Source: an uncultured Oscillospiraceae bacterium (lineage in GTDB: Bacteria > Bacillota > Clostridia > Oscillospirales > Oscillospiraceae). Taken from it: a stretch of 48,275 nt of DNA. The DNA is taken from contig CANRFT010000014.1 in NCBI GenBank assembly GCA_947629955.1, positions 1 through 48,275 on the forward strand, written 5' to 3'. Below are positions 1 to 48,275 of the stretch, one piece after another. The position numbers and the translations under genes were made by a program. Within the stretch, counting starts at the first letter, position 1, and each line of letters opens with the position of its first letter. Below the pieces are notes generated by a model, which saw nothing but the letters and a program-made list of their open reading frames with translations, made no database searches and was not told where the DNA came from.

Positions 1-44
1 CGTGACGCGTCGCTAGTACCAAAGGGCTATGCCCGTCTAGGAAA

Positions 45-67
45 ATCCCCCGGCTTCGCCGGGGGAT
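45..67 (-). terminator. Rho-independent terminator
   Basis: A perfect GC-rich hairpin (arms ATCCCCCGG and CCGGGGGAT around a short loop) is followed on the minus strand by TTTTCC. It lies 20 bp past the stop of the small Cys-motif gene and is its likely terminator. Confidence 0.75.
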
Positions 68-86
68 CATTAATTGCGCGATCACG

Positions 87-473
87 TTATTCCAGACCGG
101 TCTCCCGGCAGAGCCAGTCCACACACCAGGCCACAATCTTGTCGCAGCCGGCCTTTTTTACCTCCCCACGTGCCAGGATCGACTCCACCAGCGGAGCGCA
201 GTCCACTGCGCCGTGGGCCGCCCGGAACCGGTCGATGAGCTCCAGCCGCCGCGCCTGGGGCAGCCCCAGCCCGCCCATTACGGCCAGCGCCCCCACCAAC
301 GCGCCGCAGGTGAGGCCCTCTCCCATGCCGCCGCCGAAGTTCAGCGTCAGGTCGTATGCCTGCTGCCGGGTGAGGCCCAGTTCCTCCGCGAAGGGTACGA
401 TCACCGATTGGGCGCAGTTGAAATGGACGTCGGTCCTTGCCCGCAGGGCCGCCATGTCCTCATGCCTGGTCAT
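87..473 (-). CDS. C_GCAxxG_C_C family small redox-type protein
   Basis: This 128-residue cytosolic protein shows the spaced cysteine pattern of the C_GCAxxG_C_C family: FNCAQSV near residue 20, GEGLTCGALVGAL near 55, DCAPL near 92, and AGCDKIVAWC near 110. Members are thought to be redox-active or metal-binding, but no reaction is established. There is no signal peptide or membrane segment. It is monocistronic, with a terminator directly downstream and a recognisable promoter upstream. The ATG follows an AGGAGCG-type ribosome site. Family assignment is good; function is unknown. Confidence 0.8.
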   Translation of the reverse strand: MTRHEDMAALRARTDVHFNCAQSVIVPFAEELGLTRQQAYDLTLNFGGGMGEGLTCGALVGALAVMGGLGLPQARRLELIDRFRAAHGAVDCAPLVESILARGEVKKAGCDKIVAWCVDWLCRETGLE

Positions 474-503
474 GGAAATCGCTCCTTTGTATCGTGTGGG
501 GGT

Positions 504-532
504 ATTGTATCATACTTGCGGGGAAAAGGCAA
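504..532 (-). promoter_or_regulatory. Sigma-A-like promoter for the Cys-motif gene
   Basis: On the minus strand, TTGCCT (527-532) and TACAAT (504-509) are separated by 17 bp, about 30 bp upstream of the ATG at 473. Confidence 0.6.
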
Positions 533-582
533 AAGGAAAGAGACGCGGAGGGCACGTCTGACGGTTTGTCCCTGGTAAGCGC

Positions 583-611
583 TTGATTTTTCCTGCTGCT
601 ATCACTATACT
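583..611 (+). promoter_or_regulatory. Sigma-A-like promoter for the SLH/RCC1 protein
   Basis: TTGATT (583-588) and TATACT (606-611) with 17-bp spacing, about 60 bp before the start of the surface protein. Confidence 0.6.
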
Positions 612-674
612 GAAGATACAAGAGTTCTCATGGCTGCTTTTGTGCATGCTCATTCAAAATGAGGAGGAACGCGT

Positions 675-3602
675 ATGCAAAAAAGAATCTTGGTACTGAT
701 CCTGGCCGCCGTCATGGCGATGGCGATGACGCCTGCTGTGAACGCCGCGGAGTCGGATAAGCCTGCAGCGTGGTTCCATGTCCGGTCGGCGGATGATATG
801 GTGGATGCGATTGCGCGCGGTCTGCCGCTGATTGTACTTGAACGCGATATTGATACTGGAACGGAATGGTTCCAGCTCCGCAGTGATGCCAAGATCGACT
901 TGAACGGGCACACTTGGACGGCGGATAGGAGCGGCTTCAGAGGAGACGGAGTGCTGAATGTTTTTGACGGAGCGGAGGTTAATGTATCTGGAGGCGTCAT
1001 CGACAGCGGCGGCCCCGGCAATACCGCCATCCATGTTTTTAAGGGCTCCCTGTCTGTCCAAAATCTGGAGGTGACCGGCAGCGTCGCTTGTAATGAGGGC
1101 AGTACCATTAAAACGATCGAAAACTGCCAGATCGACGCGCTCCAGAGCATCTTGGTCTGGGGCACTCTCCAGCGGCTGCTCCGCAGTACAATCACCTACA
1201 GCGGAAATGACCTTTCTGTCGGAATCACCGTGGGCGTTGATGGTCATGTAGAGGAAATCGACGGGTGCACCGTCAGCAGCGTTGACGGGGGAATATCCTG
1301 CGCGGGTCGGATCGACCGGATTGGCAACTGTACAATCACCGCCATAAACAAGGGCGCGGAGGCAATCTATTTGAGAAGCGGCTATGTGGGCACGGTCAGG
1401 GGCTGTTCCATCAGTAGCACCGATGGTGACGCGATTCGTGTTGGAAATGGGCTGGCAGAGGCGCGGATCGATACGATTTCCGAGTGTACGATCAGCGGTA
1501 TGGTTGGAATCGTGGTTTCACATCTCGCGGCGGTGGATACCGTTGCGGATAATACCATTGCCGGACACTTTCCCGCCTATCTGGAGCCCTACGGGAGGGG
1601 GCTGGAGGTCAACGGGGCTGTCGGCACCCTCTATGGCAATAACTTTGACTGCGATCATATCTTTCTCATGCTCCATCCCGGCGGAACGGTCAGGGGCGTG
1701 ACCTACAATACCACCAACTGCGGCGCATTTATCCATGAGGACGGAGAGACAGGCCTGTTTTACGGGAATACTATCCAGCCGGAGAGCGGCGCCGCTGTTA
1801 CAAACTATGGTGTGATTCACGGTTTTGGAAAAAACACCTATGCCAGCCTTGAAAACAAGGGAACCATTCTCGACTACGGCGGTTTGCCCACCTTCGCCGC
1901 CAGTTACTATAATACCGCCGCCATTACGGACACCGGCGATTTATACGTATGGGGCCGGAACGACACCGGACAAGTGGGTAACGGCGGCCTCTCCACAAAT
2001 CAGATTTCATCCGGCCTGTATGCCTATGCCATGCCCACCAAGGTGCTGAGCCACGCCGCCACGGTGTCCCTCAGCGTTGAGCCCGGCCTGACCGCCGCTA
2101 TTACAGACAACGGCGACCTGTATCTGTGGGGCTATAACTACGCTGGGCAGGTGGGTAATGGCGGCGGCGGAGACCGCACCTATACACAGGGAGACGGAAC
2201 GGTCGCCTACATCCAGAGCACGCCGGTGAAGGTACTGGAGCATGTGACCTATGTCCTCCCCCTGGCCAACGCGGCGGCGGCCATCACAGACAGCGGCGAC
2301 CTGTACACCTGGGGCTGGACCTATATTGACGGCGGCTTCGGCCCCCAGAACACACCGGTCAAGGTCATGAGCGATGTGGTCCAGGTTTATCGCGGCCAGT
2401 TCGAGCATTTCTGGTATGCGGTCACCGCCGGTGGGGAGCTCTATGTCTGGGGCGATCTCCAGTCTCAATCGGTCGATTGGAAGCTGATCGACCCCAAAAT
2501 CACAGAGGCTTCCGTGACTGTGGATGGCAAACCTGTTAGGCATAAGATCGTCACGGAGCCCGCACGGGTGGATTTCCCGTATCGGGTCGCCAAATTCGAC
2601 TTCTCCGGCTCAAATGCCTGCTTCATCACCACGGACGGCGTGTTCTATGAAATTGTGAATGGAAGTCCCTGGTGGGTGGCCGACCATGTGGCCGACATCT
2701 GCCTGGGGGGCAGGTCTGATATGTATTTGACAGACGGCGGTGAGCTGTATCAGCGTTTTGACGGCGGTCAGTGGACGTTGCTTCTTAGCAATGTGGTGGA
2801 CATTCAGGGATCTGGAATCCGCTGGTCTGCCCTGACTGGCGGCGGATCTTTGTACAGCGCGTGGAAATCGGACGGCAGCTCCGAGCCGCTGCTGGAAAAT
2901 GTGGCCGCCATCGTCTCGGACCATACCGCGCTGACCTTTGACGGAGAGTTCTATGCGTGGGGCGATAATCTCTATGGCATCGTCGGGAACGGCACGGTGA
3001 GCGGGTTCAACGGACCGGCTGTTACAGAGCCCTGCCTGGCGCTGAAAGGTGTGGCACTGCCCGGAAGTACCTCCATTGATCCCACAAAACCTGTACTCCC
3101 CACCTTCCCCGACGTGCCCGCCGACGACTGGTACGCCGACGCGGTGAAGTATGTGGCGGAAAACGGCCTGATGAAGGGCGACGAAAACGGCAATTTCAAT
3201 CCCGACAGGGACATCACCCGGGGCGAGGTAGTCACCATGCTGGCCCGCCGGGACGGCGTGGACACCGACGGCGGCACCAACTGGTTCGACAAGGGCATGG
3301 AGTGGTCGGTGGGGGCCGGCGTGTCCGACGGCACCAACCCCACGGTCACCATCACCCGGGAGCAGTTCGCGACGATGCTGTACCGGCTGGAGGGCAGGCC
3401 CGCCGTGGACAAGTCCGTTCTGGACAGCTATCCCGATGCCTCCGACATCCACACCTGGACCGATGTGCCCGAGGCCATGGCCTGGGCGGTGGAGACCGGC
3501 CTTATCGGCGGCACCGACAAAGGTCTGCTGGATCCCCAGGGTCCCGCCAACCGTGCGCAGGCCGCCGCCCTTATGCAGCGCTGGTGTGAGCCCGACAACT
3601 GA
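675..3602 (+). CDS. SLH-anchored surface protein with beta-helix and RCC1-like repeats
   Basis: A 975-residue exported protein. Residues 1-24 form a signal peptide ending near AVNA-AE. Residues of about 60-400 are repetitive and rich in G, T, I and N (turn-like IENCQI, IGNCTI, ISECTI units), which suggests a right-handed beta-helix. About 410-775 hold several RCC1-like blade motifs (TDTGDLYVWGRNDTGQVGNG and variants), predicting a beta-propeller. About 810-975 contain three SLH domains (FPDVPADDWYADAV..., ITREQFATMLYRLEG, NRAQAAALMQRW) that would bind secondary cell-wall polymer. Several propeller blades are degenerate. The ATG follows GAGGAGG. It is a single gene with its own promoter and a downstream hairpin. 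A role in adhesion or surface display is inference. Confidence 0.85.
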   Translation: MQKRILVLILAAVMAMAMTPAVNAAESDKPAAWFHVRSADDMVDAIARGLPLIVLERDIDTGTEWFQLRSDAKIDLNGHTWTADRSGFRGDGVLNVFDGAEVNVSGGVIDSGGPGNTAIHVFKGSLSVQNLEVTGSVACNEGSTIKTIENCQIDALQSILVWGTLQRLLRSTITYSGNDLSVGITVGVDGHVEEIDGCTVSSVDGGISCAGRIDRIGNCTITAINKGAEAIYLRSGYVGTVRGCSISSTDGDAIRVGNGLAEARIDTISECTISGMVGIVVSHLAAVDTVADNTIAGHFPAYLEPYGRGLEVNGAVGTLYGNNFDCDHIFLMLHPGGTVRGVTYNTTNCGAFIHEDGETGLFYGNTIQPESGAAVTNYGVIHGFGKNTYASLENKGTILDYGGLPTFAASYYNTAAITDTGDLYVWGRNDTGQVGNGGLSTNQISSGLYAYAMPTKVLSHAATVSLSVEPGLTAAITDNGDLYLWGYNYAGQVGNGGGGDRTYTQGDGTVAYIQSTPVKVLEHVTYVLPLANAAAAITDSGDLYTWGWTYIDGGFGPQNTPVKVMSDVVQVYRGQFEHFWYAVTAGGELYVWGDLQSQSVDWKLIDPKITEASVTVDGKPVRHKIVTEPARVDFPYRVAKFDFSGSNACFITTDGVFYEIVNGSPWWVADHVADICLGGRSDMYLTDGGELYQRFDGGQWTLLLSNVVDIQGSGIRWSALTGGGSLYSAWKSDGSSEPLLENVAAIVSDHTALTFDGEFYAWGDNLYGIVGNGTVSGFNGPAVTEPCLALKGVALPGSTSIDPTKPVLPTFPDVPADDWYADAVKYVAENGLMKGDENGNFNPDRDITRGEVVTMLARRDGVDTDGGTNWFDKGMEWSVGAGVSDGTNPTVTITREQFATMLYRLEGRPAVDKSVLDSYPDASDIHTWTDVPEAMAWAVETGLIGGTDKGLLDPQGPANRAQAAALMQRWCEPDN

Positions 3603-3616
3603 ACAAACGCATATGC

Positions 3617-3657
3617 GTGAAGAGAGCCGCCTGTCACTGACAGGCGGCTCTCTTCAC
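3617..3657. terminator. Perfect hairpin between convergent genes
   Basis: 20-bp perfect arms (GTGAAGAGAGCCGCCTGTCA and complement) sit between the stop of the plus-strand SLH gene and the stop of minus-strand spoVAC. No long T-run follows on either strand, so it is a probable bidirectional terminator or transcript-stabilising stem. Confidence 0.6.
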
Positions 3658-3659
3658 GT

Positions 3660-4106
3660 TCACAGCTTTTGCGCGACCCACAAAATGATCCCGTACACCA
3701 CGCTCGCGCTGATTCCATATGCCAGCACCGGCCCGGCCACGGTGAACAGCTTGGCGCCTGTGCCGGTGACGAACCCCTCGCTTTTGAACTCCAGGGCAGG
3801 GGAGACCATGGCGTTGGAGAAGCCGGTGATGGGCACCAGGGTCCCCGCGCCGGCCCGCTTGGCGATGTCGTCGAACACGCCCAGGCCGGTGAGCAGGGAG
3901 GCCAGAAAGATGAGGGTGATGGACACCCAGGCGGCGGCGGAGTCCCGGTCGGCGCCCATGCTCTGATAGAGGGTCAGCAGGCCCTGGCCGCCGGCGCAGA
4001 TGGCGCCGCCCACGGCGAAGGCCCACAGCATATCCTTCCAGATGGGGGAGGGGCTGGCCTTGGAGCTGACGTACCGGTTGTAATCCTGATCGGACATTTT
4101 TTTCAT
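3660..4106 (-). CDS. spoVAC: Stage V sporulation protein AC (SpoVAC)
   Basis: 148 residues, the usual SpoVAC length. Recognisable family segments are FAVGGAICAGGQGLL, LLTGLGVFDDIAKRAGAGT, VPITGFSNAMVSPALEFKSE and GFVTGTGAKLF, with several hydrophobic inner-membrane helices. In spore formers, SpoVA proteins form the channel that moves dipicolinic acid and calcium into the forespore and out on germination; SpoVAC is also reported to be mechanosensitive. The chosen ATG has an AGGTGAG site just upstream; longer reading upstream overlaps the MATE gene in another frame. The SpoVAD and SpoVAE partners are not beside it here. It lies 43 bp after the MATE gene. Confidence 0.88.
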   Translation of the reverse strand: MKKMSDQDYNRYVSSKASPSPIWKDMLWAFAVGGAICAGGQGLLTLYQSMGADRDSAAAWVSITLIFLASLLTGLGVFDDIAKRAGAGTLVPITGFSNAMVSPALEFKSEGFVTGTGAKLFTVAGPVLAYGISASVVYGIILWVAQKL

Positions 4107-4149
4107 GGGAAACTCACCTCTGCGGGCAGTATTCCCAGAAACGGCGGGA

Positions 4150-5604
4150 TTATCCGGTGGTCGATTTTTCGTGCTCCTCGGCCAGACTGCGGTGGCCCAG
4201 CCCCCGGACGCGGTAGTAGAGGAGGGTGAACACGCTGCACACCAGCCATCCGGCAGGGTAGCCCATGGCCAGGGGCAGCAGGGCGTTGTGGGTGAGCCGG
4301 GCCACGAGGAACAGGTAGATCTGACGGAACACCACGAAGGAGCCCAGCATGATGAACATAGGGGCCTTGCTGTCCCCGGCTCCCCGGAGGGCTCCGGCGT
4401 AGATCTGGTTGACGCAGCACAGCACATAGAAGGGGGTGAGCGACCGGAGGAACAGGGCGCCGTACTCCACCACCTCGGGGGACTTGTCTTGGTCGATAAA
4501 GAAGGTGACCACCTGGGGGGCGGTGAGGATGACCAGAGCGGAGACGATCACGGTGACCACCATGGACATGGCCAGGGAGACCCGGACGCCCTGTTTGGCC
4601 CGGTGGGGCTGGCCGCTGCCCAGGTTCTGGCCCACGAAGGTGGTGGCCGCCAGGGAGATGGACTGCATGGGCAGGAAGATGAGCTGGTCCACCTTGGAGT
4701 AGGCGGTCCAGCCGCCGGTGCTGCCGGGGGCCGCGCCGAAGATGTAGGACTGGACGATCACGTTGGAGAAGGAGGTCACCGCCATCTGGAGGGCGGCGGG
4801 GATGCCCACCCGGATGATCTGGCCCAGCAGGTCCATGTGGAGCTTCAGCTTGCGGAGGGACAGCCGGATGCTGGACCTGGCCCGGAACAGAGTCCACATG
4901 GTGAGGACGGCGGAGATCCCCTGGGCGATGATGGTGGCCCAGGCCACCGCCTGCACGCCGTACAGGGCTCGCTCCGCCGGGTCACTGGGGGAGAAGCAGA
5001 TGACGAACACCAGGTCCAGCACGGTATTGAGCACGGCGGTGACCACCAGGAAGTAGAAGGGGCGCCTGGAGTCCCCCACCGCCCGGAGGACAGCGGCCCC
5101 CATGTTGTAGAACAGCAGGCCGGCCATTCCGGCAAAGTAGATGGTGAGATAGGCTTTGGACTCGGGGAACACGTTGTCCGGGATGTTCATGAGCCGGAGC
5201 ATGAAGGGGGTCATCACCAGGCCCAGCGCGGTGAACGCCACCGTCAGGATAAAGGTGAGGACGATGGAGGTGTGGACCGCGTCGCTGACCCGGTCGTCCT
5301 TTTTGGCGCCGTAGTACTGGGAGATGACCACTCCCGCGCCGCTGGACAGCCCCATAAAGGATCCGATGAGCATGTTCACGATGGGGGCCACGGTCCCCAC
5401 GGCGGAGAAGGCGGCGTCGCCCACATAGTTGCCCACCACCCAGGTGTCCACCATATTGTACAGCTGCTGGAACAGATTGCCCACCAGCAGGGGCAGGGAA
5501 AACATCAGAATATGTTTGAATACACTGCCCTCGGTCATGTCCACGTCGTGGCTCTTGACCCGGGGGGCGGGAGACTGCTGGGACTGTTTTTCGATTTCTT
5601 CCAC
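4150..5604 (-). CDS. MATE family multidrug/cation antiporter
   Basis: 484 residues with twelve predicted membrane helices in two MATE repeats. Repeat 1 opens with MFSLPLLVGNLFQQLYNMVD and contains the typical NTVLDLVFV segment; repeat 2 contains GIPAALQMAVTSFSNVIVQS. MATE carriers export cationic drugs or metabolites in exchange for Na+ or H+. The N terminus carries a hydrophilic extension of about 28 residues. The gene lies only 36 bp after the SLH glycosidase gene, so the two may be co-transcribed, with spoVAC following. Substrate cannot be deduced. Confidence 0.88.
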   Translation of the reverse strand: MEEIEKQSQQSPAPRVKSHDVDMTEGSVFKHILMFSLPLLVGNLFQQLYNMVDTWVVGNYVGDAAFSAVGTVAPIVNMLIGSFMGLSSGAGVVISQYYGAKKDDRVSDAVHTSIVLTFILTVAFTALGLVMTPFMLRLMNIPDNVFPESKAYLTIYFAGMAGLLFYNMGAAVLRAVGDSRRPFYFLVVTAVLNTVLDLVFVICFSPSDPAERALYGVQAVAWATIIAQGISAVLTMWTLFRARSSIRLSLRKLKLHMDLLGQIIRVGIPAALQMAVTSFSNVIVQSYIFGAAPGSTGGWTAYSKVDQLIFLPMQSISLAATTFVGQNLGSGQPHRAKQGVRVSLAMSMVVTVIVSALVILTAPQVVTFFIDQDKSPEVVEYGALFLRSLTPFYVLCCVNQIYAGALRGAGDSKAPMFIMLGSFVVFRQIYLFLVARLTHNALLPLAMGYPAGWLVCSVFTLLYYRVRGLGHRSLAEEHEKSTTG

Positions 5605-5640
5605 GGGATCGCTTCCTCTATCTGTTTAAAAGTCGAGTTA

Positions 5641-7995
5641 TCACCAGGACCGCTGGAAGAAACGCGCCAGCAGGACCACCATCTCCGCCCGGGAGGCGTC
5701 GCCCTGGGGGTCCAGCCTGCCGTCGTCGGTGCCGGTGATGATGCCGGTCTCCACCGCCCAGGCCATGGCCTGAGGGAGATCCTCCCAGTCGGAGTGGATG
5801 GCCCCGGCGTCAGGATAGCCGTCCAGCAGGCCGGGGTCCGCGGAGGGCCTTCCGGCCACCCGGTAGAGCATGACAGCCATCTGCTCCCGGGTGATGGTGG
5901 CCTCCGGATTGGTGCCGTCGGACACGCCCCGGGCCACCGCCCAGTCCATCCCCGGCTGATACCAGGGGTCGGCGCCGGCGGTGTCCACGCCCGCCTGACG
6001 GGCCAGGAGGGTCATCATCATCCCCCGTGTGGTGGTCATATCGGGGGAGAAGGTGGTGGCGGTGGTGCCGGTCATGAGCTTATGCTGTACGGCGTAGCGC
6101 ACCGCGTCGGTGTACCAGCTGTGGATGGGCACGTCGGTAAAGGGCACGCCGTTATACACCGTCACCTTGACGCTCACCGTTCTGCCCCCGGCGGAGGCGG
6201 TGATGGTCCCGGACACATTGGCGTCGGCGGCGGTGAACCGGCCCTGCCCGTCGATGGTCCCGAGGTCCGCGTCCGCCTGCCAGGTCACGTTTTCGTCGCC
6301 CATGGCCACGGGCAGGTTATACCACGTGCCGGAGGCGGTGAGGTCCACGCTGGCCCCCGGCTCCAGGGTCAGGGACGAGGCCGCGCCGCCGTCCTGACGG
6401 GTCACGGCCAGGGTACTGAGGGTATCGGTCACCCGGACGGGCAGGGGATCGCCGCCGGCGCTGATCTGATAGGTCCCGGCAGCCGTGCCGGCGGTGTAGA
6501 CGGCGGACAGTCCGCTGCCGGCGATGGTCCCGCCCTCGGCGGTCCAGGCGGGGGAGGTCCCGTCCGCGGAGGTGCCGGCGGCGTCATAGGCCTTGGCGGT
6601 CACATCCAGGCTGGCCCCGGTGAGCGCCACCTGGGTATCGCTGGCAAGATAATAGCCGGGGTCCAGGATGGCGCTGCCCGCCGGGACGGTGAGCAGGATG
6701 GCGTTGTTCACCGAGCGCTGGCTGCCGCCGGAGGGCCGGTTGAGCACCGTGAAGGAGGAGCTGCCCGGCAGGGTGGCGCCGATGGTGGTGGAGCCGCCCC
6801 CGTCCAGGGCGGCGGCGGTCACGCAGCCAAGCTCCTGGAGCCGCTGGGCCACCTGGGCGTAGGTGGCGCCCACGGAATGGCCCTTCTGCCGCCCGTCGAT
6901 GGTATAGAACACCGCCGTGCCGTCGGCCTTGATGCCGATGGCGGTGTAGGGGTTGGAGGCGGTGGGCAGATTGGACACGATCTGGCCGCCGCGCAGAAGG
7001 GAGTACAGGCCGCTGACGCCGTACTCCGCCTCCTCCCAGCGCTGGCTGGCCCCGCTGACGGTGACGGTGACCAGGTCGCCGGGGCGGAGGTCCCGCAGGC
7101 CGGTGAGCAGCTTGTCATTGCCGCCGTACACGTTGGCGTAGAGCATGTACCGGCCCTCGGCCAACACGCCGTTGAAGGTGTCGCCGGCGGCGGTGTCGCA
7201 GATGCGCTCCACGGCGAAGGTCAGCGAGCAGTCCATGGTCATCACGCCGCCGGACACCGGGGTGAGGGTGATGGCGACGCAGTCCATGGAGGAGCTCTTG
7301 TTCACCCGCGTGTTGAAGTCCCCGTTGTAAAGGTATAGGCCGCCCAGGTCGTCGCTGTTGCGCAGGGCGTTGAAGCCGGCGATGGGCTGGCGGTACGGGG
7401 TGACCACCGGGATGCCCTCCGGGTCGGCCGGCGGCTCGCTCTCCCCCTCCGCCGGCTCTCCGGGCGCGGGCTCTGACGGCTCAGGGTACTGGAAGGTGGT
7501 GGTCTGCCAGGAGGCGGTCTTGACGGGGACGCTCTCGTCGATGAACACATGGCCGTCCCCGGTGAAGCCCACCATGGCGTAGTTGTAAAGGTCCAGGGAG
7601 CGGACCACGCCGTCGGTCATCAGGGTGCCCACGATGGTGCTGTCGGGATTGAAGAAGCCTCCGTTGATCGCGCCCACCACCCGAAGGCCCTGGCGCTCCA
7701 CGGCGGCGGCCGCCGCGGATACGGTGCTGGAGCTGGTCACATAGGCGCCGCCGTAGACCATCGGGGTCACGCTGCCGCCGGGGGTGTAGGTTATGTAGTG
7801 CTCGGCGCGCAGGTCGCTTTTGGAGGCCGACCACATGTACCGGCTGGTGAGGGTGGTTCCCTGGGCCAGGGTGACGGACCGATCCGTCAAATTGGAGCCC
7901 AGGGCCTGGGAGGCGGAAACGGGCTGGGCCGCCGTGAACAGGATAAACAGAGCGAGGGCGGCCGCGGTCAGCCGCCGGATGGCATTGGATCTCAT
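5641..7995 (-). CDS. SLH-anchored phosphodiester glycosidase (NAGPA domain) protein
   Basis: 784 residues. A signal peptide (about 1-28, ending VSAS) precedes a domain with the NAGPA/phosphodiester glycosidase signatures VVGAINGGFFNPDSTIVG, SKSSSMDCVAITLTP-like text and AALDGGGSTTIGATLPG. A hydrophilic, Pro/Glu-rich linker occurs around 170-195. After the enzyme domain come Ig-like beta segments (about 440-620), then three SLH domains (VPFTDVPIHSWYTDAVRY onwards). Relatives remove covering sugars or cleave phosphodiester-linked glycans; here a cell-wall or teichoic-acid-type substrate is inference. The ATG has an AAGGAGGTC site. SLH pattern matches that of the protein at 675-3602. Confidence 0.85.
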   Translation of the reverse strand: MRSNAIRRLTAAALALFILFTAAQPVSASQALGSNLTDRSVTLAQGTTLTSRYMWSASKSDLRAEHYITYTPGGSVTPMVYGGAYVTSSSTVSAAAAAVERQGLRVVGAINGGFFNPDSTIVGTLMTDGVVRSLDLYNYAMVGFTGDGHVFIDESVPVKTASWQTTTFQYPEPSEPAPGEPAEGESEPPADPEGIPVVTPYRQPIAGFNALRNSDDLGGLYLYNGDFNTRVNKSSSMDCVAITLTPVSGGVMTMDCSLTFAVERICDTAAGDTFNGVLAEGRYMLYANVYGGNDKLLTGLRDLRPGDLVTVTVSGASQRWEEAEYGVSGLYSLLRGGQIVSNLPTASNPYTAIGIKADGTAVFYTIDGRQKGHSVGATYAQVAQRLQELGCVTAAALDGGGSTTIGATLPGSSSFTVLNRPSGGSQRSVNNAILLTVPAGSAILDPGYYLASDTQVALTGASLDVTAKAYDAAGTSADGTSPAWTAEGGTIAGSGLSAVYTAGTAAGTYQISAGGDPLPVRVTDTLSTLAVTRQDGGAASSLTLEPGASVDLTASGTWYNLPVAMGDENVTWQADADLGTIDGQGRFTAADANVSGTITASAGGRTVSVKVTVYNGVPFTDVPIHSWYTDAVRYAVQHKLMTGTTATTFSPDMTTTRGMMMTLLARQAGVDTAGADPWYQPGMDWAVARGVSDGTNPEATITREQMAVMLYRVAGRPSADPGLLDGYPDAGAIHSDWEDLPQAMAWAVETGIITGTDDGRLDPQGDASRAEMVVLLARFFQRSW

Positions 7996-8036
7996 GGGGA
8001 CCTCCTTTGGAAGGGGAAACTGACACAGTATCTGAT

Positions 8037-8065
8037 ATCATAGCACAGACCCTTCCGCTTTGCAA
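8037..8065 (-). promoter_or_regulatory. Sigma-A-like promoter for the SLH glycosidase
   Basis: On the minus strand TTGCAA (8060-8065) and TATGAT (8037-8042) are 17 bp apart. The -35 box lies inside the loop of the hairpin at 8048-8075. Confidence 0.55.
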
Positions 8066-8075
8066 CGGAAGGGTC
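8048..8075 (-). terminator. Terminator-like hairpin after hemW
   Basis: Arms GACCCTTCCG and CGGAAGGGTC enclose an 8-nt loop 16 bp past the hemW stop. The T-tract is weak on the minus strand (GTCTGTGCT). It overlaps the promoter of the following gene. Confidence 0.5.
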
Positions 8076-8090
8076 TTCCTGTTTTGGGAG

Positions 8091-9296
8091 TCACTGGCCT
8101 TTGGAGCCCATGGGGTCGGCTCGGAGCCGCTCCAGGGTGTTGGCCAGGGAGTTGGCCTCCTGCTTTTCCAGAAGCTCGCCGATGAGCCGGTTGGATAAGA
8201 GGAAGCCCTCCGGGGTAAAATGCCAGCGTCGGCCCGAGCGGGTGGCCCAGCCCCTCTGCTCATATTCCGCCAGCTTTGCCGCGATGGGGTCGAAATTCAT
8301 GTAATACTCCCGGCGGTACTCCCACTCCTCGATGCCGTGGGTGGTGCGCATGCGGAGCATCAGGTACTCGTTGCCCCGCTCCCGCTGGGGGATGCGGTCC
8401 ATCTCGTCCAGCAGCCTGTCCCCCTCCAGCACGCCCCGGATGTAGCCGTCCACGCTGCGCACGAAGGAGTAGCGGCAGCCGCCGAAATCGGAGTGGGCGG
8501 CGGCCCCCAGCCCCACATAGGGCTCGCCCATCCAGTATTTCAGATTGTGCCGGGACTGATACCCCGGCCTTGCGAAATTAGAGATCTCGTACTGTTCATA
8601 GCCCGCCTCGGCCAGCCGCTCCACCGTCCACAGATAACGGTTGGCCTGCTCGTCGTCGTCCGGGAGGACTAAGCCCTCCGCCACCCGCTTCGCCAGCGGG
8701 GTGCCCTCCTCCACCGTGAGCCCGTAGCAGGACAGGTGCTCCGGCTCCAGGGCCAGGGCGTCCTGCACGCTCTGGATCCAACTCTCCGCGGTCTGCCCCG
8801 GCAGGCCGCAGATCAGATCCAGGTTCAGGTTTTTGATCTTGGCCTTCCGGGCGGCGGCCACCGCCTCTTTCACCTGATAGAACTTGTGGGGGCGGCCCAC
8901 CGCCTCCAGCTCGTCGTCGTTGGAGGACTGCATCCCCAGGGACAGCCGGTTCACCCCCGCACGGCGCAGCCGCACCAGGGTCTTGTAGTCGGCGCTGTCC
9001 GGGTTGGCCTCCAGGGTGATCTCCGCGTCCCGGGACACGTTGAACCGCTTCTTCACGGCGGAGAGCAGCTCCCGCAGGCGCTTTTCCCCGTACCAGGTGG
9101 GGGTGCCCCCGCCGATGTAGACGCTGTTCACCACCTGCTTTTTGGCCAGGGGGGCGGTCTCCGCGATGTGCCTGAGCAGGGCTTTCTGATAGTCGTCCAT
9201 GCGGTCGGCGCAGTTGGCCACGGAGTAGAAGTCGCAGTAGTCGCACTTGCTCCGGCAGAAGGGGATATGCAGATACAGGCCCAAAGTATTGCCCAT
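8091..9296 (-). CDS. hemW: Radical SAM heme chaperone HemW
   Basis: 401 residues. The N terminus has the HemW-type radical SAM cluster motif (YLHIPFCRSKCDYCDFYS), followed by VYIGGGTPTWYG, ITLEANPDS, GVNRLSLGMQS and NLDLICGLPGQ, all diagnostic of the HemN/HemW family. The cluster segment CxxxCxxCxF with a further Cys after the last position favours HemW, a heme-inserting chaperone, over the oxidase HemN, but automated annotation often confuses the two. The C terminus has the HemN-type winged-helix region. The ATG has a GGAGGC site. Intergenic DNA upstream holds promoters in both directions. Confidence 0.88.
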   Translation of the reverse strand: MGNTLGLYLHIPFCRSKCDYCDFYSVANCADRMDDYQKALLRHIAETAPLAKKQVVNSVYIGGGTPTWYGEKRLRELLSAVKKRFNVSRDAEITLEANPDSADYKTLVRLRRAGVNRLSLGMQSSNDDELEAVGRPHKFYQVKEAVAAARKAKIKNLNLDLICGLPGQTAESWIQSVQDALALEPEHLSCYGLTVEEGTPLAKRVAEGLVLPDDDEQANRYLWTVERLAEAGYEQYEISNFARPGYQSRHNLKYWMGEPYVGLGAAAHSDFGGCRYSFVRSVDGYIRGVLEGDRLLDEMDRIPQRERGNEYLMLRMRTTHGIEEWEYRREYYMNFDPIAAKLAEYEQRGWATRSGRRWHFTPEGFLLSNRLIGELLEKQEANSLANTLERLRADPMGSKGQ

Positions 9297-9443
9297 AGGG
9301 AAGCCTCCTTTCCCGTAATGGGGACGCGACGGTGGGCAGTATCATAATTATACCCCTTTTTTTCCCGTCTTGCAATCCCGGCGGGCGGATTTCGACGGAA
9401 AACCTCAAATATGATTTTGAAAATCATTTCTTATAATTTTAAC

Positions 9444-9472
9444 TTGACATCTCACGTAAAAAAGAGTAGTAT
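9444..9472 (+). promoter_or_regulatory. Sigma-A-like promoter for the hemolysin III gene
   Basis: Consensus TTGACA (9444-9449) and TAGTAT (9467-9472) with 17-bp spacing, 48 bp upstream of the ATG. Confidence 0.7.
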
Positions 9473-9519
9473 CGTGATAAGGGAAATATACCCCGTGATT
9501 TTGAAAAGAGGCGGCTGCT

Positions 9520-10248
9520 ATGGAACAGGCCATTGAGCTGAGCGGGTATCGGGATGTGCCGAGGCACAGGTCCCGGCCCATCGAGAAGGGCAGGGACCCC
9601 TACGACGGTCTGCGGCCCTGGTCGGCCATCACCCACGGGATCGGCGCGGCGCTGGCCCTTGTGGGGACGGCGGTCCTGATCGTCAAAACGGCCCTGGCCG
9701 GCGGCGGTCCCTGGAAGATCGTGTCCTTTGCCATCTACGGGGCCTCCATGATCTGCCTGTATCTGGCCTCCACCCTGTACCACTGTGTGAACACCTCGGT
9801 GAAGGGCAGGGTGGCCCTGCGGAAGTTCGACCACGCCTCCATCTACTTCCTCATCGCCGGGACCTATACCCCGGTGTGCCTCACCGCGCTGCGGGGGCCC
9901 TGGGGCTGGTCCATCTTCGGGGTGGTGTGGGGGCTGACCATCGCCGGGCTGGTCATGACCTTCGCCTGGATCGACTGCCCCCGGCAGCTCACCGCCGGAA
10001 TCTACCTGGCCATGGGCTGGCTGTCCGCCATCGCCATCTGGCCTCTGTGGAAGGCCATGGGCTGGAGGGGGATGTTCTGGCTGGCCCTGGGCGGGGTACT
10101 CTACACTGTGGGCGGGGTGTCCTACGCCCTGAAGTGGCCGGGCCGGGATAACCCCCGCTTCGGCTGCCACGAGATCTTCCACGTGTTCATCGTGCTGGGC
10201 TCCATCGCCCATTTCATGCTGGTCTACAGGGTGCTCCTTCCCCTGTAG
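9520..10248 (+). CDS. Hemolysin III / YqfA-type membrane protein (PAQR-like)
   Basis: 242 residues with seven predicted membrane helices. Family landmarks are SAITHGIGAALALVG, STLYHCVNTS, RKFDHASIYFLIAGTYTPVC and the C-terminal HEIFHVFIVLGSIAHF; the conserved Asp/His residues (DH near 109, HxxxH near the end) form the presumed zinc site of the PAQR/hemolysin III superfamily. Bacterial members are linked to membrane lipid and energy homeostasis; true haemolytic activity is doubtful. The gene has its own promoter, an AGGCGG-type ribosome site and a strong terminator. Confidence 0.88.
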   Translation: MEQAIELSGYRDVPRHRSRPIEKGRDPYDGLRPWSAITHGIGAALALVGTAVLIVKTALAGGGPWKIVSFAIYGASMICLYLASTLYHCVNTSVKGRVALRKFDHASIYFLIAGTYTPVCLTALRGPWGWSIFGVVWGLTIAGLVMTFAWIDCPRQLTAGIYLAMGWLSAIAIWPLWKAMGWRGMFWLALGGVLYTVGGVSYALKWPGRDNPRFGCHEIFHVFIVLGSIAHFMLVYRVLLPL

Positions 10249-10264
10249 GACGATACCTCTGAAA

Positions 10265-10305
10265 GGCGGGGCCCCGGTCTTCCGAATGGAGGCCGGGGCC
10301 CCGCC
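10265..10305 (+). terminator. Strong GC-rich terminator hairpin
   Basis: Arms GGCGGGGCCCCGG and its complement, 17 bp after the hemolysin III gene stop. The plus-strand run after it is not T-rich, so termination is by hairpin strength or Rho-assisted. Confidence 0.6.
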
Positions 10306-10439
10306 GCGCTGTAAAAAATTGCCCAAACAGGCAAATTGCCCCCGAAAACCGTTGCGGCGGCGGGCGATGTGTGCTAAAATCAGGCTATACGACAAAACGT
10401 CCGGGCCGCCTGGGCCGGACGGGAACGGAGGAAGGACCT

Positions 10440-12110
10440 ATGAGCGAGACCACGGCCAGCCGCACCATCCGGGTCATCGGGCACCGCAACCCGGACACCG
10501 ACTCTGTCTGCGCGGCCATTGCGTACAGCCGCCTGAAGGAGCAGATCGACCCCGAGCACACCTATCTGCCCTGCCGGGCGGGGATGCTGAACCGGGAGAC
10601 GGAGTTCGCCCTGAACTACTTCCAGGTCCCCGCGCCTCAGCTGTGTACCGACGTCAGCCCCCAGGTCCGGGACGTGGACTTCCGCCGGCGGCCGGGCGTG
10701 GACGGGGAGCTGAGCCTGCGCCGGGCCTGGATGACCATGCGGGACGAGCAGTTGGACACCCTGTGCGTGGTGGAGGGGAACGGCCTGAAGGGGATCATCA
10801 CGGTGAAGGACATCGCCACCGCCAACATGGACGTGATGGACACCGGCGTCCTGGCCGAGTCCCGGACCAGCTATAAAAACGTGGCGGAGACCCTGAACGC
10901 CGAGGTCCTGGTGGGCGACATCGAGGGCAGGGCGGTGGAGGGCCGGGTGATCATCGGGGCCAGCAGCCCCGAGCAGATGGAGCGGTTCATCTCCAAGGGG
11001 GACATCGTGATTCTGGGGAACCGGGCGGAGGGGCAGCTCACCGCCATTGAGATGGACGCGGCCTGCATCATCATCTGCGCGGGTTCCAAGGTCTCCAGGG
11101 CCATCTGTATGCTGGCGGAGGAGAAGGGCTGCATCCTGATGCGCACCGGCTACGACGCCTATGTGGCCGGGCAGATGATCCCTCAGGCGGCCCCCATCCG
11201 GCACTTTATGGTGTCCGAGGGCCTGCTCACCTTCACGCCGGACAGTTCGGTGGAGGACGTGTCCAAAGTGATGGCCACCGTCCGGCACCGCTATTTTCCC
11301 ATCCTGGACCGGGACGGGGCGTACTTAGGGGTGATCTCCCGCCGGAACCTGCTGAACCTGCACAAAAAGCAGCTGATCCTGGTGGACCACAATGAGAGAT
11401 CCCAGGCGGCCGAAGGGCTGGACGAGGCCGAGGTGCTGGAGATCATCGACCACCACCGCATCAACACCCTGGAGACCGACGGGCCCGTCTACTTCCGCAA
11501 CGTGCCCGTGGGCTGCACCTGTACCATCGTCTATCAGATGTATCAGGAGAACGGCGCGGTCATCGACCGGGCCGCCGCCGGGGTGATGCTCTCGGCCATC
11601 CTGTCCGACACCCTCATGTTCCGCAGCCCAACCTGCACCCCCGTGGACGAGGCGGCGGCCAGGGCCCTGGCGAAGATCGCCGGGGTGGACCTGGAGCGGT
11701 ACGCCGACGCCATGTTCGAGGCGGGAGGCGACGTCACCGGCAAGACCGCCGAGGAGATCTTCAACGGGGATTTCAAGGTGTTCAGCAGCGGCGATATCCG
11801 CCTGGGCGTGGGTCAGGGCAGCTATATGTCCGAGAAGAACCGGAAGGCCAGCGAGGAACTGGTGCGGCCCTATCTGGAGGTGGCCCTGGGCAAGCGGAGG
11901 CTGGATTACGTGTTCTATATGTTCACCGACGTGCGCGCCTCCGCCACCGAGCTGGTCGGAGCGGGGGAGGGGGCCGACGAGGTGATGCGCCGGGCCTTTG
12001 ATACGGAGCTGCGGGACGGCGTGGCCGTTCTGCCCGGGGTGGTCAGCCGGAAAAAGCAGATGATCCCTGCCCTGATGAAGGCCATCAAGCAGCTGGCCGA
12101 CGAGCGGTGA
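10440..12110 (+). CDS. Manganese-dependent inorganic diphosphatase with CBS and DRTGG domains
   Basis: 556 residues. The DHH-type phosphoesterase shows VIGHRNPDTDSVCAAIAY at the N terminus, then LILVDHNERSQA and EIIDHHRIN in the middle, providing the metal ligands. Two CBS domains are split around a DRTGG domain in the first half (DTLCVVEGNGLKGIITVKD; FPILDRDGAYLGVISRRNL), the architecture of regulated clostridial family II pyrophosphatases, in which CBS/DRTGG units bind adenine nucleotides and control activity. The C-terminal DHHA2 domain ends with PGVVSRKKQMIP. It hydrolyses pyrophosphate to phosphate in the cytosol. The ATG at 10440 follows GGAGGAAGG; upstream in-frame codons lack a ribosome site. 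Confidence 0.9.
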   Translation: MSETTASRTIRVIGHRNPDTDSVCAAIAYSRLKEQIDPEHTYLPCRAGMLNRETEFALNYFQVPAPQLCTDVSPQVRDVDFRRRPGVDGELSLRRAWMTMRDEQLDTLCVVEGNGLKGIITVKDIATANMDVMDTGVLAESRTSYKNVAETLNAEVLVGDIEGRAVEGRVIIGASSPEQMERFISKGDIVILGNRAEGQLTAIEMDAACIIICAGSKVSRAICMLAEEKGCILMRTGYDAYVAGQMIPQAAPIRHFMVSEGLLTFTPDSSVEDVSKVMATVRHRYFPILDRDGAYLGVISRRNLLNLHKKQLILVDHNERSQAAEGLDEAEVLEIIDHHRINTLETDGPVYFRNVPVGCTCTIVYQMYQENGAVIDRAAAGVMLSAILSDTLMFRSPTCTPVDEAAARALAKIAGVDLERYADAMFEAGGDVTGKTAEEIFNGDFKVFSSGDIRLGVGQGSYMSEKNRKASEELVRPYLEVALGKRRLDYVFYMFTDVRASATELVGAGEGADEVMRRAFDTELRDGVAVLPGVVSRKKQMIPALMKAIKQLADER

Positions 12111-12171
12111 GCCCGCGGAGCAGGGCGCGCCGGTGAAGGCCCCTGGGGACCGCATTTTCACAGATGCAATA

Positions 12172-12212
12172 AACACCCGCGGCGCGCGCCTTTCACGCCG
12201 CGGGTGTTTTAT
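12172..12212 (+). terminator. Rho-independent terminator
   Basis: Arms AACACCCGCGGCG and complement, then TTTTATT, 60 bp downstream of the diphosphatase gene. Confidence 0.85.
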
Positions 12213-12268
12213 TGCCGGCATGGGCGCGGCGGCAGGATCTTGTGTTCTTTTTACAAATTCTTCATTTT

Positions 12269-12297
12269 TTGTATTGTATAAATCCGACAGTTATGAT
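12269..12297 (+). promoter_or_regulatory. Sigma-A-like promoter for the MFS gene
   Basis: TTGTAT (12269-12274) and TATGAT (12292-12297) are 17 bp apart in an AT-rich stretch just upstream of the transporter. Confidence 0.6.
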
Positions 12298-12337
12298 AAA
12301 ATGAATACAGACTGTAATTCAGAGAGGAGAGATCCCC

Positions 12338-13780
12338 ATGGAAAAGCCCGCCGGTCCGGCCCGAACCCTGAAGCTCAACTACAAGCGTACCTTCCTCATC
12401 GGCTTCGCCTTTTTCGGGATACTGCTACTGTGGCAGGTGTACGACGCCTGGTGTCCCACCTTCCTGACGGATATCTTTGCCCGGCGTATGTATTCACTGT
12501 CCTCGGCGGAGCTGAAGGGCGCCGACCCGGACAAGCTGCTGAACGTCCAGTGGATCGTGGGCATCATCATGGCCTGCGACAATCTGGCGGCGCTGATTCT
12601 GCTGCCCCTGTTCGGCTCCCTGTCGGACAGGACCCGCACCCCCATCGGCAAGCGTATGCCCTACATCCTGGTGGGCACCTTCGTGGCCGCCGTGGCGTTT
12701 CCGTTCATCCCGCTGTTCTTCCACTACAACAACATCATCGGCATGGTGGCCATGATGGCGATCGTGCTCATCTTTATGATGATGTACCGCAACCCCGCCG
12801 TGGCCCTGATGCCGGACATCACGCCCAAGCCCCTGCGGGCCAAGGCCAACGGGGTCATCAACATCATGGGCTACCTGGGCGGCGCCTTCGGGACGGTGCT
12901 GGGCATCTTCCTGGTGCTCAGCAGCTACATCAACGCCCCTGACAACGCCCGGAACCTGTGGACCATCGAGCTGCCCTTCCTGATCGCCAGTGTGCTCATG
13001 GTGATCTCCGCCCTGGTGCTGTACTTCACTGTAAAGGAAAACGCCATCGCGGAGGAGATGAAGGACGATATGGCCTTGGGCGAGGCCCTCGCCGCGGTGG
13101 AGTCCCCCGTGGACGACGGGCCCATGAGCCCCGCCAACCGGCGGATGCTCCTGGCCATCCTGGGCGCGGAGTTCCTGTGGTTCATGTCCGACAACGCCAT
13201 CGGCACCTATATCGGCAACTATGTCATCTACTACCTGAACTCCGCCTCCAGCGCCACCAGTACGCTGACCATCGTGGGCGGGGCGGCGTCGGTGGTCGGC
13301 TTCGCCACGGCGGGGCGCATCGCGGACAAGATCGGCCGGAAGTGGACCATCTCCGCCGGCCTGGCCTGTACCCTGGCGGGGCTGGCGCTCATGTGCTTTG
13401 TGGCCCCCACCGGCCAGGTCTCCGGCGCCAACGGAGAGCACGCCTTCCCGGCGCTGCTGTTCCTGGTGTGGGCGGTCAAGGGCTTTGGCATGGCCCTGGT
13501 ACATAACTGCTCCTTCCCCATGGTGGTGGAGCTGTGCTCCTCGGCGAACATCGGCCGCTTCACGGGCTACTACTACGCGGCCAGCATGTCCGCCCAGACC
13601 ATCACCCCGGTGCTGCTGGGGCTGGTGCTCAACGCAACCCTGGCCTGGCGCGCGCTGCCGATCTACGCGGTGATCCTCACCACGGCCAGCTTCTGCGTCT
13701 TCACCGCCCTGGTGAAGAACATCAAGGCCGGGGAGGTGGCCAACGCCCACGGGCTGGAGGCCCTCGGCGGCGACGACTGA
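12338..13780 (+). CDS. MFS transporter, SLC45/GPH-like sugar carrier family
   Basis: 480 residues, twelve predicted membrane helices. The opening WQVYDAWCPTFLTDIF, the loop GSLSDRTRTPIGKRMPYILVG, the segment RNPAVALMPDITPKPLRAKA and the second-half GRIADKIGRKWTI match SLC45/GPH-type secondary carriers. Relatives import disaccharides or other glycosides with H+ or Na+, but the substrate is not predictable here. A long cytosolic loop lies between helices 6 and 7. The ATG has a GAGAGGAGAG site. The gene stands alone between a promoter and a strong terminator. Confidence 0.82.
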   Translation: MEKPAGPARTLKLNYKRTFLIGFAFFGILLLWQVYDAWCPTFLTDIFARRMYSLSSAELKGADPDKLLNVQWIVGIIMACDNLAALILLPLFGSLSDRTRTPIGKRMPYILVGTFVAAVAFPFIPLFFHYNNIIGMVAMMAIVLIFMMMYRNPAVALMPDITPKPLRAKANGVINIMGYLGGAFGTVLGIFLVLSSYINAPDNARNLWTIELPFLIASVLMVISALVLYFTVKENAIAEEMKDDMALGEALAAVESPVDDGPMSPANRRMLLAILGAEFLWFMSDNAIGTYIGNYVIYYLNSASSATSTLTIVGGAASVVGFATAGRIADKIGRKWTISAGLACTLAGLALMCFVAPTGQVSGANGEHAFPALLFLVWAVKGFGMALVHNCSFPMVVELCSSANIGRFTGYYYAASMSAQTITPVLLGLVLNATLAWRALPIYAVILTTASFCVFTALVKNIKAGEVANAHGLEALGGDD

Positions 13781-13807
13781 TTTATCTGAGACCCGTTATC
13801 TGTGAAA

Positions 13808-13845
13808 GGGCGCCCGCGGGACGTAAGTCCCGCGGGCGCCCTTTT
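13808..13845. terminator. Bidirectional terminator between convergent genes
   Basis: A 15-bp perfect stem (GGGCGCCCGCGGGAC and complement, GTAA loop) with TTTT on the plus side and AAAG-derived T residues (CTTTC) on the minus side, placed between the MFS gene and the convergent sensor kinase gene. Confidence 0.8.
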
Positions 13846-13874
13846 GTGCTCTGTCACCGCGGCCGGGCACGGCC

Positions 13875-16800
13875 TCAGCCCTTCTCGCTGAACAGGTCCC
13901 GCAGCAGGGCCATCATCTTGTCCAGGTCGATGGGCTTGGGCAGATGCCCGTTCATGCCCGCCTCCATGGCCCGCTCCTTGTCCTCCTCAAAGGCGTTGGC
14001 GGTCATGGCGACGATGGGCAGGCCGGCCAGCGCCGGGTCCTCCATGGCCCGGATGGCCCGGGTGGCGGCGTAGCCGTCCATGATGGGCATCTGGATGTCC
14101 ATCAGGACGAGGTCGTAGTGCCCCGGCCCGGACTGTGCCACCATATCGCGGGCCTGCTGCCCGTTTTCGGCGCACTCGATCAGGAAGCCGGCCTCCTGCA
14201 GCAGCTCGGCGGCGATCTCCCGGTTGAGCTCGTTGTCCTCCACCAGGAGGATGCGCCTGCCCTTGAAATTCTCCTCCTTCGGGATGGCGGCGGGCTCCGC
14301 CGCGGAGAGCGCCTCCGGGGACTGGCCCAGGCTGCGCTCCAGGGCGCGGTGGAGGTCGGAGGCGAACAGGGGCTTGCTGATGAAGCCGGTGACCCCGGCC
14401 CGGCGGGCCTCCTGCTCGATGTCGGACCAGTCATAGGCGGACATGAGGATGATAGGGGAGTCGTGGCCCACGATCCTGCGGATCTCCCGGACGGTCTCGA
14501 TGCCGCTGAGCTCTGGCATGGACCAGTCCACGATATAGACCTCGAAGGGGTCGGCCATCTCCACGGCCTCCGTGGTGCGGGCCACGGCCTCCCGGCCGGA
14601 CAGGGCCCACTCCGCCCGCATCCCGATCTTCCGGAGCATTTTGGACACGCTCTGGCAGCAGATCATATCGTCGTCCACCACCAGCCCCCGGAAGCCCTTC
14701 AGCTCGGCGATGGGGTCCATCTCGTGGTGATCGGCGGAGAAGCGCAGCTCCAGCGTCACGGTAAAGGTGGTGCCCTTTCCCTGTTCGCTCTCCACGGTGA
14801 TGGTGCCGCCCATCATATCCACGATGTTCTTGGTGATGGCCATCCCCAGGCCGGTGCCCTGGATGCCGCTGACGGTGGAGGTCTGCTCCCGTGTGAAGGG
14901 GTCGAACACGGTCTTGGCGAACTCAGGGCTCATGCCGATGCCGGTGTCGCTGACCCGGAACTCATAGACGCCCCGCTTGGAGGTCCTGGAGGGCCTTTGG
15001 GTGATCCGGACGGCCACCGTGCCCCCGGTGGGGGTGAACTTGATGGCGTTGGAGGTCAGGTTCAGCAGGATCTGATTGAGGCGCAGCTTGTCGCAGTAGA
15101 TCTCCTCATCGGACACGTCCACGGTGTCGATGAACAGCTCCATGTGCTTGGCGTGGATGTCGGACTGGATGATGTTCCGCAGCTCCTGGAGGATGTCGGC
15201 CAGGTTCTCCGGCCGCTCGTTGATGGTGACCTTGCCCGACTCGATGCGGCTCATGTCCAGCACATCGTTGATGAGGGACAGCAGGTGGTTGGACGCCTGG
15301 GCGATCTTGGCCAGGTAGTCCTGGGTCCGCTCCCGGTTGTCCAGGTGGGTGGTGGCCAGGGCGGTGTAGCCGATGATGGCGTTCATGGGGGTGCGGATGT
15401 CGTGGGACATGTTGTTGAGGAAGGCGGTCTTGGCCCGGTTGGCGGCGTCCGCCGCCTGGAGGGCCCGGGACAGCTCCTCCGTTTTCTCCTCCAGTTCGCC
15501 GGTGGCCTGGGCGATCTTTTTCGTCAGCTGCCGCTGGTTCCAGGTCCGCACCGCCAGCATGGCCAGGGCGAAGAGCAGCAGCAGCACGAAGAACACCGCC
15601 ACCACGCTGTAGATGGGGTTCTTGTACAGAAAGGCCACCAGGCTGACGCTCTCCGCCCGGACGGCGTCCATCTCACGGGCCACGATGGCGTCCAGCTCGG
15701 TCTCAGCGAAGCTGTCCGCCCCCTTGTCCAGAAGGGAGAGCAGGTAGCGGCCGTTGGGGACGCCGCTGCCCACGGCATAGGCCATGGAGGTATCCCCGAA
15801 GACCACGGAGGTCAGCCGGTTGCGGTCGTCCTGCCGGACGTACTGCTCGGCGGCGTAGGCGTAGAGGAAGGTGGCGTCGGCCTCGCCGTCCAGCACCGCC
15901 TGGACGCACTCCTCCGACGTCTTGCAGCGGACCAGCGCCTCCTCGGGGTAGCGGCTGGCGATGTAACCGTTGATGGCGTCGGCCCGCTCCATGGCCGCCA
16001 CCCGCTCCACCTCGCCGGTGAAGCCGTCCAGGGTCACCCGGGCGAAGGTGGTGTGGAAATAGGGCACCGTGATCTTATAGCCCTCCTCCTCGGCCATGTA
16101 GTAGTCGCCGGCGAAATCCAGCACCACGTCGGCCGCCCCCTCCGCGCGCAGGGCGTAGTACTCGTCCCGGTCCTTCACCGGGACATATTCATAGGTCAGA
16201 CCCAGTTCCCGGGCCAGCCGGTCAAAAATGGCGGGGAGGATGCCCCGGGCCTGGCCGTCCTCAAAGTAGCAGTAGGGGGCCCGGTCCGGGTTGATGAGCA
16301 GCCGCAGGGGCTCGCCGGAGGCCCGGCGCTCCTCCAGGAAGGCCCGCTCCCCGGCGTTCATGATGATGGAACCGCTCTGGTCGGTGGCGTAATACTTCTC
16401 GTGGAGGGCATCCCGCCAGTTGGGGTCGTGGAGGTCCATCTCGTTGATGGCCTCGTCGATCCGGGCCATCAGGTCGGTCCGGTCCTTCCGGGTGCAGATG
16501 TAGAAGGGGCTGGAGTCAAAGGAGTCGAACAGCCACTCGTTCTCCAGCAGCCGCAGGCTGCCGGTGACGGCGGCGTCCACCGCTCCGCTCTGGAGGGCGG
16601 CGGTGAGCTCGTCCTGACCGGCGAAATACACGGGGTGGTATGTAAAGCCGTGCTGCAGGGCGAAGCGCTCAAAATTGGCGTTCTTGGAGTTGCCGTCCAG
16701 CATCCCCACGGAGATGCCGTCGTAGGTGGAGTAGTCCCCCTCCACGATCTCCTGGTTGCCCGCCTTCACGGTGAAGATAGTGGAGTTGACGCCGATGTCC

Positions 16801-17147
16801 TGGGCGGAGAAGAGGAACTCCTCCTCCCGCTCCGGGGTCTTGGAGACGGAGGTGACCACATCCACCTCGCCGCTTCGCAGCATGTCCAGGGCGTCGGCGT
16901 AGGACCCTTCGTACCCCACGTACTCGTAGGACCATCCGCCGTGGATGGCCAGCCGCTGGAGGAACTCGTAGCCGTAGCCGCTGCGGCGGCCGTCCTCCTC
17001 GATGATGTGGTAGCCGGAGAAGGCGAAAAAGCCCACCCGGAGGACGTCCGTCTGTTCCGCCGCGGGCTGCGCGGCAAATGTGTTGAGGGGGGCTGCCGTC
17101 AGCAGCAGCGCGGCCAGCGCCAGGCACAGCAGGCGAGTCCTCTTCAT
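13875..17147 (-). CDS. Hybrid sensor histidine kinase with two periplasmic-binding-type sensor domains (BvgS-like)
   Basis: 1090 residues. A signal peptide (1-25) is followed by two family-3 solute-binding domains in tandem (about 30-255 and 270-495), one membrane helix (about 510-540), a short coiled coil, a HisKA domain with NMSHDIRTPMNAIIGY (phospho-His near 585), an ATPase domain (DTGIGM, GTGLGMAITKNIVDMMGG) and two receiver domains (phospho-Asp in IVDWSMPELSG and LMDIQMPIMDGYAATRAIR). No Hpt domain is present, so phosphate must pass to a separate protein. Such kinases sense small molecules such as amino acids outside the cell. No response-regulator gene with a DNA-binding domain adjoins it; the output partner is elsewhere or the signal ends in the receivers. 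Confidence 0.9.
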   Translation of the reverse strand: MKRTRLLCLALAALLLTAAPLNTFAAQPAAEQTDVLRVGFFAFSGYHIIEEDGRRSGYGYEFLQRLAIHGGWSYEYVGYEGSYADALDMLRSGEVDVVTSVSKTPEREEEFLFSAQDIGVNSTIFTVKAGNQEIVEGDYSTYDGISVGMLDGNSKNANFERFALQHGFTYHPVYFAGQDELTAALQSGAVDAAVTGSLRLLENEWLFDSFDSSPFYICTRKDRTDLMARIDEAINEMDLHDPNWRDALHEKYYATDQSGSIIMNAGERAFLEERRASGEPLRLLINPDRAPYCYFEDGQARGILPAIFDRLARELGLTYEYVPVKDRDEYYALRAEGAADVVLDFAGDYYMAEEEGYKITVPYFHTTFARVTLDGFTGEVERVAAMERADAINGYIASRYPEEALVRCKTSEECVQAVLDGEADATFLYAYAAEQYVRQDDRNRLTSVVFGDTSMAYAVGSGVPNGRYLLSLLDKGADSFAETELDAIVAREMDAVRAESVSLVAFLYKNPIYSVVAVFFVLLLLFALAMLAVRTWNQRQLTKKIAQATGELEEKTEELSRALQAADAANRAKTAFLNNMSHDIRTPMNAIIGYTALATTHLDNRERTQDYLAKIAQASNHLLSLINDVLDMSRIESGKVTINERPENLADILQELRNIIQSDIHAKHMELFIDTVDVSDEEIYCDKLRLNQILLNLTSNAIKFTPTGGTVAVRITQRPSRTSKRGVYEFRVSDTGIGMSPEFAKTVFDPFTREQTSTVSGIQGTGLGMAITKNIVDMMGGTITVESEQGKGTTFTVTLELRFSADHHEMDPIAELKGFRGLVVDDDMICCQSVSKMLRKIGMRAEWALSGREAVARTTEAVEMADPFEVYIVDWSMPELSGIETVREIRRIVGHDSPIILMSAYDWSDIEQEARRAGVTGFISKPLFASDLHRALERSLGQSPEALSAAEPAAIPKEENFKGRRILLVEDNELNREIAAELLQEAGFLIECAENGQQARDMVAQSGPGHYDLVLMDIQMPIMDGYAATRAIRAMEDPALAGLPIVAMTANAFEEDKERAMEAGMNGHLPKPIDLDKMMALLRDLFSEKG

Positions 17148-17314
17148 AGAGCGTTTCCTCCTTACGTGGTCCGGTTCGGAAAAGGGATTTCATTGTACTT
17201 TACGGGGGCGGAATTGTCAAGGCCTCCGCGCGGCGCGGCACGGCAAAATGCCGGAACGGAGGGCAGCAGCGCGGGGCAGGGGGGAGCGCCGGCAGGCGGG
17301 ACCGTCCGGGCGGC

Positions 17315-17935
17315 TCAGGAGCCGGAGAGGGTGCCTTTGACGCCCAGCTCCTCCAACGCCCTTACCGCGTCCTGGAAGGAGGTAAAGACGATGCCGAGAA
17401 AGCCCAGCCGCCGCGCCGCCGCTACATTTTGCTCCGTATCGTCGATAAACACGCACTCTTCCGCTTTCAGAGAGAACCGCTCCAAAAAGCGCGTGTAAAA
17501 GGCGGGGTCGGGCTTGGTCATCCTCTCCCGGAAGGAGAGCAGGCCGCCCTCCATATAGGCCATGAAGGACAGGGAATCCCCGCACTCTTCATAAGCCTTC
17601 CTGGAATAATTGGACAGATAATAGGTCTTGTATCCCCAATCGTTCAACGTCCTGATCCACGGGGCGGCATAATCGCGCACAGTGAGCATACCGCTGATGT
17701 TCGCGTACGCTCTTCGCAGGGCGCTTTCCATCTCCGGGTCCAGGCGGATAAAGGCCGCTATGGCCTCCTCCTCAGTGATGTCGGCCCGCTCAAACTGTTC
17801 CCAGTAGGGACTGAGCACAGACGCCTTTATGATCCTCCTGATGGTCGGGGCGTCAAACCCTTTTTGCGCGAGAAATTCTTTGATCCTGAAATCAGCAAGC
17901 ACGTTTCCGATGTCGAATACGATGTTTCTGACCAT
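17315..17935 (-). CDS. HAD family hydrolase (HAD-IA type)
   Basis: 206 residues. HAD motifs are visible: motif I IVFDIGNVLADF (the nucleophile is Asp, with Gly-Asn where an acid/base Asp is often found, as in the YihX group), motif II YYLSNYS, the Lys of motif III in MTKPDPAFY, and motif IV VFIDDTEQNVAAA. It probably dephosphorylates a sugar phosphate or related small molecule. The ATG at 17935 has a GGAGGAC site; an upstream in-frame ATG does not. Promoter just upstream. It is the last chromosomal gene before the island. Confidence 0.85.
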   Translation of the reverse strand: MVRNIVFDIGNVLADFRIKEFLAQKGFDAPTIRRIIKASVLSPYWEQFERADITEEEAIAAFIRLDPEMESALRRAYANISGMLTVRDYAAPWIRTLNDWGYKTYYLSNYSRKAYEECGDSLSFMAYMEGGLLSFRERMTKPDPAFYTRFLERFSLKAEECVFIDDTEQNVAAARRLGFLGIVFTSFQDAVRALEELGVKGTLSGS

Positions 17936-17978
17936 TCGGCAGTCCTCCGATCCGCAAATTCTCTGTGAGATTGTGAGC

Positions 17979-18007
17979 ATTATAATATGAAAATGCGGCA
18001 AAGTAAA
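17979..18007 (-). promoter_or_regulatory. Sigma-A-like promoter for the HAD gene
   Basis: On the minus strand TTTACT (18002-18007) and consensus TATAAT (17979-17984) are 17 bp apart, 43 bp before the chosen start. Confidence 0.65.
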
Positions 18008-18175
18008 GTGGAATCAGCCCGTCAGAACGGCAAATCAGAGCGCTTCAAAAAGCCGCCCGCTTTTTCGTGTGTAATTCCGTGTGCAATTTTTTGATTTTTG
18101 ATGTGTACAGCCTGTGTAATCCGACAGTCAGATTGTAGACACCAAGACCGCCGGAGCGACTGCCGCTCTAAGGAA

Positions 18176-18213
18176 AAATCCGCAAGGCCCTGAAAACAGG
18201 GACTTGCGGATTT
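18176..18213 (-). terminator. Stranded terminator of the tRNA-Leu gene
   Basis: Arms AAATCCGCAAG and complement with an internal CCCTG/CAGGG stem; on the minus strand it continues TTTTTCC. In tRNA orientation it directly follows the 23-bp tRNA 3'-end copy at 18213-18235, which suggests it terminated the tRNA before the island separated them. Confidence 0.7.
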
Positions 18214-18235
18214 GGTGCGCGAGGCGGGAGTCGAA
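18213..18235 (-). repeat. attL: 23-bp copy of the tRNA-Leu 3' end
   Basis: The 23 bases beginning TGGTGCGCGAGGCGGGAGTC are identical to 41208-41230, the acceptor and T-arm end of tRNA-Leu(CAG). Identity stops at 18236. This is the expected left attachment-site duplicate of an element integrated into a tRNA gene. Confidence 0.8.
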
Positions 18236-18350
18236 TTGCGGACCGGTCAGGTTATCCAGTTTTATCCTGTTCTGAAAACCCTTGCGGTTCAAGGCTTTCC
18301 GGCGTTTGTTCCTGTTATTTCCTGTTGATTGAAACCCACCAGTAACGAAC

Positions 18351-18376
18351 CAATAAGGCTAAAAATAAGGCTAACT
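18351..18376 (+). repeat. Left copy of 26-bp island-end repeat (two ATAAGGCTAA units)
   Basis: The 26 bases here are identical to 41125-41150, where they overlap the integrase stop codon. Each copy contains two ATAAGGCTAA units. They lie just inside both island ends, as expected of arm-type integrase-binding sites. The adjacent 18255-18335 also contains repeated ATCCTGTT/TTCCTGTT words. Confidence 0.65.
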
Positions 18377-18675
18377 TTTTAAGGCTGCGCGGAGCATACC
18401 GAATGACTCATATTTTGCAGGGCAGGAAATCTAAGGCCTCCTGCCCTGCGTTGTCAAGCATGGAAATATTAATTCCCTTTTTCAATCGCTCGTGTCTTAT
18501 TTGGGTTGACTAGTGCAAATCACGCCAGGAGCAGGTCGGCGGCGGAGCCTTTTCCTTGTTCCCATGAGTATTGTTCATCCGCAACTGGTGGAGGGGGCCC
18601 TCCAACAACTGGATGGGGCATGTCCAAGACGAAACAGTAGTCACTTGTCGATAGTAGTGCCGGAAAATGAGCAGA
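18377..18675. other. Non-coding left island end
   Basis: About 300 bp without a convincing gene. It contains a strong hairpin at 18417-18449 (arms GCAGGGCAGGA and complement), possibly ending the leftward NYN transcript although no T-run follows. The rest has no recognisable feature. Confidence 0.5.
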
Positions 18676-19329
18676 TCACTGCTGGCTGCTGCAGGTTTTC
18701 AGCCTGCGGTAGATCTCCAGCCCGTCTTTTCGTCCGAAACGGCGCAGGGCGTCCAGATAGATCACTTTTGGCGACGCTCCCGCCTGAAGGGTATCCTGGA
18801 TCTCTTCCAGACGGTCAGCATACGCGGTGCCCTCAAATGCCTCGCGGAGCATCTGCCGGATCTGAAGGCTCTCCTGGTAGGCGGCGTAGAACTGGCCGAT
18901 GTCCAGCGTTTTGCGCTGGGTGCGAATCAGGTTCGCCCGCGCGGTGTTCTCTCCCGCCGCGGCGATCCCCTGCTCGACGCTGTCGCTCAGGATCACCCGG
19001 TGCTTTGTCCCGGAGCGCTCCTGCCAGTAGTCCCGGAGGGCCTTGAAGCCGGTGTCGCCGCTGATGACCACGGCATTTTTGCATTGCTCGGCTCCGAACA
19101 GCTCTCCGACCTTCGTGGCGATGTAGAAGTCGAGGCCGTTCTTTCGTTTTTCCAGCAGCTCGCAGACCTCGAACCCGCAGCCGGAATTTTTGATGTTATC
19201 CAGATGCCGCCGTTCCATCGTAGGGGAGGCGGGGCCGTAGAAGACGATGACGTGATCTGTGGGCAGGAGATATTCGCTGCCCCGCATCCCGGAGTTGTGG
19301 ACATTTTCGTAGTCGATCAGGAAATACAT
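18676..19329 (-). CDS. NYN/PIN-like domain protein, putative ribonuclease
   Basis: 217 residues. It opens with YFLIDYENVHNSG, the first Asp-containing strand of NYN domains, and continues with GLDFYIATKVGELF and NAVVISGDTGFKALRDYW, which supply the other conserved acidic residues of the PIN-like metal site. The C-terminal 80 residues are helical and charged. NYN proteins are Mg2+-dependent RNases. No membrane segment is visible. It stands at the left edge of the island as the first cargo gene. A defence role alongside the CRISPR system is inference. The start at 19329 is supported by the first conserved strand and a GGGGGCG site. Confidence 0.75.
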   Translation of the reverse strand: MYFLIDYENVHNSGMRGSEYLLPTDHVIVFYGPASPTMERRHLDNIKNSGCGFEVCELLEKRKNGLDFYIATKVGELFGAEQCKNAVVISGDTGFKALRDYWQERSGTKHRVILSDSVEQGIAAAGENTARANLIRTQRKTLDIGQFYAAYQESLQIRQMLREAFEGTAYADRLEEIQDTLQAGASPKVIYLDALRRFGRKDGLEIYRRLKTCSSQQ

Positions 19330-19434
19330 AACAACGCCCCCTCGACCACAGTATAGCACAGATGGCGGCTGCGGTCGAGAGGGTGTTAGAGCGCAAAACG
19401 GGTTGCGGACAACCGCTGACACAAAGATTACATG

Positions 19435-20079
19435 CTAGGGTTCCTGAGAAACCTCTTCCTCCTGCGGGACAACGGACGCTGAGTCAGTTTGAGATCCCGC
19501 TTGGTCCATGTAAAGCCATTGGATTGTGTACTCCGTTTCGGTAGCATCGCCAATGTTCTTCACGTAGTCCTTCAAGAGCGCTTTCACTCGCTGTTCCGCC
19601 TCTGCCAGGAGTGTGCAGTCGGTGGAGGCGGCCTCTTTCAATTTAGCCTGAGCCTCACTGAATGCCCGGGTCTCGTCTTCTGCCGTTATTTTTGCCGAAT
19701 CCTTCGCCACAATATAGGAATCTTTGGTCAGAGAAGCGGAATCTACACGGCAGTTCAATACCTCTACTGGTGGTAAGGTAATAGTCACGTGGTCTTGATC
19801 AACCGTAAATTCCATCTTAGAGGCATCAATTCCCAAGCGGACCACGCCGCTGTACTCAATCCAGAATTTTTTATCCTGTTTCCAGAATAAAATGCCCGCC
19901 GCATCCTTTTCAAAATACTTCGCCACATTGTGATAGTAACAGTCCATCACCGCAAGCTCACAGATGTATTCCATCTGCGATTTTTCGATCCCTGGCTTGA
20001 CAGGAGATTCTTTGGTGCCGCATGCTGTGCATGAGAGGAGCATCACCAGCGCCGCAAAAAAACTGATCCACTTTTTCAT
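19435..20079 (-). CDS. DUF4230 lipoprotein
   Basis: 214 residues. A lipoprotein signal (hydrophobic core then LLSCTACG, lipidated Cys near 19-22) is followed by a DUF4230-type body: an N-terminal helical segment, VRLGIDASKMEFTVDQDHVTITLPPVEVL, and a C-terminal helical part with ALLKDYVKNIG. The C terminus is acidic and Gln/Glu-rich. The function of DUF4230 is unknown. It lies 13 bp after a second DUF4230 gene, so the two are an operon and probably partner at the membrane. Confidence 0.7.
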   Translation of the reverse strand: MKKWISFFAALVMLLSCTACGTKESPVKPGIEKSQMEYICELAVMDCYYHNVAKYFEKDAAGILFWKQDKKFWIEYSGVVRLGIDASKMEFTVDQDHVTITLPPVEVLNCRVDSASLTKDSYIVAKDSAKITAEDETRAFSEAQAKLKEAASTDCTLLAEAEQRVKALLKDYVKNIGDATETEYTIQWLYMDQAGSQTDSASVVPQEEEVSQEP

Positions 20080-20092
20080 TTGACGCCTCTCC

Positions 20093-20719
20093 TTACTCAA
20101 TGACCAACGCATAAGCGTCACCCCACTGTTCGATAAACGGCTCAACCAGTGCTTTGACGGTATTTTTTGCGTTCTGGTCGGCTAATTCAAAGATTGCATC
20201 TTCTATTTTGCTCTCCGCTTTCACATCGGCCTCGCACGCTTTAAATGCGGTCTCTGTTACCGTGCTGGTGTTGGCTTTGTCATTCATGAAGATGTAATCT
20301 AAAGACGAAATGTCTACATTGGCCTCGGTGATGTATACGTCCGGAATCGTGACATGGATCGTTTTCTTTCCCGCTTCATCTTCTGAATCCACTATATTGA
20401 TGTTAAGCTGATCCAGGTTGATGCCGGCCTTGACAGTTGCCTCATAGGAGACATAATAATCGATCTGTTCAGGTTTCTCGTTGTTGTTCACCTGGGCGAT
20501 TCCATTATATACCGCCGTAAATGTGGACAGCTCACTGACATTGATGATTTTTTTCAAAGTCGAATCCGTTACTACCTCCGGCTCCTGATTCGGTTTCCCG
20601 ACCGTCTTCGGCATGATGGACCAAGCCACAAAAATGGCAACAGCGATAACTGCTGCAGCGACAAGAATCGGTAGGGTTTTTGCTTTTTTCTTTGAAGATG
20701 TCGTTTTTTCCTCAGACAT
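20093..20719 (-). CDS. DUF4230 membrane protein
   Basis: 208 residues. A Lys/Ser-rich cytosolic start of about 15 residues precedes one membrane helix (TLPILVAAAVIAVAIFVAWS). The outer part shows the DUF4230 pattern: YEATVKAGINLDQLNINI, IHVTIPDVYITEANVDISSL and a helical end with VKALVEPFIEQWGDAY. It is a paralogue of the next gene. The ATG at 20719 follows GGAGGG. The topology suggests a single-pass, outward-facing protein paired with the lipoprotein. No function is known. Confidence 0.7.
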   Translation of the reverse strand: MSEEKTTSSKKKAKTLPILVAAAVIAVAIFVAWSIMPKTVGKPNQEPEVVTDSTLKKIINVSELSTFTAVYNGIAQVNNNEKPEQIDYYVSYEATVKAGINLDQLNINIVDSEDEAGKKTIHVTIPDVYITEANVDISSLDYIFMNDKANTSTVTETAFKACEADVKAESKIEDAIFELADQNAKNTVKALVEPFIEQWGDAYALVIE

Positions 20720-20855
20720 ACGGTCATTCCCTCCTTGAATGTGTAAAGCTGATAGCTTTTTCTTTATACTGTAACTGAGCGGAAAAATGGGATGTCTGGA
20801 TCTGCGGTTCACATTTTCTTTTTCATAAAAGCCAGATCAAACAACTGGTCATTCA

Positions 20856-21266
20856 TTACAGCGTTCTTAGCTCCAGATCCAACTTGACCACCTGCATCCA
20901 ACGCAGATGGACGAAGTGAAATTTGGGATCTCCGTTTTCATCCAGGAGACCGGTAGGTCTGCGCCCGGAGACGGATAGCAGAATCGGCCTGTTTCCCGCC
21001 AGCCTGAGCAGTTCAGCCAGAGGCTTGATCGGCAGCACGGCGCACACCGCGTCCGCCTCCCTCACAGCCGGGGCCAGATCGGCCACATCCTCCACCGTGT
21101 CGGGCCAAACGGTCAGGCGAACCGGCCCACCCATGATCCGACGCAGGTCCGCCATCTGTCTCTCTGTCATTCTGTGGCGGGAGATCCACAGCACATTCTT
21201 CGTCTTTCCCTCGCCTCCTTCCCGCTCCTTGCGGCGCGCGCCCTCAAAGTGGGTCCGCTGGGCCAT
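20856..21266 (-). CDS. Small conserved protein, Csx20-like (tentative)
   Basis: 136 residues as drawn. The conserved part begins near residue 23 (NVLWISRHRMTERQMADLRR) and continues with EADAVCAVLPIKPLAELL, PILLSVSGRRPTG and FHFVHLRWMQVVKLD. The opening (S-x-H-x-[ML]-T-x-x-Q) and the alternating strand-helix pattern recall Csx20 and the related Csx16, small CRISPR-linked proteins reported as cyclic-oligoadenylate ring nucleases. The resemblance is by eye and weak. The first 22 residues are low-complexity; no good ribosome site precedes the ATG, and a GTG at the Val of NVLW may be the true start. It is 12 bp from the Gly-rich peptide gene. Confidence 0.5.
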   Translation of the reverse strand: MAQRTHFEGARRKEREGGEGKTKNVLWISRHRMTERQMADLRRIMGGPVRLTVWPDTVEDVADLAPAVREADAVCAVLPIKPLAELLRLAGNRPILLSVSGRRPTGLLDENGDPKFHFVHLRWMQVVKLDLELRTL

Positions 21267-21278
21267 ACCGGCGCAGCG

Positions 21279-21461
21279 TTACTGCCCGGAAGCAGCTTTT
21301 ACCATCTCCGCGACGGAGCCCAGCCCCGCTCCGATAAGGGCACCGATACAGTTTCCCACCGCTTTGCCCAGCATTCCGTTTCCACCCGCGTATGAGGCGA
21401 TGGCCTCTCCGATGGTTCCGCCGACCCTGCGGCAGACTTCCACGATTTCTTCCAGCTTCAT
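21279..21461 (-). CDS. Gly-rich hydrophobic small peptide
   Basis: 60 residues. A short charged start (MKLEEIVEVCRRVG) is followed by a Gly/Ala-rich hydrophobic segment (GGNGMLGKAVGNCIGALIGAG) typical of bacteriocin-like or membrane-inserting peptides. No double-Gly leader cleavage site is clear. The ATG at 21461 has a GGAGATG site. It begins about 80 bp from the CRISPR leader and reads away from it. A similar Gly-rich peptide stands by the leader of the other array. Confidence 0.5.
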   Translation of the reverse strand: MKLEEIVEVCRRVGGTIGEAIASYAGGNGMLGKAVGNCIGALIGAGLGSVAEMVKAASGQ

Positions 21462-21539
21462 ATGAACATCTCCTTTCACTTGCCTTCATATCACTCTCGG
21501 ATCATTCGGGCAGTTTTTCAGGGCATGCGGGAAAAATTA

Positions 21540-21734
21540 GTGCGAACCTCTCGTTTTTACACGGGGAAACACACTGTCCGGAAAGAGGTTCGCACCGCCA
21601 GATGGCGGCCAAGCGGAAGGATTTTTGCTCTTTCTTGACAAAAACACTTGCATTTTTTACGTATGGTGATAAAATATAGATGCGGGTTGTGGAACTCCCA
21701 CAAAAACGCCTGACTCGGGTTGTGCAGTTTTGCT
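21540..21734 (+). promoter_or_regulatory. CRISPR leader of array 1
   Basis: About 195 bp nearly identical, in inverted orientation, to the leader of array 2. It starts with a 12-bp inverted repeat (GTGCGAACCTCT at 21540-21551, complement at 21584-21595). A candidate promoter is TTGCAT (21648-21653) with TAAAAT (21670-21675), spacing 16 bp, preceded by TTGACA (21635-21640). The last 25 bp before the first repeat (ending GTGCAGTTTTGCT) are also conserved. Confidence 0.8.
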
Positions 21735-22167
21735 GACGCAACCCGCACCCCTCACGGGGACGGCAACCGGGGGACCTGGCCAAGCCCATCATCAAAAACG
21801 TGACGCAACCCGCACCCCTCACGGGGACGGCAACTTGATGGCCCAGCAAGTCAAATAGACCCCGATGGACGCAACCCGCACCCCTCACGGGGACGGCAAC
21901 ACGTGGGCGGAGGAGTTGGACGCGCCCGCCCGGCGATGCAACCCGCACCCCTCGGACGGCAACGTGCTGCTCCTACGGCTGCCCCGCCCGCCGTCCCGAC
22001 GCAACCCGCACCCCTCACGGGGACGGCAACCTCAACGGCCTTGATAGCCTCGTCGAGCTTGGCGACGCAACCCGCACCCCTCACGGGGACGGCAACCCGG
22101 CGTTTGCTTCGCCGCTCTCCACCTTTTGGACGGTGACGCAACCCGCACCCCTTGCGGGACAGCAAAA
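21735..22167 (+). CRISPR. CRISPR array 1 (7 repeats, 6 spacers)
   Basis: The 33-bp repeat starts GACGCAACCCGCACCCCTCA and ends CGGGGACGGCAAC; CCCC-TCAC-GGGG can form the crRNA hairpin. Repeats begin at 21735, 21802, 21868, 21935, 21998, 22064 and 22135; spacers are 33-38 bp. The fourth repeat has a 4-bp deletion and one substitution, and the last is degenerate, as expected at the end away from the leader. A terminator follows. The array is transcribed toward the leftward cas operon. Confidence 0.95.
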
Positions 22168-22210
22168 AAGACTGCCAGCCAGCATTCTGCCGGTTGACAG
22201 TCTTTTTTGC
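22162..22210. terminator. Terminator between array 1 and cas6
   Basis: 13-bp arms GCAAAAAAGACTG and complement enclose a GC-rich interior stem; T-runs are present on both strands, so it can end both the array transcript and the convergent cas operon transcript. Confidence 0.8.
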
Positions 22211-22216
22211 TCTGAT

Positions 22217-22951
22217 TTAATTTACCTTTACCCCGCCCATGCCCAGGGTGGTTTTGATCCCCACTCCGGCATAGCCGGAGAACAGCAACAGAGCATTGGC
22301 AAAATCCCGCTGGAAGGCGGATAAGCGGTTTTCCAATGTGAGTTCGCCCACAAAACCGGGAATGGAACTGCCCTTCAGATAAAACATCCGGCTTTGGAGC
22401 CGGAATTCCCGGCACCGCAGCCCATCGGCCAGCGCCTCCAGGCCCTCGCCGTCCTCGTCCTCAATGACGCAGCCGGGAAAGGAACCGTTCCACTTTTTGA
22501 TTAGGCTCTGCACGATCAGTCGTGTGGTGGGGAGATTCAGATACCGGCTGCGGCTTTTAAACCCGGTAGCGGTGCAGAACCGAAGCCGGTGGAGGCCGCT
22601 GTGGGCGGCGCCCATATCCAGCAATGTCTCCACATCCGGCACCCGTTCGCACAGCCGGTCTGCCACACGAAGGGTGACCTTATCCTTTTCCAGATAAAAC
22701 TCCCGCGTTTCCTCCAAAATTGGGGAGAGGGCGGCGCGGCAGCTCTCCCCCAGCAGGTTCACTGTCCAGATCAGATCCTCGCCCTGCCGGGAGAGAAACT
22801 GGCTCACTGGGGTGACGCCGTCCTCGTGGACGTCAACGCTGAAAGGGGCGGGCGCCATTGCCAGAAGCGCCGCATACAGGCGGTATCCCCACTCCGGCCG
22901 GGGCCGGCATGGGCTTGCCGGCAGGAGTGTCAAACGGTATTGGGTCAGCAT
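22217..22951 (-). CDS. cas6: CRISPR repeat endoribonuclease Cas6
   Basis: 244 residues. The C terminus carries the glycine-rich loop characteristic of Cas6 RAMP proteins (LLFSGYAGVGIKTTLGMGGVKV). Two ferredoxin-like halves are consistent with the length. Cas6 cuts the precursor crRNA within the repeat to leave an 8-nt 5' handle, here predicted as ACGGCAAC. Candidate catalytic His residues are present (for example in DVHEDG and the AAHSGLHRL segment) but cannot be assigned by eye. The ATG overlaps the end of the preceding sigma-like gene by 7 bp. It is the last gene of the operon and faces array 1. Confidence 0.88.
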   Translation of the reverse strand: MLTQYRLTLLPASPCRPRPEWGYRLYAALLAMAPAPFSVDVHEDGVTPVSQFLSRQGEDLIWTVNLLGESCRAALSPILEETREFYLEKDKVTLRVADRLCERVPDVETLLDMGAAHSGLHRLRFCTATGFKSRSRYLNLPTTRLIVQSLIKKWNGSFPGCVIEDEDGEGLEALADGLRCREFRLQSRMFYLKGSSIPGFVGELTLENRLSAFQRDFANALLLFSGYAGVGIKTTLGMGGVKVN

Positions 22952-23805
22952 TGAATATACTCCTTCAGAAAATCACGATAGGATGACCGCTGCATGGAAA
23001 TCGCGGAAGTGTTGACGTTTTTATGTTCCACTTTCTTCATATAGGCTGCATATACATCCAGCGGCAGAGGCTGCCCGGGAGGCTCATCCATTGTGCGGCC
23101 ATCCACCAGATCTCCGTAACGCTTCAAGTCGCTGTTTATGATCTCTACCGCTGTTCGGCAGCTCCGATACAGGATATAATCCAAAAACTCCGTTTTAATT
23201 GCTGCAAACAGATCCCGTTCATGACGGATGAACACCTGGCCGTGGCTGCTGGCCTGGAGGATCTCAACCGCGCTGTCTGTGAAAAAAAGGCGATAATAGT
23301 TGATTCGTGTTGGATTGTTTGCCCGTCCGCTCAGCCGTTCAGGCAGCGTGAGCATGAGCGTCAGCAGCTCCAGAGTCATGTCGTCTAATGCGAGTTTGTT
23401 CCCGCCCTCGCTGCTTTTGCCCGGGATAAGGCTGCCCATAGTATCACCGGAGTCATCGCCTATAGGCATATCCAGCGAATCATGTCGTGTCTTGACCGCG
23501 ATTTCCTTATCTGTCCTGTCTGAGATTTTGGTTTCCCGTCTCCCGTCATAGTCCTGCCGGACAAGATCCTTTATGCGGTATCCCAGTCGCGCGGCAAGAA
23601 AATCGCTTAGAGCGCCAGCCTCCGCATTGAACGCCTGCCAATCATTCAGGAAAAACAGGCCCATCGCGTCAGCCTTCTTCGGGAACACTTCCATAGCCAG
23701 AATAAAGATTTCGTTTTGCAACGCCATTCTCGCCGCGTCGCATCCCTCCGGGGGCAGTTCACACCATTTTCGCCCGATCTGGTCCAGACGTTCTCGTTTG
23801 TCCAT
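22945..23805 (-). CDS. Sigma-factor-like protein within the type III CRISPR operon
   Basis: 286 residues with no standard cas name. Residues of about 40-130 resemble sigma-70 region 2 of the SigH/SigK kind: DWQAFNAEAGALSDFLAARL, then GYRIKDLVRQDYDGRR, then HDSLDMPIGDDSGDTMGSLI, the last matching the SLD-x-PI...L-x-D/S-x-I stretch after region 2. The C-terminal part (about 252-283, YMKKVEHKNVNTSAISMQRS) could be a helix-turn-helix (region 4-like). The middle (150-245) is helical and unassigned. The start follows a clear AAGGAGG site. It sits 13 bp after the standalone CARF gene and overlaps cas6. A transcription role is inference; it could also be a Cas11-like helical subunit. Confidence 0.5.
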   Translation of the reverse strand: MDKRERLDQIGRKWCELPPEGCDAARMALQNEIFILAMEVFPKKADAMGLFFLNDWQAFNAEAGALSDFLAARLGYRIKDLVRQDYDGRRETKISDRTDKEIAVKTRHDSLDMPIGDDSGDTMGSLIPGKSSEGGNKLALDDMTLELLTLMLTLPERLSGRANNPTRINYYRLFFTDSAVEILQASSHGQVFIRHERDLFAAIKTEFLDYILYRSCRTAVEIINSDLKRYGDLVDGRTMDEPPGQPLPLDVYAAYMKKVEHKNVNTSAISMQRSSYRDFLKEYIQC

Positions 23806-23818
23806 GGCCACGTCCTCC

Positions 23819-24439
23819 TTACAGCGCGAGGATGCGGTCAATGGTCTCCTTGGGGTTCTTTACGCCCCGGTCAGCCAGAACCCGGACAATCTCATCCAAC
23901 TGGATCAAGGCGGTCATATCGTATACACTGGCCCGGGGGGGCTGGACGGAGCGGTCGACCAGACCATAGACGATACAGGAGATGCTGGTATTCTTCTTGA
24001 CGCGATAGGCGTATTGCACCGCCATCATCACGGCGGTGGACAGAGGCTTGGTGCCATAGGTCATGCAGGCGAAGAGCTCGTCGTCGTCCTCCACAAAGTC
24101 GATGAGCTTCTGGAAGGTAGCTACATGCACTGCCACGCGCTCGTCTGTCTCCACAGAGATCTGCTCCACGCCTTTGGGGCAGCAAAATCCACGAACTGCG
24201 CAGAGCTGATCCAGTTGGGTCTGGAATACGGCGGCATTGCGGCGGCCGTCTTCATTGTCGGTCATGACGGCGATGACCCGGAAACTCTCTCCCGGCTCCA
24301 CATAGCCGTTCACCGCTGTGAGGATGGGGAAGCAGGTGGCTTCCTCCATCTGAAGCCTGGTATTGCCCACGGCACCGTATTGATAGGACTTCAGCTGTCC
24401 TTCCCCCTGTAACGGAACTACGGTAAAGAATTTTTTCAT
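23819..24439 (-). CDS. Standalone CARF-domain protein (TM1812/Csx2-like)
   Basis: 206 residues. The Rossmann-like CARF fold is suggested by SFRVIAVMTDNED and LFACMTYGTKPLSTAVMMAV followed by TSISCIVYGLVD, which corresponds to the ligand-binding D-x-T-H/G-G region of TM1812-type proteins, here with Tyr-Gly. No HEPN motif (R-x4-H) or other nuclease domain is visible, so it could be a ring nuclease that removes cyclic oligoadenylate or a ligand-controlled regulator. The gene overlaps the end of the CARF-HEPN gene by 4 bp and is followed by the sigma-like gene. Confidence 0.72.
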   Translation of the reverse strand: MKKFFTVVPLQGEGQLKSYQYGAVGNTRLQMEEATCFPILTAVNGYVEPGESFRVIAVMTDNEDGRRNAAVFQTQLDQLCAVRGFCCPKGVEQISVETDERVAVHVATFQKLIDFVEDDDELFACMTYGTKPLSTAVMMAVQYAYRVKKNTSISCIVYGLVDRSVQPPRASVYDMTALIQLDEIVRVLADRGVKNPKETIDRILAL

Positions 24440-25752
24440 TTGCGATGCTTCTCCTTCCTTTTGGTGGGGGACAGGCGGTCCAGCGCGGTCAACAGGGCTT
24501 TTTTGATATCCTGCACGGACAGCGCCTCCAATTTTTTGTATCTGGGCGAGGAAAGCCCGGATAAATACTTCTCTAGGTCCTTCTGATTCTCTGTCCCAGA
24601 ATCATTAGCGTGGTTAATCATATTCCGGATACTGCGGATATAAAGATAGTCTGTTAAAATGTCGTGCATTGCCATATATGAGCAGTGGAACTGAAACAAA
24701 CCGCTTTGTTCCATCTTCTGCTGCAAACGGCTCAGGGCATTCTGGGGGGGATTATACTGGAGCATCCTTGTCAGTCGCTCTCGGAAGCATACCTCTTCAA
24801 TGCTCTCGTAGTTCTTCTTGTCTAATCCCTCAAACGCCTTTGGACTTGCCTCAAGAATATCTGGACGATCCCGCAGAATATAGGCGGGTATCCGCTCCTT
24901 ATAGAGGGTGAGCGCTTGTTGGATCATGCCATTCTCCACGCACCAGCGGATGATACCCGGCATGGTCATGCTCCGGCCGAATTTTTCTCGGAAGGCGGGG
25001 ATCAAAACGCACATGAGCGGATCAGAACAATTCTCGACCTCATTCAAGGCCATATTAAAGGCATCCATCTTTTCGTCAAGATTCTGCGTCTGGCAGATTG
25101 AGATGGCCTCCGTCAGATCTTTCATGGAGTCTACCAGCAACTTGATCTTTGAATCCTTGGTATTCTGGTAATATGCACTGAGGCTCTTTACATTGCCCAT
25201 GCTGGACAGCTCCTGCATCCCGCCTACCAAATCAAACATACCAATCAGATGAGAGATGTCCTCCACCCGCTTGGTCTGATAATTGCTGTACACAGCTCCT
25301 GCGGTGGAAACGCCCCGGTAAGTAAGCACCCGGCTGAGCAGCAGCAAGTACATATTGGCGTTGCGGAAACCGCCGGTGGTATCAAGGTAGATGCTGTCGC
25401 CTGTCTGCACATACTTGTTCACAATCGCAGGGATGGCTGTCTCTGCGAAGTTTTGGTTCTCGTCATATTGGACCCCAATCACTTTTACCGTTAAGCCATC
25501 TCTCCTCAGCAGCGCACCGAGCCGCTTTACGCCCGCTTGAGCTGTCTTGGTCGCCACACAGATAACTTCGATGATGTCGCTGTGAGCTTTCAGCAAATAT
25601 CGCACAGGAGCGTCGTTGGTCTGAGTTCCGAAAACCGTAGTTCCATCTGGACAGGTGTATTCTCTGGGAGTTCGGAGCAATCCAACGACCTTTCCTTTCT
25701 TGTCCTTCCTGTACCGGAGATTGCTGAGGAACAGAATGATTTTCTTTGACAT
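24436..25752 (-). CDS. CARF-HEPN ribonuclease, TM1812/Csx family
   Basis: 438 residues. The N-terminal CARF domain opens IILFLSNLRYR and holds the ligand motif YLDTTGGFRNANMYLLLLSR (Asp124-Asn131), typical of TM1812 proteins that bind cyclic oligoadenylate. A helical middle links to a C-terminal HEPN domain with R376-NMIN-H381, the R-x4-H catalytic motif of HEPN RNases. On binding the second messenger made by Cas10 it would cleave RNA non-specifically. The ATG at 25752 has a GAGGT site; a GTG 21 bp upstream overlaps the previous stop and is an alternative. Confidence 0.85.
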   Translation of the reverse strand: MSKKIILFLSNLRYRKDKKGKVVGLLRTPREYTCPDGTTVFGTQTNDAPVRYLLKAHSDIIEVICVATKTAQAGVKRLGALLRRDGLTVKVIGVQYDENQNFAETAIPAIVNKYVQTGDSIYLDTTGGFRNANMYLLLLSRVLTYRGVSTAGAVYSNYQTKRVEDISHLIGMFDLVGGMQELSSMGNVKSLSAYYQNTKDSKIKLLVDSMKDLTEAISICQTQNLDEKMDAFNMALNEVENCSDPLMCVLIPAFREKFGRSMTMPGIIRWCVENGMIQQALTLYKERIPAYILRDRPDILEASPKAFEGLDKKNYESIEEVCFRERLTRMLQYNPPQNALSRLQQKMEQSGLFQFHCSYMAMHDILTDYLYIRSIRNMINHANDSGTENQKDLEKYLSGLSSPRYKKLEALSVQDIKKALLTALDRLSPTKRKEKHRK

Positions 25753-25769
25753 TTCTATACCTCTTCGCC

Positions 25770-27641
25770 TCACAGCCTGCCGAACTTCCGCCGGAGAGCC
25801 TCATACGGATCTTCCGGGGCCTGGGCAGCCAGATTATCTGACTTTTCAGCTTTCTCTCGCACCGTTTTCACATCCGGCAACACGGCTGTCAAATTTTTAT
25901 ACTCCGATAAGTCCATATAGCTGGTGTCCAATCCGCAACGAAGGGGTCTATGCATAAAGAAAAAGTCCTGGATCGCATCCAAACTTCGGATAGACGGTGC
26001 TTTCTTGGGCTTTTTCACTCGAAGCTGCTCGCTGACCCACGCATCATATTTTTGAATATATTGATCCACTTGCTCGTCATTAACAGCGATAGGTCCGTTG
26101 CACAGCCCATCAGGCTTATACAGAGCTTTCATATCATACTCCCGCAGACTGTCGATTGTCAGCTTCATCCGGCCAAACCCGTAAGGCTTGCCCATACCAA
26201 TGCTCTGATAGCAGCCTTCCTCCAGCCGCAACGCCCATAACAGCAGCCCAAGCTCGTCTTCGTGGAGATTTTTATAGCGGATGACCCCGCGGAAAACAGT
26301 CCCCGCAGGCAGGGGGCGCAGGGCAGAACCGACCCTCTCCTTTCCCTCGGGAACCGGCGGCGCTTTGGCATCTTTCAGCCAGTAGAGCTTAAACCCCCGA
26401 AGGTAGAACTCGTCGGCGTTATAGTGCTCACCGTTTACCACATATCCGGTGTACCAACTGGGTTTGGGCTGGCCCAGGATGGTCCTGACCGGCGCACTCT
26501 CTCTGGGATCGCCCTGTGCGGCAAAATCCCCGAAAGACACGCGGGAGCGATACGAACCTTTGTCCTCGGCAAATCCCAAGACTGCGTGGATGTAGTCCAG
26601 TGGCGTACTTCCAATGCAGCGCTCTGTCTGTGGTCCAGGCAGGCCCTCAGACAGCGTATGGCTGTAGCCGATGCGGAGGAAGAGAGACATACCAAAATAG
26701 GTGTGGCCGTTGCGCTGGATGTAAAAGACCGGTTTTTCCTCCCCCTCGTCAGGCAGTGCCCAGAAGCGGGCCTTCTCCTTCCCCAGCACGTTCCGGCGGA
26801 CCTCGAAGTCCTCCGCGTAGGAGAACCAGTCCACCTCGGAGATCCGCACCGGGGCAGCGGTTTCGTCGGCGGCGGGGAACAGGTAACGGGCGTTGGGCTT
26901 ATTGCCCACCGCTTTCCCGGTATAGAGAAGCACCCCCTGCTCCATACCGGGCACCGGGTCTGCCGATCGGCGCAACTCCTTCACCCGCCCGCCTTCCGCG
27001 ATATAGGCGACAGGGACCGTCTTTGCCTCCCCTTCGCTGAGGCCTGCCGCTGTCAGAGCGGGATTGCTCCGGGGCACGCGGAGATAGCTGTCCTTCGTGG
27101 GCTGGATGTAGAGACTTTTGCCTGCCTGCCGGAGATACCCAGTCTTTACGTCCTTAGGGACAGAGAAAGACTTGCCCGCCGTGTCTTTGCCGGTCTCGAT
27201 TCCCAGCGCTCCCTGATAGTATTGCTTCAGCGGGTTGGCGGCACTTTCCCTCGCCGCCGCCATCTCGCGGAAGTAAATCTGATAGTTTTCCAAGTCCTCC
27301 TCGGGCTGAATCAGTCCGAAGCCCAGGATCTGCATATTCTCCCGAGCCATGCCCCGAATGGTGGAGCCGGGCAGCATGAGCTGACCGTTAGGGCCTCTGA
27401 AGAAATGTTCGTTCCCATCCGAGACGAACACCGGTGTTTCCGCGGTCATGGTCACGTGGATCTCCCCGGTCTTCAATACCGGATCGATACTATCGTGACG
27501 AGGCAAATCCTCCGCGTTACCGTAGCGGATTAAAACGCGCTCAACTCTGCTTTTGCCGGAACAGATGTTAGTGCCGGAGTTATTTTTGCTGTGGAACGGT
27601 ACGAAGTTATATGGCGCATGCACGCCTCGTTTCTCACTCAT
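25770..27641 (-). CDS. Type III-D RAMP protein, TIGR03986-like (Cas7 with insertion)
   Basis: 623 residues. The Cas7-type RAMP start is visible in MTAETPVFVSDGNEHFFRGP followed by LMLPGSTIRGMARENMQILG, the thumb/G-rich region. The fold resumes near the C terminus with LRLEEGCYQSIGMGKPYGFGRMKLTID. The 350 residues between are an inserted domain, as in the Cas7-insertion subunit of type III-Dv complexes and the TIGR03986 family. It would be one backbone subunit that grips crRNA and may cleave target RNA. An acidic residue (Asp in FVSDGNE) sits where Cas7 active-site Asp is expected. The start has a GGAGGG site. Confidence 0.8.
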   Translation of the reverse strand: MSEKRGVHAPYNFVPFHSKNNSGTNICSGKSRVERVLIRYGNAEDLPRHDSIDPVLKTGEIHVTMTAETPVFVSDGNEHFFRGPNGQLMLPGSTIRGMARENMQILGFGLIQPEEDLENYQIYFREMAAARESAANPLKQYYQGALGIETGKDTAGKSFSVPKDVKTGYLRQAGKSLYIQPTKDSYLRVPRSNPALTAAGLSEGEAKTVPVAYIAEGGRVKELRRSADPVPGMEQGVLLYTGKAVGNKPNARYLFPAADETAAPVRISEVDWFSYAEDFEVRRNVLGKEKARFWALPDEGEEKPVFYIQRNGHTYFGMSLFLRIGYSHTLSEGLPGPQTERCIGSTPLDYIHAVLGFAEDKGSYRSRVSFGDFAAQGDPRESAPVRTILGQPKPSWYTGYVVNGEHYNADEFYLRGFKLYWLKDAKAPPVPEGKERVGSALRPLPAGTVFRGVIRYKNLHEDELGLLLWALRLEEGCYQSIGMGKPYGFGRMKLTIDSLREYDMKALYKPDGLCNGPIAVNDEQVDQYIQKYDAWVSEQLRVKKPKKAPSIRSLDAIQDFFFMHRPLRCGLDTSYMDLSEYKNLTAVLPDVKTVREKAEKSDNLAAQAPEDPYEALRRKFGRL

Positions 27642-28003
27642 AGCGTTCCCTCCCATCTTGTCAGGTGAGTGGAGGTCAGATTTACCTGCCCGTCCTCATC
27701 CGCCTCCAACGTGTAGCTGACGGTAATGCTCCTTCCGAACCTTGGGTTCTCGATCTCATAGGTGCGCTCGATGACAGAGTCATCAGTTTCAGAGATAAGC
27801 TGGACCGCCCTGAGCTGCCCACCGGTCCGAAATACCCGGATCTCCTTCTTACTGTTGAAAAAGCGGACTTCAATGAGGTCGTCCTGATCGATTTGCGCCG
27901 GAGGTGGCCCCAGCGACACCACGCTCAAGGTGCGCACAAGCGCCCAAGGCAGGGCGGCTCCCCAATCCAGCGCCTCCCGCACCGTGATGATTTCAGTCTT
28001 CAT
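27638..28003 (-). CDS. Csx19-like small subunit (tentative)
   Basis: 121 residues, mostly predicted beta strands: KTEIITVREALDWGA, LIEVRFFNSKKEIRVF, RTYEIENPRFGRSITVSY, STHLTRWEGTL. By eye it has no diagnostic motif. Position and size between the double-Cas7 gene and the Cas7-insertion gene match Csx19 (TIGR03984), the accessory subunit of type III-D/III-Dv complexes. Its start overlaps the previous gene by 11 bp and its end overlaps the next start by 4 bp. The identity rests on context; another small Cas component is possible. Confidence 0.5.
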   Translation of the reverse strand: MKTEIITVREALDWGAALPWALVRTLSVVSLGPPPAQIDQDDLIEVRFFNSKKEIRVFRTGGQLRAVQLISETDDSVIERTYEIENPRFGRSITVSYTLEADEDGQVNLTSTHLTRWEGTL

Positions 28004-29282
28004 CTGCTGTGCCTCCCCATGCCTTCAGCCATTCCGCAGCCAACCCCTCTGGGTCGTCCAGTGTACACACCCGCGTCTGGTCAAATTTCAGAGCGGTCCG
28101 CCGCCCGTCAGGCGCTGTCGCCTCAATGGTATCCACTGTCACATAGCCCCGTCCGATAGAACCGCCGCTGCCCAGATTGTACAACCCCAGCCCTAGATCC
28201 CGAAGGGCAAACAGCAACAGAGCGCAGCCTAAAGGTTCCTCCGGCGCCGCAACGCGCAACGTCACAGGGCCGCTGATCGGTTCTTCCTTGAAGAGCCCGC
28301 CCCGAATCACTCCTCCGGTGAACTTGTTAATGCGGATACGGGTGATCTTCTGTTTCCTGTTTTGATCCATCCACATATCCTCAAAGCGAACCCTGCCGGC
28401 TTTTCCGTTGTCATCGGCTCCGGCACTCCGTCCAAACAGATTATCCGTCTCACTCTCATTTAACCCGTTGAGCCGTGCGATAGCCTCCGTACGGGCCCTG
28501 ATTGCTCCCTTGATGGAGGATCCGGGCAAAACCGGCCGTCCACCCTCGGATTGGTTGGGAGTATAGCTGCCGTTCTCGTCCTGCTCCAAAATTGCGGCGC
28601 GGATCAGGATGTTGTCCGCTCTGCCGGTTACGGTAAACATCACCTCCCGGCGGATTTCAGCCTCAGCAAGGGCCAGCGGCACACCATCGTTCGCGTCGTC
28701 CAGCCACGCCTGGCGATCCTTCTCGTCGGTCATGTCAAAGCACCGCTTAGTAACGGTCGTCAGCGCTACCCGGCCAAAACCGTTGGACTTCTGGGCCCCC
28801 AGGCGGATCTCTCCGCTGTTCATGGCCGCCAGCATTTGCTCTACAATCGTGAGTTCATCCGTATTAGCCTTGGTGCCCAGCCATGTCAAGGTAAATCGCA
28901 ACCTTGCCCCGATCCCGATATGAGCGATGTCAAACTTCTTGCCAGTTCCAGGTTTCTTGTCACACTCAACCGTCATAGCCTTTTTGTCGATTTTCAAGCG
29001 GGGCCTGATATACTGCTGCGCATCCCGGGAAAAGTGTCCGTCTGAGACAATCAGCCGACCTGTCTGTCTCTGATTGCCAAAGAGAGCGTCCACTGTCTGG
29101 GAGGAATTGGCCTCAAGCCATCCGCGCAGGGCCCCGGCGAGAGAAGTCCCCTGAAAGAATGCCTGGCCCGAGGTGTCCCGGAGCACCGCCTCCACGTCGC
29201 CGTCTGCTCCGCCGGTGCGCAGAGGCGTCCGACATTGGACCGTCACATCGTAAATGACCGCATATGTAAATGCCGCGCTCAT
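27993..29282 (-). CDS. Double Cas7 RAMP protein (Cas7-2x, Csm3-like tandem)
   Basis: 429 residues made of two Cas7/Csm3-like domains. Domain 1 (about 1-205) shows VQCRTPLRTGGADGDVEAVL, then FFQGTSLAGALRGWLE and RLGAQKSNGFGRVALT. Domain 2 (about 220-400) shows RADNILIRAAILEQD, VLPGSSIKGAIRARTEA and LGLYNLGSGGSIGRGYVTVD. Asp residues in both finger loops (GDVEAVLRD; LEQDENGSY) are candidate target-RNA cleavage residues. This corresponds to Cas7-2x of the type III-Dv complex. The ATG overlaps the previous stop region (TGAGATG), so translation is coupled. Confidence 0.85.
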   Translation of the reverse strand: MSAAFTYAVIYDVTVQCRTPLRTGGADGDVEAVLRDTSGQAFFQGTSLAGALRGWLEANSSQTVDALFGNQRQTGRLIVSDGHFSRDAQQYIRPRLKIDKKAMTVECDKKPGTGKKFDIAHIGIGARLRFTLTWLGTKANTDELTIVEQMLAAMNSGEIRLGAQKSNGFGRVALTTVTKRCFDMTDEKDRQAWLDDANDGVPLALAEAEIRREVMFTVTGRADNILIRAAILEQDENGSYTPNQSEGGRPVLPGSSIKGAIRARTEAIARLNGLNESETDNLFGRSAGADDNGKAGRVRFEDMWMDQNRKQKITRIRINKFTGGVIRGGLFKEEPISGPVTLRVAAPEEPLGCALLLFALRDLGLGLYNLGSGGSIGRGYVTVDTIEATAPDGRRTALKFDQTRVCTLDDPEGLAAEWLKAWGGTADED

Positions 29283-29283
29283 C

Positions 29284-31269
29284 TCAGCCCGCCTCCTTCC
29301 CTCTGCGGCTGTAGTTGAACAGCTGACACAATAGCTCCAGCCGCGCCGTTGGGGTATCCGTGCAGGGGACCCCAATCGTCACAGAGATCGGCTGCTCCGC
29401 CACGGTACGGATCAGCCGGGAGATATTGGCGAACCGTGCCCCATGCCGCGCGCCACGATTCTTCTCGTTTTTGTCCAGAAAATCATACAAGGCATCAGTA
29501 TTCCCGTCCTGCCCCATGGCCTCCTCGCACAGGGCCTGGATCGTTCCCAACTGGCTCCTGGACAGGCCGCCGCGATACACATTCTCTGCGTTCTTCATGA
29601 TCCAGTTATATTTTGCCCGGCGGGCCCTGGCGGCGGCGGTCTCCGCCCTCGAGATGTCTTTTCCTATGGCCTTTTTCCGCGTCAATCCTTCAAAGAGGGC
29701 GGGGCGGAGAAACAGCACCTGCCCAAAACCCTCAGCGGTACGGACGCCCAGACCGGCCCGCTCGACCGCCCGGAGTGTGTCCAGAGCCGGGGCCCGGTTG
29801 CAGCGGAGCTTGAAAACGCTGCCCCGGTCATACATGGGCACAGCGGGTTCCCGGCACTGCCAGGTCCGGTTGTAGCCGCCGTATTCCGTTACGGAGGTGG
29901 CACACAATTCCATCTTCACCTCGCCGACCCCCAACAGCCGGGTCAGTTCCGGCAGATCCAGACCGCAGGGCTCGCCGTTCGGCCCCAGCATGGCCAGGGG
30001 AGACAGGGCCAGCAGGTAGAGGGTCGTTCCCACATCGGCCTGACTCCGGCAACCGTAGGCGGAGATCCAACCGGGAGCATCTGCTCCCTCCAGAGCGGTC
30101 ACCCTGCATTTCCCGTGACCCTCATACCGGTCCGCGCCCAGCCAGACAGTACCGGCAAACACCCCAGATATCTTTTCAGCAAGGTCCGATCCATCCAGCG
30201 TGATGTATCCGGTGAACTCCTGGCCGGCCTCCAGATAGCGGGTCTGGAAGGGACGGGTGTCCTCGCCCTTGGCCACGTTCCGCTGGATGCGGGTGACGCC
30301 GCCGGTCCGGGCGCTCCAAAAGCGGACGGTATCTCTATCCAGGGCGCAGAAGGATCCCAGCCCGGCCCGTTTATAACCCGGCGTGACATCGCCTGTTTTG
30401 AGTACGGATTGAAAGTCCGTCTCATCTTTGTTCTCATAGAACCCCTTAATGGATGGGATGGCCTCCAGGCCGTCAACGCTGGGAACGGCGTCGGAGAAAC
30501 GGGTCCTGTCGGAGAGCAGCTCCCGCCGGTGGGCCTTGAACCAGTCCGGATCCCGCAGGGACAGCTCGCTGAGGACCATGCCGCGGATGGAGGAACCGGG
30601 GATGAACCCCCTGGTCTCCCAGTTGTTGCCACGGCTGCGGCTCAAATCGGTGATGATGAGCGGGGTCTCGGTGCGCAGCCGGTAGCGGATGCAGGCAACG
30701 CCGGACAAACTGCGCTCCGCTCCCGACGCCATTCCCATATTCTCCGCGCTGAACCGGACCTGGCCGAAGCCCCGGCTGCGCATGGCGCCGGTCCACTTGA
30801 TGCAGGCAAGGGCATTTTGCAGCAGAGAGACGTCCGTCTCCGCGCACTCGAGAAGCCCGGAGAAGCGCAGCCCCCGGCGGATACAGGAGGCGGTACGCAG
30901 GCTGCCGGTCTTAACCACGCCGCGTTCCAACTGCGTGAAGGTCCGCAGGGCAAAGCAGTCATCGGGCTCGGCGGGAGGCTCATCCAGGATCAGTGGGGTG
31001 AGCTTGACCCGGCGGTCATCCGCCGTTCCGGCCCAGCCGGATTCGCCCATGAGAATATCAACTGCGCCCTCGTCTTCCCCGGACCAGGCCAACCAGTTGG
31101 TGAGGCTCTCCCGCAGCAGGCCCTTGAAGGCGGTGCCGGGGAGATAGGGGTATCCGGAACCATCCACCGCCACGGCGATATCCTCGCCGCCGGGAATGCT
31201 GAAGCCGGAGCCGAAAACGGCGTCGGACAGCAGTTCCATGGTGACGCGCAGTTCCGCTCTCGCGCTCAT
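29284..31269 (-). CDS. Fused RAMP protein: Cas7-Cas5(Csx10-like)-Cas11-like
   Basis: 661 residues in three parts. About 1-185 is a Cas7 domain (LLSDAVFGSGFSIPGG, YLPGTAFKGLLRESL, WTGAMRSRGFGQVRF). About 190-530 is a second RAMP of Csx10/Cas5 type (RLRTETPLIITDLSRSRG, FIPGSSIRGMVLSELS, ADRYEGHGKCRVTAL, LYLLALSPLAML). About 555-655 is helical and charged (ETAAARARRAKYNWIMKNAE onwards) and could be the Cas11 small subunit, which is otherwise missing from the locus. The order agrees with the Cas7-Cas5-Cas11 fusion known from type III-Dv. Domain borders are estimates. The start overlaps cas10 by 4 bp. Confidence 0.8.
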   Translation of the reverse strand: MSARAELRVTMELLSDAVFGSGFSIPGGEDIAVAVDGSGYPYLPGTAFKGLLRESLTNWLAWSGEDEGAVDILMGESGWAGTADDRRVKLTPLILDEPPAEPDDCFALRTFTQLERGVVKTGSLRTASCIRRGLRFSGLLECAETDVSLLQNALACIKWTGAMRSRGFGQVRFSAENMGMASGAERSLSGVACIRYRLRTETPLIITDLSRSRGNNWETRGFIPGSSIRGMVLSELSLRDPDWFKAHRRELLSDRTRFSDAVPSVDGLEAIPSIKGFYENKDETDFQSVLKTGDVTPGYKRAGLGSFCALDRDTVRFWSARTGGVTRIQRNVAKGEDTRPFQTRYLEAGQEFTGYITLDGSDLAEKISGVFAGTVWLGADRYEGHGKCRVTALEGADAPGWISAYGCRSQADVGTTLYLLALSPLAMLGPNGEPCGLDLPELTRLLGVGEVKMELCATSVTEYGGYNRTWQCREPAVPMYDRGSVFKLRCNRAPALDTLRAVERAGLGVRTAEGFGQVLFLRPALFEGLTRKKAIGKDISRAETAAARARRAKYNWIMKNAENVYRGGLSRSQLGTIQALCEEAMGQDGNTDALYDFLDKNEKNRGARHGARFANISRLIRTVAEQPISVTIGVPCTDTPTARLELLCQLFNYSRRGKEAG

Positions 31270-32765
31270 GCTTCCACCTCCTCAAAGGGCGTATAGTGGT
31301 CCATCATCTCGATGGCGTCGAAGAACAGACAGCGCTTTTCGCCGCCTATATCCGTAAAAGCAGGCTTATCCAGTTCAATCTTTTCTGCGAACATCCGTTT
31401 ATAGTAGTCCCACCGGGCGTCGGGGTTTTGGTATTTGGCCTCAAACCCGTGGTAGAGCAGATCGCTGATCTGCCTGTCGTGGATGAAAAACGTGCTCTCC
31501 ACCTCTCCCTGTTTCAGCGCGGTGCGCAGCTCCTTGATCTTGCTCCGGGCAATCCTGCCCTTTTCCTCCTGGAGGGCCCGGCAGAGGCCCCGGACAAAGG
31601 CGTAGTCCCGGACGCCGGCATCCCCGCACCCCCGGGGGACCAGCACCGTCACGGGGCGCAGCTCCAGCCGGGCGCCGTCCTCCGTCCAATAGTCTTCCCG
31701 CAGCTCGGACAGGCTGTCCTTCAACTGGCCGAACTCGATGTGCCAGTCCATGGCGGAGATCCGGCCCTCCGGGTCCAATCCCGCCCCGAACTTTTTGGCA
31801 CTGGAGCACAGCTCCTCCGCCAGATCATAGGCCGCGTGGAAGGGAAATTTGGTGTGGACCAGGGCCACTCCGGCGCAGGCGGCGTAGGGCGGCTGCCCGC
31901 CGGCGTCCATCTGCGAGAGCTCCTCCAGGAATATCCGGGCGCACTCCAGGCCGATGGAGCCGGCGGACACGAGGCACACGTCGTCTCCGGCCAGGATCAC
32001 CGGGCGGACGGCAAGCCGGGGACAGCGGTCCGGAAGCTGCCGGGCCACCCGCTCCGCCATCCGCCGGAAGGCTCCCTCGAAGCTGTCCTGGATGTTCTTG
32101 CTGAAGGCCCGCAAGGCGGCGCAGCAGGCGTCCCAGTCCCCATCCTCCTTATGATAGATGCGGTCCACCCGCTTCCCCATGGCGTTGCCGTCGATGTGGA
32201 TCACGGCGATGAAGTTGTCGTCCCCGGCCAAATCCTCAAATTCTGTGGGAAATGTCCAGCCCTGGGGCAGAAGCCCGGGAAAGCCCTCCCGGCGGGGCGC
32301 GGGCCGGGTTTCCGCACCGAGAAGGGCCGGCCGGTGGGTCTCCTCCCCCAGCGTCTCCACGCCGAAGCTGAGGCGGCGGAAGGAGGACCGGCGCAGGGAC
32401 TTTTTCCGCTCCAGCGCCTTGGACAGCTCTTTCAGGTTCTCGCCCGGGGTCCTGGCCGGGTCGTAGGGCATCTGCCTGACGAACAGCTCCAGTCCGTCGT
32501 ACCGGCGCAGGACGGCCTCGGTCACCGTCTTCGCAAAAGCGGTGGCCTGTTCCCGGCCCTCGAACTGGAGGACCGTGTGGCCGCCGCCGGAGTAGACCAT
32601 GTTCTTCTCCTCGCTGAACAACTCCTCAGCGGTCTCCCGGAAGAACGCGCTGCTGGTGACATAGGCAATGTCCATTGAGCGGGCCGCGTTTTCCCGCAGC
32701 TTATTGCTGGAGAAAATGTAGTCTTGCTTGCGCGATACCTCCAGGATCATCAGCGTTTTTTCCAA
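31266..32765 (-). CDS. cas10: Cas10 large subunit lacking the HD nuclease domain
   Basis: 499 residues. The protein starts directly with the first palm domain (LEVSRKQDYIFSSNKLRE; GGGH at 60-63), so the N-terminal HD DNase domain of most Cas10 proteins is absent, as is usual for type III-D. The second palm has HIDGNAMGK (metal Asp192) and LAGDDVCLVS, an AGDD (259-262) in place of GGDD; both catalytic Asp are kept, so cyclic-oligoadenylate synthesis is likely. A helical C terminus follows. The start is TTG with TAGGAGG 8 bp upstream. First gene of a nine-gene leftward operon in which every neighbour overlaps or is closely spaced. Confidence 0.92.
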   Translation of the reverse strand: MEKTLMILEVSRKQDYIFSSNKLRENAARSMDIAYVTSSAFFRETAEELFSEEKNMVYSGGGHTVLQFEGREQATAFAKTVTEAVLRRYDGLELFVRQMPYDPARTPGENLKELSKALERKKSLRRSSFRRLSFGVETLGEETHRPALLGAETRPAPRREGFPGLLPQGWTFPTEFEDLAGDDNFIAVIHIDGNAMGKRVDRIYHKEDGDWDACCAALRAFSKNIQDSFEGAFRRMAERVARQLPDRCPRLAVRPVILAGDDVCLVSAGSIGLECARIFLEELSQMDAGGQPPYAACAGVALVHTKFPFHAAYDLAEELCSSAKKFGAGLDPEGRISAMDWHIEFGQLKDSLSELREDYWTEDGARLELRPVTVLVPRGCGDAGVRDYAFVRGLCRALQEEKGRIARSKIKELRTALKQGEVESTFFIHDRQISDLLYHGFEAKYQNPDARWDYYKRMFAEKIELDKPAFTDIGGEKRCLFFDAIEMMDHYTPFEEVEA

Positions 32766-32795
32766 AGCGCTCGCCTCCTATTGACTGTTTTTTCT

Positions 32796-32823
32796 ATTAT
32801 ATCACCTTATTGGGAAGAAGCAA
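32796..32823 (-). promoter_or_regulatory. Promoter of the cas operon
   Basis: On the minus strand TTGCTT (32818-32823) and consensus TATAAT (32796-32801) are 16 bp apart, 30 bp before the cas10 TTG start. It is the only evident promoter for the leftward operon. Confidence 0.65.
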
Positions 32824-32926
32824 CCAATATCTCCTCCTGATGTTTCGCCTCACACCTGTTACTCGCGGCTCGAAACGGATAATTCAGGGCAGGCGGCAAA
32901 TTCTTTCAAACCTTAAATATAAAAAC

Positions 32927-32959
32927 AAAAGCCCGATGGTCAAAAAACCGTCGGGTTTT
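32927..32959. terminator. Terminator between array 2 and cas10
   Basis: Stem AAAGCCCGATGGT with ACCGTCGGGTTTT; T-runs lie on both strands. It would end the leftward transcript of array 2 before the cas operon promoter. Confidence 0.75.
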
Positions 32960-33025
32960 GTCTTGCACCTGTGGGGTGTGCGGCCCTCGTCCGATCCGTG
33001 CAGTTTAACGTTCCCTTTTGTACCA

Positions 33026-33854
33026 GTTGCCGTCCCCGTGAGGGGTGGGACTGCGTTACTTCGACATCGATTACAACAAATACAGCTACCTGTTGCCGTC
33101 CCCGTGAGGGGTGCGGGTTGCGTCGGCGGCCAGCAGGCCGGTGTCCGCGGAGGGCCTGTTGCCGTCCCCGTGAGGGGTGCGGGTTGCGTCCCTTTCTGTT
33201 GCCCTCGTTACCTCCGGGGCGGGTTGCCGTCCCCGTGAGGGGTGCGGGTTGCGTCTGTATCTGATGGTATGTGTGACAGTAGGTCTCGTTGCCGTCCCCG
33301 TGAGGGGTGCGGGTTGCGTCGAAGGTTCGTGAGTTGAAGACCAAGAAGTCTAAGTTGCCGTCCCCGTGAGGGGTGCGGGTTGCGTCGGACTAAGCCGAAA
33401 CGGCCCGAAGGGCCGTCCGGTTGCCGTCCCCGTGAGGGGTGCGGGTTGCGTCTCAGAGCAACGCCTACAAGTTCCTTGCCCATTCCCTGTTGCCGTCCCC
33501 GTGAGGGGTGCGGGTTGCGTCGGTCCTCCGCCATCTACTTCGTGCGCCGGGCGGTTGCCGTCCCCGTGAGGGGTGCGGGTTGCGTCTGCTCGTTGGAGTT
33601 GTAGGCCTGCTTGCCCGCGGTTGCCGTCCCCGTGAGGGGTGCGGGTTGCGTCCTGTGGATCATCGAGTGCGAGCTGGCCTGTCGAATTGTTGCCGTCCCC
33701 GTGAGGGGTGCGGGTTGCGTCCGTCTCCCACTTGGTAACGGCGGACTGGTCCACCGTTGCCGTCCCCATGAGGGGTGCGGGTTGCGTCACCCGTGTTTAG
33801 ACCGCTAAACCACGGAAAACCGTTGCCGTCCCCGTGAGGGGTGCGGGTTGCGTC
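33026..33854 (-). CRISPR. CRISPR array 2 (13 repeats, 12 spacers)
   Basis: Same 33-bp repeat as array 1, in inverted orientation (plus strand reads GTTGCCGTCCCCGTGAGGGG onward). Repeats begin at 33026, 33092, 33158, 33223, 33288, 33354, 33420, 33489, 33554, 33620, 33689, 33756 and 33822; spacers are 32-36 bp. The repeat at 33026 is degenerate in its last third, marking the distal end; the one at 33756 has a single change (CCCCATG). The leader is on the right, so transcription runs leftward in the same direction as the cas operon. Confidence 0.96.
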
Positions 33855-34049
33855 AGCAAAACTGCACAACCCGAGTCAGGCGTTTTTGTGGGAGTTCAAC
33901 AACCCGCAACTATATTTTATCACCATACGTAAAAAATGCAAGCGTTTTTGTCAAGAAAAAGCAAAAATCCTTCCGCTTGGCCGCCGTCCGACGGTGCGAA
34001 CCTCTTTTTTGACAGTGCGTTTCCCCGTGAGAAAACAGGAGGTTCGCAC
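33855..34049 (-). promoter_or_regulatory. CRISPR leader of array 2
   Basis: Inverted near-copy of the array 1 leader across about 195 bp, including the CGAGTCAGGCGTTTTTGTGGG block next to the repeat, TTGACA, TTGCATTTTTTACGTATGG with TAAAAT (same candidate promoter), and the GTGCGAACCTCT inverted repeat (33994-34005 with 34038-34049). Confidence 0.8.
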
Positions 34050-34186
34050 AAAAATTTTCAATTTCCCTGAAATTTTACCGCCGGCACACGAGAACGGAGT
34101 GTAAGGCAAGGACGAAACCCAGCCGGGCTCCAGATTTCTCAGGGAAAGAGCCGTAAAGAAACAACATATGAAACGGAGGTGAAAAA

Positions 34187-34408
34187 ATGCTTCTGACGAT
34201 CCTGACATCGTTCTTCATCGGGGGTTCCGTTGGCGCCTCTATCGGCGGCGCAGTCGCCACCATTACAGGCGGCAGCGTGGTAATGGGCTCCGCGGTGGGC
34301 ACCTGTGCCGGCACGGGCACGGGCCTGGTGGTGGCTTTTTCTTGTTTGTCCCCAAAAGAGGCGCGGGTTGCATCAGCAAAACTGCTCGACCCGGTTCAGG
34401 CGTTTTGA
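34187..34408 (+). CDS. Gly-rich hydrophobic small peptide with CRISPR-derived tail
   Basis: 73 residues. Almost the whole first 50 residues are Gly/Ala/Val/Thr-rich and hydrophobic (FFIGGSVGASIGGAVATITG), resembling bacteriocin-like or small membrane peptides. The ATG has a strong GGAGGTG site. The last 17-20 residues are encoded by a decayed CRISPR repeat and leader fragment (34346-34409), so the C terminus is probably recent. The original stop may have been lost. It reads away from the array 2 leader, mirroring the Gly-rich peptide beside array 1. Confidence 0.45.
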   Translation: MLLTILTSFFIGGSVGASIGGAVATITGGSVVMGSAVGTCAGTGTGLVVAFSCLSPKEARVASAKLLDPVQAF

Positions 34409-34409
34409 A
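34346..34409 (-). repeat. Vestigial CRISPR repeat plus leader fragment
   Basis: The plus strand reads TTTGTCCCCAAAAGAGGCGC followed by GGGTTGCATCAGCAAAACTG and then CTCGACCCGGTTCAGGCGTTT, matching the end of the CRISPR repeat and the first 30 bp of the leader of array 2 with several changes. It is a third, solitary repeat-leader junction about 500 bp from the array 2 leader. Confidence 0.7.
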
Positions 34410-34455
34410 CAAGAAAAACCAAAGATCAGATGTTCCCCAACGCGCTATTCAAGAC

Positions 34456-34492
34456 AAGGGCCCGCCTGCCCTCGCGGACAGGTGGGCCCTTT
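34456..34492. terminator. Terminator at the lipoprotein 3' end
   Basis: Arms AAGGGCCCGCCTG and CAGGTGGGCCCTT (one G-T-type mismatch) lie 12 bp past the stop of the minus-strand lipoprotein; CTTGTCTTG on the minus side and TTTATCC on the plus side give modest T content. Confidence 0.65.
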
Positions 34493-34503
34493 ATCCTTAC
34501 AGC

Positions 34504-35937
34504 TTATCCTTCGGCGGAGATCGTCACCACCGGTTCCGCGATCACATCCCGTTGGTTGTCCTTGATCGTCATAGTCATCTCCATTTCGGAAATATCGGCA
34601 ACCTCGGTCAGTCCGTTTTCCTCCAGGCTGTCTCCTTCGATTTGCACATCCATGATCCGGCCCCTGCCGGGGGCGACGGGTCGGTCAAAGGTATAACAGT
34701 CGGTCATGTAACCGTTGACAGAGAGGGAACTGCGTCCGACAGTTACGGTAACAGGTTCCGTATACCCGTTCTTTACCAGGAAAAGGGCGTGAAGATCCTC
34801 GCTGTAGGACGACTCGTCTTCTACCAATCCCTTATAAATTACCTGAATACCGCCCTCATCGTATACCGTTTCGCCTGATCCATCATAAGAGACATTGACG
34901 CCCGGGATACTGAAGCTGAGTTCCCCTGCCGCGCCTACTTCCTTGTAATCAGGATCCAACGCCTGGATCGACAGTGTGATATCACCGTAATCGGTCAGCC
35001 CGAAAGTGCTCCAATAGGCATCGTCCATCATTGAGGAGATATTTAGGCTGAAAATGCGACGGCTTCCAGCACTGATGGAATCTGACGACCAGGACGCATG
35101 GATCATCAGCCCGTTGATATAAATGTCCCCCATGGATGCCAGAAGCGGTTCGGAGGCGTTGTTTTCCACCTCCAGGAAGAGGGCTCTGTCCCCGTCTTTA
35201 TTTGTGAGCAGCGTCTCCGAGATCACGCGAAGTCCGTTGTCGTTATAGAGTTCGTCATTCGCAAAATAGTCTACAGTGAACCCATATGCAGCGGCAAGCC
35301 AACCGCTGTTGATTGCGGACTGATAAGTATCCTCCGAATCATCATAACTGGCCGCTGCAGAAGTTTGAATTTGGCGGGGACCTGTTTCCAAATAGGTTTC
35401 ATAATCTTCGTCCTTCAGCTCAAAGCTAAGTTCGATGTCGGCGATTTCTGTGATCCCTAACGCAATGAGCTCATTTGCACGAAAGGTTAGGGTCGTGTTT
35501 GCCTTTTTCCCAGCAGCAACGCTTTCAGACATAAATCCGCCGTCGACCATATATCCGTTAATTGAGCGAGGACAGTTGTTATGACTTGCAAAGGAAAGTT
35601 CCTGATCGCTGTTATTTTCCAACAGCAGCGACAGTTCCGCGGAGCCGCTGGTGTAGGTCAGCTCCGTGGCGGTGATCTTCACGTCCTTTTCATCCACCAG
35701 CACGGTTTCCTCGATGGTGGCCTGTTCCGGGAACATCTCCGGCACTTCACCTCCGCCGGAGGGCTGGTCTGTCTCCTCCGGCTGGGGTGTGGTTTCCTCC
35801 TCCGACGGCTGGCTTTCTTCGATCTGGGACTGGCTTTCCCGCGCAGGTTGGTCACTGACAGACTGCGTCCCGCCTGCACAGGACACCAGGGGCAGCAGCA
35901 TGACTGCCGCCAACAGCAGAGCAAAGATCTTTTTCAT
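34504..35937 (-). CDS. Large secreted lipoprotein with repeated beta domains
   Basis: 477 residues. Signal peptide with lipobox LVSCAGG (Cys near 20), then an acidic Ser/Glu/Pro linker (about 22-75). The rest contains three similar beta-rich units that repeat phrases such as LLLENNSDQELSF, FLEVENNASEPLL and FLVKNGYTEPVTV, each followed by an INGYM/INGLM/VNGYM turn and a SFELKDED/SIQALDPD/TMTIKDNQ strand. This suggests tandem immunoglobulin-like domains. No enzyme motif is visible. The XRE regulator gene overlaps it by 4 bp upstream, so the two form an operon. Confidence 0.7.
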   Translation of the reverse strand: MKKIFALLLAAVMLLPLVSCAGGTQSVSDQPARESQSQIEESQPSEEETTPQPEETDQPSGGGEVPEMFPEQATIEETVLVDEKDVKITATELTYTSGSAELSLLLENNSDQELSFASHNNCPRSINGYMVDGGFMSESVAAGKKANTTLTFRANELIALGITEIADIELSFELKDEDYETYLETGPRQIQTSAAASYDDSEDTYQSAINSGWLAAAYGFTVDYFANDELYNDNGLRVISETLLTNKDGDRALFLEVENNASEPLLASMGDIYINGLMIHASWSSDSISAGSRRIFSLNISSMMDDAYWSTFGLTDYGDITLSIQALDPDYKEVGAAGELSFSIPGVNVSYDGSGETVYDEGGIQVIYKGLVEDESSYSEDLHALFLVKNGYTEPVTVTVGRSSLSVNGYMTDCYTFDRPVAPGRGRIMDVQIEGDSLEENGLTEVADISEMEMTMTIKDNQRDVIAEPVVTISAEG

Positions 35938-36179
35938 GTGAATTCCTCCTCGTTTGTTGTGGCTTTATTGGATATGGGTTCCGCGGGGCTGTGGCCCAGC
36001 AGTTCATCCACTGAGATGCTGAAAACGTCCGCCAGTTGGATCAGGTTCGCGATGCCCGGTTCGCCCCGATCCGTCTCCCACTTCGTGACCGTCTGGCGGG
36101 ACACGCCGACCCTTTCCGCCAGCGTTTCCTGGGAGATTTTCGCCCGCTTCCTCAATTCTTTGATCCTTCCGGACAGCAT
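35934..36179 (-). CDS. XRE-family HTH transcriptional regulator
   Basis: 81 residues. A helix-turn-helix of the Cro/CI type fills residues 5-58 (IKELRKRAKISQETLAERVG, then VSRQTVTKWETDRGEP and LIQLADVFSISVDELLG). The C-terminal 20 residues are unstructured. It overlaps the lipoprotein gene by 4 bp, so it probably regulates that operon. The ATG has a GGAGGCG site. Confidence 0.85.
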   Translation of the reverse strand: MLSGRIKELRKRAKISQETLAERVGVSRQTVTKWETDRGEPGIANLIQLADVFSISVDELLGHSPAEPISNKATTNEEEFT

Positions 36180-36448
36180 CCATATTTCGCCTCCAATCCA
36201 GTTTATAAAATATCAGACTGCATGCGGTGGTTCCACCAACTTGTGTTTGCAATTTGCGAGTTTTTAGGGGGACATCGGCCCCAATGCCCCAGTTCCGTTC
36301 GCAGATGCAGCAACGCCATTTTGTTTCCCTCCGTTTCACAGGATATGCGAAGGCCCGCCGCGGCGAGGCGGCGGGCCTTCCATCATGGGCGTTGTAGATT
36401 TCGCGGGAGAGAGGCAAAGAACGCTGCGGGTAGCGACCAAGTTATAGG
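36180..36448. other. Intergenic region with a hairpin
   Basis: About 270 bp without a convincing gene. It contains a 12-bp perfect stem (AAGGCCCGCCGC at 36350-36361, complement at 36368-36379). A short minus-strand frame starting MALLHLRTELG has a GAGGGAAAC site but no recognisable family. Confidence 0.45.
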
Positions 36449-36477
36449 TTGTATTTCTCCTAACGCTGTGCTATAAT
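36449..36477 (+). promoter_or_regulatory. Promoter of phd-doc
   Basis: TTGTAT (36449-36454) and consensus TATAAT (36472-36477) with 17-bp spacing, 25 bp before the antitoxin ATG. Confidence 0.65.
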
Positions 36478-36501
36478 AACGACAGAAAGGACGTGGTTCG
36501 T

Positions 36502-36744
36502 ATGAAAGTCAGCACCGGAACGCTGGTCTCCATCACCGAGGCCAATCAGAACTTTTCCAAGGTGGCCCGCTTGGTAGACGAGAAGGGCTCCGCCGTCATT
36601 TTGAAAAATAACGTGCCCCGCTATCTCATCGTTGAGTTCAGCCGGGCGGAGAAGGTCCAGCAGGCGGAGGACGAGGATGTGCTTGCCATTTCCGCCCGCC
36701 TGATGGAGGAAAACCGCGAGGCGTATGAGGTCCTGGCGCAATGA
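36502..36744 (+). CDS. phd: Phd/YefM-type antitoxin
   Basis: 80 residues. The N-terminal Phd/YefM fold is recognisable: TLVSITEANQNFSKVARLVD then SAVILKNNVPRYLIVEF, which forms the DNA-binding dimer that represses the operon. The C-terminal part (EKVQQAEDEDVLAISARLME) is helical and would occupy the toxin's active site. The ATG at 36502 follows AAAGGACG; a GTG 9 bp upstream is an alternative. It overlaps the toxin gene by 4 bp, the standard type II arrangement. Confidence 0.85.
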   Translation: MKVSTGTLVSITEANQNFSKVARLVDEKGSAVILKNNVPRYLIVEFSRAEKVQQAEDEDVLAISARLMEENREAYEVLAQ

Positions 36745-37121
36745 AGGTCCTGAGCAAACAGCAGATCCTTGTCCTCCACGAGCAGCTTTTGGCTCAGACC
36801 GGAGGGCTGCCAGGAGTCCGGGATGAGGGGCTGTTGGAGTCCGCGCTGGAGGCGCCCTTTCAGGGATTTGGCGAAACGGATGCCTACCCGTCCCTCCAGC
36901 AGAAGGCGGCCCGGCTCTGCTATGGGCTGGTGAAAAACCACCCCTTTGTCGACGGAAACAAGCGGATCGGCGCTCACGCCATGCTGGTGTTTCTTGCGCT
37001 GAACAGGATAGAGCTAAGTTATTCCCAACAGGAGCTCTCTGAAATCGTACTGGCGCTGGCCTCCGGGGAGCGGGATTATGATGAACTTTTGCGGTGGCTG
37101 ATTGCTCATCAAAAGGGTTAA
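36741..37121 (+). CDS. doc: Doc-type (death-on-curing, Fic fold) toxin
   Basis: 126 residues. The Fic/Doc signature HPFVDGNKRIGAHAM is intact (residues of about 71-85), matching H-x-F-x-[DN]-[AG]-N-K-R. Doc phosphorylates elongation factor Tu and stops translation; Phd neutralises it. The length is typical. As a cargo pair on the island it could stabilise the element against loss or act in abortive infection. Confidence 0.88.
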   Translation: MKVLSKQQILVLHEQLLAQTGGLPGVRDEGLLESALEAPFQGFGETDAYPSLQQKAARLCYGLVKNHPFVDGNKRIGAHAMLVFLALNRIELSYSQQELSEIVLALASGERDYDELLRWLIAHQKG

Positions 37122-37325
37122 CAGCATCAAAAGAGCATCAATCGCAGAGGAAAGAAGCTGGTGCCCTCCCGCAACCGCCCAAACGAGCGGGAACCTCCCC
37201 ACTGCAGTGATTTTTCAACAGCCAATTCAAAACCGAGTGCCGAGAGACGATGCTATGGCTTTTACCATGAGTATCTGCATTTTATCACAGATTCAGGATG
37301 TCATCTGTTTCACCGGGATTGGTCC

Positions 37326-37432
37326 ACGCATAATGCAGAGTTATGCGTAGACCTGATTCTCCCCACTTACATAACGCTTACGCATAATGTAAACGCCTTT
37401 TTTGTCCGCGCATAACGCAGACTCAGGTCTAC
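37326..37432. repeat. Cluster of CGCATAA-type inverted repeats
   Basis: A perfect inverted repeat ACGCATAA/TTATGCGT with 7-bp centre (37326-37348), further CGCATAA words at 37381 and 37409, and a 10-bp perfect inverted repeat GTAGACCTGA (37347-37356) with TCAGGTCTAC (37423-37432). It looks like a recombinase or replication-protein binding region. Confidence 0.55.
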
Positions 37433-38750
37433 ATAAGTAGTTAAATAATTCCATTTTCCAATCCTGTCCGCAGCCGGGGTACCGTGTGCATGAGGCAGAT
37501 ACCATTCTGCGTTATTTGATGCCGTCCTGTACTTAAAGTCCATTAAACCGGTATATTTTCAGCGTATTTGAAAAAAGTAAAGCACTTTTTGGTATTGCGG
37601 CGCGCCCTTCGACATTGTGTTAGAATTAGGCTGTAGTTAATAGATAGCGTTTCTCCCGCGCAAGGGAGCTTACTAAGCAGTGAGCCTGGTCCGCAGAGCG
37701 TGACAGGCACAACCTCTCCGCATCTGATGCGTGATGTTTTTTGATCCAGTCCCCGTCCTGGGGACCAGCTTTGAGCGAAAGGATTGCCTTTTAGAGACTG
37801 ACAGAAGATCGCAGGGGGTGCTATACCGTACCGACCTGATGCGGATTTTCACTTTTTAGGCTGTCGGCGTTTTGCCGGCGGCAAGACTCGGCCCTCACGG
37901 GCGGTTTTAGTTGGAACATCTCCAACTATACAGCGGTCTTTCGCCGTGCTATACTTGTCCTGTAATTAGGGCGGAGTAAGATAGGGCGGAGTAAGGTAGG
38001 GAGGAACGGCGTTAGGGAGGGGCAAAGTGCGCCCTTTCGCCGTCCGCATAGACTGAAGAAGCTAATTAGATGACTGACCTGCCAGACGGTGAACTTTGCC
38101 GCCATGTGGGCAACCGCAATATCTCCGTAACAGCCCCACGGGGCGAACAATAGAAAAGCCAGGCGCTCATAGGGAGTGCGAGAAGTTTGTTGATGGTTTG
38201 ACGACTTTTCGCGCTCCCTTTTTGCGCTTTTTGAAAGGTTTCCGCTCATCGGGAGCAAGCCCGCGGCCCTGCCAGCCGCCGGCCAGGGAAACACGCCGTA
38301 GAATAGGACGAACTGCCAGAACCCTCCCCGCTTTGAGGTTTGCGGGGACCCAGGGACGATAACCTCGGAGGCCGCCGGCAAACGGCCTCACCTCTCACCG
38401 TTCCGGCGCAGCGTCGGTCCGGCAGCGTGAGAGTTCGCGTACCCCCGATCCCAGCCGGAGGGATCGAAGGACACCCGCGGCGATTCGCCGCAGCCGAGTT
38501 CAGCGGCCGGTGTCCGCAGCCGCCCATCCGGGCAGGGAACATCGTTCCCCATGCTGTGTTCGTACTGACCAAGGCACAACTGAAAGAGAGACAGGTATCG
38601 GAACAGAGTTCCTCAAGCTTGTCATTTCAAGGGTTTCAGCCCTGTTGAAGATGCTCGTTTCAGTGGAAACGAGCCGGAAACGGACAGAGCTGCCAAGGGG
38701 TGGACTGCGCCCATCTGAACTTATATTTTGAAGATTAAGGAGTTTTTCAT
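37433..38750 (+). other. Long non-coding, hairpin-rich region upstream of a tyrosine recombinase
   Basis: About 1.3 kb with no believable gene. Several stable hairpins are visible: CTCCC-GGGAG near 37653, GTCCCC-GGGGAC near 37750, AGTTGGA-TCCAACT near 37909. GC-rich palindromic stretches continue to 38530. Open frames here have low-complexity, Arg/Pro-rich translations. It may encode a structured RNA or long 5' leader for the recombinase; no known RNA family was recognised. Confidence 0.45.
37967..37996 (+). repeat. Tandem 15-bp repeat
   Basis: Two near-identical 15-bp units TAGGGCGGAGTAAGA and TAGGGCGGAGTAAGG are followed by a decayed third (to 38011). They resemble iterons or a small satellite inside the non-coding region. 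Confidence 0.65.
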
Positions 38751-39668
38751 ATGAAATCTGACATCAAGAATAAGGGCATTTATGGGGCCCTCGTGGACCA
38801 GCTGGACAAGCTGGCAAGGCACAATCGGCAGGGCAGCTTCCGAACCAAAGATCGGTATTATGAGGCCATGAAGCGGTTCTGCAAATTCCTCGCAGATCAC
38901 TACCGCCTGCAAAAGCTGTCCAACATCAGCGGCAAGCACCTGGTCAGCTACGTGGAGCAGATGCAAATGGCCGGGAAGGCCGCCTCTACCATCAAGACCG
39001 ATCTGGCCGCCATCCGGTTCTTCCATGACCTGATGGATACCAAACGCCGCCTGCCCGGCAACGATGAGCTGGGCATCCAGCTGGAGCGCCGCCGGTTCGG
39101 GCAGAAGGACCGCACCTGGACGCCGCCGGAGTTCAACCGCCTCCTGATAGCCGCTCTGTCCGAGGACCGCTATGACTACATCCTGGCCTTCTATCTGGCC
39201 CGCTACGCCGGCCTCCGGGTCCACGAGTGCTTCCGCATCGACACCGCCATCGCGGAGGACGCTCTGCGCAAAGGCACCATCACCATCAAGGGCAAGGGCG
39301 GCAAGGTCCGCACGGTGCCCATCAATGAGCAGATCGCCGTCGCTCTCCGGGAGCAGCTTCGCCGGACGGCGCGGGGCCACAAGCTGCTGGTGCCCGATGA
39401 TATGCCCACCGACGACGCCATTTATGGCGTCCAGAAGTTCCTGCTGGATCATCGGAAGGAACTCCGCGACGAGGGCGATGACCGGCCCTTGACCTTTCAT
39501 GGACTTCGCCACAGCTTCGCCGCTGAGCAGTATCAGCGGCTGGTGGATGCCGGCACTCCCGAACTGACGGCCCACTTGGAAGTTTCCAGGCTCCTGGGCC
39601 ATGAGCGGCCCGATGTCACGGACATCTACCTGGCGTCGGTGAGGAAGGGTGGTCGTCTTGGAGACTAA
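38751..39668 (+). CDS. Tyrosine recombinase (integrase N-terminal SAM-like type)
   Basis: 305 residues. The N-terminal core-binding domain (about 1-115) includes RTKDRYYEAMKRFCKFLADH. The catalytic domain has Arg in YAGLRVHECFRID, Lys in KGKGGKVRTVPI, H-x-x-R in TFHGLRHSFA, and the last His plus Tyr nucleophile in LLGHERPDVTDIYLAS. The pentad appears complete. It belongs to the broad XerC/D-like family and is probably functional. The ATG follows TAAGGAG. Its 3' end overlaps the excisionase-like gene. A long non-coding leader precedes it. Confidence 0.88.
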   Translation: MKSDIKNKGIYGALVDQLDKLARHNRQGSFRTKDRYYEAMKRFCKFLADHYRLQKLSNISGKHLVSYVEQMQMAGKAASTIKTDLAAIRFFHDLMDTKRRLPGNDELGIQLERRRFGQKDRTWTPPEFNRLLIAALSEDRYDYILAFYLARYAGLRVHECFRIDTAIAEDALRKGTITIKGKGGKVRTVPINEQIAVALREQLRRTARGHKLLVPDDMPTDDAIYGVQKFLLDHRKELRDEGDDRPLTFHGLRHSFAAEQYQRLVDAGTPELTAHLEVSRLLGHERPDVTDIYLASVRKGGRLGD

Positions 39669-39849
39669 GTATCGCTCCTTCGACGAGCTACCCCTGACCC
39701 TCCGGGTAGAGGATCTTATGCCCATCCTCGGCATCGGCAGGAACACTGCCTATGAGCTGGTGCGGTCCGGGCAGATCAGAAGCGTCAAAATCGGGAGGCA
39801 GATCCGTATCCCCAAAGACGCTGTTGTAGAGTATTTGAAACAAAATTAA
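39649..39849 (+). CDS. Excisionase-like helix-turn-helix protein
   Basis: 66 residues from a GTG start. It has a winged-helix/MerR-like DNA-binding pattern: LRVEDLMPILGIGRNTAYEL, VRSGQIRSVKIGRQIRIPK and AVVEYLKQN, typical of the excisionase (Xis/HTH_17) family. Position between two recombinase genes fits a recombination directionality factor. The start is uncertain: the GTG at 39649 lies too close to GAGGAAGG, and a TTG at 39658 with better spacing is possible. Confidence 0.78.
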   Translation: MVVLETKYRSFDELPLTLRVEDLMPILGIGRNTAYELVRSGQIRSVKIGRQIRIPKDAVVEYLKQN

Positions 39850-39870
39850 CAGTTCATCTGTTGACCGTGG

Positions 39871-39914
39871 GCCACGCGGGGTATATCATAAAGTTACGGT
39901 ATGCCCCGCGTGGC
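39871..39914 (+). promoter_or_regulatory. Inverted repeat before the integrase gene
   Basis: 11-bp perfect arms GCCACGCGGGG (39871-39881) and CCCCGCGTGGC (39904-39914) flank an AT-rich 22-bp centre. It ends just before the integrase ribosome site and could be an operator or an attenuating hairpin. Confidence 0.5.
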
Positions 39915-39927
39915 GAAAGGAGGAAAT

Positions 39928-41130
39928 ATGCCACGCACAAAAACAGCCGGCCGGGGCACTAACGGCGCCGGCTCGATCAGAAAACTCACCACTGAAAAAA
40001 GCGGGAAAACCTATGTCTATTGGCAGGCCCGATATACCGCCGGTTTTGACCCGGCCACAGGCAAGCAGGTACAGCGCTCGATCACCGGCAAAACAAAAAA
40101 AGAGGTAGCCCAAAGACTGCGTCAAGTCACAGCGGAGATCGACCAGGGGATGTATCGTGAACCGTGCAAGCTGACAGTCAGCGAATGGCTGGATATCTGG
40201 CAGACCGATTTTCTTGTGTCAGTCAAGCCCCGCACCCGGGATTGCTACCAGACTGTGGTCGATACCCATTTGAAAGACCGTTTCGGTACTGTGAAGCTGG
40301 ACAGCTTGCGCCCCCATGAGATACAGCGGTTTTACAATGAACTGCAGAGCGTGAAGCATCTCTCCGGCAAGACGGTCCATAACATCCACGGCGTCTTTCA
40401 TAAGGCACTGCAGCAGGCCGTGGAACTGGGGTATCTCCGGGTCAATCCTGCCTCTGCCTGCAAGCTGCCCCGCAAAGAGCGGGCGGAGATCAAGCCTCTG
40501 GACAGCGACATGATCCATAAGTTTCTGGAAGCCTGCAAAGGCCATCGCTTTGAGAGTGTCTACATCGTCACCCTGTTCACTGGGCTGCGAGAGGGCGAGG
40601 TGCTGGGGCTGACCTGGGACTGTGTGGATTTTGCCAAAGGGACTTTGCTGATCAACAAGCAGCTCCAGCGGGTGCGCCGGGGTTCAGGCACTTTTCAGTT
40701 CATCTCACCAAAGAACGGGAAAAGCCGCTGCATCACACCGGCGCCGTTTGTCATGGAGGTCTTGAAGCACCAGAGGGACCGGCAGAAGTTCTGGAGGTCG
40801 GCCGCGGGCTGCGCATGGGAGGACAGCGATCTGGTGTTCACCAATGAGCTGGGTCATAATCTGTCGCCGCAAACGGTCTACCTCCATTTCAAAAAGCTGG
40901 CCCGGCAGGCGGGATGCCCGGACGCCCGCTTCCACGATCTGAGGCATAGCTACGCCGTGGCTGCCCTTCAGAGTGGGGATGACATCAAGACCGTGCAGGA
41001 AAACCTGGGCCATCATACAGCGGCCTTCACGCTGGACGTTTACGGACACGTCACGGAGCAGATGAAACAGGCCAGCGCGGCCCGGATGGAGCGGTTTATC
41101 CAGAGCGTGACGGACGTTTCCGCACAATAA
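39928..41130 (+). CDS. int: Tyrosine recombinase, island integrase
   Basis: 400 residues from the ATG at 39928, which has an AAAGGAGG site. An arm-binding N-terminal domain (GAGSIRKLTTEKSGKTYVYW, ARYTAGFDPATGKQVQRS) precedes the SAM-like core-binding domain and the catalytic domain: Arg in FTGLREGEVLGLTW, H-x-x-R in FHDLRHSYAVAAL, His in ENLGHHTAAFT and Tyr in LDVYGHVTEQM. It is a Tn916/phage-type integrase. Its stop codon lies in the 26-bp island-end repeat, and the gene ends 78 bp from the tRNA-Leu attachment core, the normal arrangement for an element that integrates into a tRNA 3' end. Confidence 0.92.
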   Translation: MPRTKTAGRGTNGAGSIRKLTTEKSGKTYVYWQARYTAGFDPATGKQVQRSITGKTKKEVAQRLRQVTAEIDQGMYREPCKLTVSEWLDIWQTDFLVSVKPRTRDCYQTVVDTHLKDRFGTVKLDSLRPHEIQRFYNELQSVKHLSGKTVHNIHGVFHKALQQAVELGYLRVNPASACKLPRKERAEIKPLDSDMIHKFLEACKGHRFESVYIVTLFTGLREGEVLGLTWDCVDFAKGTLLINKQLQRVRRGSGTFQFISPKNGKSRCITPAPFVMEVLKHQRDRQKFWRSAAGCAWEDSDLVFTNELGHNLSPQTVYLHFKKLARQAGCPDARFHDLRHSYAVAALQSGDDIKTVQENLGHHTAAFTLDVYGHVTEQMKQASAARMERFIQSVTDVSAQ

Positions 41131-41150
41131 GGCTAAAAATAAGGCTAACT
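41125..41150 (+). repeat. Right copy of 26-bp island-end repeat
   Basis: Identical over 26 bp to 18351-18376; contains two ATAAGGCTAA units and the integrase stop codon. Candidate arm-type integrase-binding sites near the right attachment site. Confidence 0.65.
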
Positions 41151-41168
41151 CCGGGGGAAGGACAAGGA

Positions 41169-41203
41169 AAAACCCCCGAAACTCCAGTAGTTTCGGGGGT
41201 TTT
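41169..41203 (-). terminator. Terminator supplied to tRNA-Leu by the island
   Basis: 15-bp perfect arms AAAACCCCCGAAACT and complement with T-runs on both strands. It follows the tRNA 3' end on the minus strand and the integrase on the plus strand, and would replace the tRNA terminator stranded at 18176-18213. Confidence 0.8.
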
Positions 41204-41207
41204 CCGA

Positions 41208-41230
41208 TGGTGCGCGAGGCGGGAGTCGAA
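41208..41230 (-). repeat. attR: tRNA-Leu 3' end shared with attL
   Basis: 23 bases identical to 18213-18235; within the intact tRNA gene. Together the two copies bound a 23-kb element. Confidence 0.8.
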
Positions 41231-41294
41231 CCCGCACGCCCTTGCGAGCACTGGCACCTGAAGCCAGCGAGTCTACCAATTCCACCACTCGCGC
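41208..41294 (-). tRNA. tRNA-Leu(CAG)
   Basis: 87 nt including an encoded CCA. The acceptor stem pairs GCGCGAG with CTCGCGC; the anticodon stem CTGGC/GCCAG holds loop TTCAGGT, giving anticodon CAG. A class II variable arm and T-arm (GCGGGTTCGACTCCCGC) are intact. Its last 23 bases form the right attachment site of the island, so the island restores a complete tRNA. Confidence 0.95.
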
Positions 41295-41370
41295 GGAAGG
41301 GCTGACGTTTTCTCAACGCAAGGCATATGATAACACGCCGGACCGGGATTGTCAACAGTTTTTTTCGCTC

Positions 41371-41399
41371 TTGACAAAAAAGAAATGCGAGGCTATAAT
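41371..41399 (+). promoter_or_regulatory. Consensus promoter for tRNA-Leu(GAG)
   Basis: TTGACA (41371-41376) and TATAAT (41394-41399) with exactly 17-bp spacing, a perfect sigma-A promoter 39 bp before the tRNA. Confidence 0.9.
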
Positions 41400-41438
41400 A
41401 GGCTCTGCAATGCGGAAAGCGCGCGTGAAATTGCACAT

Positions 41439-41524
41439 GCGGATGTGCTGGAACTGGTAGACTGGCTAGCTTGAGGTGCTAGTGGCCCACGGCCGTACGG
41501 GTTCGAGTCCCGTCATCCGCACCA
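41439..41524 (+). tRNA. tRNA-Leu(GAG)
   Basis: 86 nt with encoded CCA. Acceptor GCGGATG pairs with CATCCGC; anticodon stem GCTAG/CTAGT-type pairing encloses CTTGAGG, giving anticodon GAG. Long variable arm and canonical T-arm (ACGGGTTCGAGTCCCGT) are present. Confidence 0.95.
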
Positions 41525-41525
41525 C

Positions 41526-41571
41526 ATCGAGTGTTCATAAGGGACTTGCCTTATGGGCACTCGATTTTTTG
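41526..41571 (+). terminator. tRNA terminator
   Basis: Arms ATCGAGTG..CATAAGG and CCTTATGGGCACTCGAT, then TTTTTTG, directly after the tRNA. Confidence 0.85.
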
Positions 41572-41690
41572 TTGGCGAAAGGAGCCGTGCGACTCGGCAG
41601 AGAGATGAACAGGGGAGGGCGCCCTGCGGCGCTGTCTCTCCGGAACCGCCGGCAAAAGGCATAAATTTTATAAAATTTGCAAAAAAAGCC

Positions 41691-41720
41691 TTGACAACAT
41701 CACTGAGACTATGGTACGGT
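41691..41720 (+). promoter_or_regulatory. Promoter of the riboswitch-controlled operon
   Basis: TTGACA (41691-41696) is perfect; a weak -10 (TACGGT, 41715-41720) follows with 18-bp spacing. The riboswitch begins about 15 bp later. Confidence 0.55.
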
Positions 41721-41734
41721 AAAACTGATAACTG

Positions 41735-41830
41735 AACAGGTTGATGTGCAAAAGGCAAACCTGTCGAAAGGCGGGGACGCAAAGCCACGGGTCTAAGGTC
41801 TTGTGACTATGACAGCCGGTTACCATTTCC
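41735..41830 (+). ncRNA. Cyclic di-GMP-I (GEMM-I) riboswitch
   Basis: The GEMM-I core is unmistakable: AAGGCAAACCTGTCGAAAGG, then GGGGACGCAAAGCCACGGGT with CTAAGG, and the closing GACAGCCGGTTACC, which docks by tetraloop-receptor contact (GAAA loop). It senses the second messenger c-di-GMP. A terminator hairpin follows at 41868-41897, so binding likely decides transcription read-through into the lipoprotein and pilus genes. Confidence 0.93.
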
Positions 41831-41867
41831 TTTGTGCTCTATATGGGGCGCGGGTCGTCAAATGATA

Positions 41868-41897
41868 ACCGCTGATGGATTCATCAGTGGTTTTTTT
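41868..41897 (+). terminator. Riboswitch expression-platform terminator
   Basis: 10-bp perfect arms ACCGCTGATG and CATCAGTGGT around GATT, then seven T. It separates the aptamer from the coding region by transcription control. Whether c-di-GMP turns the operon on or off cannot be read from this alone. Confidence 0.85.
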
Positions 41898-41956
41898 AAA
41901 GGCCGGCCACCCATCGACATACTTTATACTATAATGATGCGGCAGGAGGAATTACA

Positions 41957-42976
41957 GTGGAGACCATGAGAAAATACTGCGCGCTGCTCTTGGCGGCTCT
42001 GATGACCTCTCTTCTGCTGGCCGGCTGCGGCCAGACGGGGGGGACTCCTGCGGCCGCTCCGACCGAGGACCTGGACGAGCTGATGCGCGAGGCCTTTGTG
42101 GACGAATATGTTCTCGACTCCGTAGATCTGGAGGATGAGGAGGTCGCGCTGGCGGGATCCCCGCCGGCGGTGCCCACCTTTTTGAAGGTGAGCGCGCCGG
42201 GCCGGGAGGTCAAGAAGAACAACAAGGCGGTCATAGACTACTCGAACGTGAAGGACGGGTACGTGATGGTGCGCTATACGGCGTCCACCACGAAGCGGCT
42301 GAAGGCCCTGGTGCAGGGCCCGACGACCCAGTACCAGTACAACCTGACGTCGGGCGAGTGGACGGCGCTGCCGCTGTCCGACGGGAACGGCTCCTATCAG
42401 GTGGGCGTGTATGAGAACGTGAAGGGCACGTCCTACTCCGGGGTGGTGGCGCAGAAGTTCAAGGTGACGCTGACGGATGAGTACGCGCCGTTCCTGCGGT
42501 CGAATCAGTACGTGGACTTCGAGGCGGCGCCGAACACCGTGGCGAAAGCGGCAGAGCTGTGCAAAGGAAAGGACGACGCCCTGGATAAGGTAAAGGCAGT
42601 CTACACCTATGTGGTAGGGAACATGAGCTACGACAAGAAGCAGGCCGCCACGGTGAAGAGCGGGTATCTGCCGGTGCTGGACACGGTGCTGAAGAAGAAG
42701 ACGGGCATCTGCTTCGACTACGCGGCGCTGATGGCCGGGATGCTCCGGAGCCAGGGCGTGCCGTGCAAGCTGGTAGTGGGGTATGCCGGCACGGCGTACC
42801 ACGCCTGGATCAACGTGTGGTCCGAGAAGACCGGGTGGATCAACAACGCGATCTACTTCGACGGGACGAAGTGGCAGCGGATGGACCCGACATTCGCGGC
42901 CTCGGGGAAGCAGAGCGCGTCGATCATGAAATACATCGGGGACGGCGCGAACTACAGCGCGAAATATTTCTACTGA
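41957..42976 (+). CDS. Transglutaminase-like lipoprotein under c-di-GMP control
   Basis: 339 residues from a GTG with GGAGGA 7 bp upstream; an ATG 9 bp later is possible. The lipobox LLLAGCG gives a lipidated Cys near residue 25. The second half is a transglutaminase-like/papain-fold domain with the triad Cys in TGICFDYAALMAGMLRSQG, His in GTAYHAWINVW and Asp in WQRMDPTFAA. The domain before it (SNVKDGYVMVRYTAST...) is beta-rich. In other Clostridia, c-di-GMP-I riboswitches commonly control surface adhesion and pilus genes; a role in modifying or processing surface proteins is inference. Confidence 0.88.
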   Translation: METMRKYCALLLAALMTSLLLAGCGQTGGTPAAAPTEDLDELMREAFVDEYVLDSVDLEDEEVALAGSPPAVPTFLKVSAPGREVKKNNKAVIDYSNVKDGYVMVRYTASTTKRLKALVQGPTTQYQYNLTSGEWTALPLSDGNGSYQVGVYENVKGTSYSGVVAQKFKVTLTDEYAPFLRSNQYVDFEAAPNTVAKAAELCKGKDDALDKVKAVYTYVVGNMSYDKKQAATVKSGYLPVLDTVLKKKTGICFDYAALMAGMLRSQGVPCKLVVGYAGTAYHAWINVWSEKTGWINNAIYFDGTKWQRMDPTFAASGKQSASIMKYIGDGANYSAKYFY

Positions 42977-42989
42977 TAACCCCATAGAC

Positions 42990-43011
42990 AGGAGGGCCCG
43001 CGGGCCCTCCT
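42990..43011 (+). terminator. Palindromic hairpin between the lipoprotein and pilus genes
   Basis: A 22-bp perfect palindrome (AGGAGGGCCCGCGGGCCCTC and final CT) 14 bp past the lipoprotein stop. Without a T-run it may reduce read-through or protect the upstream message. Confidence 0.55.
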
Positions 43012-43045
43012 ATCTGTGCATATGAAGAACGGGGGAAGATGCGTG

Positions 43046-44092
43046 ATGAGTGCGGAAGTATTGAGAAACGAAGAGATCAGCGAGGTGTGCATGGGGCTGT
43101 CCATGCTGCTGCACGCGGGCGTGGGGGCCGGGGACGGCCTGGCGCTGCTGGCGGAGGAGGAACAGGATGGCCGCAGCCGCGATGTGCTGGCCCGGATGGC
43201 GTCACAAGTGGACGAGGGCGCCTCGCTGGCGGAGGCGTTCCGGACGTCGGAGCGTTTTCCGGACTATGTCTGCGGACTGCTGGAGGTCGGCGAGCGGTCC
43301 GGGCGGATGGAGGAGGCGCTGACGGCCCTGTCCCGGCACTATGAGGACCGGGCCAGGCTGAACCGGCAGATCCGGTCGGCGCTGCTGTACCCGGCGATCC
43401 TGCTGGTGATCATGCTGGCGGTGATCGGGATCCTGCTGGTGAAGGTGCTGCCGGTGTTCAACGACGTGTACGCCTATCTGGGCGGCAGCCTGACGGGGAT
43501 CGCGGGGGGCCTGCTGCAGTTCGGGCAGGCGCTGGACGCGGCGATGCCGGCGCTGTGCGTGGTGCTGGGGATCGTGGTGCTGATCGTCGTCCTGTTCGCC
43601 GCCGTGCCCGCGTTCCGGGAGAAGCTGACGGGCTTTTGGCGGAAGCGGATGGGCGATAAGGGCGTGTCCCGAAAGATCAACACGGCGCGGTTCGCCCAGT
43701 CCCTGTCCATGGGGCTGAGCAGCGGACTGCCTCTGGAGGAGGCGCTGTCCACCGCCGCCTCCCTGCTGGACTCGGTGCCCCCGGCCAAGGCCCGCTGCCT
43801 GGACTGCATAAAGCGGCTGGAGGCCGGAGAGTCCATGTCCGACGCCATGAAGGGGTCCCAGGTGCTGCCGCAGGCGGAGTGCCGGCTGCTGGAGCTGGGG
43901 CTGCGGAGCGGGACCGGGGACGCGGCGATGGAGCAGATCGCCCGGCGGCTGACAGAGGACAGCGAGATGGCGCTGCAGGAGCTGGTGGGGCGCGTGGAGC
44001 CCGCGCTGGTGATGGTGACGTCGATCCTGGTGGGGCTGATCCTGCTGTCCGTGATGCTGCCGCTGATGAACATCATGTCCGCGATCGGGTGA
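43046..44092 (+). CDS. pilC: Type II secretion / type IV pilus inner-membrane platform protein (GspF/PilC)
   Basis: 348 residues. Two GspF domains: first with LLHAGVGAGDGLALLAEE, FPDYVCGLLEVGERSGRMEE and ALLYPAILLVIMLAVIGILL; second with FAQSLSMGLSSGLPLEEALS, LLELGLRSGTGDAAMEQIA and a last helix LVMVTSILVGLILLSVMLP. It anchors the assembly ATPase at the membrane. The ATG at 43046 has GGGGGAAG at good distance; ATGs upstream lack such a site. First gene of a tightly packed six-gene pilus set. Confidence 0.9.
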   Translation: MSAEVLRNEEISEVCMGLSMLLHAGVGAGDGLALLAEEEQDGRSRDVLARMASQVDEGASLAEAFRTSERFPDYVCGLLEVGERSGRMEEALTALSRHYEDRARLNRQIRSALLYPAILLVIMLAVIGILLVKVLPVFNDVYAYLGGSLTGIAGGLLQFGQALDAAMPALCVVLGIVVLIVVLFAAVPAFREKLTGFWRKRMGDKGVSRKINTARFAQSLSMGLSSGLPLEEALSTAASLLDSVPPAKARCLDCIKRLEAGESMSDAMKGSQVLPQAECRLLELGLRSGTGDAAMEQIARRLTEDSEMALQELVGRVEPALVMVTSILVGLILLSVMLPLMNIMSAIG

Positions 44093-44098
44093 GATACG

Positions 44099-44425
44099 AT
44101 GAAGAAACAGATGAAGAAACGGCTGCCCGGCCTGCTGCGGGGGCTTGTGACGCCCCTGATCGCGGTCGCGGTGCTGATATGCTTCTTTGCCGGTGTGTCC
44201 AATCTGGAGAGCGGGAGCGGCGACGAGGGAAAGCGGCAGCTGGAGGAGTCGATCCGGCGGACGGCTGCGGCGTGCTACGCGACAGAGGGGATCTATCCCC
44301 CGACGGTGAGCTACATGGAGGAGCACTACGGGCTGCAGGTGGATGAGAGCAGGTACTTCGTGGATTATCAGGTGTTCGCGTCCAACCTGATGCCCACCTT
44401 CACGGTACTGGAGCGGAGCGAATGA
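44099..44425 (+). CDS. Small membrane protein of the pilus cluster
   Basis: 108 residues. A basic start (MKKQMKKRLPGLLRG) leads to one membrane helix (TPLIAVAVLICFFAGVSNLE) and a soluble outer part with ATEGIYPPTVSYMEEHYG, a phrase seen in pseudopilin-like clostridial proteins. No canonical G-F/E prepilin cleavage site. It lies 6 bp after pilC and is probably a minor pseudopilin or assembly partner. Confidence 0.7.
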   Translation: MKKQMKKRLPGLLRGLVTPLIAVAVLICFFAGVSNLESGSGDEGKRQLEESIRRTAAACYATEGIYPPTVSYMEEHYGLQVDESRYFVDYQVFASNLMPTFTVLERSE

Positions 44426-44447
44426 GCGTGGAAAGGGCTGAGAAGTC

Positions 44448-44933
44448 ATGAACCAGCGGCGGCAGAGGCATCAGATAGACGGACTGATCACGCTGGTGCT
44501 GTTCGGCGTGTTCGCGGCGTGTGTGCTGTCGGTGCTGCTGACGGGAGCGAAGGTGTACCGGGAGCTGACGGCGGAGGACCGGGCGGCCGGCGACCGGCGC
44601 GTGTGCGCGCAGTACATCGCGACGAAGGTGCGGCAGGTGCCGTCAGGAGACGCGATAAAAGTGGAGAGCGAGGCCGGTCTGGATGTGCTGTCCTACGCGG
44701 AGGAGATCGAGGGCGAGCAGTACATCACGCGGATCTATTACAGCGACGGATGGATCCGGGAGCTGTTCACCTTCGGGGAGGCGGAGTTCTTCCCGGAGGA
44801 CGGTGAGCGGATCGCGGAGGCGCGGGGGCTGTCCATGGAGCTGGAGGACGGCGTGCTGCGCGTGGAGATCGAGGACGCGGACGGGATCGGGACGGAGCTC
44901 GTCCTGGCGCTGAGAGGAGGCGCGGGGACATGA
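44448..44933 (+). CDS. DUF4860-type pilus-cluster membrane protein
   Basis: 161 residues. N-terminal helix (GLITLVLFGVFAACVLSVLL) follows a basic start and precedes a mixed domain with CAQYIATKVRQVP and YITRIYYSDGWIRELFTFGE, matching DUF4860, found in clostridial pilus-like operons. Topology is pseudopilin-like. It overlaps the next gene by 4 bp. Confidence 0.75.
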   Translation: MNQRRQRHQIDGLITLVLFGVFAACVLSVLLTGAKVYRELTAEDRAAGDRRVCAQYIATKVRQVPSGDAIKVESEAGLDVLSYAEEIEGEQYITRIYYSDGWIRELFTFGEAEFFPEDGERIAEARGLSMELEDGVLRVEIEDADGIGTELVLALRGGAGT

Positions 44934-45388
44934 GGAGCAAGGCGCCGCTGGCGCTGATGGAGCAGGCGGTGATGGTGCTGGTGTTCGCCCTGGCGGCGGC
45001 GCTGTGCCTGCGGGTATTCGTGTGGTGCGACCGGACGTCGGATCGCGGGATCGCGCGGGACCGGGCGGTGATCGAGGCGCAGAACGCCGCGGAGATCATG
45101 AAAAACGAGGGGTCCGGCGGCAAGGACATGGAGTCCGTGCTGGACTCCGTTGCGGAGAAGCTGGGCGCCTCCGATGCCGCCGAGGGACAGGAGCCGTGCG
45201 TCCTGATCCTCTATGACAAAGATTGGAATGTGGCCGGAGAGCGGAACGCCGCCTACGGCCTGTGGGCGGAGCCTGCGGAAAGCGGAGAGGCGGGCCTTGC
45301 CATAGCCCACATCTGCGTGAGGGAGCTGGGCGACGCCGAGGCGCTTTTTGAATTGAACGTGGCCTGGCAGACGGAGGTGGGAGCATGA
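44930..45388 (+). CDS. Pseudopilin-like membrane protein
   Basis: 152 residues. One N-terminal helix (EQAVMVLVFALAAALCLRVF) follows the short start MRSKAPLALM; the Glu-Gln at the helix start resembles the Glu5 position of prepilins. The outer domain contains AQNAAEIMKNEGSGG and CVLILYDKDWNVAGE. No signature beyond topology. Coupled by overlaps to both neighbours. Confidence 0.65.
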   Translation: MRSKAPLALMEQAVMVLVFALAAALCLRVFVWCDRTSDRGIARDRAVIEAQNAAEIMKNEGSGGKDMESVLDSVAEKLGASDAAEGQEPCVLILYDKDWNVAGERNAAYGLWAEPAESGEAGLAIAHICVRELGDAEALFELNVAWQTEVGA

Positions 45389-45825
45389 ACGAGGAGAAGA
45401 AGCGGTTCTCCCCCCCCACGGTGGGCGGCAGCTCGCTGCTGGTGATCTTCGCGGTGCTGTGCCTGACGGTGTTCGCGCTGCTGTCCCTGTCCACGGTGCA
45501 GGCGGACGACCGGCTGGGCAGGGCGTCGGCGGAGGCGGTGAGCGGCTACTATGAGGCCGACACCCGGGCGGAGGCCATCCTGGCCCGGCTGCGCGGCGGG
45601 GAGCGACTGGAAGGGGTGGACTTTGCCACGTCTGCCGCCGATCCGGGCCGCACCACCGTCAGCTATGCCTGCGCCATCTCGGAGACGCAGGCGCTTCGGG
45701 TCCGGGTGGTCTTTCCCAACGGACTGGGAGACGATTACGAGATAGAGGAGTGGCAGGCGGTGTCCACCGCCGATTGGGAGCCGGAGGACGGGATCACCGT
45801 CTGGGACGGCGAGACATTCGAGTGA
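45385..45825 (+). CDS. Pseudopilin-like membrane protein
   Basis: 146 residues. Helix GGSSLLVIFAVLCLTVFALL after a charged start, then a small outer domain (YEADTRAEAILARLRGGE; ALRVRVVFPNGLGDDYEIEE). The G-G-S-S start of the helix recalls a class III signal. Overlaps the previous gene by 4 bp and lies 17 bp before the ATPase gene. Confidence 0.65.
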   Translation: MNEEKKRFSPPTVGGSSLLVIFAVLCLTVFALLSLSTVQADDRLGRASAEAVSGYYEADTRAEAILARLRGGERLEGVDFATSAADPGRTTVSYACAISETQALRVRVVFPNGLGDDYEIEEWQAVSTADWEPEDGITVWDGETFE

Positions 45826-45842
45826 CAAGGGGGCCAAATGAG

Positions 45843-46898
45843 ATGGAGATCACAGAATATCTGCGCGTCGCCGTGGAAAACGGCGCGTCCGACCTGTTCA
45901 TCGTGGCAGGCGGACCGGTGAGTTACAAGGTAAAAGGCGCGATCCGGAGCGTCGACGGAGAGAAGATCTTCCCCCAGGAGGCGGAGCGGCTGATCCGGGC
46001 GCTGTATCAGGAGGCGGGCCGGGACATCGGCCGCTATCTCCAGAGCGGGGACGACGACTTTTCCTTCGCCATCGGGGGCCTGGCCCGGTTCCGTGTGAAC
46101 ACGTACCGGCAGCGGGGTTCTATGGCGGCGGTGGTGCGTGTGGTGGCCTTCGACATCCCGGACTGGCGGAGCCTGCACATCCCGGAGGAGGTCATGGCTC
46201 TGGCGGAGGTGGACCACGGAATGGTGCTGGTGACCGGGACGGCGGGAAGCGGCAAATCCACCACACAGGCGTGCATCATCGACCGGATCAACAAGACCCG
46301 GAGCTGCCACGTGATCACCCTGGAGGACCCCATCGAGTACCTGCACCGGGACCAGAAGAGCATCATCAGCCAGCGGGAGATCGCCATCGACACGGAGAAC
46401 TATCTGACGGCGCTGCGGGCCTGCCTGCGGCAGGCGCCGGACGTGATCCTGCTGGGAGAGATGCGGGACCACGAGACGATCCGCACGGCCATGACGGCGG
46501 CGGAGACAGGACACCTGCTGATCGCGACGCTGCACACCAACGGGGCGGTGAACACCATCGACCGGATCATCGACTCCTTCCCGCCGGCGCAGCAGGGACA
46601 GATCCGGATCCAGCTGAGCACGGTGCTGCACACGGTGGTGTCCCAGCAGCTGATCCCCGGAGTGGACGGGGGCATGGTGCCGGCTTATGAGATCATGCAC
46701 ATGAACAGCGCCATCAAGAGCCTGATCCGGGACAGCAAGAGCCATCAGATCGATAATGCCATCGCGTCCGGGGGCGCGGAGGGGATGCTGTCCATGGACC
46801 AGTCCATACTGAACCTGTGCAAGGCGGGGCTGATCGACAGGGACACCGCCCTGGGCTACGCGGTGAACGCCGAGCAGATGAAGCGGCGCATCGGGTGA
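45843..46898 (+). CDS. pilT: PilT-type pilus ATPase
   Basis: 351 residues. Walker A VTGTAGSGKSTTQA, the Asp box HVITLEDPIEYLH, Walker B PDVILLGEMRDHETIRTAM and the His box AAETGHLLIATLHTN are complete. The N-terminal PAS-like domain starts AVENGASDLFIVAGG. Length and motif set match PilT (retraction) rather than the longer PilB/GspE, yet it is the only ATPase in the cluster and might drive assembly here. The ATG at 45843 is preceded by AAGGGGG. Confidence 0.9.
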   Translation: MEITEYLRVAVENGASDLFIVAGGPVSYKVKGAIRSVDGEKIFPQEAERLIRALYQEAGRDIGRYLQSGDDDFSFAIGGLARFRVNTYRQRGSMAAVVRVVAFDIPDWRSLHIPEEVMALAEVDHGMVLVTGTAGSGKSTTQACIIDRINKTRSCHVITLEDPIEYLHRDQKSIISQREIAIDTENYLTALRACLRQAPDVILLGEMRDHETIRTAMTAAETGHLLIATLHTNGAVNTIDRIIDSFPPAQQGQIRIQLSTVLHTVVSQQLIPGVDGGMVPAYEIMHMNSAIKSLIRDSKSHQIDNAIASGGAEGMLSMDQSILNLCKAGLIDRDTALGYAVNAEQMKRRIG

Positions 46899-46932
46899 CC
46901 GGGCAAGAGGAAGATACACGGAGGCGCGGTCC

Positions 46933-47763
46933 ATGGAAAGCGGCAAAAAGAGCAGGTTGGGCAAGGTGCGGATCGTATTGGGCGTGATCTGCCTTGTGGT
47001 ATTCTGCGTATCGGCGTATATGATCGCCTCGCAGCTGATCGAGGAGAGACGGGAGGCGAACGCGTTCCAGGATCTGATCGACCAGATCGAGCAGGCGGAG
47101 CCGTCCAAGAGGCCGGACAGCACCGCGGCGCCCCAGCAGAGCGGGGAGCCCGCCGGCGAAGAAGACCCGCCGGAGGAGCCTGTGGACGACGTCAGCAAAT
47201 ATCAGGTGCTCTATGAGCAGAACCAGGACCTGTTCGGATGGATCCGGATCGACGGCACCATCGTGAACTACCCGGTGATGCACACGCCGGAGGACCCGGA
47301 ATACTATCTGCGCCGCGCGTTCGACGGGAGCCACTCCACTGGCGGCGTCCCCTTCCTGGACGCGGAGTGCTATCAGGACTGCGGGAATTACATCGTATAC
47401 GGGCATCACATGCGGAACGGCACCATGTTCGCCACGCTCTCCGAGTACGCCGACGAGGCGTTCTGGCGGGAGCACCCCACCATCCATTTTGACACCCTGG
47501 AGAAGGCCGGAGAGTACGAGGTGCTGGCAGCCTTTTATGCGAAGGTCTACCGGCGGGACGATGAAAACGTCTTCCGCTACTACAACTACGTCGATCTGAC
47601 CGATGAGGCCGTCTTCGACGAGTACCTCGGCTGGATCAAGGAGGTATCGCTCTACGATACCGGCGTGACGGCGGAGTTCGGAGACCAGCTTTTGACCCTT
47701 ACCACATGCAGCTACCACACCACAAACGGCAGATTCGTAGTGGTGGCAAGGGAAAAGACTTGA
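46933..47763 (+). CDS. srtB: Class B sortase
   Basis: 276 residues. An N-terminal membrane anchor (VRIVLGVICLVVFCVSAYM) and Pro/Glu-rich linker precede the SrtB catalytic domain: WIRIDGTIVNYPVMHTPED, FLDAE, YIVYGHHMRNGTMFA (catalytic His), TLTTCSYHTTNGRFVVVARE (Cys and Arg). It attaches or polymerises surface proteins at the cell wall. Its place after the pilus genes suggests it anchors one of the products, but no sorting-signal protein is seen nearby. Terminator follows. Confidence 0.92.
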   Translation: MESGKKSRLGKVRIVLGVICLVVFCVSAYMIASQLIEERREANAFQDLIDQIEQAEPSKRPDSTAAPQQSGEPAGEEDPPEEPVDDVSKYQVLYEQNQDLFGWIRIDGTIVNYPVMHTPEDPEYYLRRAFDGSHSTGGVPFLDAECYQDCGNYIVYGHHMRNGTMFATLSEYADEAFWREHPTIHFDTLEKAGEYEVLAAFYAKVYRRDDENVFRYYNYVDLTDEAVFDEYLGWIKEVSLYDTGVTAEFGDQLLTLTTCSYHTTNGRFVVVAREKT

Positions 47764-47800
47764 CATCCATCAAATCAAAAACAGACAAGCCCAAAACAAA

Positions 47801-47842
47801 AGGCCTCTGACCGGGTCGGCAGACCCGGTCAGAGGCCTTCTC
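47801..47842 (+). terminator. Operon terminator
   Basis: 17-bp perfect arms AGGCCTCTGACCGGGTC and complement followed by TCTCTTATT, 37 bp after srtB. Confidence 0.85.
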
Positions 47843-47860
47843 TTATTCGGGAAAAACAGC

Positions 47861-47898
47861 GATCCGAACCCATCTCCCACAGGAAACGGGTTCGGATC
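47861..47898. repeat. Inverted repeat
   Basis: 11-bp arms GATCCGAACCC and GGGTTCGGATC with a 16-nt loop. Possible operator or second hairpin; function unknown. Confidence 0.5.
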
Positions 47899-48032
47899 AC
47901 AGGGGGTTGGTACGGATATTCATAAGGGATTCCGCAAAACATCAAAAATCCGGCGCTGAACACACATGCCGAGCTATGATACAGCAGACACAAATTGTAT
48001 TAAAAAACCTATGAAAACGCTCAGAAATGCTT

Positions 48033-48095
48033 GATATGCTCCCCCTATAGTAGACAGTGAAAAGGAAAACACTGTCGAGATAGGGGGAGCATATC
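48033..48095. mobile_element. Long imperfect palindrome, transposon-end-like
   Basis: Arms of 26-27 bp (GATATGCTCCCCCTATAGTA onward at 48033-48059, complement 48070-48095) with about 3 mismatches and a 10-nt loop. The layout resembles the start of IS-type elements or a small non-autonomous remnant. No transposase is present in the window. Confidence 0.4.
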
Positions 48096-48212
48096 CAATT
48101 GAAATGTCAATACTCGGTACACCTGACATTGGAGAGTAGTTCATTTTTTATATTGCTCGGATATTTATAACGGAGTCTTTTTCGTTATCGCAACAAGTCT
48201 TTTATTTTAGAC

Positions 48213-48275
48213 TCATCCCCTGAAAGCATTGACAGAAAGAATTGCCACGCCCAAGACCGTCAGGACGACGCCCAC
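48213..48275 (-). CDS. C-terminal end of a membrane protein (partial)
   Basis: The last 20 codons of a minus-strand gene run off the right edge (GVVLTVLGVAILSVNAFRG then TGA). The hydrophobic end resembles the fourth helix of small multidrug resistance proteins, but the piece is too short to be sure. Confidence 0.4.
   Translation of the reverse strand: MGVVLTVLGVAILSVNAFRG

Follow-up and report, generated by a model that had tools for sequence, protein, structure and literature searches.

A divergent sigma-70-family protein paired with a CARF protein in type III-D CRISPR operons suggests direct coupling of a virus alarm to gene expression

The alarms raised by type III CRISPR systems are mostly known for the activation of nucleases and toxins, and CRISPR-linked sigma factors such as CASP-sigma and CalpS are already known. 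In type III-E, CASP-sigma is an ECF-type factor, and the signal arises when RNA triggers the protease Csx29 to cleave the inhibitor Csx30 (PMC10028731); in the Calp system, the SAVED-Lon protease CalpL cleaves the anti-sigma factor CalpT and thereby frees the sigma factor CalpS (PMC11229360). SigI has no sigma 4 domain, its C-terminal domain showing no sequence similarity to sigma 4, and reads the C and the G of a CGWA -10 element through residues including R98, D101 and R104 (PMC10575876). The Bacillales SigI promoters follow ACCCCC--AA N15 CGAA, and CCCYYAAA and CGWA are the elements of the SigI3 promoter of C. thermocellum (PMC4711584).

The locus described here lies in a window of 48,275 nucleotides (the whole stretch of DNA that was analysed) from an uncultured Oscillospiraceae bacterium and shares something with each of these systems (Table 1). 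As with CASP-sigma, a sigma-like protein is encoded in a type III locus and the proposed promoters are within its own locus, whereas the III-D operon yielded neither a protease nor an inhibitor of that kind, and the partner is a CARF protein (PMC10028731). The likeness to CalpL-CalpT-CalpS lies in tying cyclic-oligoadenylate signalling to sigma release, which in our case is a proposal (PMC11229360); no Lon or SAVED domain was among the matches listed for the nine operon proteins, nor was one present in six further window proteins searched with PADLOC. SigI is the closest by profile (4e-8) and resembles the protein in the want of a region 4 match, and its promoters of the form CCC..AA, spacer, CGWA are similar to the presumed promoters here (PMC4711584 and PMC10575876), while a CARF partner stands in place of the membrane anti-sigma factor RsgI. 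Csa3 likewise couples a cyclic-oligoadenylate signal to transcription through a CARF domain; it is, however, one DNA-binding protein with CARF fused to a winged HTH, whereas here there are two separate genes. A CARF-sigma pair is not described in the available portions of PMC11229360, PMC4012209, PMC12409355, PMC10028731, PMC4711584 and PMC10575876, and in the accessible part of PMC12669027 the word 'sigma' does not occur and no such pair appears. The matches listed for CARF, type III and sigma-factor literature contained none either, though an earlier mention may exist. The protease-free, CARF-paired form of a CRISPR-linked sigma factor appears to be new.

Table 1. Coordinates of the operon, the repeat arrays, the motif sites and the candidate target genes in the window.
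Feature	Position	Strand	Remark
PIN7/NYN protein, possible local target	18676-19422	-	end of same-strand run 18676..20812
Two DUF4230 proteins, possible local targets	20093-20812, 19435-20145	-	same-strand run 18676..20812
Conserved 120-136-aa 'VLWISRHxMTxxQ' protein, no known family	20856..21266	-	7/8 close-family loci
Gly-rich 60-codon ORF with RBS-like sequence, candidate target	21279..21461	-	Gly-zipper match weak, E 0.17
Motif CCCTGAA-N17-CGAG	21496..21523	-	first base 62 nt before Gly-rich 60-codon ORF
CRISPR array with 7 repeats at intervals of about 66 nt	21730..22171		
Cas6	22217..22951	-	profile matches
Sigma-70-family-like protein, 286 aa	22945..23805	-	ATG at 23805, last codon 22948, stop 22945-22947
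Standalone CARF protein, 206 aa, directly upstream	23819..24439	-	PADLOC CARF2--CARF, PDLC01821, E 4.3e-81
CARF-HEPN (Csx1/Csm6-type)	24436..25773	-	PADLOC
Cas7-IIId	25770..27656	-	TIGR03986
Csx19 (Cas11 core gene of III-D per PADLOC)	27638..28003	-	NCBIfam/PADLOC
Cas7-IIId, second copy	27993..29375	-	PADLOC
Cas5-IIId (Csx10), N-terminal part Cas7-like	29284..31269	-	profile matches
Cas10d (III-D), TTG start	31266..32765	-	PADLOC E 4.1e-103
Motif CCCTGAA-N17-CGAG	32862..32889	-	first base 124 nt before cas10 start; strict discovery site
Second CRISPR array with 13 repeats, oriented the opposite way	33020..33865		
Motif CCCTGAA-N17-CGAG	34065..34092	+	first base 122 nt before 73-codon Gly-rich ORF
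Gly-rich hydrophobic 73-codon ORF, candidate target	34187..34408	+	motif-led, beyond second array

On the minus strand the operon runs Cas10d, Cas5-IIId, Cas7-IIId, Csx19, Cas7-IIId, CARF-HEPN, CARF, sigma-like gene, Cas6, and it is flanked by CRISPR arrays on both sides. A first-pass annotation, made from the letters alone, had placed a 286-residue gene that is not a standard Cas between a standalone CARF gene and cas6; this was borne out on the minus strand, and the plus strand holds no open frame at the same positions, where stops interrupt the reading. The idea that the gene is built into the CRISPR system was supported as well, as III-D effector genes are present at all seven loci (L018-L024; loci carry L numbers and genomes G numbers) of one scan of public genome contigs, which came from Oscillibacter, Flavonifractor, Butyricicoccus and related MAGs. 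Among 60 related genomes the sigma-like gene was found in three, and a 3-row profile matched in five of 394 genomes of the order, the window's own genome being counted both times. Contig coordinates show duplicates (L002 is L018, L003 is L021, L005 is L023 and L006 is L024), so that the family comprises nine distinct members, counting the window and L007/L035. The last of these, 13 kb long, carries CARF-HEPN, CARF and the sigma-like gene, and a separate contig of its genome carries the III-D genes. Cas10d occurs in five of 295 genomes of the order, three of them with a CARF-sigma pair; since the loci of the other two (G236 and G098) are cut by contig ends, they allow no conclusion on III-D without the pair. 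Viral contigs gave 38 pattern matches to a 5-row profile, none of them confirmed, and a search of plasmids for the sigma-like gene found nothing. Two candidate homologues, L008 (G311; 59 positions, in an 86-aa frame), which is one of the five matches in the order, and L015 were dropped as spurious. In Flavonifractor sp. An92 (L022, 1753-5569) only short fragments of cas10 are left and a cas7 frame is interrupted, while the CARF and sigma-like genes are still open.

As a single query, the 286-aa protein had no match at E<=1 in Pfam, NCBIfam or PADLOC, and none at E<=10 among PDB sequences. Once homologues were used, the sigma-like stretch (about residues 40-127), where the first reading had seen sigma-70 region 2, became significant: the profile of eight family members aligned by hhalign with SigI at E 4.3e-8, with RpoD at 1.2e-6, with an ECF/SigH set at 2.5e-4 and with a SigF/G/B set at 1.8e-3, the SigI and RpoD similarities being significant against 11 negative controls (E 0.18-0.56). 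In a PDB profile search, sigma factors made up 25 of the 28 sequences at E<=1, and the best match, SigB at E 7.7e-5, came from the SLD-x-PI segment noticed in the first reading, which also aligns with a 22-residue segment of RpoD. Thus a region-3.2-like segment between the two domains is present in the family (the SigB match and the RpoD alignment), while by eye it is not clear in L021 and L035. Two homologues match sigma models on their own, L006 Sigma70_r2 (E 0.0032) and the SigI model (4.1e-5), and L005 SigI (1.4e-5) and the RpoD/SigA type (4.3e-5). A class-wide search with a 6-member profile returned the own genome and eight others, and seven of those eight matches were identified by eye as SigI genes with an adjoining RsgI-like gene, two of them being checked with NCBIfam. 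Judged by its sequence, the 286-aa protein is a divergent member of the sigma-70 family, nearest to SigI. It belongs to the sigma family and resembles SigI both in region 2 and in the promoter it presumably uses, and by the models it is not a SigI member: the SigI model does not match the protein itself and the best family score, 1.4e-5 with 24.6 bits in L005, is far below the cut-off of 260. NF041236, the III-E sigma model, found nothing in the protein, five homologues or L018-L022, and it did match the SigI control L012 (1.8e-5). When aligned with SigI, whose residue numbers were placed by pattern on the SigI sequence used here, the -10 readers correspond to R77, kept in 9/9 members, D80 in 8/9 and R83 in 5/9.

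An AlphaFold2 model, built on eight sequences and with a mean pLDDT of 61-64 in four of five versions, predicts a confident helical N-domain with sigma-2-like helices (about 1-88), a disordered linker (about 89-140) that contains SLDMPIGDD, and a helical C-terminal domain (140-286). None of 143 Foldseek-ranked chains (142 aligned) was a significant fold match for the model. The suggested C-terminal HTH fared in two ways, as the model does place helices at 249-258 and 266-284, whereas the C-terminal domain matched no sigma region 4 profile in two versions of the family; it had no profile match to SigIC either. A small protein that is predicted to be mostly helical and sits in the operon might instead be a Cas11-like structural subunit of the III-D complex. 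We give this next to no chance, as Csx19 already fills the Cas11 slot of III-D, the similarity is to sigma factors, and related pairs are found without effector genes.

The association with CARF is close. A standalone CARF gene is directly upstream in all six scanned loci that retain that side (L018 starts at a contig end and is outside this count), and the position of cas6 varies among loci while the pair stays together. For all 15 standalone CARF genes whose downstream side was read (window, L019-L024, L035, L032-L034, L060, L061, L096 and L097; the sigma gene led to eight of them, a sigma-like partner to L096 and the CARF gene to six), the next gene encodes a protein of 273-428 aa, and for 14 of the 15 partners profiles support a similarity to sigma factors, in some cases only at the level of a group. 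A search of 295 genomes of the order with the CARF protein reached seven genomes: the four strong matches all adjoin the sigma gene, and the three weak ones (G305, G090 and G297) are standalone CARFs followed by a gene for 292-300 aa. Two of these three partners match the sigma model TIGR02937 (1.1e-5 and 3.6e-4); the third, L029, matches only Sigma70_r3 at E 0.16, amid unrelated matches of similar strength. As a group they align by profile with RpoD at 1.2e-7, and these non-CRISPR partners do match sigma region 4 (SigE/K set 1.4e-6, SigF/G/B set 4e-6). In the 17-20 kb surrounding the three pairs, neither phmmer with window proteins nor reading by eye recognised a cas gene, and CRISPR-like repeat arrays were likewise not found; the genomes G090 and G297 lack a match to the Cas10 palm domain, and G305 has one, on a contig other than that of the pair. 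The PADLOC CARF2 family hit 15 places in 14 of 391 genomes of the class at E<=1e-8, of which three are standalone (the window's own, G772 and G694) and the other 12 are frames of 411-670 aa. The G772 and G694 loci are of type III-D, with Cas10d after CARF and its partner, and these partners match the sigma-like family at 2.4e-5 and at only 0.011, respectively.

Given this pairing, we infer that the CARF protein gates the sigma factor with the nucleotide signal. Standalone CARF ring nucleases exist, Crn1 being a named ring nuclease, and contact between CARF and sigma is so far a proposal; the CARF neighbour could accordingly be an independent ring nuclease or sensor without control over a working, autoregulating sigma factor. 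We regard this as unlikely, since the two genes stay together while cas6 moves, since related pairs lie away from recognised cas genes (L032-L034, L096 and L097), and since an off-switch for cyclic oligoadenylate lacks an obvious job beside the two pairs in G090 and G297, where no Cas10 palm-domain match was found.

If the sigma-like protein acts in transcription, its promoters might be recognisable. An automatic motif search in nine upstream stretches reached at best three of the nine sequences, equalled by one of 20 shuffles. By eye, CCCTGAA[T/C]T followed by CGA was seen in four of the nine, and the motif was thus first spotted in the printed upstream stretches and tested only afterwards. 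The strict form, CCCTGAA-N17-CGA[G/T], has 15 sites in eight loci with the sigma gene (211,722 bases), including three discovery sites (window 32889, L019 378 and L022 1671; the fourth had spacing 18). Other spacings from 5 to 30 have 0-2 sites each, and of 40 CCCTGAA in these loci 15 have CGA(G/T) at exactly N17. There were no sites in 153 kb of other loci and none with the motif read backwards; 50 block shuffles gave a mean of 0.24 and a maximum of 3 sites, and 300 letter permutations a mean of 0.19, one permutation reaching 6. Across the eight whole genomes, 15 of 30 matches are within the loci against 0.15 expected (background 0.73 per Mb), the locus share being 3/6 in G000, 4/4 in G005, 2/4 in G265, 3/4 in G801, 1/1 in G246, 2/6 in G799, 0/3 in G025 and 0/2 in G800. 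With the three discovery sites dropped, the clustering has P ~3e-19, a guide only because spacing and last base were fixed with some other sites in view. The signal is one of clustering, as per-genome totals are not above the backwards control. G234 has four matches, none on the contig of its pair, the motif is absent genome-wide from G694 and G772, and looser forms also occur within coding sequence (window -27794). In G246, whose sigma is 22% identical, six of eight matches to the wider C(C/T)CTGAA form are on the locus contig. The form C(C/T)CTGAA-N17-CGA(G/T) is close to, and not identical with, the published SigI consensus (PMC4711584). Taken together, the sequences suggest that the clustered motif is probably an unusual promoter set, and we infer that the neighbouring sigma-like protein reads it.

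A different regulator, such as a SigI of the host, could also own the motif, with the sigma-like protein a decoy or scaffold that no longer binds polymerase. This fits the resemblance to published SigI promoters, the fact that the 286-aa protein alone matches no sigma model, and clamp-contact residues that look degenerate by eye. We nevertheless hold this explanation to be quite improbable: the motif clusters at loci with the sigma gene and is scattered in ten genomes of the genus without it (13 matches, never two per contig), and the R-x-x-D-x-x-R positions are largely kept, as is the region-3.2-like segment. It may even be that the -10 element and the residues that read it vary together. In L020, the one member with S80 (and N83), motif-like copies at 7827 and 11744, before the expected genes, have GGAT replacing CGA(G/T), which is a suggestion only because the spacing scan for GGAT there is not peaked (two each at N16, N17 and N19). 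Ancillary proteins of type III systems are often toxic, and region 2 looks degenerate by eye; the protein might, as a sigma-like inhibitor, sequester core polymerase and shut transcription down during infection. That these loci have promoters of their own argues for positive use, and we consider such an inhibitor very improbable.

The genes behind the motif are of recurring kinds. It precedes cas10 in the window, G005 and G799, and with spacing 18 in G265; in G801 it precedes an ORF ending in a Cas10 remnant. Small Gly- or Ala-rich hydrophobic ORFs follow it in the window (21523 and 34065) and in G005 (4005 and 14817), the ORF behind G005 14817 standing just before CARF-sigma, and a vWA gene follows it in G801 (Pfam 6.8e-8) and G246 (by eye). 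The 'VLWISRH' protein, whose sequence begins with VLWISRHxMTxxQ, is a candidate core member of the regulon. Its gene is the first or second after a site at all seven loci that have it. The sites are at G005 3549, G265 68568, G246 875 (CTCTGAA), window 21523 and G801 51851, with variants at G799 11150 (GCCTGAA) and L020 11744 (GGAT for CGAT). Members outside the window are at G005:C7 3593, G265:C13 68628, G799:C34 11202, G801:C6 52753, G246:C55 822 and L020 11819; the protein is missing at L018 (cut), L035, L060 and L061. The members scanned matched no named Pfam, NCBIfam or PADLOC family, apart from weak, unrelated matches to DUF7632 (0.035) and HutC (0.039). We take the protein to be reminiscent of Csx16/Crn4-type ring nucleases; such an identity is not claimed here, as NCBIfam, Pfam and PADLOC gave it no support in the members scanned.

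The first-pass annotation had further supposed that the factor switches on defence genes, naming NYN, DUF4230 and Gly-rich genes of the island. The switching itself gains indirect support from the motif before cas10, the Gly-rich ORFs and the strand run that the Gly-rich 60-codon ORF heads and that includes the DUF4230 and PIN/NYN genes at its end. Among the named targets, the Gly-rich ones are candidates through their motif-led ORFs, and NYN and DUF4230 are not a general feature: no relatives of the window's PIN/NYN or DUF4230 proteins were found at seven other loci (phmmer E<=1e-3), so that they were rejected as conserved targets and are at most local ones.

The data support the similarity to sigma factors, the pairing with CARF and the concentration of SigI-like promoters before the same kinds of genes. 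It is on the whole likely, in our view, that the divergent sigma factor is the transcriptional output arm of III-D, gated by CARF via cyclic oligoadenylate and reading the motif promoters. The III-D complex would meet target RNA, Cas10 would then make cyclic oligoadenylate, and this would bind the standalone CARF protein encoded next door, which by direct contact (release or activation) would let the sigma factor join RNA polymerase. The holoenzyme would initiate at C(C/T)CTGAA-N17-CGA(G/T) promoters and might raise the output of cas10 and the operon as positive feedback, of the conserved 120-aa protein, of the Gly-rich hydrophobic proteins and of locus-specific genes, and in one genome of the CARF-sigma pair itself. 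The simplest reading would thus be a protease-free alarm leading from the Cas10 signal through a CARF sensor to a sigma output, with positive feedback on cas10. If this is true, the type III alarm also reprogrammes transcription directly, with positive feedback for the effector genes, and standalone CARF proteins of the CARF2 type acquire a testable job. The promoter motif also offers a route to listing the regulon by sequence, and since the strict motif brings candidate targets into view at six loci, the question of sigma targets left from CASP-sigma and CalpS is now directly testable.

We see an even chance for a broader version, in which standalone CARF2-type proteins are the sensors of a general two-gene CARF and sigma switch that takes a nucleotide alarm to dedicated promoters without a protease, in III-D and in islands where no cas genes are recognised. 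The latter, found in Bacillota and on a Treponema plasmid, would use other sigma-like partners and contain vWA-PP2C-kinase genes or an IetA-like ATPase. Similar pairs are carried by an unverified gut phage record (L096) and by the Treponema saccharophilum plasmid pTS2 (L097); searched with the profile built from the three non-CRISPR partners, their sigma-like genes match at 1.7e-91 and 1.9e-27, respectively. Genes for vWA, PP2C-like and kinase proteins come after the pair in G090 and L096, the names vWA and PP2C being given mostly by eye. The sets of CARF, sigma-like, vWA, PP2C-like and kinase genes span L033 9131-13440 and L096 2285-8754, away from recognised cas genes, and in L096 a WYL-type gene, named by eye, is upstream. 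In L034 (9525-14382), whose genome has no Cas10 palm-domain match, the gene after the pair encodes 962 aa, part of which resembles the IetA ATPase (PADLOC 6.4e-41). In the spirochaete (L097, 9001-10587) the CARF protein is annotated as TM1812 family and its partner, WP_002705254.1, as hypothetical.
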